NCBI RefSeq assembly: GCF_000427665.1
Contig: NZ_KE386572.1
Span: forward strand, 3,186,196 to 3,250,195
Source: Geminicoccus roseus DSM 18922
GTDB lineage: Bacteria; Pseudomonadota; Alphaproteobacteria; Geminicoccales; Geminicoccaceae
Direction of reading: 5' to 3'
Length of the DNA stretch: 64,000 nucleotides
The translations under genes were made by a program, and so were the position numbers. The notes beneath the pieces were generated by a model that was not told the DNA's origin, ran no database searches, and saw only the letters and a program-made list of their open reading frames with translations. Shown one piece after another: positions 1-64,000 of the stretch. Every line of letters begins with the position of its first letter. Within the stretch, counting starts at the first letter, position 1.

Positions 1-181
1 GATGCTCCTGGGCGGCAATGTCCGGGTCGGCCTGGAGGACAATCTCTGGCTGGACAAGGGCGTGCCTGCCTCCAACGGCAGCCTGGTCGCCCGGGCCTGC
101 GAGGTCGTGCGGCTTCTGGGCGGACGGACGCTCACGCCTGGGGAGGCCCGCGACAAGCTGGGCCTGGCCCGGCAGCGCTGA
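1..181 (+). CDS. 3-keto-5-aminohexanoate cleavage enzyme family (BKACE), C-terminal fragment; probable dehydrocarnitine cleavage enzyme
   Basis: Only the last 59 residues are in the window; the 5' part lies before base 1. The visible stretch contains [12 protein letters not shown] followed by LDKGVPASN, the C-terminal signature of BKACE (DUF849) zinc enzymes, which condense a beta-keto acid with acetyl-CoA to give acetoacetate and a new CoA ester. The stop lies 15 bases before a carnitine-dehydrogenase-type gene. In known carnitine pathways a BKACE enzyme turns 3-dehydrocarnitine plus acetyl-CoA into betainyl-CoA and acetoacetate. The family assignment is from the sequence; the substrate is inferred from the neighbour. 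Confidence 0.85.
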
Positions 182-196
182 GGCGGGAGACCAGAC

Positions 197-1681
197 ATGA
201 CCATCCGGACAGTCGGCCTTGTCGGTACCGGGGTGATCGGTGCGGGCTGGGCGGCGCGCTGCCTGTTCCGCGGCCTGGACGTGGTCGCCACCGACCCGTC
301 GCCAGGCGCCGAGGACCTGCTGCGCGCCAGCGTCGACCTTGCCTGGCCGTCCATGGCCAAGCTGACCCAGGCGCCCTTGCCGTCGCCCGGCCGGCTGACC
401 TTCGTGTCCAGCCTGGAGGAGGTCGCGGGCACCGCCGACCTGGTCCAGGAATCTGCCCCGGAGCGGCTGGAGCTGAAGAGAAGCCTGTTCCAGGCGATGG
501 ACCGGGTGGCCGGCCCCGAGGTGATCCTGGCCTCGTCCTCGTCGGGCCTCCTGCCGAGCGAGATCCAGGCAGGCCTGACCCGGCCTGGCCGGATGGTGAT
601 CGGCCACCCGTTCAACCCGGTCTATCTCCTGCCGCTCTGCGAGGTGCTGGGCGGGCAGGAGACCGACCCGGAAACGGTCGAGCGCGCGATGGCGTTCTAC
701 ACCTCGATCGGCATGCACGCCCTGAAGGTGCGCAAGGAGGTCGAGGGCTATATCTCCGACCGGCTGCAGGAAGCGCTTTGGCGCGAGGCCCTGCACATGG
801 TCAACGACGGCATCGCCAGCACCGACGAGATCGACGCCGCGATCGCCTACGGGCCGGGGCTGCGCTGGTCGTTCTGGGGGACCTGCCTGATCTTCCACCT
901 GGCCGGCGGCGAAGGCGGCATGCGGGCGATGCTGGAGATGTTCGGGCCGGCCCTGGAATGGCCGTGGACCCGGCTCAAGGCTCCGGAACTCACCGGCGAG
1001 CTCATCGAGCGGATGGTCGAAGGCTGCGAGGCGCAGGCGGCCGGCCGCAGCATCCGCGAGCTGGCGCGCACCCGCGACGCCGCCCTGGTGGACGTGATCC
1101 GCGCCCTGCGCCCGCACGAGCTGGGCGCCGGCGCCACCCTGGCGGCCGACGAAGCGCGGCTCTATGGCCGGATCGACTACCCGCGCTGGAAACCGGACAC
1201 CCCGGTCGACGCGCCGCTGCAGCTCTATCGGGGCGGCGTCAACCCCTCCTGGGTCGACTATAACGGCCACATGTCGGAAGGCTCCTATCTCTGGGCCTTC
1301 GGCGACGCGTCCGATGCCCTGTTCCGCTATGTCGGGATCGACGAGGCGTACCGGGCAGCCGGCCACAGCTTCTACACGGTCGAGAGCCACATCAATTACC
1401 TGCGGGAGGTCGGTTCCGGCGACCGGCTGCGCTACACGACCCAGCTCCTCGACCTCGACGAGAAGCGCCTGCACCTCTTCCACGAGATGTTCCACGACGG
1501 CACCGGCGAACTGGTCGCGACCACCGAGCAGATGCTGATGCATGTCGACAGCAGGGCGCAGCGCTCGGCGCCGATCCAGCCGGAGGTCCTGGCGGCGCTG
1601 ACGGCGATCTTCGCCGTGCACAAGGACAGGCCGCGCCCGGATGGGGCAGGGCGGACAATCGGGATCCGGCGGAAGGGCTGA
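197..1681 (+). CDS. L-carnitine dehydrogenase fused to a hot-dog thioesterase (betainyl-CoA thioesterase)
   Basis: A 494-aa bifunctional protein. Residues 5-30 hold the Rossmann motif GLVGTGVIGAGWAARC (GxGxxG), followed by an NAD-binding and C-terminal 3-hydroxyacyl-CoA dehydrogenase fold to about residue 320, as in carnitine 3-dehydrogenases. Residues about 340-465 form a 4-hydroxybenzoyl-CoA thioesterase-like hot-dog domain with the D-Y-N-G-H-M motif. A dehydrogenase/thioesterase fusion of this kind is known for carnitine breakdown. The first domain oxidises L-carnitine to 3-dehydrocarnitine, the upstream BKACE makes betainyl-CoA, and the thioesterase releases glycine betaine. The ATG at 197 follows GGCGGGAGA and sits 15 bases after the BKACE stop, so the genes are co-transcribed. 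The carnitine substrate is a family-level inference. Confidence 0.85.
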   Translation: MTIRTVGLVGTGVIGAGWAARCLFRGLDVVATDPSPGAEDLLRASVDLAWPSMAKLTQAPLPSPGRLTFVSSLEEVAGTADLVQESAPERLELKRSLFQAMDRVAGPEVILASSSSGLLPSEIQAGLTRPGRMVIGHPFNPVYLLPLCEVLGGQETDPETVERAMAFYTSIGMHALKVRKEVEGYISDRLQEALWREALHMVNDGIASTDEIDAAIAYGPGLRWSFWGTCLIFHLAGGEGGMRAMLEMFGPALEWPWTRLKAPELTGELIERMVEGCEAQAAGRSIRELARTRDAALVDVIRALRPHELGAGATLAADEARLYGRIDYPRWKPDTPVDAPLQLYRGGVNPSWVDYNGHMSEGSYLWAFGDASDALFRYVGIDEAYRAAGHSFYTVESHINYLREVGSGDRLRYTTQLLDLDEKRLHLFHEMFHDGTGELVATTEQMLMHVDSRAQRSAPIQPEVLAALTAIFAVHKDRPRPDGAGRTIGIRRKG

Positions 1682-1685
1682 GGCA

Positions 1686-2846
1686 ATGGATTTCGGCTTA
1701 TCAGGCGAGCAGGACATGCTCGTCGCGACGACGCGCGCCTTCGTCGAGAGGGAACTCTACCCTTACGAGACAGAGGTCGAGCGGACCCGGCAGGTGCGTC
1801 CGGAGCTGGTGCGCCAGGTGATCGAGCGGGCGCTGGAGGCCGGGCTCTATGCCGCGAACCTGCCGGAGGAACTGGGCGGTGGCGGGCTGGACACGGTGTC
1901 GATGTGCCTGGTCGACCGCGAGCTTGGGCGCGCATCCTATGCGCTGCACTACCTGGTCGCGCGGCCGTCCGGCATCCTGCAGGCCTGCGTGGGTGAGCAG
2001 CGGCAGCGCTACCTGTTTCCGGCGATCCGGGGCGAGAAGATCGACTGCCTGGCGATGACCGAGCCGGAGGCGGGGTCGGACGTGCGCTCGATGCGGTGCA
2101 CGGCCCGTCAGGACGGCGGCGACTGGGTGATCGACGGCGAGAAGCATTTCATCAGCCACGCCGACCTTGCCGACTTCGTGATCCTGTTCGCCGCCTCGGG
2201 CGAAGAGGAGACCGCGCGCGGCCGCAAGAAGCGCATCACTGCCTTCCTGATCGACAAGGGAACGCCGGGTTTCGAGGTCCTGCCGGGCTATGTCTCGGTC
2301 AGCCATCGCGGCTACCACAATTGCCGGCTCCGCTTCGAGAACTGCCGGGTCCCGGCCACCCAGATCCTGGGCGAGCCCCATCGCGGCTTCGAGGTGGCGA
2401 ACGAGTGGCTGGGCGCCACCCGCCTGCAGGTCGCGGCGACCTGCCTCGGCCGCTCGCACCGGGCGCTGGAGCTGGCGACCGAATGGGCCGCCCAGCGCCG
2501 GCAGTTCGGTCAGCAGATCGGCAAGTTCCAGGGCGTGAGCTTCAAGCTCGCCGACATGAAGACCATGCTCCAGCAGGCCGAACTGCTCACCCTGTGGGCG
2601 GCCTGGCGGTTCGACCAGGGCGCCATGCGCGACGAGGACGCAGCGATGGCCAAGCTCGCCGCCAGCGAGGCGCTGGCGCGGATCGCCGACGAGGCCCTGC
2701 AGATCTTCGGCGGCATGGGCCTGATGGAGGACCTGCCGCTGGAGCGGATCTGGCGGGACGCGCGGGTCGAACGGATCTGGGAGGGAACGTCGGAGATCCA
2801 GCGGCACATCATCAGCCGCGCCATGCTCCGGCCGCTCGGCGCATGA
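1686..2846 (+). CDS. Acyl-CoA dehydrogenase (CaiA-like)
   Basis: A 386-aa FAD-dependent acyl-CoA dehydrogenase of normal length. It shows AMTEPEAGSD in the flavin/substrate region, RRQFGQQIGKFQGVSFKLAD in the C-terminal helical domain, QIFGGMGLMED, and the RIWEGTSEIQR segment carrying the usual catalytic Glu. The ATG at 1686 was preferred over an earlier in-frame start because it lies 4 bases after the previous stop and begins with the typical MDFGLSGEQDML. The stop overlaps the next ATG (ATGA). In this operon a crotonobetainyl-CoA or gamma-butyrobetainyl-CoA dehydrogenase role is plausible but unproven. Confidence 0.85.
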   Translation: MDFGLSGEQDMLVATTRAFVERELYPYETEVERTRQVRPELVRQVIERALEAGLYAANLPEELGGGGLDTVSMCLVDRELGRASYALHYLVARPSGILQACVGEQRQRYLFPAIRGEKIDCLAMTEPEAGSDVRSMRCTARQDGGDWVIDGEKHFISHADLADFVILFAASGEEETARGRKKRITAFLIDKGTPGFEVLPGYVSVSHRGYHNCRLRFENCRVPATQILGEPHRGFEVANEWLGATRLQVAATCLGRSHRALELATEWAAQRRQFGQQIGKFQGVSFKLADMKTMLQQAELLTLWAAWRFDQGAMRDEDAAMAKLAASEALARIADEALQIFGGMGLMEDLPLERIWRDARVERIWEGTSEIQRHIISRAMLRPLGA

Positions 2847-4873
2847 GCCCGCTGAACCGCCTGCTGGCGCCCCGCTCGGTCGCGGTGATCGCCGGCCGCT
2901 ATGCCGGCCCGGCGATCCGGCAGCTGCGCAGGATCGGATTCGCCGGAACCATCCACGTGGTGTCGGCGACCCGCTCCTCGATCGAGGACATCGCCACGCT
3001 GCCCACCGTCGCCGACCTGCCTCCGGACGTGGATGCGGCGTTCCTGGCGGTCCCGGCCGCCAGCTGCCCCGATCTGGTAGCGCTCCTGCGCGACCGGGGC
3101 TGCGGCGGGGTGGTCTGCTTCAGCTCCGGCTTCGCCGAAACCGGTGCCCGCGACCTGCAGGTCCGGCTGGCGGAGGCGGCAGGCGCCATGCCGCTGCTGG
3201 GCCCCAACTGTCACGGCCTGATCAGCGGGCTGGATCGTGTCGCGCTCTGGCCGGACGAGCACGGGGTGGCGCCGATCGAGCGTGGCGTGGCGATCCTCAG
3301 CCAGAGCGGCAACATCGCGATCAACTTCACCATGCAGCAGCGCTCGGTGCCGATCGGGCTGGTGGTGAGCCTGGGCAATCAGGCCATGCTCGATGCCGCG
3401 CCGTTCCTGCGCCACGCCGCTGCCGATCCCAGGATCACCGCGGTGGGGCTGCATCTGGAAGGCCTCACCGACCCGGCAGCCTTCGCGGAGGCTGCGCTGG
3501 CCGCCGAAGCTGCCGGAAAGCCGGTCGTGGTGCTGAAGACCGGCCGGTCCCCGGCCGGCGGCCGCGCCACCATCACCCATACCAGCACCCTGGCCGGCTC
3601 GGCCCGGGTCTACGACGCCTTCTTCGCCCGGCTCGGGATCGTGCAGGCGACCACGGTGGCCGGCTTCCTGGAAACCCTGAAGCTGCTGCACGTCCTGGGC
3701 CGTCGCCCGGGCCGCCGGATCTGCTCGGCTTCCTGCAGTGGCGGCGAGGCCGCCCTCCTTGCGGACCTGGCCGAACGGCACGGCCTGGAGATGCCGTCGC
3801 TGGAGCCCGAGCATGCCAGGGCGATCGAGGAGGCCCTGGATGGGCAGGTACGAGCAGATAACCCTCTCGATTACCAAACGTTCATATGGGGTTCCGGAAA
3901 GAGGCAGGAACAGCTCTTTTTCGCTTTGTTAGCGAAAGAATTCGATACATCGGTCCTGGTTCTTGACTATCCAACCCAAGAGGGAAGCGAGGTCTCGTCC
4001 TGGGACATTACATTGGAAGCGTGGATCTCGGCGGTGCACGCCACCGGCCGCGCCGCTGCCGTCGTAGCCTCGCTGCCGGAATGCCTGCCGTCGGACCGTC
4101 GCGACCGGCTGCTGGCGGCCGGGATCGTGCCCATGCAGGGCATGGGTGAATCGGTGGAAGCCATCGCCGCCGCGTCGGTTCCTCCCTCGAGCCAGCCCGG
4201 CCTCGTTCGCTGGCCGGACCTGCGGGGCGGCCCGGTGACCACGATGCGGGAAGGCGCGGCCAAGGCGATGCTCGCTCGCCATGGGATCCCGGTACCGCCC
4301 GGCCGCATCGTCGACCTGGACGATGCCGCTGCCGCTGCCGTCGAGCTGGGCCTGCCGGTGGTCGTGAAATGCGCCGATCCGTCGATCGCCCACAAGTCGG
4401 ACGCCGGCGGCGTTGCGCTCGACCTGCGCACCGCCGCGCAGGTGTCGGCCGCGGCGGCGGGGATGAGCCATCTGGGCCCCCAGGTTCTGGTCGAGTCCAT
4501 GGTCTCGGGCGTGGTGGCCGAGGTGATCGTGGGAATGGTCCGGGAACCGGGCTTCGGACCGGTCCTGGTGGTCGGTGCCGGCGGCGTTCTCGCCGAGTTC
4601 CTGGACGACAGCGCGACGCTCCTGTTCCCGTTCGACCGGGCTTCGGTGGAACAGGTACTGGCCGGGCTGCGCCTGTCCCGCCTGCTCGACGGCTATCGCG
4701 GGGGCCCGCCCGGCGACCGGGCTGCCCTGGTGGAGGCGATCCTTGGGATCGGGGAGTTTGTCCTCGCCCAGGCCGACCGGCTGGTGGAGATGGACCTCAA
4801 CCCGCTGCTCGTGCTTGCCGAGGGGCAGGGCGTGGTCGTGGTCGATGCCTTGCTCAGAATGGTGGACCCATGA
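2843..4873 (+). CDS. NDP-forming acyl-CoA synthetase (acetyl-CoA ligase type)
   Basis: A 676-aa single-chain CoA ligase. Residues 1-120 form the CoA-binding Rossmann domain (LLAPRSVAVIAG, LLGPNCHG). Succinyl-CoA-ligase-like domains lie in the middle, with the phosphohistidine-type HTSTLAGS stretch. From about residue 450 an ATP-grasp domain begins (AKAMLARHGIPVPPG, VVKCADPSIAHKSDAGGV). The start at 2843 is the ATG overlapping the upstream stop; a longer frame to 2096 is a shadow of the preceding gene. The enzyme would activate a carboxylate such as a carnitine-related acid at the cost of ATP. About 170 bases near 3846-4018 are markedly AT-richer than the rest while staying in frame. Confidence 0.85.
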   Translation: MSPLNRLLAPRSVAVIAGRYAGPAIRQLRRIGFAGTIHVVSATRSSIEDIATLPTVADLPPDVDAAFLAVPAASCPDLVALLRDRGCGGVVCFSSGFAETGARDLQVRLAEAAGAMPLLGPNCHGLISGLDRVALWPDEHGVAPIERGVAILSQSGNIAINFTMQQRSVPIGLVVSLGNQAMLDAAPFLRHAAADPRITAVGLHLEGLTDPAAFAEAALAAEAAGKPVVVLKTGRSPAGGRATITHTSTLAGSARVYDAFFARLGIVQATTVAGFLETLKLLHVLGRRPGRRICSASCSGGEAALLADLAERHGLEMPSLEPEHARAIEEALDGQVRADNPLDYQTFIWGSGKRQEQLFFALLAKEFDTSVLVLDYPTQEGSEVSSWDITLEAWISAVHATGRAAAVVASLPECLPSDRRDRLLAAGIVPMQGMGESVEAIAAASVPPSSQPGLVRWPDLRGGPVTTMREGAAKAMLARHGIPVPPGRIVDLDDAAAAAVELGLPVVVKCADPSIAHKSDAGGVALDLRTAAQVSAAAAGMSHLGPQVLVESMVSGVVAEVIVGMVREPGFGPVLVVGAGGVLAEFLDDSATLLFPFDRASVEQVLAGLRLSRLLDGYRGGPPGDRAALVEAILGIGEFVLAQADRLVEMDLNPLLVLAEGQGVVVVDALLRMVDP

Positions 4874-5652
4874 ACGACCCTCTGATCGTCACCCGGAACG
4901 GCCCGGTCCTGACCGTCGCCATCAACCGGCCAAAAGCCAACGCCATCGACGCCGCGACCAGCCGCGCCATGGGCGAGATCATCGCCGGATTCCGGGACGA
5001 TCCTTCGCTGCGGGTCGCGATCCTGACCGGCAGCGGCGAGCGCTTCTTCTGCGCCGGCTGGGACCTGCAGGCGGCGGCTGCGGGCGAGGCGCCGGACAGC
5101 GACTATGGTGTCGGCGGCTTTGGCGGGCTGGCCCGATTGCCCGGCCTGGCCAAGCCGGTGATCGCAGCGGTCAACGGCATGGCAGTGGGCGGCGGCTTCG
5201 AGCTGGCGCTTGCCTGTGACCTGGTGCTGGCGGTCGACACGGCGAAGTTCTGGCTGCCGGAACCGCGCGTCGGGATCGTGGCAGATGCCGCCAGCCTGCG
5301 CCTGCCCAAGCGGCTGCCGAGGGCGCGCGCCATGGAACTGCTGCTGACCGGCCGCAGGCTCGATGCCGCCGAAGCGGCGGCCTGGGGACTGGTGAACCAG
5401 GTGGTCGCCCAGGCCGATCTGATGGCGGCGGCGGAGGCCTTGGCGGCGGAGATCGTCGCCGGAGCGCCGCTGGCGATCGCCGCTGTGCTGGAGATCGCCC
5501 GCGCCACGGAAACCCTCAGCATCGAGCAGGGCCACGATCTGCTGGAGGGGGAGGGGCTTCCGGCCTACCAGACGATGTTGCGGTCGGACGATGCCCGGGA
5601 GGGTCCCAGGGCATTCGCGGAGAAGCGGACGCCGCGCTGGACCGGGCGCTGA
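4870..5652 (+). CDS. Enoyl-CoA hydratase/isomerase (CaiD-like)
   Basis: A 260-aa crotonase-fold protein. It has the oxyanion-hole stretches FFCAGWDLQ and NGMAVGGGFELALACDLV, then PEPRVGIVADAASLRLPKRLP, which resembles the region of carnitinyl-CoA dehydratases that reads GIVPDSGGVLRLPK. The ATG overlaps the stop of the acyl-CoA ligase (ATGA), and it is the last gene of the operon before a strong hairpin. A crotonobetainyl-CoA hydration role fits the carnitine context, but the specificity within this very large family cannot be fixed from sequence alone. Confidence 0.82.
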   Translation: MNDPLIVTRNGPVLTVAINRPKANAIDAATSRAMGEIIAGFRDDPSLRVAILTGSGERFFCAGWDLQAAAAGEAPDSDYGVGGFGGLARLPGLAKPVIAAVNGMAVGGGFELALACDLVLAVDTAKFWLPEPRVGIVADAASLRLPKRLPRARAMELLLTGRRLDAAEAAAWGLVNQVVAQADLMAAAEALAAEIVAGAPLAIAAVLEIARATETLSIEQGHDLLEGEGLPAYQTMLRSDDAREGPRAFAEKRTPRWTGR

Positions 5653-5662
5653 ACAAAAAGAA

Positions 5663-5688
5663 AGCCCCTTCCTTGGCAGGAAGGGGCT
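5663..5688. terminator. Bidirectional intrinsic terminator between convergent operons
   Basis: A perfect 10-bp stem, AGCCCCTTCC / GGAAGGGGCT, with the loop TTGGCA. The left side is flanked by CAAAAAGAA, so transcripts from the minus strand end in a U-rich tract after the hairpin. It lies 10 bases after the enoyl-CoA hydratase stop and 27 bases beyond the stop of the converging gene, so it can serve both. Confidence 0.85.
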
Positions 5689-5715
5689 CTCGGTCAGGTC
5701 GCGACCGGTCTCAGG

Positions 5716-7080
5716 TCAGGCTTTGCAGCCGCTGAACTTGGCGGTGCCCTTGGCCTTGGCGAACTCCTTGGTCACCTGCCACCACGGCATGCCGCTGCGC
5801 CAGGTGTCCCAGCCGCGCTTGCCCTTCTTGGTGGTCATCGAGCCCCAGATCACCGTGCCGTCGGCCAGGCCGTGGACCGTCTCCAGCTGGGTCTTCCAGA
5901 AGCTGCCGGACATGTACTTCTGGCCGTCCGTGGAGTTCCAGTTGTGGATCTGCGGCCAGATGAAGGCGATCACCGGCTTGCCGTACTGGCGCGCCTCGGC
6001 GATGTTGCCCTTCGCGTACTTGATCCAGTCGCTCTTGTTGTCGAACATCGTGTAGAGCGACGGGAAGATCACGTCGACGTGCTTGACCAGCGGCGCCAGC
6101 TTATCGTTGGTCGCCTTCCAGGACTTCATCTTGCTGGAGCTGTTCTGGACCGGAGCGTACCAGTTCTTATCCGGAATCAGCAGGTAGTACCCGATCTTGG
6201 TCTTGCCGCCCTTGGCCCGGATCCCGTCGCGGATCGTCTTGGCCACGGTGATCAGCTTGTCCATCTCCTTGAACGTGTCCCAGTGTTCGATGTCGATGAC
6301 AGCGTACTGGTACTTGTTCTTCAGGATCTTCGGGATGACGACGTTCTTGAGCTGCGAGATGTTGGGCTTGGACTTGGATCCGCTGCCGAACAGCTCGTTG
6401 TCGTAGAAGATCTTGATGCCGCTCAGGCCGCAGCCGGCGAAGCTGGGCATCTTGTAGTAGCGGAAGCCGTTGTAGATCGGCTTGCGCCCGCCGCTCGAGG
6501 TGGACCCGGAGCTGCTGGAGCCGGAGTTGGACCCGGAGGAACTGCTGCCCGAGGACGAGCTGCCGCCGTTGTACTTCGCATCCACCGCCGCGGCGTAGGC
6601 CGCAACCCACGCGTCGGTCAGGTTGTGCTTGTCGAGATAGTACTTGTACTGGGTCGCCTTGAAGGCGTCGGTCTTGGCCTTCTCGCGCATGACCGTCATG
6701 TTGTAGCGCCAGCCGCTGTTCGCGATCGGCACGTTGCCCAGGTTGACGCTGCTGCTGGAGCCGGAGCTCGACCCGGAGGAGCTGCTGCCCGAGGACGAGC
6801 TGCCGCCGTTGTACTTCGCATCCACCGCGGCGGCGTAGGCGACGACCCAGGCATCGGTCAGGTTGTGCTTGTCGAGATAGTATTTGTACTGCTTGGCCTT
6901 GAACGAGTCGGTCTTGGCCTTCTCGCGCATGACCGTCATGTTGTAGCGCCAGCCACTATTCGCGATCGGCACGTTACCCAGGTTGACGCCTGCCAGGGCG
7001 CTGGTGGGCACGCCGGTGATCGCGATCGTACAGGCGAAATACGCGGCAGCACAAAGTGCCGCTGCTCTCAGTCGTGTCAT
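5716..7080 (-). CDS. Secreted protein with two GWRYN modules and a glycosidase-like C-terminal domain
   Basis: A 454-aa protein with a Sec signal peptide (MTRLRAAALCAAAYFACTIA..., likely cut after ...TSALA). Two copies of a roughly 48-residue module follow. The module pattern is GWRYNMTVMREKAKT-x-x-FKA-x-QYKYYLDKHNLTDAW, then an AYAAAVDAKY tail. Each is followed by a Ser/Gly linker. From about residue 205 the C-terminal domain begins with YNGFRYYKMPSFAGCGLSG. It contains AVIDIEHWD, KIGYYLLIPDKNWYAP and VDVIFPSLYT. The alternating beta/alpha look and the D-x-E pair resemble TIM-barrel glycosidases such as hyaluronidase-like enzymes, but I cannot name a family. A longer paralogue is the next gene upstream on the same strand. 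Confidence 0.75.
   Translation of the reverse strand: MTRLRAAALCAAAYFACTIAITGVPTSALAGVNLGNVPIANSGWRYNMTVMREKAKTDSFKAKQYKYYLDKHNLTDAWVVAYAAAVDAKYNGGSSSSGSSSSGSSSGSSSSVNLGNVPIANSGWRYNMTVMREKAKTDAFKATQYKYYLDKHNLTDAWVAAYAAAVDAKYNGGSSSSGSSSSGSNSGSSSSGSTSSGGRKPIYNGFRYYKMPSFAGCGLSGIKIFYDNELFGSGSKSKPNISQLKNVVIPKILKNKYQYAVIDIEHWDTFKEMDKLITVAKTIRDGIRAKGGKTKIGYYLLIPDKNWYAPVQNSSSKMKSWKATNDKLAPLVKHVDVIFPSLYTMFDNKSDWIKYAKGNIAEARQYGKPVIAFIWPQIHNWNSTDGQKYMSGSFWKTQLETVHGLADGTVIWGSMTTKKGKRGWDTWRSGMPWWQVTKEFAKAKGTAKFSGCKA
6510..6989 (-). repeat. 240-bp tandem duplication encoding the two GWRYN modules and their linkers
   Basis: Bases 6510-6749 and 6750-6989 are near-identical in register with a period of 240 bases, including the Ser/Gly linker codons and the module. 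Mismatches are few, so the duplication is recent or homogenised. Confidence 0.85.
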
Positions 7081-7566
7081 GATCCCCCCCAGGATCGAAT
7101 ATGTTCCGTTTCCGGACGTATTCCGCTCCGCAGGAGGAGGGACGCTGCATCATCACGCCTGAACGTGATGACCGACGTCTTCCATCACTCGTGGAGCTTG
7201 CACTGCCGGAAAACCACGATGGGGGATACACGATCATTCTGAATGGGGAAATGAGAGCTGGGACATTTCCTGGAGATGTAAATGAATCTTCACAACTGGC
7301 GAAGGAACTCATCCGAACTGGGCTAAAAATGAAATATGGTCCACTTCCCAGCGACGGACGGTGCCGGAAAGTGGTTCGATGACATCGTCTTCATGAAGGG
7401 TCCTGAGCTGGCTGAGAGGTCATCCAGGAGTGGATCGTCCTTGATGATCATCTTCCCATGACTGGTCGGTTTCATTGCTGATCCAGCCGCAGTCGATCTT
7501 GAGGACCCACAAAAAGGAAAGGCCCCCTCCGAGGAGGGGGCCCATGGTCATCACAAGAAGACCGGC
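7081..7566. other. Gap between the two paralogues; promoter region, no convincing gene
   Basis: This 486-base gap is AT-richer than its surroundings and should hold the promoter of the downstream minus-strand gene. A plus-strand frame of 93 codons (7101-7382) crosses it, but the frame has no Shine-Dalgarno site, mixed codon use and no recognisable family. The right end holds the terminator of the upstream gene. No further structure was found. Confidence 0.5.
7521..7542 (-). terminator. Intrinsic terminator of the larger GWRYN-module gene
   Basis: On the minus strand GGCCCCCTC and GAGGGGGCC form a 9-bp GC stem with a 4-base loop. It is followed by TTTCCTTTTTG, a T-rich tract. It lies 25 bases after the stop of the 720-aa gene. 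Confidence 0.85.
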
Positions 7567-9729
7567 TTAGTCGTCGCAGGTGCCGGTTTGCGGGACATCG
7601 GAGTACTGGGCGGCGAACTGCCGGGTGAAGCCCCACCACTCGCGGTCCTTGTTCCAGTTGTCCCAGCCCTTGGACTGGAAAGCGACGGAACCCCAGATCA
7701 CAAGATCATCGCCCAGGTTGTTCATTTCCTTGAGCTGGATCTCCCAGAACTTGATCGGCAGGTAGGTCGTGCCGATCCCCGGGGTGGTGTCGTGGTACTG
7801 CGGCCAGAGGACCGGGATCACCTTCTTCCCGTAGGTGCGGGCCTGCTCGATGTTGGTACGGGCATAGAGCAGCCAGTCGTCACGGTTCTCGTGCGGGGTG
7901 TAGAGCGACGGGAACACCACGTCGACTTCGGCTGCCAGGCGTCGCATCGCATCGTTGTTCTGGAGCCACTTGGTCCAGCGTTCCGGAGCATAGCTCTTGG
8001 TGGTCGGCGCCAGGTAGTTCCGCTCCGGCACCAGCATATAGTAGCCGAACTTCATCTTGGTGTTGCCTGCCGCCCGGACGCCGTCGCGCAGGGTGCGGAT
8101 CACCGTGATGAGCTTGTCCATCTCGGCGATCGGATCCCAGTGCTCGATGTCGATCATGACGTAGGTCACGTCGCGCTTGAGCAGGTCGGGGATCACCCTG
8201 GACTTCAGGCGGGCGATATCCGGCACGCTCTTCGACGAGCCGAACAACTCGTCGTCATAGAGGATCCGGATGTCCTCGCTCAGGCCGCAGTTGGCCAGGC
8301 TCGGCATGTTGTAGTAGCGAAAGCCGCGATAGATCGTGAAGTCGGTCTTCTTCGTAGCCACGATGTCCTTGCCGACATCGTCCGGATTGAATAGGGCCGC
8401 TACCGCCTCTGCGTAGGCGTCGACATAGGCGTCGGTCACCTTGTTCTTGTCGCGATAGTAGATGTACTGCTCGCGCTTGAACTCGCTGTACTCACCGAGC
8501 TTCTTTAGAACCGTCAGGTTGTAGCGCCAGCCGCTGTTCTTGACCTCGATCCCGTTGAGGATGGGATCCTGGACGAACGGCTTGTCGCCGCCCGTATCCA
8601 CCGGAGGAGGTGGCGGGGGAGGCGGAGGAGGTGGTGGCGGCGGCGGGGGAGGCGGTGATGGAGGCGTGCTCGTCCCGTACTTCGCGGCGACCGCCGCGGC
8701 ATACGCCACGACATAGGCGTCGGTGATGTTGTTCTTGTTGAGGTAGTAGGCGTACTGCTCGGCCTTGAAGGCGTCGGTCTTGGCCTGCTCGCGCATCACC
8801 GTCATGTTGTAGCGCCAGCCGCTGTCAGCGACCTCGATGCCTCTGAGGATCGGGTCCTGCACGAAGCCGCCGCCCGTATCCACCGGAGGAGGTGGCGGGG
8901 GAGGCGGAGGAGGTGGTGGCGGCGGCGGGGGAGGCGGTGATGGAGGCGTGCTCGTCCCGTATTTCGCGGCGACCGCCGCGGCATACGCCACGACATAGGC
9001 GTCGGTGATGTTGTTCTTGTTGAGGTAGTAGGCGTACTGCTCGGCCTTGAAGGCGTCGGTCTTGGCCTGCTCGCGCATGACCGTCATGTTGTAGCGCCAG
9101 CCGCTGTCAGCGACCTCGATGCCGTTGAGGATCGGGTCCTGCACGAAGCCGCCATTGCCGGAGGAGCCGCCGGAGCCGCTGTCCGTGCTGCCCCCGGTGG
9201 AGCCGCCGGTCGAGCCGCCCGTGCCGTATTTGGCAGCGAGTGCTGCAGCATAGGCGACGATGTAGGCGTCGGTCGTGTTCAGCTTGTTGAGGTAGTAGGC
9301 GTACTGCTCGGCCTTGAACGCGTCGGTCTTGGCCTGTTCGCGCATCACGGTCAGGTTGTAGCGCCAGCCGGTATCGACCACCTCGATACCGTTCAGGATC
9401 GGATCCTGCACAAAGCCGCCTGAGCCATTGGCCGGTGCCGACTGCGCCTCGTCGCCGCCGAACTTGGCATCGAGTGCCGCGGCATAAGCGACGATATACT
9501 CGTCGGTGACGTTCAGTTTCTTGAGGTAGTAGGCGTACTGCTCGGCCTTGAAGGTGTTGGTCTTCGCCTGCTCGCGCATCACCGTCATGTTGTAGCGCCA
9601 GCCGGTCTCCGCGATGACGACATCGCCCAGGTCGACCGCTGCAAAGGCTGCCGAAGGAGCAAGCGTGCTGAAGTACGACCCCGCAAGCAAAGCCGCGGCA
9701 GTCAATGCCACGCCTCTAGTACTGACCAT
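7567..9729 (-). CDS. Secreted protein with five GWRYN modules, polyproline linkers and a glycosidase-like domain
   Basis: A 720-aa paralogue of the gene at 5716-7080. A signal peptide (MVSTRGVALTAAALLAGSYF..., cut after ...SAAFA) is followed by five modules with the consensus GWRYN[ML]TVMREQAKT, FKAEQYAYYL, then TDAY-[IV]-VAYAAA. Linkers are Gly/Ser-rich between modules 2 and 3, and two long polyproline runs follow modules 3 and 4. Modules 2-5 are each preceded by FVQDPIL-x-GIEV. Module 5 is the most divergent (TVLKKLGEYSEFKREQ). The C-terminal domain from about residue 465 has GFRYYNMPSLANCGLS, YVMIDIEHWDP, FGYYMLVPERNYLAP and VDVVFPSLYT, the same motif order as the shorter paralogue. Exported and probably glycan-active is an inference; the module itself matches nothing I recognise. 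Confidence 0.75.
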   Translation of the reverse strand: MVSTRGVALTAAALLAGSYFSTLAPSAAFAAVDLGDVVIAETGWRYNMTVMREQAKTNTFKAEQYAYYLKKLNVTDEYIVAYAAALDAKFGGDEAQSAPANGSGGFVQDPILNGIEVVDTGWRYNLTVMREQAKTDAFKAEQYAYYLNKLNTTDAYIVAYAAALAAKYGTGGSTGGSTGGSTDSGSGGSSGNGGFVQDPILNGIEVADSGWRYNMTVMREQAKTDAFKAEQYAYYLNKNNITDAYVVAYAAAVAAKYGTSTPPSPPPPPPPPPPPPPPPPPPVDTGGGFVQDPILRGIEVADSGWRYNMTVMREQAKTDAFKAEQYAYYLNKNNITDAYVVAYAAAVAAKYGTSTPPSPPPPPPPPPPPPPPPPPPVDTGGDKPFVQDPILNGIEVKNSGWRYNLTVLKKLGEYSEFKREQYIYYRDKNKVTDAYVDAYAEAVAALFNPDDVGKDIVATKKTDFTIYRGFRYYNMPSLANCGLSEDIRILYDDELFGSSKSVPDIARLKSRVIPDLLKRDVTYVMIDIEHWDPIAEMDKLITVIRTLRDGVRAAGNTKMKFGYYMLVPERNYLAPTTKSYAPERWTKWLQNNDAMRRLAAEVDVVFPSLYTPHENRDDWLLYARTNIEQARTYGKKVIPVLWPQYHDTTPGIGTTYLPIKFWEIQLKEMNNLGDDLVIWGSVAFQSKGWDNWNKDREWWGFTRQFAAQYSDVPQTGTCDD
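8591..9154 (-). repeat. 282-bp tandem duplication of polyproline linker plus GWRYN module
   Basis: Units 8591-8872 and 8873-9154 are nearly identical, including the GGAGG-rich strand that encodes about 20 consecutive prolines. The offset is 282 bases (94 codons), so the duplication keeps frame and adds exactly one linker and one module. Confidence 0.9.
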
Positions 9730-10259
9730 GATCCCCCCACGAACACTACAGAATCGCGATCAGGCGGTGCAGGCGTCGGGGGGAGGCGACAATGTTCGTC
9801 ATTGTCTGCCCGACATGCTGTTGCATGTCATATCCGGCGTCTGCCCAGCCAAGAGCTAGTAATCGCCCGATACACGACGCCATTCTGTGGGGGAATGTTC
9901 GGTTCCATCCGGAAATCGGATGTTACGCAGAGTTCATTTTTACGGAGATGCGGAACTCGCAAGTGAAAATCAGATTAAGGAATCGACATCATATTTGTGG
10001 TCGGGTTCCGGTTGAAAGCGCCTCAACCAGGAACCGTGTCTGGCATCCGGTGGTCGAATCCGGGCAGTCCGTGCCCGCGCCGCGCGTGCGGGAGGCACCG
10101 GAGGGGATCGTCCATTGACGATTTGTCATGCCCTTTTCCGGTATGAACCGTGATCTGTCGCCTGCACGACCGTTCACAAGACGGCGAACCAGACAGATTT
10201 CGGCTGCGATCCGCCTTGGAAGCGCCAGCGTCTCTAGAAGGGTGGAGCCTGGGTGGTTG
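9730..10259. other. Intergenic region upstream of the five-module gene; no supported gene
   Basis: The region is 530 bases long and partly AT-rich (around 9905-10010). It should contain the promoter of the 720-aa gene near 9730-9800. Short frames exist on both strands, but none has a ribosome binding site together with consistent GC-rich third positions. Nothing else was recognised. Confidence 0.5.
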
Positions 10260-11132
10260 TCAGCCTGCGAAGGTGTTGCAGCTCTCGACGTCACCCGAAC
10301 GAAGGCCGCGGTTGAACCACTCGACCCGCTGCGCCGAACTGCCATGGGTGAAGCTCTCGGGGCTGGCACGGCGGCCGGCGGCCCGCATGATCCGGTCATC
10401 CCCGACCGAGGCGGCAGCCCCAAGCGCTTCCTCGACGTCGCCGGGCTCGATCACGCCCCTCGCCTGGTCGGCGCGGTTCGCCCAGACCCCGGCAAAGCAG
10501 TCCGCCTGCAGCTCGACCCGGACCGAAAGGGCATTGGCGGAAGCCCGGTCCATGCCGCGCTGTGCCTCGTGGACCTGGGGCAGGATCCCCAGCAGATTCT
10601 GCACGTGATGTCCGACCTCGTGGGCGATCACATAGGCCTGGGCGAAGTCGCCGGGCGCGCCGAACCGCTGGGCCAGTTCGTCGAAGAAGCCGAGATCCAG
10701 GTAAACCTGCTGGTCGCCCGGGCAGTAGAAGGGGCCGGTCGCCCCTTGGGCATAGCCGCAGGCGGAACTGGTGGCGTCGGTGAACAAGACCAGGCGCGGC
10801 TCCTGGTAGGCTTGGCCTTCCGCCTGGAAGATCGCCGACCAGATGTCCTCGGTGCTGCCCAGCACGACCCGGGTGAAGTCGGCCAACTCGTCCTCGGCAG
10901 CACTTCGCTGCCGAGGGGCTGCATCCTCGGTCTGGACCGTGCCACCGCCTCCGACGGTGCCCAGGATCATCGAGGGGTCGATGCCGAGCAGCCAGGACAC
11001 CACCAGGATCCCGACCAGGCCCACGCCGCCGATGCCGCCCCCGATCCGCATGGCGCCGCCGCCCATCCGCAGGCCGCCGCCGCCGCGCCGGTCCACGACG
11101 TTCCCGCTGCGCCTACCGCTCCGCCATTCCAT
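10260..11132 (-). CDS. Neutral zinc metallopeptidase, YpfJ family
   Basis: A 290-aa protein starting MEWRSGRRSGNVVDRRG, typical of this family. A Gly-rich stretch follows, then one membrane segment at about residues 34-48 (GGVGLVGILVVSWLLG). The C-terminal domain has the zincin motif AYVIAHEVGHHVQNLLGI and a later ELQADCFAGVWA segment that would supply the third ligand. This is a membrane-anchored predicted protease whose substrate is unknown in general. It stands alone, downstream of but separate from the ABC operon on the same strand. Confidence 0.88.
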   Translation of the reverse strand: MEWRSGRRSGNVVDRRGGGGLRMGGGAMRIGGGIGGVGLVGILVVSWLLGIDPSMILGTVGGGGTVQTEDAAPRQRSAAEDELADFTRVVLGSTEDIWSAIFQAEGQAYQEPRLVLFTDATSSACGYAQGATGPFYCPGDQQVYLDLGFFDELAQRFGAPGDFAQAYVIAHEVGHHVQNLLGILPQVHEAQRGMDRASANALSVRVELQADCFAGVWANRADQARGVIEPGDVEEALGAAASVGDDRIMRAAGRRASPESFTHGSSAQRVEWFNRGLRSGDVESCNTFAG

Positions 11133-11162
11133 CGATCGAGCCTTCCTGCCGCTGCACCTTGA

Positions 11163-11975
11163 TCACCCCGGACCTGCCCGGCGGCGCAGGAACAGCTGCG
11201 CCAGGATCATCAGCATCAACGAGATGCCCAGCACCAACGTTCCGATGGCGTTGATCTCGGGCGTGATTCCGCGCCGGATCGACCCGAACACGTACATCGG
11301 CAGGGTAGTGTCGGCGCCGGCTACGAAGAAGGCGATGATGAAGTCGTCGAAGCTGAAGGTGAACGTCAGGAGGAAGCCGGCCAGGATCGCCGGCGCCAGG
11401 AGCGGCAGGGTCACCTGCCGGAAGGTGGCGAGCGGGGAGGCGTAGAGGTCGTGGGACGCCTCGATCAGGGCTATGTCGATGCTGCCGAGCCTGGCGCGGA
11501 GGATCACCACCACCAGCGCCATGCCGAACAGCCCGTGCGCTGCGATCAGCGTGCCCCTGCCCAGCGCCAGCTGTGGGGCCGGGTCTACCGGCCACAGGCC
11601 CGCCAGGACAGGATTGGCCAGGTCGAACAGCTGGACCAGGGCGATGAGGGTCGCGATGCCGATCACGATCCCGGGCACGGTCAGGGCGGCATAGAGCAGC
11701 GCGTCCATCACGAGCCGCGGCATGCCCCGCAGCCGTTCCAGGCCCAGCGCCGCGGCGGTCCCGGCAATCGTGGCCAGGGCGGCGGAAGCGCCAGCCACGA
11801 TCAGGCTGGTCCAGAGCGCGTCCAGGACGAACGGGTTGGCCAGGGCCCGGCCGTACCACTCGGTGGAGCAGCAGGCGAAGGTCAGGGCCGAGCGGGAGGT
11901 GGTGAAGCTGAACAGCACGATCTGGACGATCGGACCGTACAGGAACAGGAAGGCCAGGACGGCGTAGAGGTTCAT
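11163..11975 (-). CDS. ABC transporter permease, PotC type
   Basis: A 270-aa inner-membrane protein starting MNLYAVLAFLFLYGPIVQIV, with about six hydrophobic segments. It has the EAA-loop equivalent IEASHDLYASPLATFRQVTLPLL, as in spermidine/putrescine-type importers. The ATG at 11975 overlaps the stop of the other permease, so the long upstream extension in the same frame is not coding. It pairs with the PotB-like permease to form the membrane channel. Confidence 0.88.
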   Translation of the reverse strand: MNLYAVLAFLFLYGPIVQIVLFSFTTSRSALTFACCSTEWYGRALANPFVLDALWTSLIVAGASAALATIAGTAAALGLERLRGMPRLVMDALLYAALTVPGIVIGIATLIALVQLFDLANPVLAGLWPVDPAPQLALGRGTLIAAHGLFGMALVVVILRARLGSIDIALIEASHDLYASPLATFRQVTLPLLAPAILAGFLLTFTFSFDDFIIAFFVAGADTTLPMYVFGSIRRGITPEINAIGTLVLGISLMLMILAQLFLRRRAGPG

Positions 11976-12823
11976 TCGGATCGACCCGGGCCCGGGCGGC
12001 CGTCGCGCCGGATGCCCAGCCGCATCGCGATGCTCACCGAAACCAGCATCACGACCACCAGGGTCGTGGCGATCGCGGCGCCATAGGGCCAGTTGCGCGA
12101 CTGCAGGAACAGGTCGACCAGGGCATTGCCCAGGAAGAACACCTTGCCGCCGCCCAGGAGCTGGGGGATCAGGAACTCGCCCATCAGCAGGATGAAGACC
12201 AGCACCGCGCCGGTGACCACGCCCGGGCGGGAAAGGGGCAGGGTGACCTGCAGGAAGGTCCGCCACGGCGGGGCGCCCAGGTCATGGGAGGCCTCCAGCA
12301 GGCGGCGGTCGAGCTTTTCCAGGGTGACGTAGATCGGGAACACCATCAGCGGCAGGTAGCCGTAGACGATCCCGACCGTCACCGCGAACGGCGTGTTGAT
12401 CAGGCGCAGCTCGGGCAGGCCCAGCATTGCCAGCCAGGACGGAATGCCCTTGGAGCCCAACAGGAAAATCCAGGCATAGATGCGGATCAGCAGGCTGGTC
12501 CAGAACGGCACCAGCACCAGCACCAGGAGCAGCATCCGCCAGCGCGCCGGCGCCTTCAGGGCCAGCCAGTAGGCGAGGGGGTAGGCGGCCAGGAGGGTGA
12601 TGGCTGTGCCGAGCGGGGCCAGGGTGAGGGTGTTGACGAAGGCTGCGCTGCGCGCGCCGAGATTGGCATACTGCTCCAGGGACAAGGCCGGGGCATAGCC
12701 GCCGGCGGCGCCGCGTTCGCCCAGCGAGAACACCAGCATCACCGCCAGCGGCAGGACCAGCAGGAACAGGAGCCAGGCCGCCGCCGGCGTCACCAGGAGG
12801 ATCGCGCCGCGGCGGCCGCCCAT
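11972..12823 (-). CDS. ABC transporter permease, PotB type
   Basis: A 283-aa permease with about six membrane helices and the EAA motif LEASHDLGAPPWRTFLQVTLPLSRPG. Two starts are possible. The ATG at 12823 (MGGRRGAILLVTPAAAW) lies just after the binding-protein stop and is preferred; the one at 12862 would overlap that gene by about 35 bases. It works with the PotC-like permease and the ATPase of this operon. Confidence 0.87.
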   Translation of the reverse strand: MGGRRGAILLVTPAAAWLLFLLVLPLAVMLVFSLGERGAAGGYAPALSLEQYANLGARSAAFVNTLTLAPLGTAITLLAAYPLAYWLALKAPARWRMLLLVLVLVPFWTSLLIRIYAWIFLLGSKGIPSWLAMLGLPELRLINTPFAVTVGIVYGYLPLMVFPIYVTLEKLDRRLLEASHDLGAPPWRTFLQVTLPLSRPGVVTGAVLVFILLMGEFLIPQLLGGGKVFFLGNALVDLFLQSRNWPYGAAIATTLVVVMLVSVSIAMRLGIRRDGRPGPGRSE

Positions 12824-12827
12824 CGGA

Positions 12828-13961
12828 TCAGGCCGACTTGAACCGGGCCATGATCTCGGCACGGTTGGGATCGGTCAGGGTGGCGGCGGCGCCGAACTCC
12901 AGCGCGGACAGGAGGTCGGCGGCCGGGTAGAGCACCGGGTCCTCGACCATCTCCGTGGGCAGCAGCGCCTTCGCGCGGGCGTCGATCGGCGGGTAGCCAT
13001 GCGCCTCGACCTCCATGGCGTTGACCTCGGGGATCTGCAGGAAGTCGATGAAGGCGTAGGCGGCGGCCTTGTTTGGCGCATCCTTGGGAATGGCGAAGAA
13101 GTCGCTCCAGATCTCCCCGCCCTCCTTGCCCAGCACGTAGGTCATTTCCGGCATGTCACGGCGCAGCTGCGTCGCGTCGCCGGTCCAGCACACCGACATC
13201 CAGGCATCCTCGGAGCGCATCGACGGCTGGTAGTCGGAACTGATCGCGAACAGATGCGGCTTGACCTGCAGGAGCAGCTTTTCCGCTTCCGCCAGCTCGG
13301 CCGGGTCGACCGAGTTGAAGCTGTAGCCGAAATATTTCAGGGCGTTGCCGATGGTGGTCAGCTGGTAGTCGTGCACCATCACCCGGCCGCTGGCCTCGTC
13401 CTGGGCGATGTCCCAGAACTCCTTCCAGGTCGTCAGCGGCTGGGTGAGCTTGGCGCTGTTGACCACGTAGCCGGTGGTCCCCCAGTTTTTCGGGACCGCA
13501 TAGACAACGCCGTCCACGGTGCCCTGCTCGGTGAACTTCGCCTCGTTCTGCGAAGCGTCGTAGTTCGGCAGCTTGGCCAGATCGAGCGGCTCGATCAGCC
13601 CGAGCTCGACATAGGTGCTGATCGTGTAGTTGGTCGGGACCAGGACGTCCCAGCCGGTGCCGCCCGCCTGGAGCTTGGCCAGCATCTCCTCGTTGGAGCC
13701 GAAGGCATTGAGCTGGATGGCGACCCCGGTCTCCGAGGTGAAGCGGTCCAGGTTCTCCTGGTTGTGGTAGTTCGGCCAAGTCGCCAGGGCCAGGCGGTCG
13801 CCCAGGTCGGCGGCATGGGCCGGGCGCGGCCGCAGGCCCGGCATCGCGCCGGCCATCACCGCGGTGGCGGCGCCAAGGCCGGTGACGCCCAGGAAGTGGC
13901 GCCGCGACACCGAGCCCATCTGCCAGCGGCGCATCTCGTGCAGGAACGACTTCTTGTCCAT
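12828..13961 (-). CDS. ABC transporter substrate-binding protein, PotD-like, Tat-exported
   Basis: A 377-aa protein starting MDKKSFLHEMRRWQMGS. It has the twin-arginine motif SRRHFLG followed by a hydrophobic stretch and an AHA/AD-type cleavage site, then a periplasmic domain with LALATWPNYHNQENLDRFTSETG, typical of PotD/PotF-like receptors. The start at 13961 has a strong AAGGGGGGAG site; an earlier in-frame start would overlap the ATPase gene. The gene sits between ATPase and permeases, as usual for these operons. The ligand is probably a polyamine or similar cation, inferred from family only. Confidence 0.87.
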   Translation of the reverse strand: MDKKSFLHEMRRWQMGSVSRRHFLGVTGLGAATAVMAGAMPGLRPRPAHAADLGDRLALATWPNYHNQENLDRFTSETGVAIQLNAFGSNEEMLAKLQAGGTGWDVLVPTNYTISTYVELGLIEPLDLAKLPNYDASQNEAKFTEQGTVDGVVYAVPKNWGTTGYVVNSAKLTQPLTTWKEFWDIAQDEASGRVMVHDYQLTTIGNALKYFGYSFNSVDPAELAEAEKLLLQVKPHLFAISSDYQPSMRSEDAWMSVCWTGDATQLRRDMPEMTYVLGKEGGEIWSDFFAIPKDAPNKAAAYAFIDFLQIPEVNAMEVEAHGYPPIDARAKALLPTEMVEDPVLYPAADLLSALEFGAAATLTDPNRAEIMARFKSA

Positions 13962-13980
13962 CGACCTACTCCCCCCTTGA

Positions 13981-15057
13981 TCAGCCGGGCGCAAGGATCA
14001 GCGCCGCCTGTTCATCCCAATGAAGCGATACCGCATCGCCCCTGGCGTAGCCGCCCTGTTCCGCCTCGACCGACTTGGGGACCAGGACGAGCAGATCGCC
14101 GAACATGCCGGCAACCACCAGGTACTCCGAGTGCTCGCCCAGGAAGATCCGGTTGGCGATCGTGCCGTCCAGGCCGTGGCCATGGCCGGCGCGCAGGCGG
14201 ATGAGTTCGGGCCGCACGGCCAGGACGGCGTCCGCTCCGTCCGGCAGTGCCCGGTGCGGGCAGCGCCCGGCAAAGTGGAGCCCGGCCACTTCCACCGAGC
14301 CGCCGAAGTGGCGACCGCGCAGGAAGTTCGACTTGCCGACGAAATCCGCGACCCAGGCATCGGCCGGGGTGTCGTAGAGATCGGCCGGGCTGCCGGCCTG
14401 CACGATCCGGCCGGCGCGCATGATGCAGATCCGGTCCGACATCGACAGCGCCTCCTCCTGGTCGTGGGTGACCAGCACGAAGGTGATGCCGACCTCCCTC
14501 TGCAGGTTCTGCAGCTCGATCTGCATCTCGCGGCGCAGCTTGCGGTCCAGCGCGGCCAGGGGCTCGTCCAGGAGCAGGACGGTTGGCCGGTTGATCAGGG
14601 CGCGGGCCAGCGCCACGCGCTGCTGCTGCCCGCCGGAAAGCTCGTGCGGCCGGCGCCCGGCCAGCTGCGGCAGCCGCACCAGCTCCAGCATCCGGCCGAC
14701 TTCCAGGGCGACGGCACGCCGGTCGGGCCTGGGGCGCCGCTGGCGCAGGCCATAGGCGACGTTGTCGAACACCGAGAGATGCGGGAACAGCGCGTAGGCC
14801 TGGAACACCATGTTGACCGGCCGCTGCCAGGCCGGCGTGCCGACCATGTTCCGCCCGGCGATCCTCACCTCGCCCCGGTCCGGCTGCTCGAACCCGGCGA
14901 TCAGGCGCAATGACGTGGTCTTGCCGCAGCCGGACGGCCCCAGGAAGGTGAAGAACGAGCCTTCCGTCACCGCCAGGTCCATCTCGTCCACCGCCCGCAC
15001 CTCGCCAAACGTCCGGCTGACCCGATCGAAGACGATGGCGGCAGTGTTGGTCGGCAA
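13981..15057 (-). CDS. ABC transporter ATP-binding protein, PotA type
   Basis: A 358-aa ATPase. Walker A is GPSGCGKTTS, the Q-loop lies in NMVFQAYALFPHLSV, the signature is LSGGQQQRVALARAL, Walker B is VLLLDEPLAALD and the switch His is in THDQEEAL. A TOBE-like C-terminal domain runs from about residue 240. The best start is a TTG (LPTNTAAIVF) preceded by GCGAGG; no ATG fits upstream. It is the first gene of the four-gene importer operon. Confidence 0.88.
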   Translation of the reverse strand: MPTNTAAIVFDRVSRTFGEVRAVDEMDLAVTEGSFFTFLGPSGCGKTTSLRLIAGFEQPDRGEVRIAGRNMVGTPAWQRPVNMVFQAYALFPHLSVFDNVAYGLRQRRPRPDRRAVALEVGRMLELVRLPQLAGRRPHELSGGQQQRVALARALINRPTVLLLDEPLAALDRKLRREMQIELQNLQREVGITFVLVTHDQEEALSMSDRICIMRAGRIVQAGSPADLYDTPADAWVADFVGKSNFLRGRHFGGSVEVAGLHFAGRCPHRALPDGADAVLAVRPELIRLRAGHGHGLDGTIANRIFLGEHSEYLVVAGMFGDLLVLVPKSVEAEQGGYARGDAVSLHWDEQAALILAPG

Positions 15058-15182
15058 GCGGCCTCGCAGGTGGAGCAGAGATCTACACTGCCCTGAAGTG
15101 AGCGGGCGGGGCGGCCCGCGTCAAGCCGCCGCTGATCGGCGCGGTATCCTGGGCCGGCCGGGGCGCTGGCAGCGGAGGATCG

Positions 15183-15198
15183 TCGGGTTCGTTCGTGC
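15183..15198. repeat. Isolated copy of the TNEPE-encoding DNA repeat in an intergenic region
   Basis: The motif TCGGGTTCGTTCGTGC lies between the ABC operon and the persulfide operon. The same motif recurs eight or so times inside the gene at 56439-57689, where its other strand encodes TNEPE. Nothing else was recognised in the 170-base gap. Confidence 0.6.
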
Positions 15199-15227
15199 AA
15201 ACGGCCGCGGGGAAGAGCGGCGGCCGG

Positions 15228-15656
15228 TCAGGAACTCGAGCGGCGCGGCAGGCGGTCATGGGCCAGCATGCCGGCCAGCATGGCCAGCACGAACAGGACA
15301 GTCGGCGGCAGGCCCAGGGTGAGGGAGGTGAGCGCGGGGCCCGGGCAGAGGCCGGCCATGCCCCAGCCCACCCCGAAGATCGCCGCGCCCGTCACCAGCC
15401 GGCTGTCGATCCGGGTCTGGCGCGGCAGGTGGAAGTCGCGGTCGAAGGCCGGGCGGGTGAGCCTCCGGCGGATCCAGGTGCCGATCGAGGCGACCGCCAC
15501 CGCACCCGCCAGGACGAAGGCGAGGCTTGGATCCCAGGCGCCGAAAACATCGAGGAAGCCCCGCACCCGCGCCGGGTCGAGCATCCCGGACAGGGCCAGG
15601 CCGAAGCCGAACATGCTGCCGGCCGCCAGGGCCGCGGCGATGCGCGCCAGACTCAC
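15228..15656 (-). CDS. YeeE/YedE-family membrane protein, second half of a split sulfur transporter
   Basis: A 142-aa membrane protein with about four hydrophobic segments. It contains GFGLALSGMLDPARVRGFLD and GWGMAGLCPGPALTSL, the typical C-x-G-P-A stretch of the DUF6691/YeeE family. The GTG at 15656 overlaps the stop of the partner gene (GTGA), so the longer frame is rejected. These half-size YeeE/YedE pairs (PmpA/PmpB in bigR operons) are thought to move reduced sulfur species such as persulfide or thiosulfate. Confidence 0.85.
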   Translation of the reverse strand: MSLARIAAALAAGSMFGFGLALSGMLDPARVRGFLDVFGAWDPSLAFVLAGAVAVASIGTWIRRRLTRPAFDRDFHLPRQTRIDSRLVTGAAIFGVGWGMAGLCPGPALTSLTLGLPPTVLFVLAMLAGMLAHDRLPRRSSS

Positions 15657-16069
15657 GATCCGAAGCTCCGCATCAAGGACACCGTCAGGATGGCCGTCGC
15701 CAGGAACACCAGAACAGCCGCGATCGAGCGGGGCGACAGGCGGGCGAGGCCGGCCACGCCATGGCCGCTGGTGCAACCGGATCCGAGCCGGCTGCCGAAC
15801 CCGACCAGGATCCCAGCCAGCGCCAGCACCGGCAGGCTGCCCTCGATCCGCACCAGCGGCCATGCGCCAAACGCCAGCAGGAAGCCGAGCGGACCGAGCA
15901 GGAGCCCGCCGACGAAGGCGAGATCCTCGGCCATCCGCCGGTCGGGCCGGCGCAGGAGGCCGGCGGCGATGCCGCTGATCCCGGCGATCCGGCCGTTCAG
16001 CAGCATCAGCATGGCGACCGCTACGCCGATCAGCATTCCGCCCAGCAGCGAGGGCAGGTAGCCACTCAT
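15653..16069 (-). CDS. YeeE/YedE-family membrane protein, first half of a split sulfur transporter
   Basis: A 138-aa protein with four or so membrane helices and the conserved stretch GILVGFGSRLGSGCTSGHGVAGLARLS, whose Cys is the family's signature sulfur-handling residue. The ATG overlaps the end of the SqrR/BigR gene, and its stop overlaps the next GTG, so all three are translated together. It probably forms the transporter with the downstream partner. Confidence 0.88.
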   Translation of the reverse strand: MSGYLPSLLGGMLIGVAVAMLMLLNGRIAGISGIAAGLLRRPDRRMAEDLAFVGGLLLGPLGFLLAFGAWPLVRIEGSLPVLALAGILVGFGSRLGSGCTSGHGVAGLARLSPRSIAAVLVFLATAILTVSLMRSFGS

Positions 16070-16407
16070 CGGCCCGCCTCGTCGGTGCAGAAGATCGTGT
16101 AGAGGGCTTCCACCAGGGCGGCTGCCTTGCGCTCGGACAGGCGATAGAAGATCTGCTTGGACTCCCGCCTGGTCCTGACGATCTGGCTGTCGCGCAGCAC
16201 GGTCAGTTGCTGCGACAGGGTCGGCTGGCGGATCTCCAGCCGCTCCTCGAGCTGGCCGACCGAGAACTCGCCTTCGGCCAGGGTGCAGACGATCATCAGC
16301 CGGTTCGGGTTGGCGAGGGTGCGCAGGAGGCCGGCCGCCTCCGTGGCGCGGTCGCGCATGGCGGCGGGCGACATGCGCCTGGCGAGCAGGTCGGGTGTCG
16401 CGGTCAT
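16066..16407 (-). CDS. bigR: ArsR-family persulfide-sensing repressor, SqrR/BigR type
   Basis: A 113-aa winged-helix protein. The recognition region QPTLSQQLTVLRDSQIV is typical of ArsR. It carries Cys41 (LMIVCTLAEGEFSVGQLEE) and Cys107 (YTIFCTDE), the positions of the two sensing cysteines of SqrR/BigR, which form a sulfur bridge when persulfide is present and lose DNA binding. It lies 4 bases after the dioxygenase gene and overlaps the YeeE/YedE gene. Self-repression through the AT-rich inverted repeat upstream of the operon is likely. The cysteines are seen; the mechanism is from characterised homologues. Confidence 0.9.
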   Translation of the reverse strand: MTATPDLLARRMSPAAMRDRATEAAGLLRTLANPNRLMIVCTLAEGEFSVGQLEERLEIRQPTLSQQLTVLRDSQIVRTRRESKQIFYRLSERKAAALVEALYTIFCTDEAGR

Positions 16408-16411
16408 CGGG

Positions 16412-17299
16412 TCATCCCCAGGCAGCGCCTTCCAGGGCGTCGAGCGGCATCTTCAGGTAGCGCCGGCCATTGCTTTCCGGCTCGGGCAGCCGCCCGGCGC
16501 GGATGTTCACCTGCAGGGCGTGCAGGATCAGCCGGGGCATCGGCAGGGTGCGGTCGCGGGCCTGGCGCAGGGCGACGAACTCGGCCTCGGACTTGCCGGC
16601 AAGATGGGCGTTTTCCCGCTTCTGGGCGCCGATCGAGCTTTCCCAGCAGGGCTGGCGCCCCTCCGGACGGTAGTCGTGCCCGGTGAACAGGCGGGTATGC
16701 TCCGGCAGGGCCAGGATCGCCTGGATCGACTGCCAGAGCTGGGTGGCGCTGCCGCCAGGGAAGTCGGTGCGGGCGGTGCCGCTGTCCGGCATGAACAGCG
16801 TGTCGTGGATGAAGGCGGCGTCGCCGACGACATAGGTGATCGACGCCAGCGTATGGCCCGGCGAGAACATCACCCGCGCCTCCAGGCCGCCGATCCGGAA
16901 CCGGTCGCCGTCGGCGAACAGGCGGTCCCATTGCGAGCCGTCCGCCGGGAAGTCCGGCCAGTGGTAGATGTCCTTCCACAGGCGCTGCACCGCCACGACC
17001 TGCTCGCCGATGGCGGTCGGCGCCCCGGTCCGGTCCTTCAGGTAGCCGGCGGCGGAGAAGTGGTCGGCATGGGGGTGGGTGTCCAGGATCCAGGCGACCG
17101 TCCATCCCCGCTCCGCGACATAGGCCAGGAGCCGATCGGCATTGCCGGTGCCGGTGGCGCCGGACTTTTCCTCGAAGTCGAGCACCGGGTCGATGATCGC
17201 GCAGGCACGGGCCTCCGGATCGCCGACCACGTATTGGACGCTGCCGGTCCTGGGATCAAAGAAGCCTTGCACGTCCGGACGGCGGGTCGAACTGGCCAT
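16412..17299 (-). CDS. blh: Persulfide dioxygenase / beta-lactamase-like hydrolase (Blh, ETHE1-like)
   Basis: A 295-aa metallo-beta-lactamase-fold protein. It has THPHADHFSAAGYLKDRTG (HxHxDH metal ligands), FSPGHTLASITYVVGD, FIHDTLFMPDSGTARTDFPGGS and FTGHDYRPEGRQ, all typical of the ETHE1/Blh group that oxidises glutathione persulfide to sulfite. The start at 17299 (MASSTRRPDVQGFFD) follows GGAAGAG; the longer frame runs into the AT-rich promoter. It is the first gene of the bigR-type operon. DUF442 or rhodanese domains are absent. Confidence 0.88.
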   Translation of the reverse strand: MASSTRRPDVQGFFDPRTGSVQYVVGDPEARACAIIDPVLDFEEKSGATGTGNADRLLAYVAERGWTVAWILDTHPHADHFSAAGYLKDRTGAPTAIGEQVVAVQRLWKDIYHWPDFPADGSQWDRLFADGDRFRIGGLEARVMFSPGHTLASITYVVGDAAFIHDTLFMPDSGTARTDFPGGSATQLWQSIQAILALPEHTRLFTGHDYRPEGRQPCWESSIGAQKRENAHLAGKSEAEFVALRQARDRTLPMPRLILHALQVNIRAGRLPEPESNGRRYLKMPLDALEGAAWG

Positions 17300-17333
17300 G
17301 ACGGTCTCTTCCCATGTGCTTCGCCTGGATATC

Positions 17334-17354
17334 ATATATTTAAGTATAATATAT
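17334..17354 (-). promoter_or_regulatory. AT-rich inverted repeat, candidate SqrR/BigR operator and promoter
   Basis: ATATATT and AATATAT form 7-base arms separated by TAAGTAT, 35 bases upstream of the dioxygenase start, in an almost pure A/T run inside very GC-rich DNA. BigR is known to bind AT-rich palindromes over the -10 region of its own operon, and this site fits in place and composition. Binding is not shown. Confidence 0.7.
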
Positions 17355-17581
17355 AATGTCAAGAGGACGGCGCGGCGAACGGTCCAGAGAAGAGCGTCCC
17401 GGCAGCACAGCAGGGGGAGCCGGCATCAAGGATCGCCTTTGCGCACGATCCAGGCCGCCGGGCGCCTGATCAGGCTGGCGCAGAAACGACTGGCGCCCGT
17501 CGCGGCCAGCGAGAGGGACGAGCCGATGCTGGCACCGACCGTGCCGACCGCCTCCTGGTTGTTGCCCTCCGGCGGATCCGC

Positions 17582-18001
17582 CTACTTGCGGACGACGAGA
17601 TGGCCGACGAGCGTGACGATCAGGGAGACGTGCTTGGTCGGGTCCGGCGCGAAGATCCGGGCGGTGGGCTGGGCGCCCTGATCGAAGTGGATCGTCACCG
17701 GCGCCGCCAGATAACCCAGGTCGGGATGGGATTTCGGGACGAAGTAGGTGACGCCGTTGTTCTCCAGGACGATTTGGTCGGCGACATCGCCCAGCTGCGC
17801 GGAAACGCTGGTGACGACCAGCCGCCTCTGGGCCGGCACCGGCGGAAAGTTCAGGATGCATTGCCGGTTCTGGCAGGTGGCGGAATCGCCGATGCTCGCC
17901 GTGGCCTGGTAAGGCTCCAGTGCTCCAGCCGGCCCGGCGAGCCCGCAGAACGGCATGGCGAACAAAGCCAGGATGAAGACGCGCACCGCACGAATGTTCA
18001 T
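17582..18001 (-). CDS. Secreted hypothetical protein, reading frame continues past a TAG
   Basis: A 139-aa protein with a Sec signal (MNIRAVRVFILALFAMPFCG..., cut near ...AGALE). A beta-rich domain with two close cysteines follows (SATCQNRQCILNF). I recognise no family. The ATG at 18001 is preferred over one at 18010 because AGGATGG precedes it at the right distance. After the TAG at 17582-17584 the same frame stays open for 51 more codons to a TGA at 17426. Nearly all of those codons end in G or C (EGNNQEAVGTVGASIGSS...), so a longer ancestral protein broken by an amber codon is likely. Confidence 0.6.
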   Translation of the reverse strand: MNIRAVRVFILALFAMPFCGLAGPAGALEPYQATASIGDSATCQNRQCILNFPPVPAQRRLVVTSVSAQLGDVADQIVLENNGVTYFVPKSHPDLGYLAAPVTIHFDQGAQPTARIFAPDPTKHVSLIVTLVGHLVVRK

Positions 18002-18487
18002 CACAACCATCCTTGATCAAGTATGCGCCGCGCATCTCCGCGGACATCGCGGTGACGGCGATGGCAGGCTGGCATCTTACCATGACTGGCACCGTGGCAG
18101 CAAAGCCCGAGTATTGGTTGCCATGGTATCTAGTAGCCGAACGAGTACGGAATGCTGCCGCCGGCGGCCTGACAGGTCGCCATGCTTGCGGTTCCCGCCG
18201 GTACATCCTGGTCAGCACCTTCTCCTCCGATGATGAACCGCGACCGGTCTCGCCCAGATGGAAGCTGTGCCTCCAGCTAACTTCCGCTAGCCCACCCTGC
18301 GACGTCCGATGGTCGGGCGAGAAACGGGAACATCTGAAGCGCAATCAATCGCACTTTGGTAGAATAGTTGCTGATCTATCGTTGCGTAGGCCGTCGGACA
18401 AAATTAAAAAGGTGCGATGACAATGTGTCGATCGTACGTTAGATCGCGGATCATTAGTGATGGTAGTAGTTTTACTTGTCGGTGTAA
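18002..18487. other. Intergenic region with mixed composition, no supported gene
   Basis: The left edge carries the ribosome binding site and promoter of the secreted hypothetical protein. The rest (to about 18480) is AT-richer, with GATCG-type short words, and contains no frame with consistent coding character. It may hold the promoter of the plus-strand fragment that follows. Confidence 0.45.
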
Positions 18488-18994
18488 ATGCCGATTGCGC
18501 CGTTGTGCATCATGGCGATCAAGAGACATGGAAGGATCATGCCATGCGTCCCGTACCACATGGCACACTCATCGCGCACCTGGCCGGTGCGTCAGCAAAT
18601 GGGAGGGGGAAGGCGATACCGAGAGCGATGTCGCCGTCCTGCACTCCATAGCAACAAGTTCCGGTTCAAGGACGGGCCGATCCCCAAGTCCCACTTCGCC
18701 CGGCTGTACGACGATGCCTGGCAGAAGTCGCGCAAGCGGATCTTCGCCGGTTTCGGGCCAGCAAACCCCTCCGGCGCCGGCTCGGGCGAATATCATGGGA
18801 GCCGCACGAGGGTGGGCGACTTCCTGGACGATCACCACCGGGTGAAGGCAGGTCCCAACAGCAGGATCTGCAAAGGCGACAATGGCGACCCCGCCTTCCT
18901 CCAGGCCGCGCCGCGCACCTCCCGGTCGTGGTCGGCCTTGCCGCCTGCCCACGACAACAAGTTCGACAAGAACTTCCAGATCTGCTTTGACTGA
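18488..18994 (+). pseudogene. Hypothetical protein or gene remnant with coding-like C-terminal half
   Basis: The frame gives 168 aa. Codons up to about 18650 look random. From 18654 onward third positions are almost all G/C (NKFRFKDGPIPKSHFARLYDD...), which marks a true or recently true gene. Near the end RICKGDNGDPAF resembles the GDSGGP motif around the catalytic Ser of trypsin-like proteases, with Ser replaced by Asn and a Gly lost. That likeness is short and may be chance. No ribosome site supports the start at 18488. A decayed 3' fragment is the best reading. Confidence 0.4.
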
Positions 18995-19068
18995 CACTGG
19001 CCGATCCTGCCGGGGCATCCCCCGCCGGATGCCGGTCGACGGTGGGCAGGGCTCGACAACAGGTGGTT

Positions 19069-19758
19069 CTAGACCGCCACCAGCCGGCGGACCTCGTCCG
19101 GGTCGATCTCGGCGGCGGCGCCTTCCAGGACGATGCGGCCCCGGTCCATCACCAGGATCCGGTCAGCATGCCGGAAGGCGAAATCCAGATATTGCTCGAC
19201 CAGCAGGATCGCCATCCTGCCGGTCCTGGCCAGTGCGGAGACAACCTCGCCGATCTGGTCGACGATGTTCGGCTGGATGCCTTCGGTGGGCTCGTCCAGG
19301 AGCAGGACCGAGGGGTCCGTCACCAGCGCCCGGGCGATCGCCAGCTGTTGCTGCTGGCCGCCGGACAAGTCGCCGCCCTTGCGGTGCAGCATCTGGCGGA
19401 GCACCGGGAACAGCTCGTAGAGCTGCTCGTCGATCTGGCTGGCGCGCCTGGTGGCGAACCCGGTCTGCAGGTTCTCTTCCACGGTCAGGCGCGGGAACAC
19501 CTCGCGGCCCTGCGGGACCAGGGCGACCCCGGCGCGGGCGCGGCCATGGGTCGGGAGCCGGGCCAGGTCCTGGCCGTCCAGGGTTACCGTGCCGGCCTTG
19601 ATCGGCAGCTGGCCGGCAATCGCGCGGAGCAGCGAGGTCTTGCCGACGCCGTTGCGGCCGAGCAGGCAGGTGACCTCGCCTTTGGTCAGGGACAGCGACA
19701 CGCCGCGCAGCGCGATCGAGGCGCCGTAGGCGAGATGGAGGTCGTCGACCGCAAGCAT
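19069..19758 (-). CDS. urtE: Urea ABC transporter ATP-binding protein UrtE
   Basis: A 229-aa ATPase. Walker A is GRNGVGKTSLLRAI, the signature is LSGGQQQQLAIARAL, Walker B is LLLDEPTEGIQPNIVDQIG, with an EQYLDFAFRHADR switch region, all typical of UrtE/LivF. It is the last gene of the operon; its ATG overlaps the urtD stop (ATGA). It ends in TAG at the normal length of the family, which shows that TAG is a working stop codon here. Confidence 0.93.
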   Translation of the reverse strand: MLAVDDLHLAYGASIALRGVSLSLTKGEVTCLLGRNGVGKTSLLRAIAGQLPIKAGTVTLDGQDLARLPTHGRARAGVALVPQGREVFPRLTVEENLQTGFATRRASQIDEQLYELFPVLRQMLHRKGGDLSGGQQQQLAIARALVTDPSVLLLDEPTEGIQPNIVDQIGEVVSALARTGRMAILLVEQYLDFAFRHADRILVMDRGRIVLEGAAAEIDPDEVRRLVAV

Positions 19759-20522
19759 CAGGAGCGTCCCAGATAGACGTCGACCACGGTGGGATCGGCG
19801 CGGACCATGGCCACGCTGCCCTCGGCCAGGACCCGGCCCTCGTGCAGCACGGTGGTCTTGGCGCCCAGGCTCTCCACGAAATGCATGTCGTGCTCCACCA
19901 CCACCACGGTGTGCTGGCCCTTGAGCCGCAGGATCAGCGCGGCCGTTTTCTCGGTGTCGGCATCGGTCATCCCCGCGACCGGCTCGTCCAGGAGGATCAG
20001 CTTGGGGTCCTGGATCAGCAGCATGCCGATCTCCAGCCACTGCTTCTCGCCGTGGCTGAGCGCGCCCGCGACGACGTCGCGCCGCTCGCCGAGCCCCGTG
20101 GTCTCCAGGATGGCGTCGATCCGCTCGCGGGTCTCCGCCTTGGTGCGCATGGCGAGGAGGGTGCCGAGCTTCTGGCCGCCCAGGCTCGCCAGTTCCAGGT
20201 TGTCCCGCACCGTCAGCGCCTCGAACACGGTAGGTTTTTGGAACTTGCGGCCGATGCCGAGCCTGGCGATCTCCTCCTCGGCCTTGCGGGTCAGGTCGAC
20301 CGAACCCTCGTAGAGGGCGGTGCCGGCGGTCGGCCTGGTCTTGCCGGTGATCACGTCCATCATGGTGGTCTTGCCGGCGCCGTTCGGGCCGATGATGGTG
20401 CGCAGCTCGCCCTTGGCCAAATAGAGCGACAGGCTGTTCAGCGCCTTGAACCCGTCGAAGTCGACGGTGACGCCGTCCAGGTAGAGCAGGGTGTCGGCGG
20501 GCAGGACGTCAGGCGCCGGCAT
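19758..20522 (-). CDS. urtD: Urea ABC transporter ATP-binding protein UrtD
   Basis: A 254-aa ATPase. Walker A is GPNGAGKTTMMDVITGKTRP and Walker B is LILLDEPVAGMTDADTE. UrtD has the diverged signature LSHGEKQWLEIGMLL, seen here, in place of LSGGQ. FDGFKALNSLSLYL lies at the N-terminus. The gene overlaps urtC by 14 bases. With UrtE it drives urea import. Confidence 0.93.
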   Translation of the reverse strand: MPAPDVLPADTLLYLDGVTVDFDGFKALNSLSLYLAKGELRTIIGPNGAGKTTMMDVITGKTRPTAGTALYEGSVDLTRKAEEEIARLGIGRKFQKPTVFEALTVRDNLELASLGGQKLGTLLAMRTKAETRERIDAILETTGLGERRDVVAGALSHGEKQWLEIGMLLIQDPKLILLDEPVAGMTDADTEKTAALILRLKGQHTVVVVEHDMHFVESLGAKTTVLHEGRVLAEGSVAMVRADPTVVDVYLGRS

Positions 20523-21657
20523 GTTCAGGCTCCAGCTTCTCGACGACGGGGGCGGGCCGGGCCCGGCGCAGGCGGAGATCGGCCAGGGTGCCGATCACGC
20601 CCTTGGGCAGGAACAGGGTGACCGCGACGAACAAAGCACCCAGGCCGAACAGCCAGAGTTCCGGAAACAGGCCGGTGAACCAGGACTTGGCGCCATTGAC
20701 GATGAACGCGCCGAGCGGTGCGCCGATCAGGGTGCCGCGGCCGCCCACTGCCACCCAGATCGCGATCTCGATCGAGTTGGCCGGTGAGAACTCCGAGGGA
20801 TTGATGATGCCGACCTGCGGCACGTAGAGGGCACCGGCCACGCCGGCCATCATCGCGGACAGGGTCCACACGAACAGCTTCGCCGCCAGCACCCGGTGCC
20901 CCAGGAAGCGGGCGCGGGACTCTGCGTCGCGGATCGCGATCAGGAGGCGGCCGAGCGGCGCATCGGCGATCCGGATCGACAGCCACAGGCCGGCTCCCAG
21001 GGCCAGCACGGAGGCGATGTAGAGGCCGATCCGGGTTTCCATCGCCTGCAGCGGGTAGCCCAGGATGTCCTTGAAGTCGGTCAGGCCGTTGTTGCCGCCA
21101 AAACCCATGTCGTTGCGGAAGAAGGCCAGCATCAGGGCGTAGGTCATCGCCTGGCTGATAATCGACAGGTAGACGCCGGTGATCCGCGAGCGGAAGGCGA
21201 ACCAGCCGAACACGAAGGCCAGGATGCCCGGCGCCAGGGCGACCATGAGCAGGGCGAACGGGAACTGGTCGAAGCCCTGCCAGTACCAGGGAAGCTCCGG
21301 CCAGTTCAGGAACACCATGAAGTCCGGCAGGTCCGGGTTGCCGTACACCCCCCGGTCGCCGATCTGGCGCATCAGGTACATGCCCATGGCGTAGCCACCC
21401 AGCGCGAAGAACGCGCCGTGGCCCAGCGAGAGCACCCCGGCCAGGCCCCAGACCAGGTCCAGGGACAGGGCCAAGAGGGCGTAGCAGACATATTTGCCGA
21501 TCAGCGGCACGGCGTGGTCCGGCAGGTGCAGGGCCGAGCCCGGCGGCACCCACAGGTTCAGCACCGGCACGATCAGCAGCAGGAGCGCCAGGACCGCGAA
21601 CATGGCGATCCGCCCGGCAGGGCCCAGCAACGTGGTGCGGTCGTTCACGGCGCTCAT
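20509..21657 (-). CDS. urtC: Urea ABC transporter permease UrtC
   Basis: A 382-aa LivM-type permease with about nine or ten membrane helices. It has the family stretches ALSLDLVWGLAGVLSLGHGAFFALGGYAMGMYLM and RDAESRARFLGHRVLAAKLFVWTLSAMMAG. Length fits UrtC. The start overlaps the urtB stop. It forms the heteromeric channel with UrtB. Confidence 0.93.
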   Translation of the reverse strand: MSAVNDRTTLLGPAGRIAMFAVLALLLLIVPVLNLWVPPGSALHLPDHAVPLIGKYVCYALLALSLDLVWGLAGVLSLGHGAFFALGGYAMGMYLMRQIGDRGVYGNPDLPDFMVFLNWPELPWYWQGFDQFPFALLMVALAPGILAFVFGWFAFRSRITGVYLSIISQAMTYALMLAFFRNDMGFGGNNGLTDFKDILGYPLQAMETRIGLYIASVLALGAGLWLSIRIADAPLGRLLIAIRDAESRARFLGHRVLAAKLFVWTLSAMMAGVAGALYVPQVGIINPSEFSPANSIEIAIWVAVGGRGTLIGAPLGAFIVNGAKSWFTGLFPELWLFGLGALFVAVTLFLPKGVIGTLADLRLRRARPAPVVEKLEPEHAGA

Positions 21658-23249
21658 GCCTCGGCACTCCGGCCCTTGAGGACGAACAGTCCCTTCGGCC
21701 GCTTCTGGATGAACAGGATCACGATCACCAGGAGCAGCACCTTGGCCAGCACCGCGCCGGCGAACGGCTCCATCAGCTTGTTCAGCACGCCCAGGGTGAG
21801 CGCCCCCACCACGGTGCCGGCGAGCTGGCCGACCCCGCCGAACACCACGACCATGAAGCTGTCGACGATGTAGAGCGTGCCGAGGTTCGGGCTGACGTTG
21901 CCGACCTGGGACAGCGCCACGCCGCCCATGCCGGCCACCGCGGAGCCGAGCGCGAAGGTCAGCGCGTCGACCCGGGCGGTGTCGATGCCCACCGCCGCGG
22001 CCATGCGCCGGTTCTGGGTGACCGCGCGCATCTCCAGGCCGAAGCGGGAGCGCTGCAGGACGAACCAGACGATCGCCAGCACGATCAGGCTGAACAGGAT
22101 GATGACCAGCCGGTTGTAGGTGAGCGTCACCCCGGCGAACTGGAAGGCGCCGCTCATCCAGGACGGGTTGGCGACCTCCTGATTGGTCGGGCCGAACACC
22201 GAGCGGACCACCTGCTGCAGGATCAGGGACAGGCCCCAGGTGGCCAGCAGGGTCTCCAGCGGCCGGCCATACAGGAAGCGGATCACGCCGCGCTCGATCA
22301 GCATGCCAAACAGGCCGGCGACGATCGCGGCCGCCGGGATCGCGGCGATCAGGTACCAGTCGATCATCGAGGCGGGCAGGAAGCTGCGGAAGAGCTGCTG
22401 GACCACGAAGGTGGTGTAGGCGCCCAGCATCAGCATCTCGCCATGGGCCATGTTGATGACCCCTGCCACGCCGAAGGTCACGGCCAGGCCAACCGCCGCC
22501 AGCAACAGGATCGAGCCCAGCGAGACGCCCTGGTAGAGGTTCACCCCGATGTCGATCCAGAAGCGCTTGCGCTCGATGGCGGCCAGCGCCTCGTCGGCGG
22601 CCTGCTTCAGCTCGGGATCGGTCTCGGTGGCGGCATAGCCGGAAAGGAGCCCCTGCACCCGCGGGTCGAGCGCGCCGGACAGGGCCTGGATCGCCGCCAG
22701 CTTCTTGGCCGGATCGTCGCTGGACAAGGCCAGCATCGACACCCCGAAGCGCATGCGCTCGGCGACCGCCGCGTCCTCCTCCTTCGAAAGCGCCTCCTCA
22801 AGCCGGGCCAGCGCTTCCGGGGAGCGGTCGTTCGTCAGGGCGTCGACCGCCGTCAGGCGCTGGCCGGGGTCCGCGGAGGTGAGGCCGAACAGGCCGATGG
22901 CGCCGCGCAGCTGGCCACGCAGCCGGTTGTTCAGCCGGATCTTGGCGCCGTCGCTCGGCGCGGCCGGCAGCGCCTCGCCGGTCAGGGCGTCGGTGGCGGT
23001 GGGTCCGTCCACGATGACCAGGCGCCCGTCCGGGGTTTTTTCCAAAGCACCGTCGGCCAGCGCCTGCAGGATCACCAGCGCCTGCGGGTCGCCGGTCGCC
23101 GCCAGCGCGTCGATGGCGTCGGCGGTCTCGCTGAACTTTCTGGGAGAAAGTCCCGCCGACGCGTCGGACAGAGAGACGGCGAAGGCACCGCCCGTTCCCA
23201 GGGCCGACAGGAACAGGCAGATCAGCCACACACGCAGGAATTGCCGCAT
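21654..23249 (-). CDS. urtB: Urea ABC transporter permease UrtB
   Basis: A 531-codon frame. It begins with a signal-like N-terminus and an alpha-helical periplasmic region of about 220 residues (LVILQALADG, SPEALARLEEALSKEEDAAV, repeated HEAT-like helices), then a LivH-type permease from about residue 235 (GVAGVINMAHGEMLMLGAYTTFVVQ). The long N-terminal part is normal for UrtB and separates it from amino-acid permeases. An 89-base gap separates it from urtA. Confidence 0.93.
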   Translation of the reverse strand: MRQFLRVWLICLFLSALGTGGAFAVSLSDASAGLSPRKFSETADAIDALAATGDPQALVILQALADGALEKTPDGRLVIVDGPTATDALTGEALPAAPSDGAKIRLNNRLRGQLRGAIGLFGLTSADPGQRLTAVDALTNDRSPEALARLEEALSKEEDAAVAERMRFGVSMLALSSDDPAKKLAAIQALSGALDPRVQGLLSGYAATETDPELKQAADEALAAIERKRFWIDIGVNLYQGVSLGSILLLAAVGLAVTFGVAGVINMAHGEMLMLGAYTTFVVQQLFRSFLPASMIDWYLIAAIPAAAIVAGLFGMLIERGVIRFLYGRPLETLLATWGLSLILQQVVRSVFGPTNQEVANPSWMSGAFQFAGVTLTYNRLVIILFSLIVLAIVWFVLQRSRFGLEMRAVTQNRRMAAAVGIDTARVDALTFALGSAVAGMGGVALSQVGNVSPNLGTLYIVDSFMVVVFGGVGQLAGTVVGALTLGVLNKLMEPFAGAVLAKVLLLVIVILFIQKRPKGLFVLKGRSAEA

Positions 23250-23338
23250 CTCTTGATTGTCCGAGCGTCGGCGGGACGGCCTGCGCGCTCTTCCAGGGGA
23301 GGTGTCCGGAAGCGCGCGCAGGTGTCCGGGTCCGTGGG

Positions 23339-24622
23339 TCAGTAGGTCGGGGTTTCGCAGCCGCCGCAGACCCAGGGATAGGTCCAGTCCGCCGTCAGCT
23401 TGGCGCTCTCGGGAATGTAGTCCGACCAGGCATCGCCCGGGACGAGATCATCGGTCTCCCAGACGGTCTCGAACTGGCCGTCCGGCTGGATCTCGCCGAT
23501 CAGCACCGGCTTGGTGATGTGATGGTTCGGCAGCATCACCGACACGCCGCCGGTCAGGTTCGGCGCTTCCTGGCCGATGATCGCCTGGCGGACCGCGTCG
23601 ACATCGGTGGTGCCGGCCTGCTCGACCGCCTGCACCCACATCTGGAAGCCGATGTAATGCGCTTCCATCGGGTCGTTGGTGACGCGATCGGGGCTGGTGA
23701 AGGCCTGCCACTTCTCGATGAACGCCTGGTTCTCAGGCGTGTCCACCGACATGAAGTAGTTCCAGGCCGCCAGGTGCCCGACCAGCCCGCTGGTGTCGAT
23801 GCCGGACAGTTCCTCCTCGCCGACCGAGAAGGCGACCACCGGCAGGTTCTCCGCCTTGATGCCCTGGTTGCCCAGTTCCTTGTAGAACGGGACGTTGGCG
23901 TCGCCGTTGATGGTGGAGACCACCGCGGTCTGCTTGCCCTCGTTGGCGAACGCCTTCACGTTCGTCACGATGGTCTGCCAGTCGCTGTGACCGAACGGGG
24001 TGTACTCCTCCATGATGTCCTCGTCGGGGATGCCCTTCGAGTTCAGGAAGGCGCGCAGGATCTTGTTGGTGGTGCGCGGGTAGACATAGTCGGTGCCGAG
24101 CAGCACGAAGCGGGTGGCGCCGCCGCCATCCTCGCTCATCAGGTACTCGACCGCCGGGATCGCCTGCTGGTTCGGGGCAGCGCCGGTATAGAAGACGTTC
24201 TTGGAGCTTTCCTCGCCCTCGTACTGGACCGGGTAGAACAGGAGGCCGTTCAGCTCCTCGAATACCGGCAGCACCGACTTGCGGCTGACCGAGGTCCAGC
24301 AGCCGAACACCGCGGCGACCTTCTCGGCCGCGATCAGGTCGCGGGCCTTTTCCGCGAACAGCGGCCAGTCGGAGGCGGGATCGACCACCACCGCTTCCAG
24401 CTTCTTGCCGAGCAGGCCGCCCTTCTCGTTCTGCTCCTCGATCAGCATCAGCATGACGTCCTTCAGCGTGGTTTCGCTGATCGCCATGGTGCCGGACAGG
24501 GAGTGCAGGACGCCTACCTTGATCGTTTCTTCCTGGGCCAAGGCCGGCAGTCCGGCCGCGACCGTCAGCGCGGTCCCGGCGAACAGACCCAGAAGATGCC
24601 GCTTGCTGCAGCTCCAGTTCAT
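23339..24622 (-). CDS. urtA: Urea ABC transporter substrate-binding protein UrtA
   Basis: A 427-aa periplasmic receptor. Its signal peptide (MNWSCSKRHLLGLFAGTALT..., cut after ...ALAQ) is followed by IKVGVLHSLSGTMAISETTLKD. Later it has FGCWTSVSRKSVLPVFEELNGLLFYPVQYEGEE and ends with the cysteine pair of TYPWVCGGCETPTY, which is characteristic of UrtA. The ATG at 24622 follows GAGGG; the longer frame runs into the promoter. It is the first gene of the urt operon, and a sigma-54-like site lies upstream. Confidence 0.94.
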   Translation of the reverse strand: MNWSCSKRHLLGLFAGTALTVAAGLPALAQEETIKVGVLHSLSGTMAISETTLKDVMLMLIEEQNEKGGLLGKKLEAVVVDPASDWPLFAEKARDLIAAEKVAAVFGCWTSVSRKSVLPVFEELNGLLFYPVQYEGEESSKNVFYTGAAPNQQAIPAVEYLMSEDGGGATRFVLLGTDYVYPRTTNKILRAFLNSKGIPDEDIMEEYTPFGHSDWQTIVTNVKAFANEGKQTAVVSTINGDANVPFYKELGNQGIKAENLPVVAFSVGEEELSGIDTSGLVGHLAAWNYFMSVDTPENQAFIEKWQAFTSPDRVTNDPMEAHYIGFQMWVQAVEQAGTTDVDAVRQAIIGQEAPNLTGGVSVMLPNHHITKPVLIGEIQPDGQFETVWETDDLVPGDAWSDYIPESAKLTADWTYPWVCGGCETPTY

Positions 24623-24682
24623 CTGGTTGATCCCTCGAAAATTCGTTCCGTCGGCCGCAGCCGGCCGCCCCGCATCAGGAGC

Positions 24683-24698
24683 AGCAAGATGGATGCCA
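24683..24698 (-). promoter_or_regulatory. Sigma-54 (-24/-12) promoter upstream of urtA
   Basis: On the minus strand TGGCATCCATCTTGCT matches the sigma-54 consensus TGGCAC-N5-TTGCW at all but one fixed position, with the required 10 bases between GG and GC. The -12 GC lies about 62 bases before the urtA ATG. It fits NtrC-dependent urea uptake under nitrogen limitation, which is known for urt operons. The enhancer site was not identified in the 151-base gap shared with ureD. Confidence 0.65.
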
Positions 24699-24773
24699 CG
24701 ATTGCGTAACGGCCATGAAACGGGCAGCGCCGCCGATTTGCCGGGCACGGCTCAAGCACCGGTTCCTGGCGTG

Positions 24774-25607
24774 ATGAAAAAAGAGGCAGCCGGCGCATCC
24801 TTGCGCACAGGCTTGCTGCAGCTTGGCTGGCAGGGGGGCACGCAGCGGCGCCTTTCGGTGCTGCGCCAGCAGGCGCCGCTGCGTGCGCTGTTCCCCCTGG
24901 AGCCGGACGGCGCCGATGCGGTGGTGGTGAACACCGGCGGCGGGGTGCTGGGCGGCGACCGGCTGGATGTGGAGATCGGGCTGGGCGAGGGGACCCGGGC
25001 GGTGGTCACCAGCCAGGCCGCGGAGAAGGTCTACCGTTCCGCCGGCGACGTTGCCGAAATCCGGACGCGCCTGCGTCTGGCCGAAGGCGCCACGCTCACC
25101 TGGCTGCCGCAGGAAACCATCCTGTTCGACGCCTGCCGGCTCTCGCGCCGCCTGGAGATCGACCTCCATCCGGACGCGCGCCTGCTGGCGGCGGAGATGC
25201 TGGTGTTCGGTCGGCTCGCCCGCGGCGAACAGCTGCGGGACGGCTCGCTGCGGGAGGCCTGGGATGTCCGCATCGGCGGCCGGCTCGCCTGGGCGGAGCG
25301 CTTCGGCCTGGAGCCGCCAAATGGCCCGCTCCTGGACGAGGAGCCGCTTGGCGGCGGCATGCGGGCGATGGCGACCGTGCTGTTCGCGGCCAGGGAAGCG
25401 CCCACCGCCTTGCAGACGGCCCGGGATGCCCTGGACCTGGTCGGCGGGGCACGCGGAGGGGTGACAGTGGTCAACGGAATGCTGGTGGGCAGGATCCTGG
25501 CAGCCGATCCCAGGATGGTCCGGCAGTCCCTGGCGCGGACGGTGGCGGCCTGGCGGGGCGGCTTGCTGGGGGAATCTCCGAGCGTCCCGCGCCTTTGGAC
25601 GATATGA
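24774..25607 (+). CDS. ureD: Urease accessory protein UreD
   Basis: A 277-aa protein with the UreD signatures LRALFPLEPDGADAVVVNTGGGVLGGDRLDVEI, VVTSQAAEKVYRS and WLPQETILFDACRLSRRLEID. It is the scaffold on which UreF and UreG assemble to deliver nickel to apo-urease. The ATG at 24774 (MKKEAAGASLRTG) was chosen; a GTG directly before it is possible. It is divergent from urtA, 151 bases away, and begins the plus-strand urease run. Confidence 0.92.
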   Translation: MKKEAAGASLRTGLLQLGWQGGTQRRLSVLRQQAPLRALFPLEPDGADAVVVNTGGGVLGGDRLDVEIGLGEGTRAVVTSQAAEKVYRSAGDVAEIRTRLRLAEGATLTWLPQETILFDACRLSRRLEIDLHPDARLLAAEMLVFGRLARGEQLRDGSLREAWDVRIGGRLAWAERFGLEPPNGPLLDEEPLGGGMRAMATVLFAAREAPTALQTARDALDLVGGARGGVTVVNGMLVGRILAADPRMVRQSLARTVAAWRGGLLGESPSVPRLWTI

Positions 25608-25717
25608 TCTGATCCGGGAGGCAAGTGGCCCAGGCTTCCAAGGTCTGGCACAGCCGTTGCTTGCGGGTTCTACAGGCCGGTAAGGTTTCAGGCCGGCTTT
25701 CAGGAGGGTGAACTGCC

Positions 25718-26020
25718 TTGGAACTTTCTCCGCGCGAGAAGGACAAGCTGCTGGTGGCGGTGGCGGCGATGGTCGCGCGCCGACGGCTCGAGCGCGGCGT
25801 CAAGCTGAACTATCCCGAAGCCGTGGCGCTGATCACCGACCATGTCCTGGAGGGTGCCCGCGACGGCCGCTCCGTGGCCGACCTGATGGCCGATGGCGCC
25901 ACCGTGCTGCGCCGGGAGCAAGTCATGGATGGCATTCCCGAGATGATCCACGAGGTCCAGGTCGAGGCGACCTTCCCCGACGGGACCAAGCTGGTCACCG
26001 TACACCAGCCGATCCGGTGA
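25718..26020 (+). CDS. ureA: Urease subunit gamma UreA
   Basis: A 100-aa protein with [22 protein letters not shown] and the typical C-terminus [12 protein letters not shown]. It is the smallest structural subunit. The start is a TTG preceded by AGGAGG, ten bases upstream; the family begins M-x-[10 protein letters not shown], which fixes this start. A 110-base gap separates it from ureD. Confidence 0.94.
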
Positions 26021-26102
26021 TGGCGGGCCCGCGCCGCAGCGCGCGTCCAGCCCTGTCCGAGCGGATCGGCCCCGACCAAGAGCTGCGCCACTGGGAGGCT
26101 GC

Positions 26103-26411
26103 ATGATACCCGGCGAATACATCGTCGCCCCGGGCGAGATCGAGCTGAACAAAGGCGCGGCGACCGTGACGGTCGAGGTCGCCAACACCGGCGACCGTCC
26201 GATCCAGGTGGGCTCCCACTATCATTTCTACGAAACGAACCCGGGCCTGGCCTTCGAGCGCGCGCTGGCCAGGGGCATGCGCCTGAACATCCCCGCCGGC
26301 ACGGCGGTGCGTTTCGAGCCCGGCCAGAGCCGCTCGGTGACGCTGGTCCCGCTTCGCGGCGAGCGGATCGTGCTGGGCTTTCGCGGCGAGATCATGGGCA
26401 AGGTGGCCTGA
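26103..26411 (+). CDS. ureB: Urease subunit beta UreB
   Basis: A 102-aa protein starting [18 protein letters not shown], with [21 protein letters not shown] and [20 protein letters not shown], fully typical of UreB. It forms the (UreABC)3 complex with the neighbours. UreA lies 82 bases upstream and ureC starts 3 bases downstream. Confidence 0.95.
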
Positions 26412-26414
26412 ACC

Positions 26415-28127
<1,713 letters not shown>

Positions 28128-28170
28128 CCCGGTTCCCACCCAGCATTTACCCAGCACAGGAGAGGTTGTC

Positions 28171-28620
28171 TTGGCACGTCGGCTCGTGGAGCACGCGCCC
28201 TCTGGCGAATGGCCGAGGGATGACGAGGTCGGCACGCTCACGCTGCCCTATGACGACCGCCACCGCCGCCGGGTGCGGCTGACCACCGACCAGGGCGACG
28301 AGGTCCTGCTCGACCTGCCGCGCGCGGTGGCGCTGGAGGAGGACGACGGCCTGATGTGCGAGCTGGGCGGCTGGTTTCGGGTGATCGCCGCCGCCGAGCC
28401 GGTCCTGGAGGTGGAAGGAAAGGACGCCACCCATCTGGCCCGGCTGGCCTGGCACCTGGGCAACCGCCACACCCCCACGGAGATCCGGCCGAACGTGCTG
28501 CGGGTACGGCAGGATCACGTGCTGGAAGCCATGCTGAACGGCCTGGGCGGTGCCACGCGCCGTCTGGTCGTGCCGTTCTCGCCGGAACGTGGCGCCTATC
28601 ACGGCCATGACCATGGCTGA
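28171..28620 (+). CDS. ureE: Urease accessory nickel chaperone UreE
   Basis: A 149-aa protein with a UreE N-terminal domain (LTLPYDDRHRRRVRLTTDQGDEVLLDLPRA) and a C-terminal metal-binding domain (LAWHLGNRHTPTEI, ILRVRQDHVLEAML-like). It ends in YHGHDHG, a short His-rich tail that can bind nickel. The start is a TTG with GGAGAGG upstream; no ATG is available. The 3' end overlaps ureF. Confidence 0.92.
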   Translation: MARRLVEHAPSGEWPRDDEVGTLTLPYDDRHRRRVRLTTDQGDEVLLDLPRAVALEEDDGLMCELGGWFRVIAAAEPVLEVEGKDATHLARLAWHLGNRHTPTEIRPNVLRVRQDHVLEAMLNGLGGATRRLVVPFSPERGAYHGHDHG

Positions 28621-29320
28621 TCCCGGCATTTTGCCGGGCCTGGACGAGCGGGCGTTCCTGCGGCTGCTCGCCTGGTCGTCCCCGGCCTTCCCGATCGGCG
28701 CGTTCGCGTTCAGCCATGGCCTGGAGACTGCGGTGGAGGAGGGCAGCGTGCGCGATGCCCAGACCTTGCGGCGCTATGTCGGCGCGGTCTGCCGGCACGG
28801 CTCGGGCTTCGCCGATGCGGTCCTGCTGGCAAGGGCGCACGACGCCGCCGGCTCGTCCGGGCTCGACGACCTCGTCCTGTTCGGCAACGCCCTGCGCGGG
28901 ACGGCGGAACTGGCGCTGGAGGCCGGGATGCAGGGCGGGGCGGCGCTGCGGACGCTGCGGCAGGCCTGGCCCCACCCGCATCTGGATCGCCTGGACGCGC
29001 TGGTGCGCGAAATGGATGTCGAGCCGGTGCTGCCGGTCGTGAGCGGCGTGGCGGCCGCGGCCCATGGCATCCCGGCCGCCGGCGCCTGCCTCGCCCATCT
29101 CGCCGCCTTCGCCTGGAACCTGGTCTCGGCCGGTGTCCGGCTGGTGCCGCTCGGCCAGACCGATGGCCAGCGGGTCACCGCCCTGCTGGAGGAGGACCTG
29201 CCGGGCATCGTGGCGCTGGCGCTGGCTACCCCGATCGACGACCTGTTCGTCAGCGCCCCCATGGTCGATCTTCTCTCGATCTCCCACGAAACCCAGTACA
29301 CGAGGTTATTCCGTTCATGA
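28607..29320 (+). CDS. ureF: Urease accessory protein UreF
   Basis: A 237-aa helical protein with [29 protein letters not shown], the UreF signature, and [17 protein letters not shown] near the C-terminus. It regulates the UreG GTPase during nickel insertion. Either ATG 28607 or ATG 28613 could be used, both inside the end of ureE. The stop overlaps the ureG ATG. Confidence 0.92.
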
Positions 29321-30003
29321 GCGGCCACGGTCCACTTCGCGTCGGCATCGGCGGCCCGGTCGGCTCCGGCAAGACCGCGCTCACGGAGCAGCTCTGCAAG
29401 CTCCTGCGCGACCACTATGCCATCGCCGCGATCACCAACGACATCTACACCAAGGAGGACGCCGAGATCCTGACCCGGTCCGGGGCGCTTGCCGCCGACC
29501 GGATCATGGGTGTGGAGACCGGCGGCTGCCCGCACACCGCCATCCGGGAGGACGCCTCGATCAACCTGCGGGCCGTCGACCTGATGTGCCAGCGCTTCCC
29601 GGACCTGGAGGTCCTGTTCATCGAGAGCGGCGGGGACAACCTTGCCGCGACTTTCAGCCCGGAACTGGCGGACATCGCCATCTACGTGATCGACGTGGCG
29701 GCCGGCGAGAAGATCCCGCGCAAGGGCGGCCCCGGCATTACCCGCTCCGACCTCCTGGTGATCAACAAAATCGATCTGGCGCCCCTGGTCGGGGCGTCGC
29801 TGGCGGTCATGAACCGGGATGCTGCGAAGATGCGCGGAAAGCGACCGTTCGTGTTCACCCAGATCAAGGACAGCGCAGGCGTCGAGGAGGTCGCGGCGAT
29901 GCTTCTGGCGCTGGGCGGGCTGCCCTGGCGCCTGGCGGAGGCGCCGATCGGCATCGAGGCGCGCAACCGGCTGGCCCTGGAGGCCGAGGCCTCGCCCGCC
30001 TGA
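29317..30003 (+). CDS. ureG: Urease accessory GTPase UreG
   Basis: A 228-aa SIMIBI GTPase. The P-loop is [15 protein letters not shown]. It also has [17 protein letters not shown], the nickel-binding Cys-Pro-His in [14 protein letters not shown], and [13 protein letters not shown] (NKxD). It powers nickel delivery to urease. It is the last gene of the urease run; a 249-base gap follows with no gene recognised. Confidence 0.95.
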
Positions 30004-30252
30004 CCCGGCGGGACCAGTTGTCGAGAAAGAACGCGGCCGTTCACTCCTCGTTCATTGATCCGTGCGATGCTCTCGAGGGTCGATCGCCTTGACGAGAGCC
30101 GCGGTTGCGCCGACCCTGCGTACCATATTCGCCCCATGGACGCGGCCCCGTGTCGCAGAACGGCGTGCGCGGTATTTGGATTGGCGGCGCTGTGGCTACT
30201 TGCGCAGCGGAGGCTGACCCGGGTCGGCAGAGAGTGGATTTCAAAGCGGTTC

Positions 30253-30708
30253 ATGCGTCTTAGAAAGAAGCAGCGTCTCTACGTGGTCCTGGGAAGCCTC
30301 GTTCTGCTCGGCGGGGCGGCTGCCCTGGTGCTGACCGCGCTCGACCAGAATGTCGCGTTCTTCGTCACTCCCAGCCAGATTGCGGCGAACGAGGTGCCCA
30401 GCGCCCGCAACTTCCGGATCGGCGGCCTGGTGGTGGCCGGCAGCGTCGAGCGCGGCGACGATGGCAGCGTCCGCTTCCGGCTGACCGACACCAAGAACGA
30501 GGTGGCGGTCCAGTATGCCGGCGTGCTGCCGGACCTGTTCCGCGAGGGGCAGGGGATCGTGGCGCAGGGCGAGCTCGAGCCGGGCGGCCTGTTCCGCGCC
30601 CGCGAGGTCCTGGCCAAGCACGACGAGAACTACATGCCCAAGGAAGTGGTCGACTCGCTGAAGGCCAGCGGCGTGTGGCAGCACGAGGGGGAGGCGCCCG
30701 GCTCATGA
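30253..30708 (+). CDS. ccmE: Cytochrome c maturation heme chaperone CcmE
   Basis: A 151-aa protein with one N-terminal membrane anchor (residues about 9-28), then a periplasmic beta-barrel. It contains FRIGGLVVAGSVER and VLAKHDENYMPKEV, where the His binds heme covalently. The ATG at 30253 is the family start; an in-frame extension upstream is not supported. Its stop overlaps ccmF. The genes ccmABCD are not in the window. Confidence 0.93.
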   Translation: MRLRKKQRLYVVLGSLVLLGGAAALVLTALDQNVAFFVTPSQIAANEVPSARNFRIGGLVVAGSVERGDDGSVRFRLTDTKNEVAVQYAGVLPDLFREGQGIVAQGELEPGGLFRAREVLAKHDENYMPKEVVDSLKASGVWQHEGEAPGS

Positions 30709-32693
30709 TCCCGGAACTCGGCCATCTGGCGCTGGTCCTCGCTCTCGTTCTGGCCTGCGTCCAGGGGACGCTACCGCTCCTGGCCGCGCACCGGGGTGAC
30801 GCTGTCGGCATGCGCCTCGCGGTGAGCAGCGCCATCGGCCAGTTCGTGATGGTTTCCCTGGCCTTCGGGGCGCTGACCTGGGCCTATGTCGTCTCCGACT
30901 TCTCGGTGGTCAATGTCGCGGCGAACAGCCACTCCACCAAGCCGCTGATCTACAAGATCAGCGGCGTCTGGGGCAATCACGAGGGCTCGCTGCTGCTCTG
31001 GGTCTGGATCCTGGCGATCTTCGGCGCGATGGTGGCAGGCCTTGGCGGCAACCTGCCGCTGCCGTTCAAGGCGCGGGTGCTGGCCGTCCAGGGCATGATC
31101 GGCGCCGGCTTCCTGGCGTTCGTGCTGTTCACGTCCAATCCGTTCCTGCGGCTGGATCCGGCCCCGCTCGACGGCAACGGTCTCAATCCGATCCTGCAGG
31201 ATCCCGGCCTCGCGATGCATCCGCCGATGCTCTACCTGGGCTATGTCGGCCTCTCCACCGCGTTCAGCTTCGCGATGGCGGCGCTGATCGAGGGGCGGGT
31301 CGATGCCGCCTGGGCGCGCTGGCTGCGCCCTTGGGTCCTGGCCGCCTGGGCCGCGCTGACCTTCGGCATCGCGCTCGGCTCCTGGTGGGCCTACTACACG
31401 CTCGGCTGGGGCGGCTGGTGGTTCTGGGACCCGGTGGAGAACGCCTCCTTCATGCCCTGGCTGGCCGCGACCGCGCTGCTGCATTCGGCGATCGTGGTGG
31501 AGAAGCGCGACACGCTGAAGGCATGGACCATCCTCCTGGCGATCCTGTCCTTCGCCCTGTCCCTGCTCGGGACCTTCCTGGTGCGCTCCGGGGTGCTGAC
31601 CTCGGTGCACGCCTTCGCCTCCGACCCCACGCGCGGGATCTTCATCCTCGCCCTGCTGCTGGCCGCGATCGGCGGCGCCTTCTCCATGTTCGCCTGGCGG
31701 GCGCCGGTCCTTCGGGCGAGCGGCAGCTTCGCGCCGATCAGCCGCGAGAGCGGCCTGCTCCTGAACAACGTCCTGCTCGCGACCGGGACCGGGACGGTGC
31801 TGCTCGGCACGCTCTATCCCCTGATCCTGGACACGGTCGGGGGGCCGAAGATCTCGGTGGGCCCGCCCTATTTCGACGCGACCTTCGTGCCGCTGATGGT
31901 GCCGCTCCTGCTGGCCGCCCCGGTGGGCACCCTGCTCGCCTGGAAGCGGGGCGATCTTCCTGGCGTGCTGCAGCGCCTGGGCGTGGCGTTCCTGGCCGTG
32001 CTGGTGGCCGTGGGCGTCTGGCTGCTCGCGCAGGGCATGCAGCATCTGGCGGCGGGGCTTGGGCTCGGGCTGGCGGTCTGGCTGGTCATGGGCTCCCTGG
32101 TCGATCTGGCCGAGCGGATCGCCCTGTTCCGAGCACCTCTGGCCCAGTCCTGGCGCCGCCTGCGCGGCCTGCCCCGCTCGGCGCTGGGCGTGGTCGTGGC
32201 CCATGCCGGGGTGGGCCTGCTGGTGCTGGGGATCACCGGGGCTACCGCCCTGCGCGAGGAGCGCATCGCGGCGCTGGCGATGGGCGAGACGGTGGGGCTG
32301 GCAGGGGCGGAAGTGCGGCTGGTCGAGGTGCACGAGGAGCCCGGGCCCAACTATGTCGCGACCATCGGCACCTTCCGCACCGAGAAGGCCGGCCGGGTGC
32401 TGCACGACATCCGCTCGGAGAAGCGGTTCTACCCGGTGGAAGGCTCCCCCACCACCAAGCCCGGGATCGTCACCTCGGCGCTCGGCGACTACTACTACGT
32501 GCTGGGCGACCAGGCCGGCGACGGCCGGTGGACGGTCCGCCTCTACCATGAGCCGCTGGTTGTCTGGATCTGGTGGGGAGCCGGCGTGATCGGCCTGGGT
32601 GGCCTCATCAGCCTCTCCGACCGCAGGCTGCGGGTCGGCGCCCCGGCTCCGGCCAGGCGGCGGAACATGATCAGCAAGGGTGCGACGGCTTGA
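30705..32693 (+). CDS. ccmF: Cytochrome c heme lyase subunit CcmF
   Basis: A 662-aa polytopic membrane protein. The WWD heme-handling motif is visible in GGWWFWDPVENASFMPWL, with VWGNHEGSLLLWVWIL and LLGTFLVRSGVLTSVHAFASDP, all typical. It ligates heme to apocytochrome c in the periplasm with CcmH. The ATG overlaps the ccmE stop, and its stop overlaps the TTG of ccmG. Confidence 0.95.
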   Translation: MIPELGHLALVLALVLACVQGTLPLLAAHRGDAVGMRLAVSSAIGQFVMVSLAFGALTWAYVVSDFSVVNVAANSHSTKPLIYKISGVWGNHEGSLLLWVWILAIFGAMVAGLGGNLPLPFKARVLAVQGMIGAGFLAFVLFTSNPFLRLDPAPLDGNGLNPILQDPGLAMHPPMLYLGYVGLSTAFSFAMAALIEGRVDAAWARWLRPWVLAAWAALTFGIALGSWWAYYTLGWGGWWFWDPVENASFMPWLAATALLHSAIVVEKRDTLKAWTILLAILSFALSLLGTFLVRSGVLTSVHAFASDPTRGIFILALLLAAIGGAFSMFAWRAPVLRASGSFAPISRESGLLLNNVLLATGTGTVLLGTLYPLILDTVGGPKISVGPPYFDATFVPLMVPLLLAAPVGTLLAWKRGDLPGVLQRLGVAFLAVLVAVGVWLLAQGMQHLAAGLGLGLAVWLVMGSLVDLAERIALFRAPLAQSWRRLRGLPRSALGVVVAHAGVGLLVLGITGATALREERIAALAMGETVGLAGAEVRLVEVHEEPGPNYVATIGTFRTEKAGRVLHDIRSEKRFYPVEGSPTTKPGIVTSALGDYYYVLGDQAGDGRWTVRLYHEPLVVWIWWGAGVIGLGGLISLSDRRLRVGAPAPARRRNMISKGATA

Positions 32694-33292
32694 GCATCGA
32701 CAACAAGGCGCAACGGGATGGCGCGTCCGACGCTTTGGGAAAGCCGGCTCAGAGACTGCCGCGCCGGGGGCTGCTTGCGTTCATCCCGCTCGTCCTGGTC
32801 CTGCTGCTGGGCGGCGTGTTCTGGCTGAACATGGGCAAGGACCCGGCGGAACTTCCCTCGGCGCTGGTCGGCAAGCCGGTCCCGACCTTCACCCTGCCGC
32901 CGCTGCCCGGGCGTTCCGACGGACTGAGCGATGCCGACCTGCGGACGGGCGAACCGAAGCTGGTCAATGTCTTCGCCTCCTGGTGTGTGCCCTGCCAGAT
33001 CGAGCACCCGGTGCTGATGCGGCTGAAGGAGGAAGGCATCCCGATCGAGGCGATCAACTACAAGGACGATCCGGCCAAGGCGGAAGCCTTCCTGGCGAGG
33101 CTGGGCGATCCTTATGCCGGCATCGGCGCCGATCGCGACGGGCGGGTTGCCATCGAGTGGGGTGTCTACGGCGTGCCGGAGACGTTCGTGATCGATGGCG
33201 AGGGGACCATCCTGCTGCGGTTTCCGGGGCCGCTGACGCCGGAGATCTACGAGGACCGGATCCGGCCGGCGCTGGACAAGGCGGCGGGATGA
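32690..33292 (+). CDS. ccmG: Thiol:disulfide interchange protein CcmG/DsbE
   Basis: A 200-aa membrane-anchored thioredoxin-fold protein. It has a hydrophobic anchor at about residues 28-47, the active site ASWCVPCQIEHP (CxxC) and the cis-Pro stretch YGVPETFVIDGEG. It keeps apocytochrome c or CcmH cysteines reduced. The start is a TTG overlapping the ccmF stop by two bases; no ATG lies in a suitable place. Confidence 0.92.
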   Translation: MSIDNKAQRDGASDALGKPAQRLPRRGLLAFIPLVLVLLLGGVFWLNMGKDPAELPSALVGKPVPTFTLPPLPGRSDGLSDADLRTGEPKLVNVFASWCVPCQIEHPVLMRLKEEGIPIEAINYKDDPAKAEAFLARLGDPYAGIGADRDGRVAIEWGVYGVPETFVIDGEGTILLRFPGPLTPEIYEDRIRPALDKAAG

Positions 33293-33810
33293 CCGGGGCG
33301 CTCCGCACCCTTCTGCTCGCCATCCTGGTGGCCCTGGCGAGCCTCGGCCTGCCGGGGCCGGCGCCCGCCGCCATATCGCCGGCCGAGCAGCTCGCCGATC
33401 CGGCCCAGGAGGCGCGTGCGCGGGCACTCGGGCAGGAACTGCGCTGCCTCGTCTGCCAGAACCAGTCGATCGATGACAGCGACGCCGACCTGGCCAAGGA
33501 CCTGCGGCGGGTGGTGCGGGAGCGGATCGAGGCGGGCGACAGCGACCGGGAGATCCTGGACTATCTCACCGACCGCTACGGCGAGTTCGTGCTGCTGCGT
33601 CCGCCGGTGAGCCGCGCCACCTGGGTGCTCTGGTTCGGCCCGCTGGTGCTCCTGGTCGTGGCAGTGCTGACCGCCCTGGTGTGGCGCCGCCGCCAGGTCG
33701 CGACGGCGGAGCTTGGCTGGACCGAAAGCGAGCAGATCCGGCTCGATCAGGCTCTGTCCGAGATGGAAGGCGAGGTCACGCCACGCACCGAGCCGCGCGC
33801 CCGGTCATGA
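33289..33810 (+). CDS. ccmH: Cytochrome c maturation protein CcmH (N-terminal, CcmL-like)
   Basis: A 173-aa protein with a signal peptide ending near PAPAAIS, then ELRCLVCQNQSIDDSDADLAKDLR with the redox motif LRCxxCQN, and a C-terminal membrane helix (about residues 105-125). It reduces the heme-binding cysteines for CcmF. The ATG overlaps the ccmG stop. Confidence 0.93.
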   Translation: MTGALRTLLLAILVALASLGLPGPAPAAISPAEQLADPAQEARARALGQELRCLVCQNQSIDDSDADLAKDLRRVVRERIEAGDSDREILDYLTDRYGEFVLLRPPVSRATWVLWFGPLVLLVVAVLTALVWRRRQVATAELGWTESEQIRLDQALSEMEGEVTPRTEPRARS

Positions 33811-35222
33811 TGGAACCGCTGTTCGTCCTGCTGGCGCTGGCGATCCTGGCCGTGGTCGCACTCTGCGTGCTCTGGCCGCTGCGCGGCGATGCCGTTCCGG
33901 CGGACCGCCGGCAGCACGATCTTCTGGTCTATCGGGACCAGCTGGCCGAGGTGGATCGCGACCAGGCGCGCGGCCTGATCGCGGCCGACCAGGCCGAGGC
34001 GGCCCGGGTCGAGATCCGCCGGCGCATCCTGCGCGCCGGCACACCCGCCGCACCGGCCTCGCCATCGCCTGGCCACCGGCCGCACCGGCCGGGAAAGGGG
34101 GCGAGGCTGATCGTCGGCGGACTGGCGGCGGCGGTCCCGGCGTTCGCCCTCCTGACCTACCTGTCGCTCGGCCGGCCGGACCTGCCATCCCTGCCGTTCG
34201 CGGCGCGGCCGGAGGCTCCGGTAGCCGACCGGCTGCCCGCCCTGCGCGAGGAGGCGGCCGCTCTGTCCGCCCGGCTGGAAAAGGCGCCCCAGGATGTCGG
34301 GGGATGGCTGCAGCTGGCCCGGCTGCAGGCCGAGCTCGGCGAGATGGATCAGGCGGTCCGGACGGTGCGCCGGGCCCGGCAGCAGGCGCCTGGCGACGAT
34401 CAGGTCGTCGTGGAACTGGCCAACCTGCTGACCTCCGCTGCCGGCGGCATGGTGACGCCGGAGGCGCGGGAGCTGTTCGAGCAGTCGCTGGCTGCGGCAG
34501 GCAGCGAGGATGCAGCCGATCCCCGGACCGTCTACTTCCTGGGCGTCGCCGACGCGCAGGAAGGCGACCTGCCGGCGGCGATCGAGCGCTGGAAGAGGCT
34601 GCTGGCCCGGGCACCCGCCGAGGCACCCTGGCGTGAACAGCTGGCCGAATCCATCCAGGTCGCGGCCCGGGAGGCCGGGATGGATGTCGGGGATCTGGGA
34701 GGCGGGCAGGCGACCGGTCCAGCCATGCCCAGTTCCGAGGACGTCGCCGCCATGGCCGCGCTCACGCCCGAGGAGCGTGCCGACCGGATCAGGTCGATGG
34801 TCGAGGGGCTCGATGCCCGGCTCCAGGAGGAACCGGACGACGTGGATGGCTGGCTGCGCCTGGGGCGGGCGCGGGCGGTGCTGGGCGAGCAGGAGGAAGC
34901 CGTGGCGGCCTATGAGAAGGCAGCGGCGCTCAGGCCGGATGATCCGGCCATCCTGGCCGCCCTCGGCACGGTGCTGATCACCCGTACCCACGAGCCCACC
35001 GGGCTTCCACTGGTGGACGCGCGCGCCAAGGCGGTGTTCGAGCGCCTGGACAGGCTGGCACCCACCGACCCGCAGCCAGCCTGGTTCCTGGGTCTGGCGG
35101 CGGCCCAGGCCGGCGACCGGGCGGCTGCCCGCGCCCATTGGCTGGAACTCCTGGACCGCCTGCCGGCGGACCATCCCGATCGCCCTGCCATCGAGCAGCT
35201 CGTCGCCGAACTGAAGCCATGA
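33807..35222 (+). CDS. ccmI: Cytochrome c maturation protein CcmI (TPR)
   Basis: A 471-aa protein. Two N-terminal hydrophobic segments flank the typical QHDLLVYRDQLAEVDRDQARGLI region, then two blocks of TPR helices follow (LEKAPQDVGGWLQLARLQAELG; LQEEPDDVDGWLRLGRARAVLG). It presents apocytochrome c to the heme lyase. The start overlaps the ccmH stop. It is the end of the ccm run. Confidence 0.92.
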   Translation: MMEPLFVLLALAILAVVALCVLWPLRGDAVPADRRQHDLLVYRDQLAEVDRDQARGLIAADQAEAARVEIRRRILRAGTPAAPASPSPGHRPHRPGKGARLIVGGLAAAVPAFALLTYLSLGRPDLPSLPFAARPEAPVADRLPALREEAAALSARLEKAPQDVGGWLQLARLQAELGEMDQAVRTVRRARQQAPGDDQVVVELANLLTSAAGGMVTPEARELFEQSLAAAGSEDAADPRTVYFLGVADAQEGDLPAAIERWKRLLARAPAEAPWREQLAESIQVAAREAGMDVGDLGGGQATGPAMPSSEDVAAMAALTPEERADRIRSMVEGLDARLQEEPDDVDGWLRLGRARAVLGEQEEAVAAYEKAAALRPDDPAILAALGTVLITRTHEPTGLPLVDARAKAVFERLDRLAPTDPQPAWFLGLAAAQAGDRAAARAHWLELLDRLPADHPDRPAIEQLVAELKP

Positions 35223-35259
35223 GCGGGACCTGGCGGCGTGACAATGACTCCACCGGCGG

Positions 35260-36199
35260 GGGGACTGGCTGTCATTGCCCGGGAGGTAGTTCCTGACGAG
35301 GCAGCTGATGGGTGGATTTTCACCGAAGGCGGAGTGGGGCCTGCGGCAGTTGTCGTGGCAGGGCCAGGGCGCCCTGGCGGCGCGGTGGTCGTCGGACGAT
35401 GGGAAGGGCCGGGCGTAGGCCATGCACGAAGGCTGGACGGGACAAAGCGCCCGGCTTGGTCATCGGTAAGGGGACGTGCAGGGACGGGAGCGGACGTGGC
35501 GCCGGCCGGCGGCCGTGATGGCGGCCCTGAAGCCGTGGGCGCGGCAGGTTTTGCCGCCTTTGCCGTCTCCTGACGGCGGTCCTTGCAGGAAGCGGATCGA
35601 TCGCCTGCTGGCGATCGATGGTCGGTCCTGACACGCTCCGTCGCGATGCTGTGGACGGTGACCCAAATGAGAGCGCGGGAAAGGAAGGCGAAGGCACTCT
35701 GCTTGCCTTCGCCGGGTAGCCGTTCCCTACAGGCGGGGCGCCAGGCGTCATCGACGGCAACAGGGAGGTGATTCCCAATCAAGGCCACGGTTGCGCCCCA
35801 TGCCGACATGGTGGCCCGTCAGGCGGTGCCCCATGCCTGCGCTGCGGCCGAGCTTCCTGATGTCGAGATGGCTCAGCCCGCCCGGCCTCGCGCGCCCGCA
35901 GCGGAGGATCACCCGGGGTGCATCCAAGGCCGCCAGCCACCCAAGGCCGTGGCGGCGCCGCACGACGCCGACCGTCGAGAGGGCGCGCCCCAGGCGGCGT
36001 GCCATGGCCGGACCCGTCCGCCGTTCGCGCCGCAGCGCCTCACCCTCCTCGACCTGGCCCCCGCTCCCCTTGCCGACGGTGCGTTCCAAGACACCAAAGC
36101 GCGGCCGCGACCGCAAAAAGCCGCCCAGCCCTCCGCCAAGCGCCCCACGAGCAGCCTTCGACGATGCGGCGTCGTGCGCGCCTTTGGATGAACGTCCAT
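35260..36199 (-). pseudogene. IS481-family transposase relic with several frameshifts and an internal deletion
   Basis: Stitching the minus-strand frames gives an IS481-type transposase in order. The start is MDVHPKARTTPHRRRLLV (36199). A different frame gives RRERRTGPAMARRLGRAL, VRRRHGLGWLAALDAP, LSHLDIRKLG and GMGHRLTGHH. Further frames give VAVDDAW, KQSAFAFLSRALIW, ATERVRTDH, RHVRSRPCTSPYR, WAYARPFPSSDD and CRRPHSAFGENPPIS. The residues between the N-terminal HTH and RRERRTGPA are shorter than in intact members. At least four frame changes make it non-functional. It fills the gap between ccmI and the chaperone pseudogene. Terminal inverted repeats were not identified. Confidence 0.8.
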
Positions 36200-36225
36200 C
36201 CGCAGATCCCGGTCGGGGAGTGCAG

Positions 36226-36978
36226 CTAAGGTGTTTCGACATCATATTTTGCAACATAATTTCCGGAAATTTTGACAGTCCATTCGCGCCCGGGATGGAT
36301 TCGCTGCGATGGCAACCTGGAGCAGGACTCGGGTGGGGACTCGGCCGAAGGGCACTCCCATCCACCAGGGAGTTTCATGCTGACGTTGCCGGCGTTTCGG
36401 AAGACCAGCGCATCCTCCGTCCGGTCAACCTTCAGATCCTCCTGGATCTGGCGGGGGCGTAGATAGACGTAGGCCTAATAACCGACCATGACCTTGAGCG
36501 ATGCACTGGTGCTGCCCGCAGGAGCGGGAGCGCCGGGCAGGACATCGCCGACCATCGGCTGCATGGTGAGGCGATAGATCCGCTCGATCTCGTCGGAGCG
36601 CTTCATGACCACGAGCCGGACGGGTCGCCGCTGGCCAGGAGCTAGAATCAGGCGGTTGGGTGTCACCAGAAAGCCGAGTTCATCGGGAGAGGCCGAACGG
36701 GCCTCGATCGAGCCTTGCGCGCCGACCATGATCTCCTCGACCGCAATGTCGACATAAAGCGTCTCCGGCCCGTCGTTCGAGAGCGTCATGTCCCTGCGGT
36801 TCTGCCTGGGGTCGGCTAGGTTGATGATCAGGGTATCGACGACGAGCCCCGCCCTGGCTACCGATGCAGGAAGCAGGGGCGCTGCCAGCGCCACCAGCAG
36901 GCATGCGCATCTGGCGAGCGACTGGCTGCTCTTGAGGAGACTTGGGAGGGAATTCTTCGCTTTTGACGGGAGATGCAT
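36226..36978 (-). pseudogene. PapD-type periplasmic chaperone interrupted by an in-frame TAG
   Basis: The first part (36475-36978, 167 aa) has a signal peptide and a PapD-like domain 1 (LADPRQNRRDMTLSNDG, LILAPGQRRPVRLVVMKR, then SASLKVMVGY). There a TAG at 36475-36477 stops it. The same frame then continues for 82 codons to a TAG at 36226 as a good domain 2 (AYVYLRPRQIQEDL, ALVFRNAGNVSMKLPGG, WTVKISGNYVAKYDVETP). Together they give about 250 residues, the normal chaperone length. No usher or pilin gene is nearby, and an IS481 relic follows directly, so this is probably a dead fragment of a chaperone/usher locus. Confidence 0.85.
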
Positions 36979-37033
36979 CGGCGCTTCGCAAGGGATGAGA
37001 TCGTGCTCCCATATTGCGTGCGACCAACGCCAG

Positions 37034-37060
37034 ATATTTTTCTATTTCCGGAAAAAATAT
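37034..37060. repeat. AT-rich inverted repeat between the chaperone remnant and moaB
   Basis: ATATTTTT and AAAAATAT form 8-base arms around CTATTTCCGGA, in an AT-rich gap of 85 bases. It could be part of the chaperone promoter or a weak terminator for the moaB transcript, which reads through it into a T-rich tract. Confidence 0.4.
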
Positions 37061-37063
37061 AAG

Positions 37064-37597
37064 TCAGGCTTCCCGGAGCCGTGGAAGCAGCTCGGCGAAA
37101 TTGCAGGGCCGGTGGCGGATGTCGAGCTGCCAGCGCAGGATCTCGTCCCAGCCGTCGCGACATGCACCGGGGGAGCCCGGCAGGCAGAACAGGTAGGTGC
37201 CGTTGGCCACGCCCGCGCAGGCGCGGCTCTGCAGGGCGGACGTGCCGATCTTTCCGAACGAGATCATCCGGAACATCTCGCCAAAACCGGGGATGTCCTT
37301 CTCGACCACGGCGGCGAGCGCTTCGGGCGTGACGTCGCGGCCGGTGACGCCGGTCCCGCCGGTGCTGATCACCACCTCGACCCCCGGATCGGCGATCCAC
37401 GCACGCAGGCGCTGGGCAATGAGCAGGGCGTCGTCCCTGACCAGATCGCGATCGACCAGCTCGTGACCGGCCTCGCGCACCCTCTGCTCCAGCGTGTCGC
37501 CGGACCGGTCGCTCGCCCGGTCGCGGCTGTCCGACACGGTCAGCAGGGCGATCCGCAGCGCCATGAAGGGGGAAGTTTCGTCGATCCGGCCAGCCAT
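37064..37597 (-). CDS. Molybdenum cofactor biosynthesis protein MoaB/MogA family
   Basis: A 177-aa protein with [32 protein letters not shown], the molybdopterin-binding loop [16 protein letters not shown], and the C-terminal [39 protein letters not shown] typical of MoaB. It binds molybdopterin in the cytoplasm before metal insertion. The ATG at 37597 lies 7 bases after the transglycosylase stop, so the two are co-transcribed; the longer frame is a shadow. Confidence 0.9.
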
Positions 37598-37604
37598 GGC
37601 GTCC

Positions 37605-39479
37605 TCAGCTCTTCGTCGCGGTCTTTGGACGGACCGTGCTCTTGTCGCGATAGGTCGGCCAGCTGCCAAGCCGCAGTTCGTCCAGGGAGGTGGTCGGCTG
37701 GGCGAAGCGCTCCTGATAGGCCCAGTAGGCCGACAGCACCTTCTTGACGTAGTGCTGCGTCTCGCTGAGCGGGATGCTTTCCAGGAAGTACAAGGGATCG
37801 TCGAGCGCCGGATCGCGGTCCAGCCACTGGGCGACTCGGCCCGGGCCGGCATTGTAGGCGGCCGCCATCAGGATCAGGTTCGGACCGATCCGCTCCTGCT
37901 GCATCAGCAGCTTCAGATAGTCCTGGCCGAATTCCAGGTTGAGCAGCGGGTCATGGAGATCCTCCTCCGTGAAGGCGACGCCCTTGCGGCGCGCGATCGC
38001 CGCCGCCGTCTCGGGCATGAGCTGCATCAGCCCCCGCGCCCCGGCGGGGCTGGTGGCCAGCTGGTCGAAGCCGCTCTCCGCGCGGATGACCGCCAGGACG
38101 AAGGCACGGTCCAGCTTGAAGTGGCTGGCCTTCAGCTGCGGCACCGGATAGCGGGCGGAGGGCAGGCTGGCCGATGAGACGGAGAAGGCGGCCGCGGTCT
38201 CCAGAGGGAGCCCCCATGCCTCGGTGAGGTTCCAGATCGCCTCGGTCAGGGCCGGATCGTCCTGCCGCCGGGCGAGGGCGGCGATCTCCAGCTCGGCGAA
38301 GTCCTGCCGCCCGATCTGGCCCAGCGCCAGGGCCCGCCGGCCGGCGGCATATTTGAGCAGCGCCAGGGCGCTGCGATCGTTCAGGCCGACCTGCACCGTC
38401 GCCGCGGGGAGCGGACCACCCAGGACCGCCTGGGCCAGCCGGCCATAGAAATTGTCGCCGGTGGCGGCAGCCAGGCGCATGAAGCGCGCGACATATTGGG
38501 GCCGGTTGGCGGCGAGGCTGGCGCGCGCTGCCCAGAACGCGCCTTTCGCGGCGTCGGCCGGGACCGAGCCACGATGATTGGCGTACTCGGTGAAGAAGCG
38601 CTGGGCGCCCAGATAATCGGCGACCCGCCAGGCGGAGAGGCCGGCGGTCCAGGCCATCTCCGGCAGGATCGCAGCGGACCGGAACGCGGCGGGGCCGGTC
38701 AGGGCATAGGCGCGCCGAGCCTGCCCGTCCGCCAAAAGCCTGCGCCCCACCTGCCAGCGCGCGATGTCGAACTCGGCATCGTCCAGCAGCGGCAGGATCT
38801 CGGCCTGGCTCAGCGCCTGCTCGGCCTCATCGACCTTGCCATGGCGGATCAGGCTCGGGATGCCGCGGCGCCAGGCAGTCACCTGGCGCGCGACGGATTT
38901 CGGGCGCTCCAGCGGGCTGGTGTAGCTGGCGCCGTCCTCGACGACCTCGTAGGGCGTCTGCTTGTCCGAGGCTGGCGAGAGCGGCTTTGGGACCTTCACC
39001 CCGACCGGCTGGCGCTTCTTGGCCAGGGCATAGATCCGGTCGGCCCGCGGGTGGTCTCCGTAGAGAGCCAGCCAGCTCGCCAGTTCGCGATAGCTGGTCT
39101 TGTAGTCGGGGTGATCCAGATAGCGCTCGGCCAGGAGGTGGCCCACCAGGATCCGGTTGTCGACAAGGCGGATCAGGCGGTCGACCAGATCGTAGCGGTG
39201 CTCGGCCTGCAGGGTGAACAGGCGCTTGTAGAGGTCCGCATCACCGGTCGACAGGGGGCGCGGCAGCACGGTCCTGTTCGGGAGGTCAGGGATGAGACCC
39301 GGACTGAACCGGGCCACCCGGACATCACCCTGCTGCGCGGATTGGGTCGGCGTGGCTGCGACCACCGGGGCGGCGTTGTCGGCCAGCGCCACGGTCGAGC
39401 AGGAGATGCCGGCCATCAGGATCACAAGGAACCACGATCGCGCCGACCAAGCGCGACCGGGTGGTCGTTCAAGCGCCAT
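37605..39479 (-). CDS. Soluble lytic murein transglycosylase
   Basis: A 624-aa periplasmic protein. A signal peptide (about residues 12-33) is followed by a long alpha-helical superhelix and a C-terminal Slt domain. The catalytic Glu lies in LAVIRAESGFDQLATSPAGARGLMQLMPETA, with YNAGPGRVAQWL and IPLSETQHYVKKVL further on. It cleaves peptidoglycan between MurNAc and GlcNAc with anhydro-sugar formation. The ATG at 39479 was chosen because the signal peptide follows it. Confidence 0.92.
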   Translation of the reverse strand: MALERPPGRAWSARSWFLVILMAGISCSTVALADNAAPVVAATPTQSAQQGDVRVARFSPGLIPDLPNRTVLPRPLSTGDADLYKRLFTLQAEHRYDLVDRLIRLVDNRILVGHLLAERYLDHPDYKTSYRELASWLALYGDHPRADRIYALAKKRQPVGVKVPKPLSPASDKQTPYEVVEDGASYTSPLERPKSVARQVTAWRRGIPSLIRHGKVDEAEQALSQAEILPLLDDAEFDIARWQVGRRLLADGQARRAYALTGPAAFRSAAILPEMAWTAGLSAWRVADYLGAQRFFTEYANHRGSVPADAAKGAFWAARASLAANRPQYVARFMRLAAATGDNFYGRLAQAVLGGPLPAATVQVGLNDRSALALLKYAAGRRALALGQIGRQDFAELEIAALARRQDDPALTEAIWNLTEAWGLPLETAAAFSVSSASLPSARYPVPQLKASHFKLDRAFVLAVIRAESGFDQLATSPAGARGLMQLMPETAAAIARRKGVAFTEEDLHDPLLNLEFGQDYLKLLMQQERIGPNLILMAAAYNAGPGRVAQWLDRDPALDDPLYFLESIPLSETQHYVKKVLSAYWAYQERFAQPTTSLDELRLGSWPTYRDKSTVRPKTATKS

Positions 39480-39547
39480 GGGCTTCCCCCCGATGTCGTT
39501 GCGTCCGGCCCCGCGACCGGACGAGCTGTTCCACCCGTGCCAATGCC

Positions 39548-40510
39548 CTAGTTCGGCCTCCCCTGCGGATCCGGGATCCGCTCGATCTGGTCCAGACGCT
39601 GCTTCAATTGCAGGAGATCCCGCCAAACCAGCTTCTTCTGGGCCGGGTTCCGCAGCAGATAAGCGGGGTGGAAGGTGACGAGCGTGTCGACCGGCGAGGC
39701 CGACCATTCCGGCTGCCAGGTCCGCAGGGTGCCGCGCAACCGGGTCACCCCTTCTTCCAGGCCGAGCAGCGAACGCGCCGCGGTGCCGCCGACGAACAGC
39801 ACGACCTTCGGCTGCACCAGCTGCAGGGCGCGCTCCAAAAAGGGCTGGCAGACCGCGATCTCCTGCGGCGAAGGGGTACGGTTGCCGGGCGGGCGCCAGA
39901 ACAGGCAGTTGGTGATCCAGAAGCGGCTGCGATCAAGGCCGATCGTCTCCAGCATCCGGTCGAGAAGCCGACCCGACACGCCGACGAACGGCTTGCCCTT
40001 GCGATCCTCCTCAGCACCCGGCGCCTCGCCCACCAGCACCAGGGGGCTGTCCGGGTTGCCATCGGCAAAGCAGAGCCGCGTCGCGGTCTTTTTCAGCGCG
40101 CAGCCCTCGAAGATCATGAGCGCGGCTTCCAGCGCAGCCAGATCGGCGCACTCCATGGCCAGCCTGCGCGCGGCGGCGATGTCGCCGGTCTCGGTGCGGC
40201 GGGGGGGCGGGGCGATCTCAGGACCCCGATGGTCCGGGAACAGGGAGGCTGGAGCTGCCGGGATGGCCGGGTCCGGGGAATGGTCCGCCACGGACTGGAG
40301 CGCCGCAGCAGGAACGCTGGGCGCGAGATCGGGGTACGGTCGAGCGTTCGGTTCGGTCAGATCCGCAACCAGGTCGACCGCGCCCGCGTCACGCTGCCAC
40401 GCAAGCCAGGCCCCGAGCTGGCGGATCTCGCCCTCGTGACGACGCAAAGGGTTTCCTTCCCCACCCGGCCCGTGGCCAGTTGGCTCACGAAACCGCTCGG
40501 CGCCGGACAA
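39548..40510 (-). CDS. Uracil-DNA glycosylase, family 4
   Basis: A 320-aa protein. Motif 1 is LVLVGEAPGAEEDRKGKPFVG and motif 2 is TFHPAYLLRNPAQKK. It also contains WITNCLFWRPPGNRTPSP and a variable Pro/Ala-rich N-terminal third, as seen in alphaproteobacterial members. It excises uracil from DNA. Cysteines in EGCALKK, TNCLFW and AVCQPF may include iron-sulfur ligands. The start is a TTG at 40510 and is not certain. Confidence 0.88.
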   Translation of the reverse strand: MSGAERFREPTGHGPGGEGNPLRRHEGEIRQLGAWLAWQRDAGAVDLVADLTEPNARPYPDLAPSVPAAALQSVADHSPDPAIPAAPASLFPDHRGPEIAPPPRRTETGDIAAARRLAMECADLAALEAALMIFEGCALKKTATRLCFADGNPDSPLVLVGEAPGAEEDRKGKPFVGVSGRLLDRMLETIGLDRSRFWITNCLFWRPPGNRTPSPQEIAVCQPFLERALQLVQPKVVLFVGGTAARSLLGLEEGVTRLRGTLRTWQPEWSASPVDTLVTFHPAYLLRNPAQKKLVWRDLLQLKQRLDQIERIPDPQGRPN

Positions 40511-40681
40511 TGAAAGCGCCGTTCAACTCCTTGGCAGAACGGGCAGCGGCCCCTTCTTCGAGGGCCAGAACCGCCCGTTCGCGCGATCTAGCGTGAAGCC
40601 GCCGCCTTCGGCGCCGGTCGAAACTCGTTGGTCAGCCAGCGCCAGCCGCCACTCGAAGGAGGGAGGCCGGCGCCGTGCCGT

Positions 40682-40885
40682 TCAGACGTCGCGGTACGCG
40701 ATCGGGCGGCCCTCGCGGTCAGCCACCAGCTTGCCGCTCTCATCCTGCGCCGCTATGTAGCGACCATGGCCAACGGCAGTGCCGACATAGAGAGCAGGCT
40801 TGATCTTCTTGCCATCGATCATCTTGGCAGGCTGAGCGGCGCCACGCGCCGACGGGTCGTTCTTGCTCTTCGAGGTCTTCAACAT
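40682..40885 (-). CDS. Small basic conserved-looking hypothetical protein, 67 aa
   Basis: The frame starts MLKTSKSKNDPSARGA and continues KMIDGKKIKPALYVGTAVGHGRYIAAQDESG. It ends GRPIAYRDV. Codon use is GC-rich at third positions in this frame only, and the N-terminal 20 residues are Lys/Ser-rich and probably unstructured. I recognise no family. It lies alone between the glycosylase and the divergent TPR gene. Confidence 0.6.
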   Translation of the reverse strand: MLKTSKSKNDPSARGAAQPAKMIDGKKIKPALYVGTAVGHGRYIAAQDESGKLVADREGRPIAYRDV

Positions 40886-41146
40886 GGTTCCGGATCCGAT
40901 AGCGCGACGTCGGTACGACAATAGCCTGCCCAGCATCGGCAGGCCAGCTTGGGGTCTCTTGACCGGAACGTCCCGCCACGTCAAGCGTCCGACCTTCCTG
41001 ATGGATGCGCAGGGCCGGCGGGTGGCCTTGCGCCGCTGCAGGATGTCGCCACCCGAGCGTGGTGCACGCACCTCACGGAGAAGCGGTTGAACGGGCTTCC
41101 GGCAACTTCCCGGGTGGGATCGGACCACAGCGAACGGGCCGGGCCC

Positions 41147-42892
41147 GTGACGCGCAGGCGGCATGGCCGTCGCCCGCGCCTTCCCATCGCGCTTGGCTTC
41201 CTGCTCCTGCTCACGACAGCCTGCGCGCCGTCCCTCCAGGCCAGCGACGGGCTCGGCGCCGATCAGTCCTTGGCCACCGGGCTGCCGCCTGCCGCCGAGC
41301 CGGTCACGCCCAGCCCCATCGCCGACTACCTGGTCGGCCAGTATGCCGTGGACACCGGCGACATCGTCCGCGCCGCCGAGGCACTGGGACGAGCGCAGGC
41401 GGCCGATCCGGACGATCTCGAGCTGCGCCGGCAGGTCTTCTTCCTCGATGTCGCCAGCGGCGACCGCCGCGGCGCGCTTGCCCAGGCCGCGTTCCTGGCG
41501 GACCTCGATCCTGGCGCCGACGAGCCCAGGCTGGCGCTGTTCATCCAGGCCCTCACCGACGGACGCCTGGACGTGGCCCGCGCGGACCTGGACGCGCTTT
41601 CGACCCGCGGGATCGGCGACCTGATCGCGCCGATCCTCCGGGCATGGCTGGCCGTGGCCGAGGGCGATCCACAGCGCGCGCTGGAGGTCCTGCCGCCGGT
41701 CGATCCGGCCGACCCGCTCTTTCCGGTGCTGATCTACCATCGTGCGGCGATCCAGGACCTGGCGGGCCAGCCAGGGGAGGCGCTCGCGTCCATCGCGCCC
41801 GTGGTGGAGCAGCAGCAGCCGGCCTCGGCCCGCGCGATGCTGCTTGCCACCCGCCTGATCCACGAGGTGGATGGCGCGGGCGCGGCCATCGCTTTTCTTG
41901 ACGAGACCCTGGCGCTGCAGGAGCAGCCGGTCGTGCTGGAACGGGTCGCGGCGGACATGGAGGCGGGCCGCGCTCCCGATCCGGTCCTGGCCACGCCCGG
42001 GGAAGGGGTCGCGGACATTCTCCTGGCGATCGTCGAGGCCCTGCGCCAGCAGGGGGCCGTGGGCCGTGCGATCGTCTATGCGCGGCTCGCGACCTGGGCA
42101 GCACCTGTCGATGGCGAGTCGACCCTGGCCCTGGCCGGCCTGATGGTCGCCCAGGGCAATCCGACCCTGGCCATCCAGGTCCTGGACGGGCTGCCGGCCA
42201 CGTCCTCCTGGAACTGGGAAGGGCGCCTGGCGACGGTGGACGCGCTGGTGGCCGCCAACCGGCAGGACGAGGCGGAGCAGGTGCTGGCCCAAATGGTCGA
42301 CGAGCGGCCGGAGCGGATCGACGCCCTGGTCAAGCTCGGCGACCTCGCCCGCGCCGGCGAGAACTATGCCGATGCGGCAGGCTACTACAGTCAGGCGATC
42401 GGCCGGGTGGGCGTCCCGTCGCGGCGCCACTGGCGGCTGTTCTATGCCCGCGGCGTGGCCCGGGAGCGCATCGGGGACTGGGACAGCGCAGTGGACGACT
42501 TCCAGGAGGCGATGCGGCTGGAGCCCGATCAGCCCCTGGTTTTGAACTATCTGGGCTACTCCTGGGTGGACCGCGGCGAGAATCTCGCCACGGCGCTGGG
42601 CATGCTGCAGAAGGCCGTGGAGCTGCGGCCCCGGGACGGGTTCATCATCGACAGCCTGGGATGGGCCTATTTCAAGACCGGGCAGCTGGACGAGGCGGTC
42701 ACCTGGCTGGAGCGGGCGGTCGAGGCCGAGCCGGGCGACCCGGTGATCAACGAGCATCTGGGCGACGTCCTCTGGCTGACGGGGCGGACCAGGGAGGCCC
42801 GCTTCCAGTGGCAGCGCGCCCTGTCCCTCTCGCCGGACGAGGAGCTGGCGCGGCTCCTGCGCGACAAGCTGGAAAATGGCCTGGAATCATGA
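41147..42892 (+). CDS. TPR-repeat lipoprotein
   Basis: The product is about 581 aa. A lipoprotein signal (PIALGFLLLLTTACAPS) precedes a chain of TPR helices (ADYLVGQYAVDTGDIVRAAEAL; ALVKLGDLARAGENYADAAGYYSQAIG; LNYLGYSWVDRGENLATAL; HLGDVLWLTGRTREARFQWQRAL). The Cys would be lipidated and the protein anchored facing the periplasm. The start is taken as the GTG at 41147, close before the signal; the frame is open further upstream, so the exact start is uncertain. It is followed 10 bases later by ispE, an arrangement seen in other alphaproteobacteria. Confidence 0.85.
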   Translation: MTRRRHGRRPRLPIALGFLLLLTTACAPSLQASDGLGADQSLATGLPPAAEPVTPSPIADYLVGQYAVDTGDIVRAAEALGRAQAADPDDLELRRQVFFLDVASGDRRGALAQAAFLADLDPGADEPRLALFIQALTDGRLDVARADLDALSTRGIGDLIAPILRAWLAVAEGDPQRALEVLPPVDPADPLFPVLIYHRAAIQDLAGQPGEALASIAPVVEQQQPASARAMLLATRLIHEVDGAGAAIAFLDETLALQEQPVVLERVAADMEAGRAPDPVLATPGEGVADILLAIVEALRQQGAVGRAIVYARLATWAAPVDGESTLALAGLMVAQGNPTLAIQVLDGLPATSSWNWEGRLATVDALVAANRQDEAEQVLAQMVDERPERIDALVKLGDLARAGENYADAAGYYSQAIGRVGVPSRRHWRLFYARGVARERIGDWDSAVDDFQEAMRLEPDQPLVLNYLGYSWVDRGENLATALGMLQKAVELRPRDGFIIDSLGWAYFKTGQLDEAVTWLERAVEAEPGDPVINEHLGDVLWLTGRTREARFQWQRALSLSPDEELARLLRDKLENGLES

Positions 42893-42902
42893 TGGCCACC
42901 CC

Positions 42903-43799
42903 ATGACGGGCGATGCCTCCCGCTCCGAGCTGGCGCCGGCCAAGATCAATCTCGACCTCCTGGTCACCGCGCGGCGGCTGGACGGCTATCACGAGCTGGA
43001 CAGCCTCGTGGTGTTCGCGCCGCTGGGCGACCTCGTGTCGTTCGCGCCGGCCGAGGGCAGCGGCTTCGGGCTGACGCTCGAGGCGGCCGGCCCGTTCGCT
43101 GGCCAGGTGCCGCTCGATCGCGACAACCTCGTGCTGAAGGCTGCCGACTTGTTCGCGGCCAGGACCGGTGCGGTGGTGGCCGGCCGGATCATGCTGGACA
43201 AGCGTCTTCCGGTGGGCGCCGGGCTGGGGGGCGGCAGCGCCGATGCGGCGGCGACCCTGCGCCTGCTCAACCGGGTGTGCGGCACCCGCCTGGGCAACGC
43301 GCGCCTGCGCGAACTGGGGGCGGAACTCGGCGCCGACGTGCCGGTCTGCGTCTATGGAAGGCCGGTGCGGATGCGCGGGATCGGCGAGCGGCTGGATCCC
43401 GTGCGCGGCCTGCCGACCCTGGGGCTGGTGCTGGTCAATCCGGGGGTCCATGTCGCCACGCCGGCCGTGTTCCGCGCCTTGGGCGGGCTTGGCGAGGAGC
43501 GTCATGGCGGGATCCACCCGCAGGGCGGCCCGCTCGTCCTGGCACAGTATCTGGCGGAGAGCCGCAACGACCTGGAGCCGCCCGCGATCGCGGTGGCGCC
43601 GGTGATCGCCAAGGTGCTGCAGAGCCTGCGGACGATCGAGGACTGCGCGCTGGCCCGCATGTCGGGAAGCGGCTCGACCTGTTTCGGCCTGTTCGCGGGG
43701 CCGGACCGGGCGGAGCGGGCGGCGGCGATCCTGCGGCAGGCGGTGCCGGCCTGGTGGGTCCAGGCGGTGACCATCGAGCCGGACCTTGTTGAGCCCTGA
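42903..43799 (+). CDS. ispE: 4-diphosphocytidyl-2-C-methyl-D-erythritol kinase IspE
   Basis: A 298-aa GHMP kinase with APAKINLDLLVTARRLDGYHELDSLV, the ATP-binding loop LPVGAGLGGGSADAAATLR and MSGSGSTCFGLFAG near the C-terminus. It phosphorylates CDP-methylerythritol in the MEP isoprenoid pathway. The ATG at 42903 begins MTGDASRSELAPAKIN; an earlier in-frame ATG overlaps the TPR gene. Confidence 0.94.
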   Translation: MTGDASRSELAPAKINLDLLVTARRLDGYHELDSLVVFAPLGDLVSFAPAEGSGFGLTLEAAGPFAGQVPLDRDNLVLKAADLFAARTGAVVAGRIMLDKRLPVGAGLGGGSADAAATLRLLNRVCGTRLGNARLRELGAELGADVPVCVYGRPVRMRGIGERLDPVRGLPTLGLVLVNPGVHVATPAVFRALGGLGEERHGGIHPQGGPLVLAQYLAESRNDLEPPAIAVAPVIAKVLQSLRTIEDCALARMSGSGSTCFGLFAGPDRAERAAAILRQAVPAWWVQAVTIEPDLVEP

Positions 43800-43899
43800 G
43801 CCGTCCCATGCTGTTCTGGATCCCCGTGCTGTTCTGCGCCCCCGTGCTTTTCTGGGCGTTGAGCCGGACGCCGGTTCGGCGTATGGCGTGTCGCGGTGT

Positions 43900-43974
43900 T
43901 GGGGCGTCGCCAAGCGGTAAGGCAGCGGATTTTGGATCCGCCATGCGAAGGTTCGAATCCTTCCGCCCCAGCCA
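43900..43974 (+). tRNA. tRNA-Gln (anticodon TTG)
   Basis: The acceptor stem is TGGGGCG paired with CGCCCCA, the discriminator is G, and CCA is encoded. The anticodon stem GCGGA/TCCGC holds the loop TTTTGGA with anticodon TTG. The T arm is AAGGTTCGAATCCTT. The cloverleaf is complete over 75 bases. Confidence 0.95.
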
Positions 43975-44103
43975 CCGGTCCCGCCAGCGGGATCCTTCAA
44001 GACCTGGCTTCCTCCTGCGGCTCCTGCTCGGCCTCTAGCCGCCGTTGCGACGGCTACCCACATGGGTGGCCTGATGGTGACGGCCGACCGCCGAGGACGA
44101 GGC

Positions 44104-44511
44104 ATGACAAATTCGGATCCCAGGGCCTGGATGTGGTCCGACGCCGTGGAAATGCTGCTCCGCGCCGAGCGGATGCGCCGGCAGACCTTCCAGCCGACCG
44201 GCGGACGCTCGCATCAGCCGAGCTGGGAGCCGCCGGTCGACATGCTGGAGACCGACCACGAGCTCCTGGTGTTCGCGGCTCTGCCCGGGGTCGATCCCGA
44301 CCGGATCAAGGTGTCGATCCAGAACGGCAGCCTGTTGATCTCGGGCGAGCGCGTACTGCCGCCCCAGCTGCGCACCGCGCTGATCCATCGGCTGGAACTG
44401 CCGCAGGGCCGGTTCGAGCGCCAGCTGGCGCTGCCGCCCGGCCGGTACGAAGTGCTGCACCCGTCGATCGTGAACGGCTGCCTCGCCATCGCCCTGCGCA
44501 AGCTCGCCTGA
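44104..44511 (+). CDS. Small heat shock protein, Hsp20/alpha-crystallin family
   Basis: A 135-aa protein with the alpha-crystallin domain: WEPPVDMLETDHELLVFAALPGVDPDRIKVSIQNGSLLISGER, then a short N-terminal arm and the conserved VNGCLAIALRK at the end. The ATG at 44104 follows GAGG. It lies 14 bases before lon, so holdase and protease are probably made together under proteotoxic stress. Confidence 0.88.
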   Translation: MTNSDPRAWMWSDAVEMLLRAERMRRQTFQPTGGRSHQPSWEPPVDMLETDHELLVFAALPGVDPDRIKVSIQNGSLLISGERVLPPQLRTALIHRLELPQGRFERQLALPPGRYEVLHPSIVNGCLAIALRKLA

Positions 44512-44525
44512 CCGGGAATCCCATC

Positions 44526-46961
<2,436 letters not shown>

Positions 46962-47131
46962 GGCCGGGCGAGGAGGGCGGGGCGCATCCGGGCGACACGC
47001 CCGGCCGTCCTGCCCCGGGCATCCCTTGTGGACGCCTGGGCGACAGGATATGCGCTGCCCGCCGGGTGGTGGGCTGGTATAGGGTCGGTGGCGGCCGCCC
47101 AGGCATATCCGGTTTCTTTCAACGACGGACG

Positions 47132-48214
47132 ATGGACGACATGACCGAGCGTAACGGCAAAGTGGCCCTGATCACGGGGGCCACCGGCCAGGATGGCGCC
47201 TACCTGTCCCAGCTCTTGCTGGACAAGGGCTACATCGTCCACGGCATCAAGCGCCGCTCGTCCTCGTTCAACACCGGCCGGATCGAGCATCTCTACGAGG
47301 ACCCGCACGTCGAGGATCCGCGCTTCATCCTGCACTATGGCGACATGACGGATTCCACCAACCTGATCCGCGTGGTGCAGGAGACCCAGCCGGACGAGAT
47401 CTACAACCTAGCCGCCCAGTCGCACGTGCAGGTCAGCTTCGAGACCCCGGAATATACCGCCAATGCCGACGGGATCGGCACGCTGCGCCTGCTGGAAGCG
47501 ATCCGGCTGCTGGGCCTGACCCAGAAGACCCGGTTCTACCAGGCCTCGACCTCGGAACTGTACGGCAAGGTCCAGGAGGTCCCGCAGAGCGAGACGACGC
47601 CGTTCTATCCGCGCAGTCCCTATGCCGCGGCCAAGCTGTACGCCTACTGGATCGTGGTGAACTACCGCGAGGCCTACGGGATGCACGCCTCCAACGGCAT
47701 CCTGTTCAACCATGAGAGTCCGCTGCGCGGCGAGACCTTCGTCACCCGCAAGATCACCCGCGCGGTGGCCGCCATCCATCTGGGCCGGCAGAACAAGCTC
47801 TACCTCGGCAACATCGACGCCAAGCGCGACTGGGGCCATGCCCGGGAATATGTGCGCGGCATGTGGCTGATGCTGCAGCAGGACCAGGCGGACGACTATG
47901 TGCTGGCCACCGGCGAGACCCACACGGTGCGCTCGTTCGTGGAGAAGGCATTCGCCCATCTCGGCGTCACCCTGCAGTGGAAGGGCGAGGGGGTCGACGA
48001 GAAGGGGATCTGCGCCAAGAGCGGCAGGACTCTGGTCGAGATCGACCCGCGCTATTTCCGGCCGACCGAGGTCGACCTCCTGATCGGCAACCCGGAGAAG
48101 GCGCACCGCAAGCTCGGCTGGAAGCACGAGACCGACATGGACGCGCTGCTGGCCGAGATGGTCGACGAGGACCTGAAGGTGATGGCGTCGGCTCCGGTGA
48201 TGCGGGATGCCTGA
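47132..48214 (+). CDS. gmd: GDP-mannose 4,6-dehydratase
   Basis: A 360-aa short-chain dehydrogenase-fold protein. It has [19 protein letters not shown] (NAD(P) binding), [18 protein letters not shown], the catalytic Thr/Tyr regions [18 protein letters not shown] and [11 protein letters not shown], and [21 protein letters not shown]. It converts GDP-mannose to the 4-keto-6-deoxy sugar. The ATG at 47132 or the one at 47141 could be used. It overlaps fcl by 8 bases. Confidence 0.96.
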
Positions 48215-49157
48215 CATCCTGTTCCCGCTCGCGGGCAAGCGGGTCTGGGTCGCCGGCCATCGCGGCATGGTCGGCTCGGCGATCGTGCGGCGGCTGGCGG
48301 CGGAGGACTGCGAGATCCTCACGGCCGGGCGCGACAGCGTTGACCTGAAGGACCAGGCGCAGACGCGCGCCTGGATGGTGGCGAACCGGCCGGACGCGGT
48401 GTTCCTGGCGGCCGCCAAGGTCGGCGGGATCCTGGCGAACGACACGTTCCCGGCCGACTACCTCTACGACAACCTGATGATCGAGGCGAACATCATCGAG
48501 GCGGCGCACCGGGCGGAGGTGCAGAAGCTCCTGTTCCTCGGCTCGTCCTGCATCTATCCGAAGATGGCGCCGCAGCCGATCGCCGAGGACAGCCTGCTGA
48601 CCGGGCCGCTCGAGCCCACCAACGAATGGTACGCGATCGCCAAGATCGCCGGGATCAAGCTGGCGCAGGCCTATCGCAAGCAGCACGGCCGGGACTTCAT
48701 CTCGGCGATGCCGACCAACCTGTACGGGCCTGGCGACAATTTCGACCTGACCTCCAGCCACGTGCTGCCGGCCTTCATCCGCAAGGCGCATGAGGCCAAG
48801 CAGCAGGGGCAGGACGAGATCGTCATGTGGGGCAGCGGCACGCCCAAGCGCGAGTTCCTGCATGCCGACGACTGCGCCGACGCGCTGGTCCACCTGATGA
48901 AGACCTATTCCGGCCACGAGCATGTCAATGTCGGCTCCGGCTCGGACGTGACCATCCGCGAGCTCCTGGAGCTGGTCTGCCAGGTGGTGGGCTATGAGGG
49001 CCGGATCGTCCAGGACCGGAGCAAGCCGGACGGCACGCCGCGCAAGCTGATGAGCGCCGACCGGCTGCGGGCGCTGGGCTGGCAGCCGCGGATCGGCCTG
49101 GAGGACGGCGTGCGCGCCACCTATCGCTGGTTCCAGGAGAACCAGGTCAGGGGCTGA
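48207..49157 (+). CDS. fcl: GDP-L-fucose synthase
   Basis: A 316-aa epimerase/reductase with [36 protein letters not shown], the [14 protein letters not shown] catalytic Tyr-Lys pair and [13 protein letters not shown]. It turns the Gmd product into GDP-L-fucose for surface or secreted polysaccharides. It is translationally coupled to gmd. Confidence 0.96.
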
Positions 49158-49432
49158 GCGGCTCGCCTGCACGGGACCTGCCGAAGGCTGGAACATCGGC
49201 AGGTGCCTGGATCATGTCGGTCGAGCCGCTTTCGAGACCAAGGAGGCTGGTCGCCGACAGGGCCGGGTCATGGCCTGGCCCGATCCGGCCTGCGACCGAT
49301 GGAGCAGCTTTTCAGCTACAGTATATGCATTTTTAGTATATTTCTCGCATTACTGATGGCTTCTCGGAAATTTTTATAGAATGACTCATGCTCATAAATC
49401 GCTTTCACCGGCGGGAATGAGCATAATCCACC
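49158..49432. promoter_or_regulatory. AT-rich promoter region upstream of the secreted-protein/RTX run
   Basis: From about 49315 to 49400 the DNA is strongly AT-rich. It contains the direct repeat AGTATAT twice, spaced 15 bases apart centre to centre (near 49319 and 49334), followed by TTTTTATAGAAT. The base composition change marks a regulatory region for the genes starting at 49433. No known operator was recognised. Confidence 0.5.
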
Positions 49433-49705
49433 ATGTCATATCCAGTTCCGAATTCCAGAAGAGGCCAAGCGACCTTTCGTCGTCGCTCCATGTTGGCAAT
49501 GGCCGGCGCCATGGCGCTGGCGACCGCACTCCCCGCGTCGGTGCGGGCTGCCCGGCCGCCGGTCGACCTGATCCCCGGGTATGACGACCCGCCGGTCAAC
49601 GGCAACCTGCCGCCCTTGCCGCCGACCTGGACCAAGCGCGCGCCGCCCTGGCGGACGGGGCGGCGTCGGCGGCCTGGCCGGCCGCCTTCGGGAGGCCGGC
49701 CATGA
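49433..49705 (+). CDS. N-terminal part (signal peptide) of a probably frameshifted secreted protein
   Basis: A 90-codon frame. It starts MSYPVPNSRRGQATFRRRSM, with a twin-Arg-like charged region followed by the hydrophobic LAMAGAMALATALPASVRA, an export signal. A Pro-rich stretch with DLIPGYDDPPVNGNLP follows. After about base 49615 the translation turns into Arg/Pro/Gly-rich out-of-frame-looking sequence and stops at 49705, overlapping the next ATG. From 49609 the frame of the following gene reads as good protein. The two frames are best seen as one gene broken by a frameshift near 49585-49630. Confidence 0.6.
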   Translation: MSYPVPNSRRGQATFRRRSMLAMAGAMALATALPASVRAARPPVDLIPGYDDPPVNGNLPPLPPTWTKRAPPWRTGRRRRPGRPPSGGRP

Positions 49706-51366
49706 TCCTGCCCGAATACCGGGTGATCGGCTGCCCGATCTATGCCTCCACCCAGGCCAACATTCGCTGGCCGCGCGGCCACTACGTCTCCTTCCAGGCG
49801 CCGAAGGACGGCGTCATCTCCAGGTTCATGTGGCAGACCCAGGGTGCTCGGAAGAATTCCGACCCGACCGACGCGCATAGCGGCGGCAATTTCGGCTGCT
49901 ACCGGATCAAGTTCTTTCGCTGCAACGACTGGAGCGCGCCCAAGGGCGTGCAGCTGGCGGCCGGCGAGGTGACGCCGGGCGAACTCGGCTACTATCCCGG
50001 CCGGCAGGTCGGCGGCTTCGATGGGTTGAATCCGGCCGCTTCGCGCACCGGTGTCGCCGACAGTCCGGAACTGGTGGGCGGCCTGCATGTCCATTCCTGG
50101 ATGAACCGTGTCCAGCTCCTGGACGACGTGTATGTCTATTGCGGCACCGCCTTCGTCTATGTCGACGTGACCGCCAACGGGGCGCCCTGGCAGGTGACGG
50201 CCGGCGAGTGGATCATCGCGGAGATCGTCAACCTGGCGGCCTCGCCCACCGTCAATTTCTCGCTCGACAACAACGCCTTCTCGGCGGCGGCGGCCCATCC
50301 GGGCGAGCCCTTGTCCCTGTCGCCGCTCGACCGGCTCCTGGCGGTGCGCGAGTACCTGCCTTCCACCGAGCAGCCCAACACCAGCCTCAGCGCCGGCGGG
50401 GCGCGCGGCATGACGCCGTTCTTCATGCTGGGCTATGACGACGGGATCTGGCTGGGCCAGCCCTGGTACTATCGGGGCCGCTACACCGGCGGCCTGTCCA
50501 GCACCGGCCTGTTCGACCAGGATCCCGTCAATCCCGCAGCACCACTGCCGCCCACCGCGCAGCGCGGACCAGCACTGCTGGTGCATGGCCAGCAGCGTCT
50601 GCGCCAGGTTCTCACCCCGCCCGCGGATTTTGCCGGCGAGACGGTCGACGAGCTGTACCTGCATGCCTGGCGCTGGACGAGCCTGATCGGCTACCAGCAG
50701 GACAAGCGCCTGGGCGTGCGGATCCTGCGGGTCACCGGGGTGGCTGGCCGCAACCTCACCATGGGCCTGCGCCAGGTCTGGCCGCCGCCGGTCTCCTCGG
50801 GCGGCGACGTGTTCCGGGTGGGCGGTGCGGGCCCGTTCAAGGCGTTCCCGGCCGGCAGCTTCGCGGCGTTCGGCCGGGACGTGGTGCCGGGCAGAACGCT
50901 CACCATCACGCCGTCCAACCTGACCTCCTCCACCTCGCCGACCCTCACCCAGTTCGAGCAGGTGGTGCCGGTCATGCCGTATGGCCGGCTGGAGATCAGC
51001 CCGCCGCTGCCGGTCTCCAAGACCTACCGCTACATCATCGAGATCATGGCCGAGGACGGGGCGGCCTATGCGATGCAGCTGCAGAAGAACCCGGCGCGCT
51101 ACCTCAACCTCTACCGCAAGAAGTCCGACGGCACGTTCGACACCAGCCAGGGGCGCGCCCTGATGCCGGACGGCAGCCGCCGCCCGGAGATCACGATGCC
51201 GCAGGTCTGGGCGTGCAACCCGAACGCGGTGCCCTCGGCCAGCGAGGACGACGCCCTCAATTCCGGGCGCTACTACAATGCCTGCGGCAAGCTCTATGCC
51301 ACCAGCCAGCCCTGGAAAGAGATCAACGACCACATGCTGCCCGTCAGCCTGATGCCGACGGCATGA
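49702..51366 (+). CDS. Large secreted hypothetical protein (body of the frameshifted gene)
   Basis: A 554-aa protein with no family I can name. It is rich in aromatic residues and beta-type sequence, with MWQTQGARKNSDPTDAHSGG, GCYRIKFFRCNDWS, YVYCGTAFVYVDVTANGAPW, FMLGYDDGIWLGQPWYYRG and LHAWRWTSLIGYQQDKRLGV. The annotated ATG overlaps the preceding stop. The frame is open and coding-like back to about 49609 (ALAADLDQARAALADG then AASAAWPAAFGRPAM), so this ATG may not be the true start. Export would rely on the signal in the upstream frame. It is followed 18 bases later by an RTX gene, suggesting one operon. Confidence 0.6.
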   Translation: MILPEYRVIGCPIYASTQANIRWPRGHYVSFQAPKDGVISRFMWQTQGARKNSDPTDAHSGGNFGCYRIKFFRCNDWSAPKGVQLAAGEVTPGELGYYPGRQVGGFDGLNPAASRTGVADSPELVGGLHVHSWMNRVQLLDDVYVYCGTAFVYVDVTANGAPWQVTAGEWIIAEIVNLAASPTVNFSLDNNAFSAAAAHPGEPLSLSPLDRLLAVREYLPSTEQPNTSLSAGGARGMTPFFMLGYDDGIWLGQPWYYRGRYTGGLSSTGLFDQDPVNPAAPLPPTAQRGPALLVHGQQRLRQVLTPPADFAGETVDELYLHAWRWTSLIGYQQDKRLGVRILRVTGVAGRNLTMGLRQVWPPPVSSGGDVFRVGGAGPFKAFPAGSFAAFGRDVVPGRTLTITPSNLTSSTSPTLTQFEQVVPVMPYGRLEISPPLPVSKTYRYIIEIMAEDGAAYAMQLQKNPARYLNLYRKKSDGTFDTSQGRALMPDGSRRPEITMPQVWACNPNAVPSASEDDALNSGRYYNACGKLYATSQPWKEINDHMLPVSLMPTA

Positions 51367-51384
51367 CCCGAACGGAGACGCCTC

Positions 51385-52260
51385 ATGGCAATCATTGAAG
51401 GCACGATCGGCGACGACCGGCTTGCCGGCACCGAAGAGGCGGACACCATCCTGGGCAGGGCCGGCAGCGACCTGGTCCAGGGCTGGGGAGGCGATGACAC
51501 GCTGGGCCTGGGCGACGGGAACGACCGAGCCTTCGGCGGGTCCGGCAACGACACGCTGATGGGCGGCGAGGGCGACGACCAGCTGGATGGCGAGGACGGC
51601 GACGATTCGCTGAGCGGCGGTGCCGGCAACGACCTCCTGTCCGGCGGCGCCGGCGCCGACCGGCTGCAGGGCCATGCCGGTGACGACGACCTGCGCGGCG
51701 GCCTGGGCAACGATCACCTGAACGGCGGCGACGGCGACGACTATCTCGATGCCGGCGGCGGCAGCAACATCCTGTATGGCGGGACGGGCAACGACACCCT
51801 GTCGATCTACAGCGACGACCGTGTCTCGGCCGGCGAGGGCGACGACCTGGTGCAGGTCGGCGGCTACGACAGCCTGAACGCCCGGATCTCGCTGGGGGCG
51901 GGGGCCGACACCATCACCATGGAGTATTCCGGCGGTAGCCAGGAATTTGCCGGCGGCGGGCGGACAGAGGTCAGCGACTTCCGGCATGGCGAGGACCGGA
52001 TCGGCGACCTGACCTTCATCCTCACCGACGACGGCGGCACCGAGCGGATCGGCTTCGACGCGCTGGACAGCAACGCGGACGGCAGCATCGATGGGCTGGA
52101 TGCCGGGGTGACGGTCGAGGGTGGCGGGCTGACGATCGACCTGGCGCCGGCGCTGGTGGAGCTGGCGTCGGAGGGACGGCCAGGCTTCGAGGTGGCCGAT
52201 CCAATGATCCTCCGGCTGGCGGGCATCACGGCGCTTTCGGGCGCCAACTTCGTGGGATGA
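51385..52260 (+). CDS. RTX calcium-binding protein, 291 aa, type I secretion candidate
   Basis: A 291-aa protein with about a dozen GGxGxDxLx nonapeptides at residues 30-145 (LSGGAGNDLLSGGAGADRLQGHAGDDDLRG). A C-terminal region follows that carries an EF-hand-like loop, DSNADGSIDGLD. It ends with RLAGITALSGANFVG, similar to the end of the next gene. There is no N-terminal signal; export by a type I system using the C-terminus is the normal route. No type I secretion genes are in the window. The ATG has GGAG upstream. Confidence 0.85.
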   Translation: MAIIEGTIGDDRLAGTEEADTILGRAGSDLVQGWGGDDTLGLGDGNDRAFGGSGNDTLMGGEGDDQLDGEDGDDSLSGGAGNDLLSGGAGADRLQGHAGDDDLRGGLGNDHLNGGDGDDYLDAGGGSNILYGGTGNDTLSIYSDDRVSAGEGDDLVQVGGYDSLNARISLGAGADTITMEYSGGSQEFAGGGRTEVSDFRHGEDRIGDLTFILTDDGGTERIGFDALDSNADGSIDGLDAGVTVEGGGLTIDLAPALVELASEGRPGFEVADPMILRLAGITALSGANFVG

Positions 52261-52428
52261 GGGCCGGCCGGGTTCATGGGCTGGCGCGGGGAGGCCTGCG
52301 TCCCGGCCCATGAACGGGCAGGCGCGTTCAGGTCGGGCAAATTCGGCGAACCATCCCGGGCATGATGAGGCAGGGCAGCCGTCATCATCGCCGGGAGGGC
52401 GCCATAACCAATTCAGAAGGGCGAACCA

Positions 52429-55400
52429 ATGGCGGAAATCCTGGGCACTGCCGGCGCGGATGTCATCATGCCGACGGCATCCGATCCTGCGCTCAGGACG
52501 ACTGGCGGGGATGACGTTGTCCATGGACTGGGTGGCGACGACTTTGTCGATGGCGGCGATGGCGACGATGCTCTGGACGGCGGCGACGGTGATGATGTGC
52601 TGTATGGTGGGGCTGGGGACGACTCCGCGAGCTACGCCGAAGCAACAAGCGGGGTGACGGTCGACCTTGCGGTGCCGGCGGCGCAGGAGACGGGCGCTGC
52701 TGGGCGGGACAGGTTGGTCAGCGTCGAGGGGCTGATCGGGTCGAGCTATAACGACACGCTCGCCGGCGACGCCAGCCTGAACAGGTTGGTGGGCGGCGCT
52801 GGAGACGATGTGTTGAGCGGGAATGGCGGCAACGACGAGTTGGATGGAGGTCTTGGCACGGACACAGCCACCTATATGTCCGCTCCAACTGCAGTGATAG
52901 TTGATCTGAGATTGAATACTACCCAAGAGACTGGTGGTGCTGGGCGGAACAAGCTGACCAGCATTGAAGGGCTGATTGGCTCTGTTTACCATGACGTGCT
53001 CTATGGCGATGGTAAAAGTAATTCTCTGCAGGGTGATGCGGGCGATGACGTGCTCAGTGGCGGCGCCGGCAGAGATGTATTGGACGGTGGTGCTGGCAGC
53101 GACACGCTTGATGGAGGTAGTGGCTTTGATACCGCAACCTATGCGCTCGCTCCAGGCGCGGTGACGGTTGATCTGTCGCTGGCTGGTGTTCAGGCGACTG
53201 GTGGTGCGGGCGATGACACGCTGATCAGCATTGAACGGCTGATCGGCTCGGATTTCGCTGACGTACTGAAGGGTGACGCCGGAACCGAAGCGTTGCTCGG
53301 CGGCTCTGGCGACGATGTGCTGGAAGGTGGGGCTGGCGACGACGCGATGGACGGTGGTGCGGGTAGCGACATCGTCTCCTATGCGAGCGCGACCTCGGGT
53401 ATAACAGTCGACCTGGCGTTGACCGGGATCGTGCAGAGGACCGGGGGCGCCGGCGAGGACCGGGTGTTCAGCATTGAAGGACTGGTCGGTTCGGACTTCG
53501 ACGATACGCTCAAGGGTAGCAGCAGCGCCAATTCGCTCAGGGGCGGCGCTGGCGACGACGTGTTGGACGGTGGTGCCGGCAATGACGTGCTCGATGGTGG
53601 CGATGGCACCGACACGGCGAGCTATGCCGGGGCGATCTCCGGCGTGACGGTGGAACTGGGCCTGGCGACTGTGCAGGCGACCGGTGGGGCGGGCACCGAC
53701 ACGCTGTTGAACGTCGAGCGGCTGGTCGGCTCGGATTTCGCTGACGTGCTGAAGGGAAGCGTCGACAGTGATGTGCTGGTAGGCGGTGATGGTGATGATG
53801 TGCTGGAAGGTGGGGCCGGCAACGATACTATGGACGGTGGTGCGGGCAGCGACATCGTTTCCTATGCGAGTGCGACTTCGAGTGTCACAGTTGATCTGGC
53901 GTTGACCGGGATCGTGCAGAGGACCGGGGGCGCCGGCGAGGACCGGGTGTTCAGCATCGAAGGACTGGTCGGTTCGGACTTCGACGATACGCTCAAGGGT
54001 AGCAGCGGCACTGATTTGTTGAGCGGCAGCGCCGGAGGGGATCTTCTGCAGGGTGATGCGGGCGATGACGTGCTCAGTGGCGGCGCCGGCAGAGATGTAT
54101 TGGACGGTGGTGCTGGCAGCGACACGCTTGATGGAGGTAGTGGCTTTGATACCGCAACCTATGCGCTCGCTCCAGGCGCGGTGACGGTTGATCTGTCGCT
54201 GGCTGGTGTTCAGGCGACTGGTGGTGCGGGCGATGACACGCTGATCAGCATTGAACGGCTGATCGGCTCGGATTTCGCTGACGTACTGAAGGGTGACGCC
54301 GGAACCGAAGCGTTGCTCGGCGGCTCTGGCGACGATGTGCTGGAAGGTGGGGCTGGCGACGACGCGATGGACGGTGGTGCGGGTAGCGACATCGTCTCCT
54401 ATGCGAGCGCGACCTCGGGTATAACAGTCGACCTGGCGTTGACCGGGATCGTGCAGAGGACCGGGGGCGCCGGCGAGGACCGGGTGTTCAGCATTGAAGG
54501 ACTGGTCGGTTCGGACTTCGACGATACGCTCAAGGGTAGCAGCAGCGCCAATTCGCTCAGGGGCGGCGCTGGCGACGACGTGTTGGACGGTGGTACCGGC
54601 AATGACGTGCTCGATGGTGGCGATGGCACCGACACGGCGAGCTATGCCGGGGCGATCTCCGGCGTGACGGTGGAACTGGGCCTGGCGACTGCGCAGGCGA
54701 CCGGTGGGGCGGGCACCGACACGCTGTTGAACGTCGAGCGGCTGGTCGGCTCCGGCTTTGCCGACATGCTGACGGGTAGCGCTGGCGACGATCAGTTGCT
54801 GGGCGGGTCGGGCGACGACGTGCTGGATGGTGGCGCTGGAGCCGACTTTCTGAACGGTGGCGATGGCACCGACACGGCGAGCTATGCCGGGGCGATCTCC
54901 GGCGTGACGGTGGAACTGGGCCTGGCGACTGCGCAGGCGACCGGTGGGGCGGGCACCGACACGCTGTTGAACGTCGAGCGGCTGGTCGGCTCCGGCTTTG
55001 CCGACATGCTGACGGGTAGCGCTGGCGACGATGTGCTGCGCGGCGAGGCGGGTGACGACGTGCTGGACGGTGGTGCCGGCAACGATGTGCTGGACGGTGG
55101 CGATGGTATCGACACGGCGAGCTATGCCGGCGCGATCTCCGGCGTGACGGTGGAACTGGGCTTGGCGACTGCGCAGGCGACCGGTGGGGCGGGCACCGAC
55201 ACGCTGTTGAACGTCGAGCGGCTGGTCGGCTCCGGCTTTGCCGACATGCTGACGGGTAGCGCTGGCGACGATGTGCTGCGTGGCGAGGCGGGTGACGACG
55301 TGCTGGACGGTGGTGCCGGCAACGATGTGCTGGACGGTGGCGATGGCACCGACACGGCGAGCTATGCCGGGGCGATCTCCGGCGTGACGGTGGAACTGGG

Positions 55401-56427
55401 CCTGGCGACTGCGCAGGCGACCGGTGGGGCGGGCACCGACACGCTGTTGAACGTCGAGCGGCTGGTCGGCTCCGGCTTTGCCGACATGCTGACGGGTAGC
55501 GCTGGCGACGATCAGTTGCTGGGCGGGTCGGGCGACGACGTGCTGGATGGTGGCGCTGGAGCCGACTTTCTGAACGGGAGCCAGGATCGCGACCTGATCT
55601 GGGGCGACGGCGGCAATGACGCTTTGCATGGTGAGCAGGGTGAGGATGAACTCCACGGAGGCGCGGGGAACGACACACTTGATGGTGGTGAGGGTTCCGA
55701 CCTGCTGATGGGCGATGCCGGTGATGATGTGCTGACGGGCGGCGCTGGCTCGGACACCCTTGAAGGCGGCGATGGTTACGACACCGCCGACTATTCCGGC
55801 GAGGGGGGCGGCATTCTGGCATGGCTGGTGAATGGTGCGGGAGGTGCTGCGGATGATACCCTGGCGACCATCGAGCGGGTGGTCGGCACCTCGGGCGACG
55901 ACGAGTTCTATGCCTTCGACCTGTTCAACGAGTCCGGCCAGTACACCATCAGCACCGATGCGGTCGCCTTCGATGGGCAGGACGGCAACGACCAGCTTGT
56001 CGGCGGGAACGGCGATGACCACTTGTCCGGCGGCGAGGGGGACGACGTCATCCAGGGCGGGGCTGGCGATGATGACATCGAAACCGGCGCAGGCTTCGAT
56101 ATCCTCTTTGCCAACCTCGACGTCGCCAGCGGCGAGTTCATCGGCCAGGACATCATTCAGGACTTCGACCTGGCGAGCGACGGGCTGAGCCTCAGCGGCT
56201 TTACCCAGCAGGGCCTGCAGGTCTATGCCTCCGAAATGTTTGCGCGGCTCGACACCAACCAGGATCTGGTCGTGACCAGCGCCGATGACGCCGTCTCCCT
56301 CTCGACCGCAAACGAAGCCGATGCCCTCGTCATCGATGTCGGCCAGACGCTCGGCCATGGAAGCGGCCTGCACACGGTGACGCTGGTCGGCGTGCAGGCG
56401 CTCTTTTCCGACAACTTCTACGGCTGA
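52429..56427 (+). CDS. Giant RTX protein, 1332 aa, with about a dozen repeated 80-residue units
   Basis: The protein has no N-terminal signal. Nearly the whole chain consists of units joining GGxGxD calcium-binding nonapeptides (DDVLDGGAGNDVLDGGDGTD) to a spacer of the type TASYAGAISGVTVELGLATA, then GGAGTDTLLNVERLVGSGFAD. After residue 1050 the units vary, and the C-terminus has QDIIQDFDLASDGLSLSGF, an EF-hand-like loop DTNQDLVVTSADD and the terminal TLVGVQALFSDNFYG, a likely type I secretion signal. Function is probably structural or adhesive at the cell surface, which is an inference. Codons in the middle (53020-54100) are slightly less GC-rich than in the last third. Confidence 0.85.
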   Translation: MAEILGTAGADVIMPTASDPALRTTGGDDVVHGLGGDDFVDGGDGDDALDGGDGDDVLYGGAGDDSASYAEATSGVTVDLAVPAAQETGAAGRDRLVSVEGLIGSSYNDTLAGDASLNRLVGGAGDDVLSGNGGNDELDGGLGTDTATYMSAPTAVIVDLRLNTTQETGGAGRNKLTSIEGLIGSVYHDVLYGDGKSNSLQGDAGDDVLSGGAGRDVLDGGAGSDTLDGGSGFDTATYALAPGAVTVDLSLAGVQATGGAGDDTLISIERLIGSDFADVLKGDAGTEALLGGSGDDVLEGGAGDDAMDGGAGSDIVSYASATSGITVDLALTGIVQRTGGAGEDRVFSIEGLVGSDFDDTLKGSSSANSLRGGAGDDVLDGGAGNDVLDGGDGTDTASYAGAISGVTVELGLATVQATGGAGTDTLLNVERLVGSDFADVLKGSVDSDVLVGGDGDDVLEGGAGNDTMDGGAGSDIVSYASATSSVTVDLALTGIVQRTGGAGEDRVFSIEGLVGSDFDDTLKGSSGTDLLSGSAGGDLLQGDAGDDVLSGGAGRDVLDGGAGSDTLDGGSGFDTATYALAPGAVTVDLSLAGVQATGGAGDDTLISIERLIGSDFADVLKGDAGTEALLGGSGDDVLEGGAGDDAMDGGAGSDIVSYASATSGITVDLALTGIVQRTGGAGEDRVFSIEGLVGSDFDDTLKGSSSANSLRGGAGDDVLDGGTGNDVLDGGDGTDTASYAGAISGVTVELGLATAQATGGAGTDTLLNVERLVGSGFADMLTGSAGDDQLLGGSGDDVLDGGAGADFLNGGDGTDTASYAGAISGVTVELGLATAQATGGAGTDTLLNVERLVGSGFADMLTGSAGDDVLRGEAGDDVLDGGAGNDVLDGGDGIDTASYAGAISGVTVELGLATAQATGGAGTDTLLNVERLVGSGFADMLTGSAGDDVLRGEAGDDVLDGGAGNDVLDGGDGTDTASYAGAISGVTVELGLATAQATGGAGTDTLLNVERLVGSGFADMLTGSAGDDQLLGGSGDDVLDGGAGADFLNGSQDRDLIWGDGGNDALHGEQGEDELHGGAGNDTLDGGEGSDLLMGDAGDDVLTGGAGSDTLEGGDGYDTADYSGEGGGILAWLVNGAGGAADDTLATIERVVGTSGDDEFYAFDLFNESGQYTISTDAVAFDGQDGNDQLVGGNGDDHLSGGEGDDVIQGGAGDDDIETGAGFDILFANLDVASGEFIGQDIIQDFDLASDGLSLSGFTQQGLQVYASEMFARLDTNQDLVVTSADDAVSLSTANEADALVIDVGQTLGHGSGLHTVTLVGVQALFSDNFYG
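53032..54752 (+). repeat. Two near-identical 700-bp blocks, 1020 bases apart, inside the giant RTX gene
   Basis: Bases about 53032-53732 recur at 54052-54752 with two differences that I could see (53574 G versus A, and 53672 T versus C). The start (GGTGATGCGGGCGATGACG) and the point of divergence after CTGGTCGGCTC are sharp. The block is in frame. Confidence 0.9.
54630..55590 (+). repeat. Four tandem 240-bp units in the giant RTX gene
   Basis: The segment starting GGCGTGACGGTGGAACTGGG occurs at 54661, 54901, 55141 and 55381, exactly 240 bases apart, with almost no changes between units. Each unit encodes 80 residues. Confidence 0.92.
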
Positions 56428-56438
56428 AGGCAAGGCGG

Positions 56439-57689
56439 TCATCCGGCACGGGCAACGGACGGGGGAAGGTCGCGCAGCCAGGCGGGAGGACCCTTGCCGT
56501 CGACGCCAAAGCGCAGGAGGTAGGCTTCGGCCGCCTCGCGGTAAGGCAGGTCGAAGCGCCTGGCGATCTGGCTGCGCAGATGGGCCAGCTCCCGCAGGGC
56601 CTGGCCGGCGGGCGTGTCGGGCTCGGGTTCGTTCGTGTGATCGTTGGCGGCCGGCGGCGTAACGGCTCGCATCCTGTTGCTCATGGCCGCGCTCGAATGG
56701 CCCCCAGAACCCGGGGCGGCCCCTGGACCATGCTTGCCACCGGACCCGGAGCCGGCCGCATTTCCTGCCCGATCCGATTCGTCCGCTCCGTCACGCGAGT
56801 GTGCAGCATCGCGTGCTGGGCCGCTGGGAAGCTCGGGTTCGTTTGTGCGAACGGAGGCGGAGGAGAGGTCGGACCCAGATGGTGAAGGGCCGGGTTCGGT
56901 GCATGAATCCGGGCCAAGTGGCAACGGAAGGATCGGCTCGGGTTCGTTCGTGCAAAATGGCCCGGGTTCGTTCGGCTCATCCGAACTGTCGATCTCGGGT
57001 TCGCCCGGTACTTCAGGCGAGCGGCGGTTCTTGGGTTCGTTTGTGGAAACGGGATGGACCTGCTGCCCGGGTTCGTTCGGAGAAGCAGATCGCCGCGATC
57101 CGGCCTCGTCCGGCCGATCCGGCCCGCAGCCATTCTCGGGTTCGTTCGTGAAATTGAGTGGCGTGGCGGGATCGCCGTCGCTCGGGACAAACGGGTTCTC
57201 TGCCAGCGGGTCGGCCTTGCCGGAGCGGAGCTGGGTCAGGTTGCGGAGAGCTCGGGCGAACGCGTTGTTGGCTTCCGCCAGATAGCGCAGGGCGGTGGGC
57301 AGGGAGGCGCGCCGCTTGTCCTGGTCGTGGACGAGGGTCATCTGCAGCTGCAGATGCGGCTCGTCCGGCGCCCCTGGCGGGGTGGCGCACCAGAACGCCC
57401 GCTCCAGCTGCTCGGCGCGCTCGGCCCGCCAGAGGGCGGTGACCATCCGGGCGCACAGGGCGGCTTCCAGGGGCGAGGCGGGCTGGAAATGGTCGTGAAT
57501 CGAATCCCGCAGCATCTCGTAGTGGGGCAGGTCTTCGTCGCCGATCACGCTGTGGATGGAGGAGCGCAGGCCGAAGGTGCGGGCATTGATTGCCGCGCGC
57601 GCCTTGCCCTCGGGCGTGACGGGGCCATGGCTGCGCCGCCCGTTCCGGCGGGACGCCTCGACCTGGGCAGGGGAAGGATCGCGGGGCAT
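56439..57689 (-). CDS. Hypothetical protein with repeated TNEPE peptides
   Basis: The product is about 416 aa. The N-terminal part (VEASRRNGRRSHGPVTPEGKARAAINARTFGL) matches a widespread uncharacterised bacterial family that begins with R-R-N-x-x-x-S-x-G-P-x-T-P-E-G-K. Helical sequence follows to about residue 170. The middle is a low-complexity region with nine or so TNEPE/NEPG/GEPE peptides, and the C-terminus has a helical segment (LRELAHLRSQIARRFDLPYREAAEAYLLRFGVDGKG). The start at 57689 is preceded by GGAG; 57701 is also possible. It converges with the RTX gene and is divergent from the next gene. Function unknown. Confidence 0.7.
   Translation of the reverse strand: MPRDPSPAQVEASRRNGRRSHGPVTPEGKARAAINARTFGLRSSIHSVIGDEDLPHYEMLRDSIHDHFQPASPLEAALCARMVTALWRAERAEQLERAFWCATPPGAPDEPHLQLQMTLVHDQDKRRASLPTALRYLAEANNAFARALRNLTQLRSGKADPLAENPFVPSDGDPATPLNFTNEPENGCGPDRPDEAGSRRSASPNEPGQQVHPVSTNEPKNRRSPEVPGEPEIDSSDEPNEPGPFCTNEPEPILPLPLGPDSCTEPGPSPSGSDLSSASVRTNEPELPSGPARDAAHSRDGADESDRAGNAAGSGSGGKHGPGAAPGSGGHSSAAMSNRMRAVTPPAANDHTNEPEPDTPAGQALRELAHLRSQIARRFDLPYREAAEAYLLRFGVDGKGPPAWLRDLPPSVARAG
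56622..57150 (-). repeat. Cluster of eight short DNA repeats encoding TNEPE
   Basis: The plus-strand motif CTCGGGTTCGTTCGTG or close variants start near 56622, 56832, 56937, 56961, 56993, 57030, 57066 and 57135. Spacing is irregular but always in frame, so the antisense reading is T-N-E-P-(E/G/K). One further copy lies in the intergenic region near 15183. Confidence 0.8.
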
Positions 57690-57811
57690 GGACGGCTCCA
57701 TCGGCAAGAACGACTTCCTGCCCCAGCGATAACTAGGAAAATGGTCATTGACAATCGGATTGCGCGCATTAGGAACGTGTTCATCAACCGCAAGATGATG
57801 GAGACGATCCG

Positions 57812-58249
57812 ATGCCATGCGATCTCGGCCGACTCACCACCGCGTTCGGCTCCCAGGGCGACGAGGGCTGGATGCTCTGGTCCTATGGCGACAACCGCCC
57901 GGTCGAGCAGATGCTGCAGCCGGGCTTCTTCAACCCGGCCTTCGGCCTGTTCACGGTGGGCGACCTCCTGCTGATGGGCAGCGTGCCGCGCAAGCCGGCC
58001 ATGGCGCAGCTCTGCCGCTCCGATGGCGGCCGGATGCTGCTGGCGATGGTGGCCGGGATCGAGCGGGCACAGGTCCGCCTGCGCATCCTGATCGATCTCG
58101 GCGGGCCGAAGGATCCGGACCTGCCGCAGGCAGCCGCGCTCGGGCAGATGGTGCAGGGGCTGATGGGGCTAGGACTGGCGGGGGACACTCAGCTGGCGGA
58201 GGCTGGCGGGCACATCGCAGGGGGCCAGAAGCAGGGCAGGCGGTCGTGA
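57812..58249 (+). CDS. Hypothetical protein, 145 aa
   Basis: It starts MPCDLGRLTTAFGSQGDEGW and has the hydrophobic-aromatic stretch MLQPGFFNPAFGLFTVGDLLLMGS, then a helical region (LLAMVAGIERAQVRLRILIDLGG). Third positions are GC-rich in this frame and GGAG lies upstream. It is divergent from the TNEPE gene. I recognise no family; phage origin is possible but unsupported. Confidence 0.55.
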   Translation: MPCDLGRLTTAFGSQGDEGWMLWSYGDNRPVEQMLQPGFFNPAFGLFTVGDLLLMGSVPRKPAMAQLCRSDGGRMLLAMVAGIERAQVRLRILIDLGGPKDPDLPQAAALGQMVQGLMGLGLAGDTQLAEAGGHIAGGQKQGRRS

Positions 58250-58267
58250 CGGCGGATCCCCTAAGCA

Positions 58268-59119
58268 TCAGGTAGCTTTGGGCGTCTGGAGGGGAGGGCG
58301 GTTGACGATCCGGCTGACGCTGCTCTCGTGCAGGTCGAAGGCGGCGGCAACCCGGCGCATGGAAAAGGCGCCGGTGGCATAGGCGGCTCTGATGGCTTCA
58401 TTGCGGGCACAGGGCAGGCGGGTGAAGCCGGACAGATCCGGCGCGAGGGGCCGGCGCTGGGTGAAAGGAATGGCGGGGTCGGTTGAGGCCGCACCGATCT
58501 CCTTTTGCATCGCCGCGATCCACTCGGGCTTTCCCAGCCAGATCTGCCCTACCAAATCCCGCCACACATAGGGACCGACCCGGCGGACGAAGGCGGCATA
58601 GAGCTTGGCCGCCTTGTCCGGCGCCGGATGGAAGCGTTGCAGCGTCTCGTCGATGACGAGCCAGTCCGGACGCTCTGCCCGTCCGGCCGTGACGCGGGCG
58701 GAACTCCAGGACCAGTCGAATGGCGTCCGCACCATCCGCGCGCCGACGGGATTTCGAACGACATAACGGACCAGCTCCAGAAAGTGCGATTCCTTTTCGA
58801 CCAGGACCGCCTTGTAGCGGCCCTGCAGGACGTGGCCGACGCGGCGATGACGGCGGTTCCAGGCCTGGGTGTAGATGCCGTTCAGGTCGCGCATGCCGCG
58901 CGCCAAGTTCGGCTCCGGTGTCTCGACCAGCAAATGGTAGTGGTTGGTCATCAAGCACCACGCGTGCAGGCGCCAACCGCGGCGCACGACCGTCGCCGCC
59001 AGCGTCGCCACCCAGTGCTGCCGATCCTCGTCATCATGAACGATGGCGGCCCGCGCATTGCCGCGGGCGGTGACGTGGTAGAAGGCGCCGGGATACTCCA
59101 GGCGAAGCGGGCGGGCCAT
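58268..59119 (-). CDS. REP-associated tyrosine transposase (RAYT, Y1 family)
   Basis: A 283-aa protein starting MARPLRLEYPGAFYHVTARG. It has the metal-binding HxH-type motif in CLMTNHYHLLVETPEPNLARGMRDLNG, the QGRYKAVLVEKESHFLELVRYVVRNPV stretch with the catalytic Tyr region of IS200/RAYT enzymes, and a C-terminal helix-turn-helix (MRRVAAAFDLHESSVSRIV). RAYTs are single-copy domesticated transposases linked to REP palindromes; short repeated motifs lie just downstream. Confidence 0.9.
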   Translation of the reverse strand: MARPLRLEYPGAFYHVTARGNARAAIVHDDEDRQHWVATLAATVVRRGWRLHAWCLMTNHYHLLVETPEPNLARGMRDLNGIYTQAWNRRHRRVGHVLQGRYKAVLVEKESHFLELVRYVVRNPVGARMVRTPFDWSWSSARVTAGRAERPDWLVIDETLQRFHPAPDKAAKLYAAFVRRVGPYVWRDLVGQIWLGKPEWIAAMQKEIGAASTDPAIPFTQRRPLAPDLSGFTRLPCARNEAIRAAYATGAFSMRRVAAAFDLHESSVSRIVNRPPLQTPKAT

Positions 59120-59243
59120 GGCCTGCGTCCTCCACGCAGATATGAACCATCCCTGCTACGTCGGCGGGATGCAGGAACGCAAGGCCTCCCCGTTCTGCGA
59201 CGATGTGCTATGCAAATCCGAAACCTGATGAAGGCAGCTGGAC

Positions 59244-59576
59244 ATGGCCGGAACGCAAGACCTGCCCCCCGACCTGGAAGAGTTGATCGGCCGCGTGGTC
59301 GAGTATTTCGAGCCGCAGGCTGTGATCCTGTTCGGCAGCCATGGGCGGGGCGAGGCAGGACCGGACAGTGACATCGACCTCCTGGTGATCGTCGACGACG
59401 ATGCGCCTGTGGAAAAGCGGCGGCTCTCGGCCGGACGGAAGGCTCGGCGAGGCTGGTACGGCATGGCGGACATCGTGCCGGTCACCCGAAGCCGATATGA
59501 GGAGGGGCGTCGCGTCATTGGCTCGCTCGCCGAGATCGCTTCGGCGGAAGGACGCAGGGTCTATGGCCGGGCCTGA
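59244..59576 (+). CDS. mntA: MNT-type minimal nucleotidyltransferase, antitoxin of a HEPN/MNT pair
   Basis: A 110-aa protein with VVEYFEPQAVILFGSHGRGEAGPDSDIDLLVIVDDD, the G-S-x(n)-D-x-D motif of MNT proteins. In characterised pairs this enzyme AMPylates a tyrosine of the HEPN toxin. Its first codons (MAGTQDLPPDLEEL) overlap one copy of the REP-like repeat. It overlaps the HEPN gene by 14 bases, with the antitoxin first. Confidence 0.88.
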   Translation: MAGTQDLPPDLEELIGRVVEYFEPQAVILFGSHGRGEAGPDSDIDLLVIVDDDAPVEKRRLSAGRKARRGWYGMADIVPVTRSRYEEGRRVIGSLAEIASAEGRRVYGRA

Positions 59577-59991
59577 ACGGCGCTTGCAAGCTGAGGAAGG
59601 CCAGCGATGGCTGCAGCACGCGGAACGGGGCATCGCCGCGGCCGAGCGGGCAATTGCCATGCCGCCGGCGCTTCCCGACATCGCCGCCTATCATTGCCAG
59701 CAGGCCGTCGAGAAGCTGCTGAAGGGCCTACTGGTGGCCGGCGCGATCCGCCCGCGCAAGACCCACGACCTCGACTTTCTGGCGGACGAGGTCGGGTCTG
59801 TCTGGCCGGCACTGGCGCCTCTGGCTGAACCGCTGCGGCGCTGTACCACCTGGGGGTTTGCATACCGCTACCCACTGCCAGAGGAGGAGCCCGCGCCGAC
59901 GGTTGCCGAGATCCGGGCGACACTTGCGCAGATTGAGGATTTGCGGCGAGCGGTGGTCGGCCTGGTCGAGGGGGCAAAAAAGAGCCGTTAG
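59563..59991 (+). CDS. hepT: HEPN-domain toxin of a HEPN/MNT pair
   Basis: A 142-aa alpha-helical protein. The HEPN RNase-type motif R-x4-H is seen as RPRKTH in AGAIRPRKTHDLDFLADEVG, with YHCQQAVEKLLKGLLV before it. The ATG at 59563 (MAGPERRLQAEEGQRWLQHAERG) overlaps the MNT gene. The last 60 or so bases are duplicated downstream. Confidence 0.87.
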   Translation: MAGPERRLQAEEGQRWLQHAERGIAAAERAIAMPPALPDIAAYHCQQAVEKLLKGLLVAGAIRPRKTHDLDFLADEVGSVWPALAPLAEPLRRCTTWGFAYRYPLPEEEPAPTVAEIRATLAQIEDLRRAVVGLVEGAKKSR

Positions 59992-60179
59992 AACCCTCCC
60001 GAAGGTGGAAGGTGCTTGAACGAAAGACCTGACCCCGACTCCGCGGGTGCGTCACGCGCATTGCCGCGGGCGCAGATTGAGGATTTGCAGCGAGCGGTGG
60101 TCGGCCTGGTCGAGGGGCAAAAAAGAGCCGTTAGAACCCTCCCGAAGGTGGAAGGTGTTTGAACGCAAGACCTGACCCC
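59926..60179 (+). repeat. Direct duplication of the hepT 3' end and downstream sequence
   Basis: About 110 bases starting GCGCAGATTGAGGATTTG (59926-60036) recur at 60070-60179 with a few changes, one of them a missing G that shifts the frame. Each copy ends with the REP-like GAACG-AAGACCTGACCCC motif. A 33-base spacer lies between them. Confidence 0.9.
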
Positions 60180-60252
60180 AAGTCCTCTCGCGACGACCAC
60201 GAAAATCGCTTCCCCGTCGCCCCCCGGGAACAGAACCTTAAACCGGCTTTAA

Positions 60253-61491
60253 CTAACTTCGCTCCAACGCCATACCAGAGGAGCCCGCTTCAGTCATTCC
60301 GATTAGCGGATCAACGCTATTATAGATCGCGACGGTTTGTTTCGCAATCGAGCCCCATTCGTAATCTTTAAGCAGATATGTCCAATCTACATAGGGTGCT
60401 CCTTCTATATCATTAGCAAATACTTGCTTTAGACGGCGTGCGATCGCAGAAGGGGAACCAGTCTCTACATAACAGTGACTGGGCAACCCGACATTTCGAT
60501 TAGCATCTATGTCACTCGCTACCACCGGCCGACAGTACGACATCGCTTCAAGCAACGCTATAGGAAGGCCTTCATGGCTCGAAGGAAGAACGAACACACC
60601 GGCGTGACTGAAAATCTCCGCCAGAGGCAGTCCATTTAAGAAGCCGGTCATTACCACACCTGGGGTTGCCATCGCAGCTTCTGATACTCTCTGGCTATAG
60701 GAACTCTTATGATCCGCTGCGCCAACCAAAACTAACCGCAAATCAGGTCTTCCAAGCTCTCTAAATGCATCAATTAAGTCCATATGACGTTTCTCAGGAA
60801 CCAACCGGCTAACGTTCAGGATATACTTCCCAGGCTCTAATCCGAATTGGTCGAGCGCTCTAGAGGTTGGTACCCACCGACCTGATTCAACACCATTCGG
60901 GATATATGTGAAGGCTTTTTGATATTTGGTAGTGAGCTCAGCGGCCAATGAACGCGACACTGCAATACGGGCATTAGCGGTATAAGCTGCCGACATCTCA
61001 CCAATTCGCAAGATGAACTTGGCCAAACGGCCCCATTTCTCACGCTTATAATCTTCGCCATGATGAGTTGCGACGACGCTCAAACCCAGGAGCTTCGCCA
61101 GAGGTGTAACAAGCGAAGGCCCGATGGCATGTATATGTAAGATGCGAGGTCGAATAACCGCAGCGTAAAGAACCGCGAGAATAGAATGAAACAGCGCCTC
61201 TGTACTCGGACCCTGGAAAGAAGGCAACGAAGTCACTTTAAATGAATTAGTCATTATCGGAAGATCAACCGAACTATAAGGCTTGCGCACCACAACATTT
61301 GTGTCAACTCCGAGCCTACTGATCTCCTGCGCCAAATTGCCTACATGAGCTTCGACACCACCCTGTCCACCACCGATACTTCTAAGGCCGATCATCATAA
61401 CGTCGGGCCGTGTCCGCTGAAAAAGGGATTGTAGCGTCCTCCGCGTCCCCAAGCCTGATAAATTCCGCACCGTCGTGTTCCTTTCAGCCAT
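60253..61491 (-). CDS. Glycosyltransferase family 4, surface polysaccharide
   Basis: The product is about 412 aa with a GT-B fold. The N-terminal part has MMIGLRSIGGGQGGVEAHVGNLAQEI, and LSVVATHHGEDYKREKWGR sits in the middle. The C-terminal donor site has ILNVSRLVPEKRHMDLIDAF, then HAGVFVLPSSHEGLPIALLEAMSYCRPVVASDI with the E-x7-E motif. The ATG at 61491 is preferred over a GTG at 61506. The gene is visibly AT-richer than the DNA to the left and belongs to the low-GC block that runs to the window end. Acceptor and linkage cannot be predicted. Confidence 0.88.
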   Translation of the reverse strand: MAERNTTVRNLSGLGTRRTLQSLFQRTRPDVMMIGLRSIGGGQGGVEAHVGNLAQEISRLGVDTNVVVRKPYSSVDLPIMTNSFKVTSLPSFQGPSTEALFHSILAVLYAAVIRPRILHIHAIGPSLVTPLAKLLGLSVVATHHGEDYKREKWGRLAKFILRIGEMSAAYTANARIAVSRSLAAELTTKYQKAFTYIPNGVESGRWVPTSRALDQFGLEPGKYILNVSRLVPEKRHMDLIDAFRELGRPDLRLVLVGAADHKSSYSQRVSEAAMATPGVVMTGFLNGLPLAEIFSHAGVFVLPSSHEGLPIALLEAMSYCRPVVASDIDANRNVGLPSHCYVETGSPSAIARRLKQVFANDIEGAPYVDWTYLLKDYEWGSIAKQTVAIYNSVDPLIGMTEAGSSGMALERS

Positions 61492-61705
61492 CGAGGTAAG
61501 CCACACAGATGTTGCTCACGCGCCCCGAAAACTTCTATTCAACTTCCGTTCTTAAATAATACGCTAACGATCGAAAAACCTGCGTGCTCAATATTTCGAA
61601 GACATCACATGCGACGATGGTATCTGCTCCATTTTCAATTTGCCTAGATACCGAAAGGGTAGGGCAGAGAGAGCGCAATGACATACCCGCAATCAGATGA
61701 TGCAT

Positions 61706-62776
61706 CTATTGAGGACGGCATAACACAAACTGGAGATTACCTCCGAGATACCTAGAATGGGGCGGTACATCTTTGATGATATCTTGAATAATCTCCCACT
61801 CAGGTGAGCCAACGTCAAGAAAAGGAACCAGCACGTGCAGAGGAACAAGTCGCTTCGGAGGACTTTGCTCCACCTCTGCTGAGGAGGCGATTGGTCCGCC
61901 ACTGAGATCTGCGATGGACTCGATGATCGCATTAGTTAAGCGACGTATAGCGGAGCTTTGCCAAGGAAGGACTGGATCTGGATGAAGGAGCATAAGACCT
62001 GCCAAAGCCTCAGCTGCGAATATATGATAATGAAGCGCAAGATGTCCTCTTTGCATCTCCAGAGCGAGAAGCCCATCAGAGCTTATATCAGAAAGACCTG
62101 CGTCACGAACCTCCCTCGCATAATCGACCAGGGCCTCATCCTCGATAACCAACCCTACTGCGAGTACGGCAATACCATTCCAAAAATAGTGATTGTTCCT
62201 GCCAGCGACCTCGACCCCACGGGCCTGGAATTCCATTAGAGCAGTTGCATTGCGTTGGAACCACTCTCGAATCTCGACTGACTCCTCTATTTCATCGATC
62301 TCAGGCTGAGCCTTCAAGTAGGCAATCGCAACCTGCAAAATGATCCAACTCCTATAAAACTGATCGGTAGGCGAGTCCGCGCCCTCGAGTGCGTGATTGC
62401 GTGCCGAGTGCACAATTGCACGTGCAAGGCACGCCGCTAGATGTGACTTCTCCTCACGCGGTGCAGCACGATAGTCGTCTGCGATCGAAATGATCTTACG
62501 TGCGGGCACATCGATCGCTTCTCGAAGTGGGCGTTGGCGGTCAACCTCGCGCGGATCATCGGTAGCATGAGTAGGATCCGAACGGTCAAACCGCGGCTGT
62601 AGATTCAGGTACTGTGGCATAGCTGCGACCTCGCCACACGTCACAGACGCCCCTGATATGCCCGCGCCCTTTGATTGAACCACGAAAACATCAAACACCA
62701 ACACATTCAACACCAAGAGTCCGAACAAACTTATGATCAGAATATGTGAACGCCATTTGTATGCTGAGTTAGCCAT
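61706..62776 (-). CDS. Membrane-anchored alginate-lyase-like protein (PL5/AlgL superfamily)
   Basis: A 356-aa protein with one N-terminal membrane helix (about residues 11-33) followed by an (alpha/alpha) toroid-type helical domain. EVAGRNNHYFWNGIAVLAVGLV matches the catalytic N-N-H-x-Y-W region of AlgL, and LALEMQRGHLALHYHIFAAEALAGLMLL matches the E-x-x-R-x-x-x-A-L-x-Y-H stretch with the catalytic Tyr/His/Arg. Elsewhere it is divergent. The substrate need not be alginate; a uronic acid polymer made by the same low-GC cluster is a reasonable guess. Such lyases often act in the periplasm during polymer export. Confidence 0.7.
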   Translation of the reverse strand: MANSAYKWRSHILIISLFGLLVLNVLVFDVFVVQSKGAGISGASVTCGEVAAMPQYLNLQPRFDRSDPTHATDDPREVDRQRPLREAIDVPARKIISIADDYRAAPREEKSHLAACLARAIVHSARNHALEGADSPTDQFYRSWIILQVAIAYLKAQPEIDEIEESVEIREWFQRNATALMEFQARGVEVAGRNNHYFWNGIAVLAVGLVIEDEALVDYAREVRDAGLSDISSDGLLALEMQRGHLALHYHIFAAEALAGLMLLHPDPVLPWQSSAIRRLTNAIIESIADLSGGPIASSAEVEQSPPKRLVPLHVLVPFLDVGSPEWEIIQDIIKDVPPHSRYLGGNLQFVLCRPQ

Positions 62777-62832
62777 ACTCGAATAGCTCTCGATGCAAAT
62801 AAATTACCATCTGTTCTTCTGACCGCCTCTCG

Positions 62833-63846
62833 CTAACGTAAAAGCTCAAAATGCTCATGCGCCGCGACATGGGCAGGAGCCACCACTCCATCAAATCGAA
62901 CATGCTGAACCTCGCAATCCAGCCGAAATCCAGTCACGTCCTGTACCCTCTGCCGTATCAAGTAAACAAGCCGCAAAACATCGAAAGATGTCGCACCTCC
63001 GTTGTTGACAATAAAGTTGGCGTGCTGAGTTGAAATTTGCGCACCTCCCTCCCGAAGCCCTTTGAAACCAATGCGTTCAATGATAGCGCCTGGTGCTCCG
63101 ACGGAGGAATACATCGTCGGGTCAGACAAGAAAGTTGATCCTCCATTCGGTAAATTCTTCGGGAAACGGGTCCTCCTACTCCTCAATATGTTAATCATAT
63201 CGCGTCGAATGATACTTGGATCGGCCGGAGTGAGTTCGAGTTGAACCTCAACGACCGCAAGACGCTGAAACTGTAGCGATGACTTGCGATAAGAAAAATT
63301 ACAGTCATCGCGGCTCAACGTCATATCTTCACCGTTGAAAGTTACGCACTGTACGCGCAGGACGTTGTTGCCAATTCCCAAGCGCTGGCTGCCTCCATTC
63401 ATCAGTACTAGACCTCCTAAGGTCCCCGGGATGCCAACGGCGTGCTCAAGGCCAGAAAGCCCTTCCTGCGCTGACCGACGGGCAAGATAGGGCATCCAGA
63501 CGCCCGCTTGGGCAACCATAGTGGACCCGGACGTGCGCACGGAAGACATCGATCGAGAGATTCTTAAGATAAGTCCGTTGAAGCCGCGCGTGTCGAACAG
63601 GACATTAGAACTATCACCCATAATGAAAACCGGTTCACTTCGCGACCGCATTAGGCGGAAGACGTTACTGATATCAGACGAGCTTGCCGCGTCTACGACA
63701 CACCATGCATTACCTCCGATCTTCCACCGGGAGATCTGAGATAGGCTGACATTCTTGTGGATACGACCCTCAAGCGTTTCCTCAAGCGGAGCTATTACTT
63801 CCCTCAAGAAACTGTCGGTGATAGGGAACCATTGCTGGGAACTCAC
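62833..63846 (-). CDS. murB: UDP-N-acetylenolpyruvoylglucosamine reductase (MurB), low-GC copy
   Basis: A 337-aa flavoprotein. The FAD-binding domain has SRWKIGGNAWCVVDA, PVFIMGDSSNVLFDTRGFNGLILRI and GLEHAVGIPGTLGGLVLMNGG. The C-terminal MurB domain has PNGGSTFLSDP, where most MurBs read G-S-x-F-K-N-P, then QHANFIVNNGGATSFDVLRLVYLIRQRV and LDCEVQHV with the conserved Glu. It reduces UDP-GlcNAc-enolpyruvate to UDP-MurNAc. The start is a GTG overlapping the murA stop. Low GC and the polysaccharide context suggest it is not the housekeeping dcw-cluster copy. Confidence 0.87.
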   Translation of the reverse strand: MSSQQWFPITDSFLREVIAPLEETLEGRIHKNVSLSQISRWKIGGNAWCVVDAASSSDISNVFRLMRSRSEPVFIMGDSSNVLFDTRGFNGLILRISRSMSSVRTSGSTMVAQAGVWMPYLARRSAQEGLSGLEHAVGIPGTLGGLVLMNGGSQRLGIGNNVLRVQCVTFNGEDMTLSRDDCNFSYRKSSLQFQRLAVVEVQLELTPADPSIIRRDMINILRSRRTRFPKNLPNGGSTFLSDPTMYSSVGAPGAIIERIGFKGLREGGAQISTQHANFIVNNGGATSFDVLRLVYLIRQRVQDVTGFRLDCEVQHVRFDGVVAPAHVAAHEHFELLR

Positions 63847-64000
63847 CGCGCGTTCTCGTTTTCGTTCTCGATATTGATGTCCGCGCCAAGCGCCTTGAGT
63901 TTCCGCTCCAAGTCATTATAGCCACGAAGCGCCATATGAACACCGTTAACAGTGGAAATACCGTCTGCGCACAGCGCTGCGATCACCGCCGCCATGCTCC
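63843..64000 (-). CDS. murA: UDP-N-acetylglucosamine 1-carboxyvinyltransferase (MurA), C-terminal fragment
   Basis: Only the last 51 or so residues are inside the window; the rest lies beyond 64000. The reading SMAAVIAALCADGISTVNGV, then HMALRGYNDLERKLKALGADI, is the C-terminus of MurA/EPSP-synthase-type enzymes. It transfers enolpyruvate from PEP to UDP-GlcNAc. The stop overlaps the GTG of murB, so the two form an operon. Confidence 0.85.
   Translation of the reverse strand, partial: SMAAVIAALCADGISTVNGVHMALRGYNDLERKLKALGADINIENENENAR

What the first reader, a model, noticed from the sequence alone, without database searches (positions are those of the whole stretch)
5716..9729. Two adjacent secreted proteins built from an unnamed GWRYN module and a glycosidase-like domain
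Both proteins share a signal peptide, a roughly 48-residue module (2 copies versus 5) and the same C-terminal domain with an IDIEHWD pair. The module has very strongly kept aromatic and charged positions (GWRYN, TVMRE, FKAEQY, YYL, TDAY, AYAAA) and I cannot assign it to a known fold or binding family. The arrangement of binding-like modules, low-complexity linkers and a TIM-barrel-like domain is that of a carbohydrate-active enzyme, so the module could be a new glycan- or surface-binding domain.
Basis: partly seen in the sequence, partly recalled or inferred. Interest (0 to 1): 0.8.

Follow-up and report, generated by a model that had tools for sequence, protein, structure and literature searches.

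The report
Bacterial relatives of animal hyaluronidases
Two neighbouring genes of the bacterium Geminicoccus roseus encode secreted sugar-cutting-type enzymes that are distant relatives of animal and venom hyaluronidases, carried on a chain of small three-helix modules found so far only in this genus, which points to a little-noticed bacterial branch of this enzyme family tied to slime (exopolysaccharide) biology.

Summary
Window 5716-7080(-) and 7567-9729(-) encode two secreted proteins with 2 and 5 copies of one module, low-complexity linkers, and a shared ~255-residue C-terminal domain. The module is ~62 residues, not 48.

The C-terminal domain can be assigned: it is a remote member of the hyaluronidase family GH56. 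Profiles of it hit bee-venom hyaluronidase at E 2e-11 to 9e-13. The predicted barrel (pLDDT 93) ranks six GH56 structures first (Z 16-19; next family 12.8). All five bee-venom active-site residues align (D111, E113, Y184, Y227, W301).

The genome is Geminicoccus roseus DSM 18922, with 11 such domains. Relatives occur in Nitrospira, Planctomycetota, Gammaproteobacteria and Bacteroidota; in 15 of 29 non-Geminicoccus loci the gene lies near an exosortase gene, in exopolysaccharide clusters where examined. I therefore read it as an extracellular exopolysaccharide glycosidase acting at N-acetylhexosamine units (inferred; substrate unknown).

The module is a three-helix bundle (pLDDT 95) with no sequence or fold match, found only in Geminicoccus, and fused once to an FG-GAP-like protein. 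Surface or matrix attachment is plausible but untested. Verdict: new variant of a known kind.

The parts
5716..7080 (-). gene A, 454 aa: signal segment, 2 modules, Ser/Gly linkers, GH56-like domain
   Evidence: ORF and translation; no family hit for the whole protein
6991..7080 (-). gene A signal segment, residues 1-30
   Evidence: read by eye
6805..6990 (-). gene A module 1, residues 31-92
   Evidence: module profile 127 bits; three-helix model pLDDT 95 of this copy
6565..6750 (-). gene A module 2, residues 111-172
   Evidence: module profile 126 bits
5716..6468 (-). gene A GH56-like domain, from residue 205; D263, E265, Y299, Y343, W412 align with bee-venom D111, E113, Y184, Y227, W301
7567..9729 (-). 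gene B, 720 aa: signal segment, 5 modules, Gly/Ser and poly-Pro linkers, GH56-like domain
   Evidence: ORF and translation
9640..9729 (-). gene B signal segment, residues 1-30
   Evidence: read by eye
9454..9639 (-). gene B module 1
   Evidence: 119 bits
9220..9408 (-). gene B module 2
   Evidence: 125 bits
8953..9141 (-). gene B module 3
   Evidence: 132 bits; in a 282-nt repeat 99% identical to the next (8868-9149)
8671..8859 (-). gene B module 4
   Evidence: 131 bits; repeat unit 8586-8867
8383..8571 (-). gene B module 5, the most divergent one, next to the enzyme domain
   Evidence: 116 bits
7567..8325 (-). gene B GH56-like domain, from residue 469; D527, E529, Y564, Y610, W679 at the active-site positions
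5660..5691 (-). terminator-like hairpin after gene A
   Evidence: consensus match only
7520..7543 (-). terminator-like hairpin after gene B
   Evidence: consensus match only

Best explanation
Both proteins are exported glycosidases of a bacterial branch of the hyaluronidase family GH56. Shown by comparison: the C-terminal domain is homologous to GH56, is predicted to have its barrel, and keeps its active-site residues. Inferred from GH56: the Glu of IDIEHW gives a proton to the glycosidic oxygen, the Asp and two aromatic residues hold the 2-acetamido group of an N-acetylhexosamine, and that group acts as the nucleophile (substrate-assisted, retaining mechanism); the substrate should therefore be a polysaccharide with N-acetylhexosamine. 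Inferred from gene context in other bacteria: the natural substrate is more likely a bacterial exopolysaccharide (own or of neighbours) than animal hyaluronan. Inferred and weakest: the tandem three-helix modules, on flexible Ser/Gly or poly-Pro linkers, hold the enzyme at the cell surface or in the matrix, and their number changes by tandem duplication.
For: Homology: PDB profile hits only to GH56 at E below 0.002 (1fcq 1.9e-11 and 8.8e-13, 2atm, 2pe4, 9jub); Pfam PF01630 hit by 24 of 45 members, over its cut-off in the closest paralogue (25.9 vs 23.2) and a Nitrospira relative (30.0). Fold: pLDDT 93, pTM 0.91; Foldseek's first four hits are GH56; VIA Z 18.7 for bee-venom hyaluronidase over 225 residues, six GH56 entries at 16.1-18.7, next family 12.8. 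Active site: E conserved in 42 of 42, W in 44 of 45, Y227-equivalent in 39 of 43, D in 38 of 42 (N in 4); roles in PMC4619011, mechanism in PMC12254123. Context: exosortase on the same strand in 15 of 29 non-Geminicoccus loci, with glycosyltransferases, a WecA-like transferase, PrsT or Wzy-like genes in the loci examined. Glycosidases inside exopolysaccharide clusters are a known arrangement (abstract of PMC9075953). Module: fused to two unlike secreted domains, varies in number between orthologues.
Against: No activity has been measured. The two window domains themselves score just under Pfam's cut-off or lower (22.9 vs 23.2 for gene A; gene B no hit). The bacterial domain is ~255 residues against ~330 and lacks the long segment that follows the DxE motif in GH56. 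G. roseus has no exosortase and its copies do not lie in polysaccharide clusters (by eye), so the exopolysaccharide reading is carried over from other genera; 12 of the 15 exosortase loci are Nitrospira and so not independent. Nothing tests the module's role.
Confidence: 0.6

Rival explanations
1. Secreted scavenging enzyme: it cuts foreign glycosaminoglycan-like polymers (hyaluronan, chondroitin or the sheaths of other organisms) for food, and the module binds the target polymer.
For: Full GH56 active site, including Tyr at the position linked to hyaluronan specificity. Eleven copies in one genome fit a degrading lifestyle. The window copies are not in a polysaccharide synthesis cluster.
Against: The two other Geminicoccus species come from desert soil crusts (PMC9659566), where hyaluronan is an unlikely food (inference). 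Relatives in Nitrospira, an autotroph by general knowledge, sit in synthesis clusters.
Confidence: 0.2
2. The barrel is a non-cutting glycan-binding or matrix protein (pseudo-enzyme), and the whole protein is an adhesin.
For: Multi-module architecture with long linkers; four paralogues have Asn instead of the catalytic-site Asp; GH56 mutants at that Asp lose most activity (own knowledge).
Against: The proton-donor Glu is kept in every aligned sequence across several phyla, and the other four residues in nearly all; genes A and B keep the complete set.
Confidence: 0.12
3. The module is only a spacer or oligomerisation unit that sets the reach of the enzyme and binds nothing.
For: Copy number differs between orthologues (5 in G. 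roseus, 4 in G. harenae) and grows by recent tandem duplication; linkers are low complexity; the close paralogue L029 has no module.
Against: Mean pairwise identity of 61% over 22 copies, with near-invariant G-W-R-Y-N, Tyr, Thr-Asp and Ala-Tyr positions, is more than a spacer needs, although recent duplication explains part of it. The module is also joined to an FG-GAP-like protein.
Confidence: 0.35
4. The enzyme cuts peptidoglycan (GlcNAc-MurNAc), as a wall-remodelling hydrolase.
For: Substrate-assisted hexosaminidases can act on peptidoglycan; PgaB and spore-cortex SleL barrels appear among lower VIA rows (Z about 12).
Against: Those rows are at the level of many unrelated barrels; gene context in other bacteria is exopolysaccharide, not cell-wall genes.
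Confidence: 0.08

Closest known systems
GH56 hyaluronidases (bee-venom Api m 2, PDB 1fcq; wasp Ves v 2, 2atm; human HYAL1, 2pe4; PH-20, 9jub); Pfam PF01630
   Same: Barrel fold and all five bee-venom active-site residues; significant profile similarity
   Different: About 20% identity; ~75 residues shorter, without the long segment after the DxE motif; bacterial, multi-copy, with N-terminal module arrays; substrate unknown
Exopolysaccharide-cluster glycosidases such as PslG of Pseudomonas aeruginosa (PMC9075953)
   Same: Works-like comparison only: a glycosidase encoded in an exopolysaccharide cluster, as seen for the non-Geminicoccus relatives
   Different: Other glycoside hydrolase families (own knowledge); the Geminicoccus copies stand outside such clusters
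Bacterial hyaluronan-degrading enzymes of PL8, PL16, GH84 (review PMC11669647)
   Same: Bacterial secreted enzymes for hexosamine-containing polymers
   Different: Different families and, for the PL families, a different (lyase) mechanism; the review assigns GH56 to mammals and venoms and lists no bacterial GH56
Small three-helix surface modules of bacterial proteins (general class, e.g. protein A domains, FIVAR; own knowledge)
   Same: Size, three helices, tandem repetition on flexible linkers
   Different: No sequence or fold match was found

Membership tests
GH56 / PF01630 (C-terminal domain) | Significant sequence-profile similarity to characterised GH56 enzymes | tested here: met
   1fcq E 1.9e-11 and 8.8e-13; human enzymes E 4e-4 and 1.5e-3
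GH56 / PF01630 (C-terminal domain) | Score over Pfam's curated cut-off | tested here: inconclusive
   Gene A 22.9 vs 23.2 bits, gene B none, but closest paralogue 25.9 and Nitrospira relative 30.0
GH56 / PF01630 (C-terminal domain) | GH56 barrel fold | tested here: met
   Predicted model pLDDT 93; six GH56 entries at Z 16.1-18.7 ahead of all others
GH56 / PF01630 (C-terminal domain) | Catalytic D-x-E pair and the Tyr184, Tyr227, Trp301 equivalents | tested here: met
   PDB alignments and counts; both window domains have all five
GH56 / PF01630 (C-terminal domain) | Hydrolysis of hyaluronan or chondroitin by a retaining mechanism | not testable with these tools
   needs an enzyme assay
GH56 / PF01630 (C-terminal domain) | Disulfide that ties the barrel ends (bee-venom Cys22-Cys313, own knowledge) | tested here: inconclusive
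   Geminicoccus domains have two invariant Cys near the domain ends (C19 and C254), absent in most other bacterial members; equivalence to the bee pair was not established
Named Pfam or NCBIfam family (module) | Sequence match over a curated cut-off | tested here: not met
   22 copies scanned in Pfam, best E 0.02, none over cut-off; NCBIfam only weak
Known carbohydrate- or surface-binding module (module) | Shared fold with a solved module | tested here: inconclusive
   Foldseek best E 4.8; VIA best Z 2.8; small bundles can be missed
Known carbohydrate- or surface-binding module (module) | Binding to a glycan or surface | not testable with these tools
   needs a binding assay

The most novel reading that the evidence does not exclude
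The hyaluronidase family has an old, diverse bacterial branch whose job is to process exopolysaccharide in exosortase-linked clusters; Geminicoccus has multiplied it to 11 copies and joined part of it to a genus-specific surface-binding module. This would be a new bacterial enzyme (sub)family, possibly with a new substrate, and bears on where the animal enzymes came from.
Probability: 0.4. Interest if true: 0.7.

Novelty: new variant of a known kind. Interest (0 to 1): 0.5.

Why it matters
GH56 is described as the family of mammalian and venom hyaluronidases; the papers searched name no characterised bacterial member. A bacterial branch that keeps the active site and lies next to exosortase and polysaccharide genes offers small, testable enzymes that could reveal a new substrate for the family, tools to cut hexosamine-containing biofilm polymers, and a handle on exosortase-linked exopolysaccharide clusters. 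The module is a candidate new attachment domain.

Tried and rejected
Module as VapD-like (NCBIfam E 2e-4 over 38 residues of gene B): rejected, 21.7 bits against a cut-off of 100, and the module model is all-helical. Module outside Geminicoccus: of 31 family genomes only the two Geminicoccus; 385 class genomes gave only weak hits, the best-looking one inside an acyl-CoA synthetase-like protein, so chance; nothing in viral contigs, and nothing for the whole gene A protein in plasmids. First genome-contig scan with the full-length gene B protein found nothing; the domain alignment worked. TAF4, Secretin_N_2 and SurA matches lie in low-complexity linkers or below cut-off. SGNH-esterase PDB matches (6njc, 7pzg) are E 0.01 or worse and do not fit the fold. 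VIA listed no known binding module for the module model, which does not exclude one. dbCAN, HHpred and the CAZy list were not on hand.
Full report
Observation. Gene A (5716-7080, minus) has 2 and gene B (7567-9729, minus) 5 copies of one module, then a shared domain with one IDIEHWD each. The true unit is about 62 residues: an extended lead of about 12 residues, then three helices. The array of gene B grew recently: modules 3 and 4 with their poly-proline linkers are a 282-nt tandem duplication at 99% identity. Each gene has its own terminator-like hairpin. The neighbours are fatty-acid catabolism-type genes on one side (by eye) and a putative neutral zinc metallopeptidase on the other, with no obvious link.

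Where it is. The genome has five contigs, the largest of 5,421,495 bases. The published figures for Geminicoccus roseus DSM 18922 are 5.7 Mb, 5 scaffolds and N50 5,421,495 (PMC9659566), so the window is from that strain. The two genes lie side by side in G. harenae too, with 4 and 2 modules (L038); in the G. flavidas draft the gene B relative is broken by stops.

The family in the genome. G. roseus carries 11 copies of the C-terminal domain: the two here, two further module-bearing ones (L030, L031), one close copy without modules (L029), and six more distant ones (L033, two in L034, L035, L036, L037). Some distant ones begin with twin-arginine-like leaders (by eye). In a tree the module-bearing copies plus L029 form one clade with 100/98 support. 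The module also occurs twice in a protein without the enzyme domain, L032, whose remainder resembles FG-GAP repeats slightly below Pfam's cut-off. In all there are 13 module copies in five proteins.

What the domain is. Single sequences find nothing. A profile of 18 relatives finds bee-venom and wasp hyaluronidase in the PDB (E 1.9e-11 and 1.5e-6); a profile of 45 also finds human HYAL1 and PH-20. Pfam's hyaluronidase family is hit by 24 of 45 members, over the cut-off for the closest paralogue and for a Nitrospira relative. The predicted structure is confident and ranks six GH56 entries ahead of every other barrel; the lowest of them stands 3.3 Z units above the next family. In the PDB alignments bee D111 and E113 fall on the D and E of IDIEHW, Y184 on the second Y of GYY, Y227 on the Y of FPSLY and W301 on the W of VIWGS (numbering counted along the printed chain). 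PMC4619011 gives their roles: E113 is the proton donor; D111, Y184 and W301 position the acetamido group; Y227 is linked to hyaluronan specificity. Across the family E is kept everywhere, D is D or N. Membership of the GH56 superfamily is well supported; hyaluronidase activity is not shown.

Who else has it. A scan of GTDB genomes gave 48 loci: other Geminicoccus, many Nitrospira, Planctomycetota, Gammaproteobacteria, Chitinophagaceae, and weak hits in Streptomyces. It is rare in the phylum of the window (1 of 397 other genomes). In 15 of the 29 non-Geminicoccus loci with a recognisable domain gene an exosortase gene follows on the same strand within 0.05 to 1.9 kb. In the Nitrospira locus examined it is of the VPLPA-specific XrtD type and stands with glycosyltransferases, a WecA-like transferase and a PrsT protein; a gammaproteobacterial locus has exosortase, Wzy-like and glycosyltransferase genes. 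Twelve of the 15 are Nitrospira and so not independent; three are from proteobacterial lineages that branch apart in the tree. This places the bacterial branch in exopolysaccharide biology. G. roseus itself has no exosortase and its copies stand alone, so for the window genes this is a carried-over inference.

How it probably works. Exported by the Sec route (signal read by eye), the enzyme would cut an N-acetylhexosamine-containing polysaccharide by the substrate-assisted retaining mechanism of GH56 (mechanism from PMC12254123). The modules on flexible linkers would hold it at the surface or in the matrix. The first half rests on conserved chemistry, the second on architecture only.

The module. 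It has no curated family, no PDB sequence match and no convincing fold match, and was found only in Geminicoccus. A genus-restricted three-helix bundle can be new without being deep, because small helical bundles arise easily. Its fusion to two unlike secreted domains is the best hint that it is a portable attachment unit.

Verdict. The finding is real. The glycosidase guess was right and can be made precise (GH56-like); the module remains unassigned. The unexpected part is the bacterial GH56 branch and its exosortase neighbourhood. Whether CAZy already lists such bacterial sequences could not be checked here.

Noticed in passing
L032:2483-4402 minus (G000:C5 near 2.953 Mb): 639-aa secreted protein with two of the same modules but an FG-GAP-like (beta-propeller type) remainder instead of the enzyme domain; shows that the module is portable.
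   Followed up: partly
L041, L042, L044-L046, L051, L052, L054-L058, L062, L068, L077: GH56-like genes followed by an exosortase gene (XrtD/VPLPA type in L041) in Nitrospira and proteobacterial exopolysaccharide clusters.
   Followed up: partly
L026, L027, L036:3658-4767, L037:3717-4970: In these Geminicoccus paralogues the Asp of the D-x-E pair is Asn while the Glu is kept, so they may be altered or weak enzymes.
   Followed up: no
L035 (contig C3, 60,811 bases), 974-1978 minus: One distant copy lies on a small, probably extrachromosomal contig with lower third-position GC than the chromosome.
   Followed up: no
L072:1122-2443 (G. flavidas draft): The gene B relative is split over several frames by stops; either a decaying gene or draft-assembly errors.
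   Followed up: no
window 51385-52260 and 52429-56427, plus: Two genes rich in RTX calcium-binding repeats (19 matched stretches in the 1332-aa one); the 2345-aa minus-strand ORF 49405-56442 over them is probably a shadow frame.
   Followed up: partly
window 47066-49157, plus, and 60253-61506, minus: GDP-mannose 4,6-dehydratase, a gene that reads like a GDP-fucose synthase (by eye), and a group 1 glycosyltransferase: surface-polysaccharide genes some 40-50 kb from the finding.
   Followed up: no

Follow-up and report, generated by a model that had tools for sequence, protein, structure and literature searches.

A divergent murA-murB pair in a Wzx/Wzy polysaccharide locus of Geminicoccus roseus, predicted to supply a lactyl-ether sugar nucleotide

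The end of a 64,000-nucleotide stretch of the Geminicoccus roseus DSM 18922 genome (the whole of which is called here the window) carries a coupled pair of murA and murB paralogues that, judging from sequence comparisons, most probably (probability about 0.8) serves to provide a Wzx/Wzy surface polysaccharide with its own source of a lactyl-ether (1-carboxyethyl) sugar nucleotide. The family to which it belongs occurs sporadically in many unrelated bacteria and has spread horizontally, and related pairs probably make the acidic "lactyl" sugars of bacterial slimes and capsules. In the proposed pathway, the divergent MurA would use PEP to place an enolpyruvyl group on a hydroxyl of a UDP-sugar, and the paired MurB would reduce this group to a lactyl ether, yielding UDP-MurNAc or, more likely in our opinion, the lactyl derivative of another UDP-sugar. 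WcaJ would start a lipid-linked repeat, a neighboring glycosyltransferase, here probably the GT2 enzyme (L002:5227-6357), would add the lactyl sugar to it, Wzx and Wzy would flip and polymerize the repeats, and a PL5 lyase would clip the polymer in the periplasm. The observations behind this proposal are the gene set, the second copies in the genome, phylogeny, recurrence, gene order, and retained catalytic residues, from which we infer the enzyme activities, which sugar is involved, which transferase uses this sugar, and what the lyase does.

The initial annotation of the window had described a coupled murA-murB pair on one strand with an AlgL-like protein and a GT4 enzyme, in a segment of shared low base composition. 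All four genes were indeed found there with Pfam scores above the curated cut-offs (Table 1), and the EPSP_synthase and MurB_C scores exclude chance as the source of the murA and murB assignments. The murA stop codon and the murB start overlap by 4 bases, and the window end truncates murA; the full gene spans 63843-65168 when the window numbering is extended (L002:1039-2364). Past position 64000 the polysaccharide genes continue, giving the island order wcaJ–GT2–wzy–wzx–murA–murB–PL5–GT4. Island genes have a GC content of 48-53% and a GC3 of 47-54%, versus a GC content of 68% in window positions 1-60000. The initiating sugar transferase WcaJ (TIGR03023, 432.3; cut-off 410.75), Wzx (PF01943, 34.2; cut-off 28.2), the polymerase (Wzy_C, 75; cut-off 31.7), and the GT2 enzyme (72.1; cut-off 23.3) were all recognized; with initiating transferase, flippase, polymerase, and glycosyltransferases present, this is a Wzx/Wzy polysaccharide locus. 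A genome of the same genus retains wcaJ followed by a different polysaccharide cassette that includes a PS_pyruv_trans gene. Such polysaccharide pyruvyl transferases (CsaB type, PF04230) likewise add an acidic, PEP-derived decoration to polysaccharides, but they belong to a family unrelated to MurA and MurB and form ketals rather than lactyl ethers on UDP-sugars.

Table 1. Island genes within the window and their Pfam profile scores
Feature	Position	Strand	Evidence
GT4 glycosyltransferase, final island gene	60253..61506	-	Glyco_trans_1_4 86.9 bits, Glyco_transf_4 63.5 bits; GC 49.8%
PL5 (AlgL-like) polysaccharide lyase, accessory	61706..62776	-	Alginate_lyase 69.8 bits, cut-off 22.2
murB paralogue, polysaccharide-locus subfamily (predicted UDP-enolpyruvyl-sugar reductase)	62833..63846	-	MurB_C 87.8 bits, FAD_binding_4 64.7 bits
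murA paralogue, 3' end in window	63843..64000	-	EPSP_synthase (PF00275) 171.5 bits, cut-off 22.8

Both proteins share fold, Pfam families, and catalytic residues with housekeeping MurA and MurB. The AlphaFold2 model of the island MurA has a mean pLDDT of 92.9, and its top PDB matches are all MurA; its sequence falls under the cut-off of the NCBIfam equivalog TIGR01072 (320.9 bits; cut-off 392.7) and passes the broader subfamily NF006873 (334.7; cut-off 297). The island MurB passes TIGR00179 (172.2; cut-off 144.5) and lies just below the cut-off of NF010480 (255.6; cut-off 259). The MurA catalytic residues, which we take to be K22, R91, C115, R120, D305, and R397 in E. coli numbering, are conserved in the two clades described below wherever an alignment row covers the column, and the catalytic Arg/Ser/Glu of MurB is present in 76 of 76 aligned rows. 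NikO, the UMP enolpyruvyl transferase of nikkomycin synthesis, is another MurA-fold enzyme diverted from peptidoglycan to a different UDP/UMP substrate, and its appearance among the PDB matches raises the idea that the island enzyme serves a small-molecule natural product. This we regard as very improbable, since NikO is much more distant than MurA (126 versus 211 bits; fold-match ranks 44-45; 25-26% identity) and works in a natural-product pathway with no MurB-polysaccharide context, whereas the genes surrounding the island murA are of the Wzx/Wzy type.

As the initial annotation had supposed, housekeeping copies lie elsewhere in the genome. A second MurB, 32% identical to that of the island, is encoded at C5:2057923, and in addition to the island murA there are two EPSP-family genes, one being the housekeeping MurA (L007) and the other presumably AroA, since the MurA profile gives no match to it. 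The same profile scores the island MurA at 860 bits and the housekeeping enzyme at 278. The island pair as sole murA and murB of the genome is therefore ruled out. Exactly two MurA, one polysaccharide-type (that is, of the island family) and one housekeeping, were found in 25 of 25 other genomes tested, and two MurB in 6 of 6.

We then consider the neighborhoods of 81 related loci (80 from genome contigs and one more genome). Polysaccharide genes lie within 1.5 kb of the polysaccharide-type murA in 72/81 loci and within 8 kb in 80/81, and murB in 53/81 and 71/81, respectively, whereas none of 30 housekeeping murA controls had murB or polysaccharide genes within 1.5 kb; the neighborhood profiles were derived from the same loci that they scored, which favors matches. 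The common order is murA–(wzx)–murB–glycosyltransferase, with wzx interleaved in 26 of the 73 loci having both genes; in 52 of 67 loci the next recognized gene other than wzx encodes a GT2 or GT4b enzyme on the same strand (this gene-order count excludes L130 and L132). A Qingshengfaniella plasmid carries just a stand-alone murA-murB-GT2 triplet, its pair belonging to clade II of the two described below. MurB was absent from the stretch examined in 10 of 83 loci, where a Bacteroidota-type MurB profile also found none. Our own operon, with lyase and GT4 genes after murB and the GT2 gene upstream, departs from the common order, which counts against our preferred explanation, as do the loci without MurB and the rarity of the family.

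This recurrence, together with the polysaccharide genes past the window end and the housekeeping copies elsewhere, supports the earlier suggestion of an acquired pair serving a surface polysaccharide rather than peptidoglycan. Gram-positive bacteria have two MurA, and the pair could similarly be a redundant peptidoglycan pair merely located in a polysaccharide island, as the identical enzyme families and the match to a murA subfamily (NF006873) would allow; we judge this improbable given the polysaccharide genes and interleaved wzx just described and the separation of the MurA clades from housekeeping enzymes. Moreover, tblastn searches with MurC, MurD, MurF, FtsW, and Ddl gave 0 matches at 1e-5 in 85 loci, and neither our locus nor its relatives are peptidoglycan gene clusters.

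The family is rare: sampling turned it up in 1 of 398 Pseudomonadota genomes and in 1 of 395 genomes of a Bacteroidota class, each time the genome on which the sample was centered. Cultured environmental carriers include Microbacterium sp. RU1D, Luteimonas sp. BDR2-5, and Alteromonas lipotrueae. A 33-row profile (A3) discriminated it from other MurA; a two-row profile (A1) at 1e-75 matched 347 of the 398 genomes of the phylum and could not single it out. Four matches in genus g12 (G019, G020, G021, and G023; 36-37%) were rejected as members because they scored 207-214 bits, less than the 258 bits that this query gave for G196.

In a MurA tree of 109 rows (3 of 112 were excluded as shorter than 380 residues), clade I, clade II, and the housekeeping enzymes were each separated by one branch with an SH-aLRT of 100, and the polysaccharide-type MurA did not group with housekeeping MurA. 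In the MurB tree, from which rows below 230 residues were excluded, lineages partnering clade I and clade II were intermixed. Besides their separate clades and their coupling in polysaccharide loci devoid of Mur ligases, the island-type pairs differ from housekeeping MurA-MurB by an insertion following the catalytic Ser of MurB and by altered pocket loops in MurA. The housekeeping loop FENRF.H is replaced clade-wide by DYRYP.R or DLRFPGR..Y, an Arg is fixed at the position of a housekeeping Ile/Val, Arg343 (own numbering) occurs in 33 of 33 rows of the A3 MurA set, and a Lys directly follows the catalytic Cys in most polysaccharide-type sequences. The altered loops are those that we take to be sugar-facing in E. 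coli MurA. Because they have changed clade-wide though the catalytic residues are retained, the acceptor sugar may be one other than GlcNAc.

These features bear on the proposal that the pair makes UDP-MurNAc. From their chemistry, the two enzymes would be expected to form a lactyl ether on a UDP-sugar of some kind, but MurNAc as the product is less well favored. We give slightly less than even odds to the enzymes of clade I and clade II each using a UDP-sugar of its own, distinct from UDP-GlcNAc. One candidate is a hexuronic acid, since 3-O-lactyl-glucuronic acid is on record in Alteromonas vent polysaccharides; three Alteromonas loci fall in clade I. Such substrates would suit the pocket changes and the added basic residues, a PL5 lyase would suit a uronic-acid polymer, and the pairing of both MurA clades with intermixed MurB lineages looks as if MurA fixes the acceptor. 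On the other hand, our own MurA and those closest to it have Pro in place of the Lys after the catalytic Cys, just 21 of the 81 loci have a UDP-glucose dehydrogenase gene within 8 kb, and the sugar-contact residues are presumed ones.

Somewhat less probable, in our view, is the reading closest to that of the initial annotation, in which the two enzymes convert UDP-GlcNAc to ordinary UDP-MurNAc and this dedicated extra flux puts MurNAc itself into the polysaccharide. The MurA fold and catalytic residues are compatible with this, as is our locus, which has no other nucleotide-sugar gene among the profiles scanned, and MurNAc is on record in the capsule of Vibrio vulnificus ATCC 27562 and the lipooligosaccharide of Psychrobacter arcticus. 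However, only 3 of 105 genomes of Psychrobacter (the genus of one related locus, L112) have a polysaccharide-type MurA, and P. arcticus seems to produce MurNAc without one. The clade-wide replacement of the loops, with Arg fixed for Ile/Val, also argues against it, and a divergent paralogue would be superfluous for UDP-MurNAc because the housekeeping MurA-MurB already supply it.

The lyase had been thought to trim the polymer. Its best PDB match is a polysaccharide lyase (7fhz/7fhu; the 7fhu series is a Stenotrophomonas-type lyase of broad polysaccharide specificity), with which it shares Pfam family and catalytic motifs: NNHYFW and RG..ALHYH align, and the Asn-His, Arg, and Tyr set, presumably catalytic in PL5, is present. 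Unlike PL5 alginate lyases, it scores below every NCBIfam alginate-lyase cut-off (best, NF001469, 132.1 versus 366). An N-terminal hydrophobic stretch suggests that it is probably periplasmic. Trimming may thus stand as a local, accessory role; a conserved partnership with murA-murB is ruled out, with no tblastn match to this PL5 at 1e-6 in the 81 other loci. Overall, the underlying observation of the initial annotation was confirmed and its interpretation partly supported.

Taking the loci together, we tentatively propose, at a little under an even chance, that a so far undescribed, horizontally moved, cross-phylum cassette, murA-(wzx)-murB-GT2/GT4, could be the general route to lactyl-ether sugars of bacterial surface polysaccharides, its two MurA clades with altered pockets taking different non-GlcNAc UDP-sugars, so that the first two peptidoglycan steps would have been copied and re-aimed to non-muramic lactyl sugars. 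If right, this would provide a sequence marker predicting lactyl-ether sugars from genomes, tie the two clades to testable substrates, and reveal the re-use of peptidoglycan enzymes outside peptidoglycan in many phyla. Fosfomycin would also be predicted to inhibit the polysaccharide MurA step, since its target Cys is retained.

Lactyl-ether sugars (MurNAc, isomuramic acid, Man4Lac, GlcA3Lac, and Glc4Lac) represent the chemistry expected of MurA and MurB acting on a UDP-sugar, and such sugars have been reported in capsules, O-antigens, and marine exopolysaccharides. We found no genes named for the lactyl-ether sugars of polysaccharides in the accessible parts of the open-access literature, in agreement with the initial annotation, whose author knew of no described system with this gene set. 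The available text of PMC8657804 holds nothing bearing on the murA-murB/lactyl-sugar question, and the sole open-access match bringing murA, murB, wzx, and wzy together is, in the part available, a Pediococcus gene list (PMC12492903). Separately, an extra murA of Bradyrhizobium, BRADO6639, is on record.

The initial annotation had described a coupled murA-murB pair lying with a lyase-like protein and a GT4 gene on one strand and in one low-GC class, and this description held: the murA stop and murB start overlap by four bases, and the GC content of the island genes is 48-53% and their GC3 is near 50%. Past the window end, the locus continues on the same strand with wzx, wzy, GT2 and wcaJ genes. 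The murA gene counts 441 codons from a TTG, and its true start may be an ATG four codons later. In contrast to the AT-richer island genes, wcaJ has 68% GC (GC3 90%), only its final ~150 bases being AT-rich.

Features of the island, its flank and the matching slot of genome G004 (window, G000:C5:3186196-3250195; L002, continuation past the window end)
Feature	Position	Extended window	Strand	Remark
Glycine-aspartate-rich repeat ORF, shorter	window 51385-52260			
Glycine-aspartate-rich repeat ORF, 1332 codons	window 52429-56427		+	
IS200-like transposase ORF	window 58268-59119			adjoins MNT/HEPN ORFs
Nucleotidyltransferase (MNT) ORF overlapping HEPN-domain ORF	window 59244-59991		+	
GT4	window 60253-61506		-	right end of window
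PL5/AlgL-like protein	window 61706-62776		-	
murB	window 62833-63846		-	
murA	L002:1039-2364		-	upstream of murB; cut by window end, whole in continuation
wzx	L002:2571-3851	65375-66655	as murA	
wzy	L002:3968-5230	66772-68034	as murA	
GT2	L002:5227-6357	68031-69161	as murA	
wcaJ	L002:6447-7997	69251-70801	as murA	
Polysaccharide pyruvyl transferase	L144:3729-4919			G004, downstream of wcaJ

G004, the sole same-genus genome turned up by an order-level search, has a wcaJ 78% identical to that of G. roseus and a syntenic gene upstream of it. DNA similarity ends at window-equivalent position 69354, GC falls at the same point, and G004 continues with a different polysaccharide gene set (two GT4, the pyruvyl transferase, a beta-helix pectate-lyase-like protein, a GDSL hydrolase and an acyltransferase). 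Thus, the locus downstream of wcaJ behaves like a serotype slot, and in each of the two genomes it includes an enzyme for acid decoration together with a protein resembling lyases. The G004 pyruvyl transferase represents another PEP-derived acid decoration in the matching slot.

Among 385 sampled genomes of the class, one other, G196, has a strong MurA relative (38%), with murA followed directly by murB within a Wza-Wzc-GMD-Wzx locus (genes named by sequence and Pfam of gene clusters, Wzx by Pfam). A profile built from these two MurA was used to search a contig database, and the best 80 of 370 confirmed relatives were taken as loci. Among these, clade I (42 sequences including the G. roseus protein, 45-67% identical to it) and clade II (40 including G196, 56-63% identical to the latter) each formed one side of a branch in a 109-row tree, as did housekeeping MurA (SH-aLRT 100). 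Clade I hosts belong to Pseudomonadota, Bacteroidota, Actinomycetota, Verrucomicrobiota, Acidobacteriota, Cyanobacteriota and two candidate phyla; the G. roseus MurA is nearest to those of Microbacterium and Amnibacterium, which means that island-type MurA has moved across phyla. Its occurrence is sporadic, at 1/398 sampled Pseudomonadota and 1/395 in a Bacteroidota class (only the centre genome each time), and 3 of 105 Psychrobacter genomes.

Housekeeping copies of both genes, for which the initial annotation had proposed a search, do exist in G. roseus. Three PF00275 matches exceed the cut-off: the island MurA, the housekeeping MurA (L007; motif GGCAIGTRPIDLH, scoring 278 bits against the two-row profile) and a third lacking a match to the MurA profile, presumably AroA. 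The one other MurB match (C5:2057923, 32% identity) lies in a stretch where MurF, MurD, FtsW, MurC and Ddl were recognised by eye. Each of 25 genomes tested, drawn from those behind the 80 loci, has exactly two MurA, an island-type one scoring 579-655 bits and a housekeeping one scoring 252-349 bits; two MurB were found in 6/6 genomes tested.

The ORFs of all loci were then clustered, representatives named by Pfam and the cluster profiles used for neighbourhood counts. Within 1.5 kb of island-type MurA, MurB occurred in 53/81 loci and Wzx, a glycosyltransferase, an initiating transferase or Wza/Wzc in 72/81; within 8 kb, the counts rose to 71 and 80. Building the profiles from the same loci favours these counts, and with the same profiles none of 30 housekeeping murA controls (29 sampled loci and that of G. 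roseus) had MurB or polysaccharide genes within 1.5 kb. MurC, MurD, MurF, FtsW and Ddl had no match in 85 loci. In the 73 loci with both genes, G. roseus included, murA led directly to murB in 42, wzx intervened in 26 and the order was reversed in 5. In the 67 loci with enough sequence beyond, the next recognised non-Wzx gene was on the same strand and of the GT2 type in 26 and of the GT4b type in another 26; the GT4b cluster is only weakly matched by Pfam (its G196 member has no match). The best hint that the neighbouring transferase uses the MurA-MurB product comes from a Qingshengfaniella plasmid, where murA-murB-GT2 stands alone, flanked by proline and arabinonate genes. The retrieved stretch of ten loci with divergent MurA (L063, L077, L084, L089, L109, L110, L122, L124, L127 and L128) contained no MurB; there, either reduction falls to the housekeeping MurB or the product keeps its enolpyruvyl group.

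Sulfate-activation-like genes (PAPS_reduct domain, CysN-like, CysC-like and inositol-phosphatase family, not all in every locus; CysN and CysC by eye) recur beside Bacteroidota loci L071, L093, L094, L097, L105, L108, L116 and L123, suggesting that their polymers are also sulfated. An asparagine-synthase-like amidotransferase (cluster 20), present in L084, L093, L097, L116 and L127, could amidate a lactyl or uronic carboxyl group.

The MurA catalytic residues (K22, R91, C115, R120, D305 and R397 in E. coli numbering) are retained in both clades, and the MurB Arg, Ser and Glu in 76/76 rows. AlphaFold2 gave a confident MurA fold (pLDDT 92.9), whose closest solved structures were MurA and then NikO, with AroA far behind. 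While catalytic residues are common to all, island-type MurA differs from the housekeeping enzyme in what are presumably its sugar-facing loops: E.IFENR.MH is replaced clade-wide by D.RYP.R (clade I) or DLRFPGRY.Y (clade II), TDMQAQ by SD.QP in many, and YH.DRGY by M.LRGY or WQ..RGY. In the G. roseus MurA and seven near relatives (L049-L055), the loop that follows the catalytic Cys is extended by additional residues. Among the rows inspected, MurB of Pseudomonadota and Actinomycetota loci has an insertion of ~5 residues after the catalytic Ser, absent from the G. roseus housekeeping MurB and from Bacteroidota-type MurB (also found in Psychrobacter L112). MurB lineages are paired with either MurA clade, which suggests that MurA selects the sugar and MurB is tolerant.

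It is likely (probability about 0.8) that the pair is dedicated to supplying a lactyl sugar for a surface polysaccharide. Of the initial reading, the use of the pair for such a polymer is thus likely, while UDP-MurNAc, which it named beside the enolpyruvyl precursor, becomes one candidate product. With catalytic residues kept and loops replaced, it is plausible, at slightly less than even odds, that the sugar modified is other than GlcNAc; synthesis of MurNAc itself for the polymer is possible but somewhat less likely. In published accounts, MurNAc occurs in the Vibrio vulnificus ATCC 27562 capsule (PMC7247339) and Psychrobacter arcticus lipooligosaccharide (PMC4515632), 3-O-lactyl-glucuronic acid in Alteromonas HYD657 and 1644 (PMC2901825), lactyl mannose in Salinivibrio and others (PMC8466920), lactyl rhamnose and lactyl mannose in Rhodococcus equi capsules (PMC12786566), and lactyl glucose in Shigella and isomuramic acid in Proteus (PMC10609480); the relevant passages name no gene for the lactyl sugars. 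In keeping with the initial remark that no such system was described, the open-access literature searched gave no paper describing a murA-murB pair within a polysaccharide locus. The pair is therefore a case of known enzyme families in a recurrent role without prior description in that literature.

In the proposed pathway, MurA would join PEP to a UDP-sugar, MurB would reduce the enolpyruvyl-UDP-sugar to a lactyl ether, and the GT2 of the locus would transfer the lactyl sugar onto a lipid-linked repeat, to be flipped and polymerised. Since the locus has WcaJ and two transferases, the repeat would comprise about three sugars. The PL5 lyase, which lies outside the recurrent murA-murB module, begins with a hydrophobic stretch and carries its family's catalytic motifs. 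Cleavage would be expected beside a uronic acid, so that the polymer probably contains one.

Adjoining the left edge of the island, ~116 bases are tandemly duplicated over the 3' end of the HEPN gene (window 59926-60185; matching stretches of 72 nt, 94% identical, and of 55 nt, 95% identical, at a spacing of 143-144). The overlapping MNT and HEPN ORFs are arranged like HEPN-MNT toxin-antitoxin pairs, and the product of the 1332-codon ORF resembles RTX-type calcium-binding repeat proteins.
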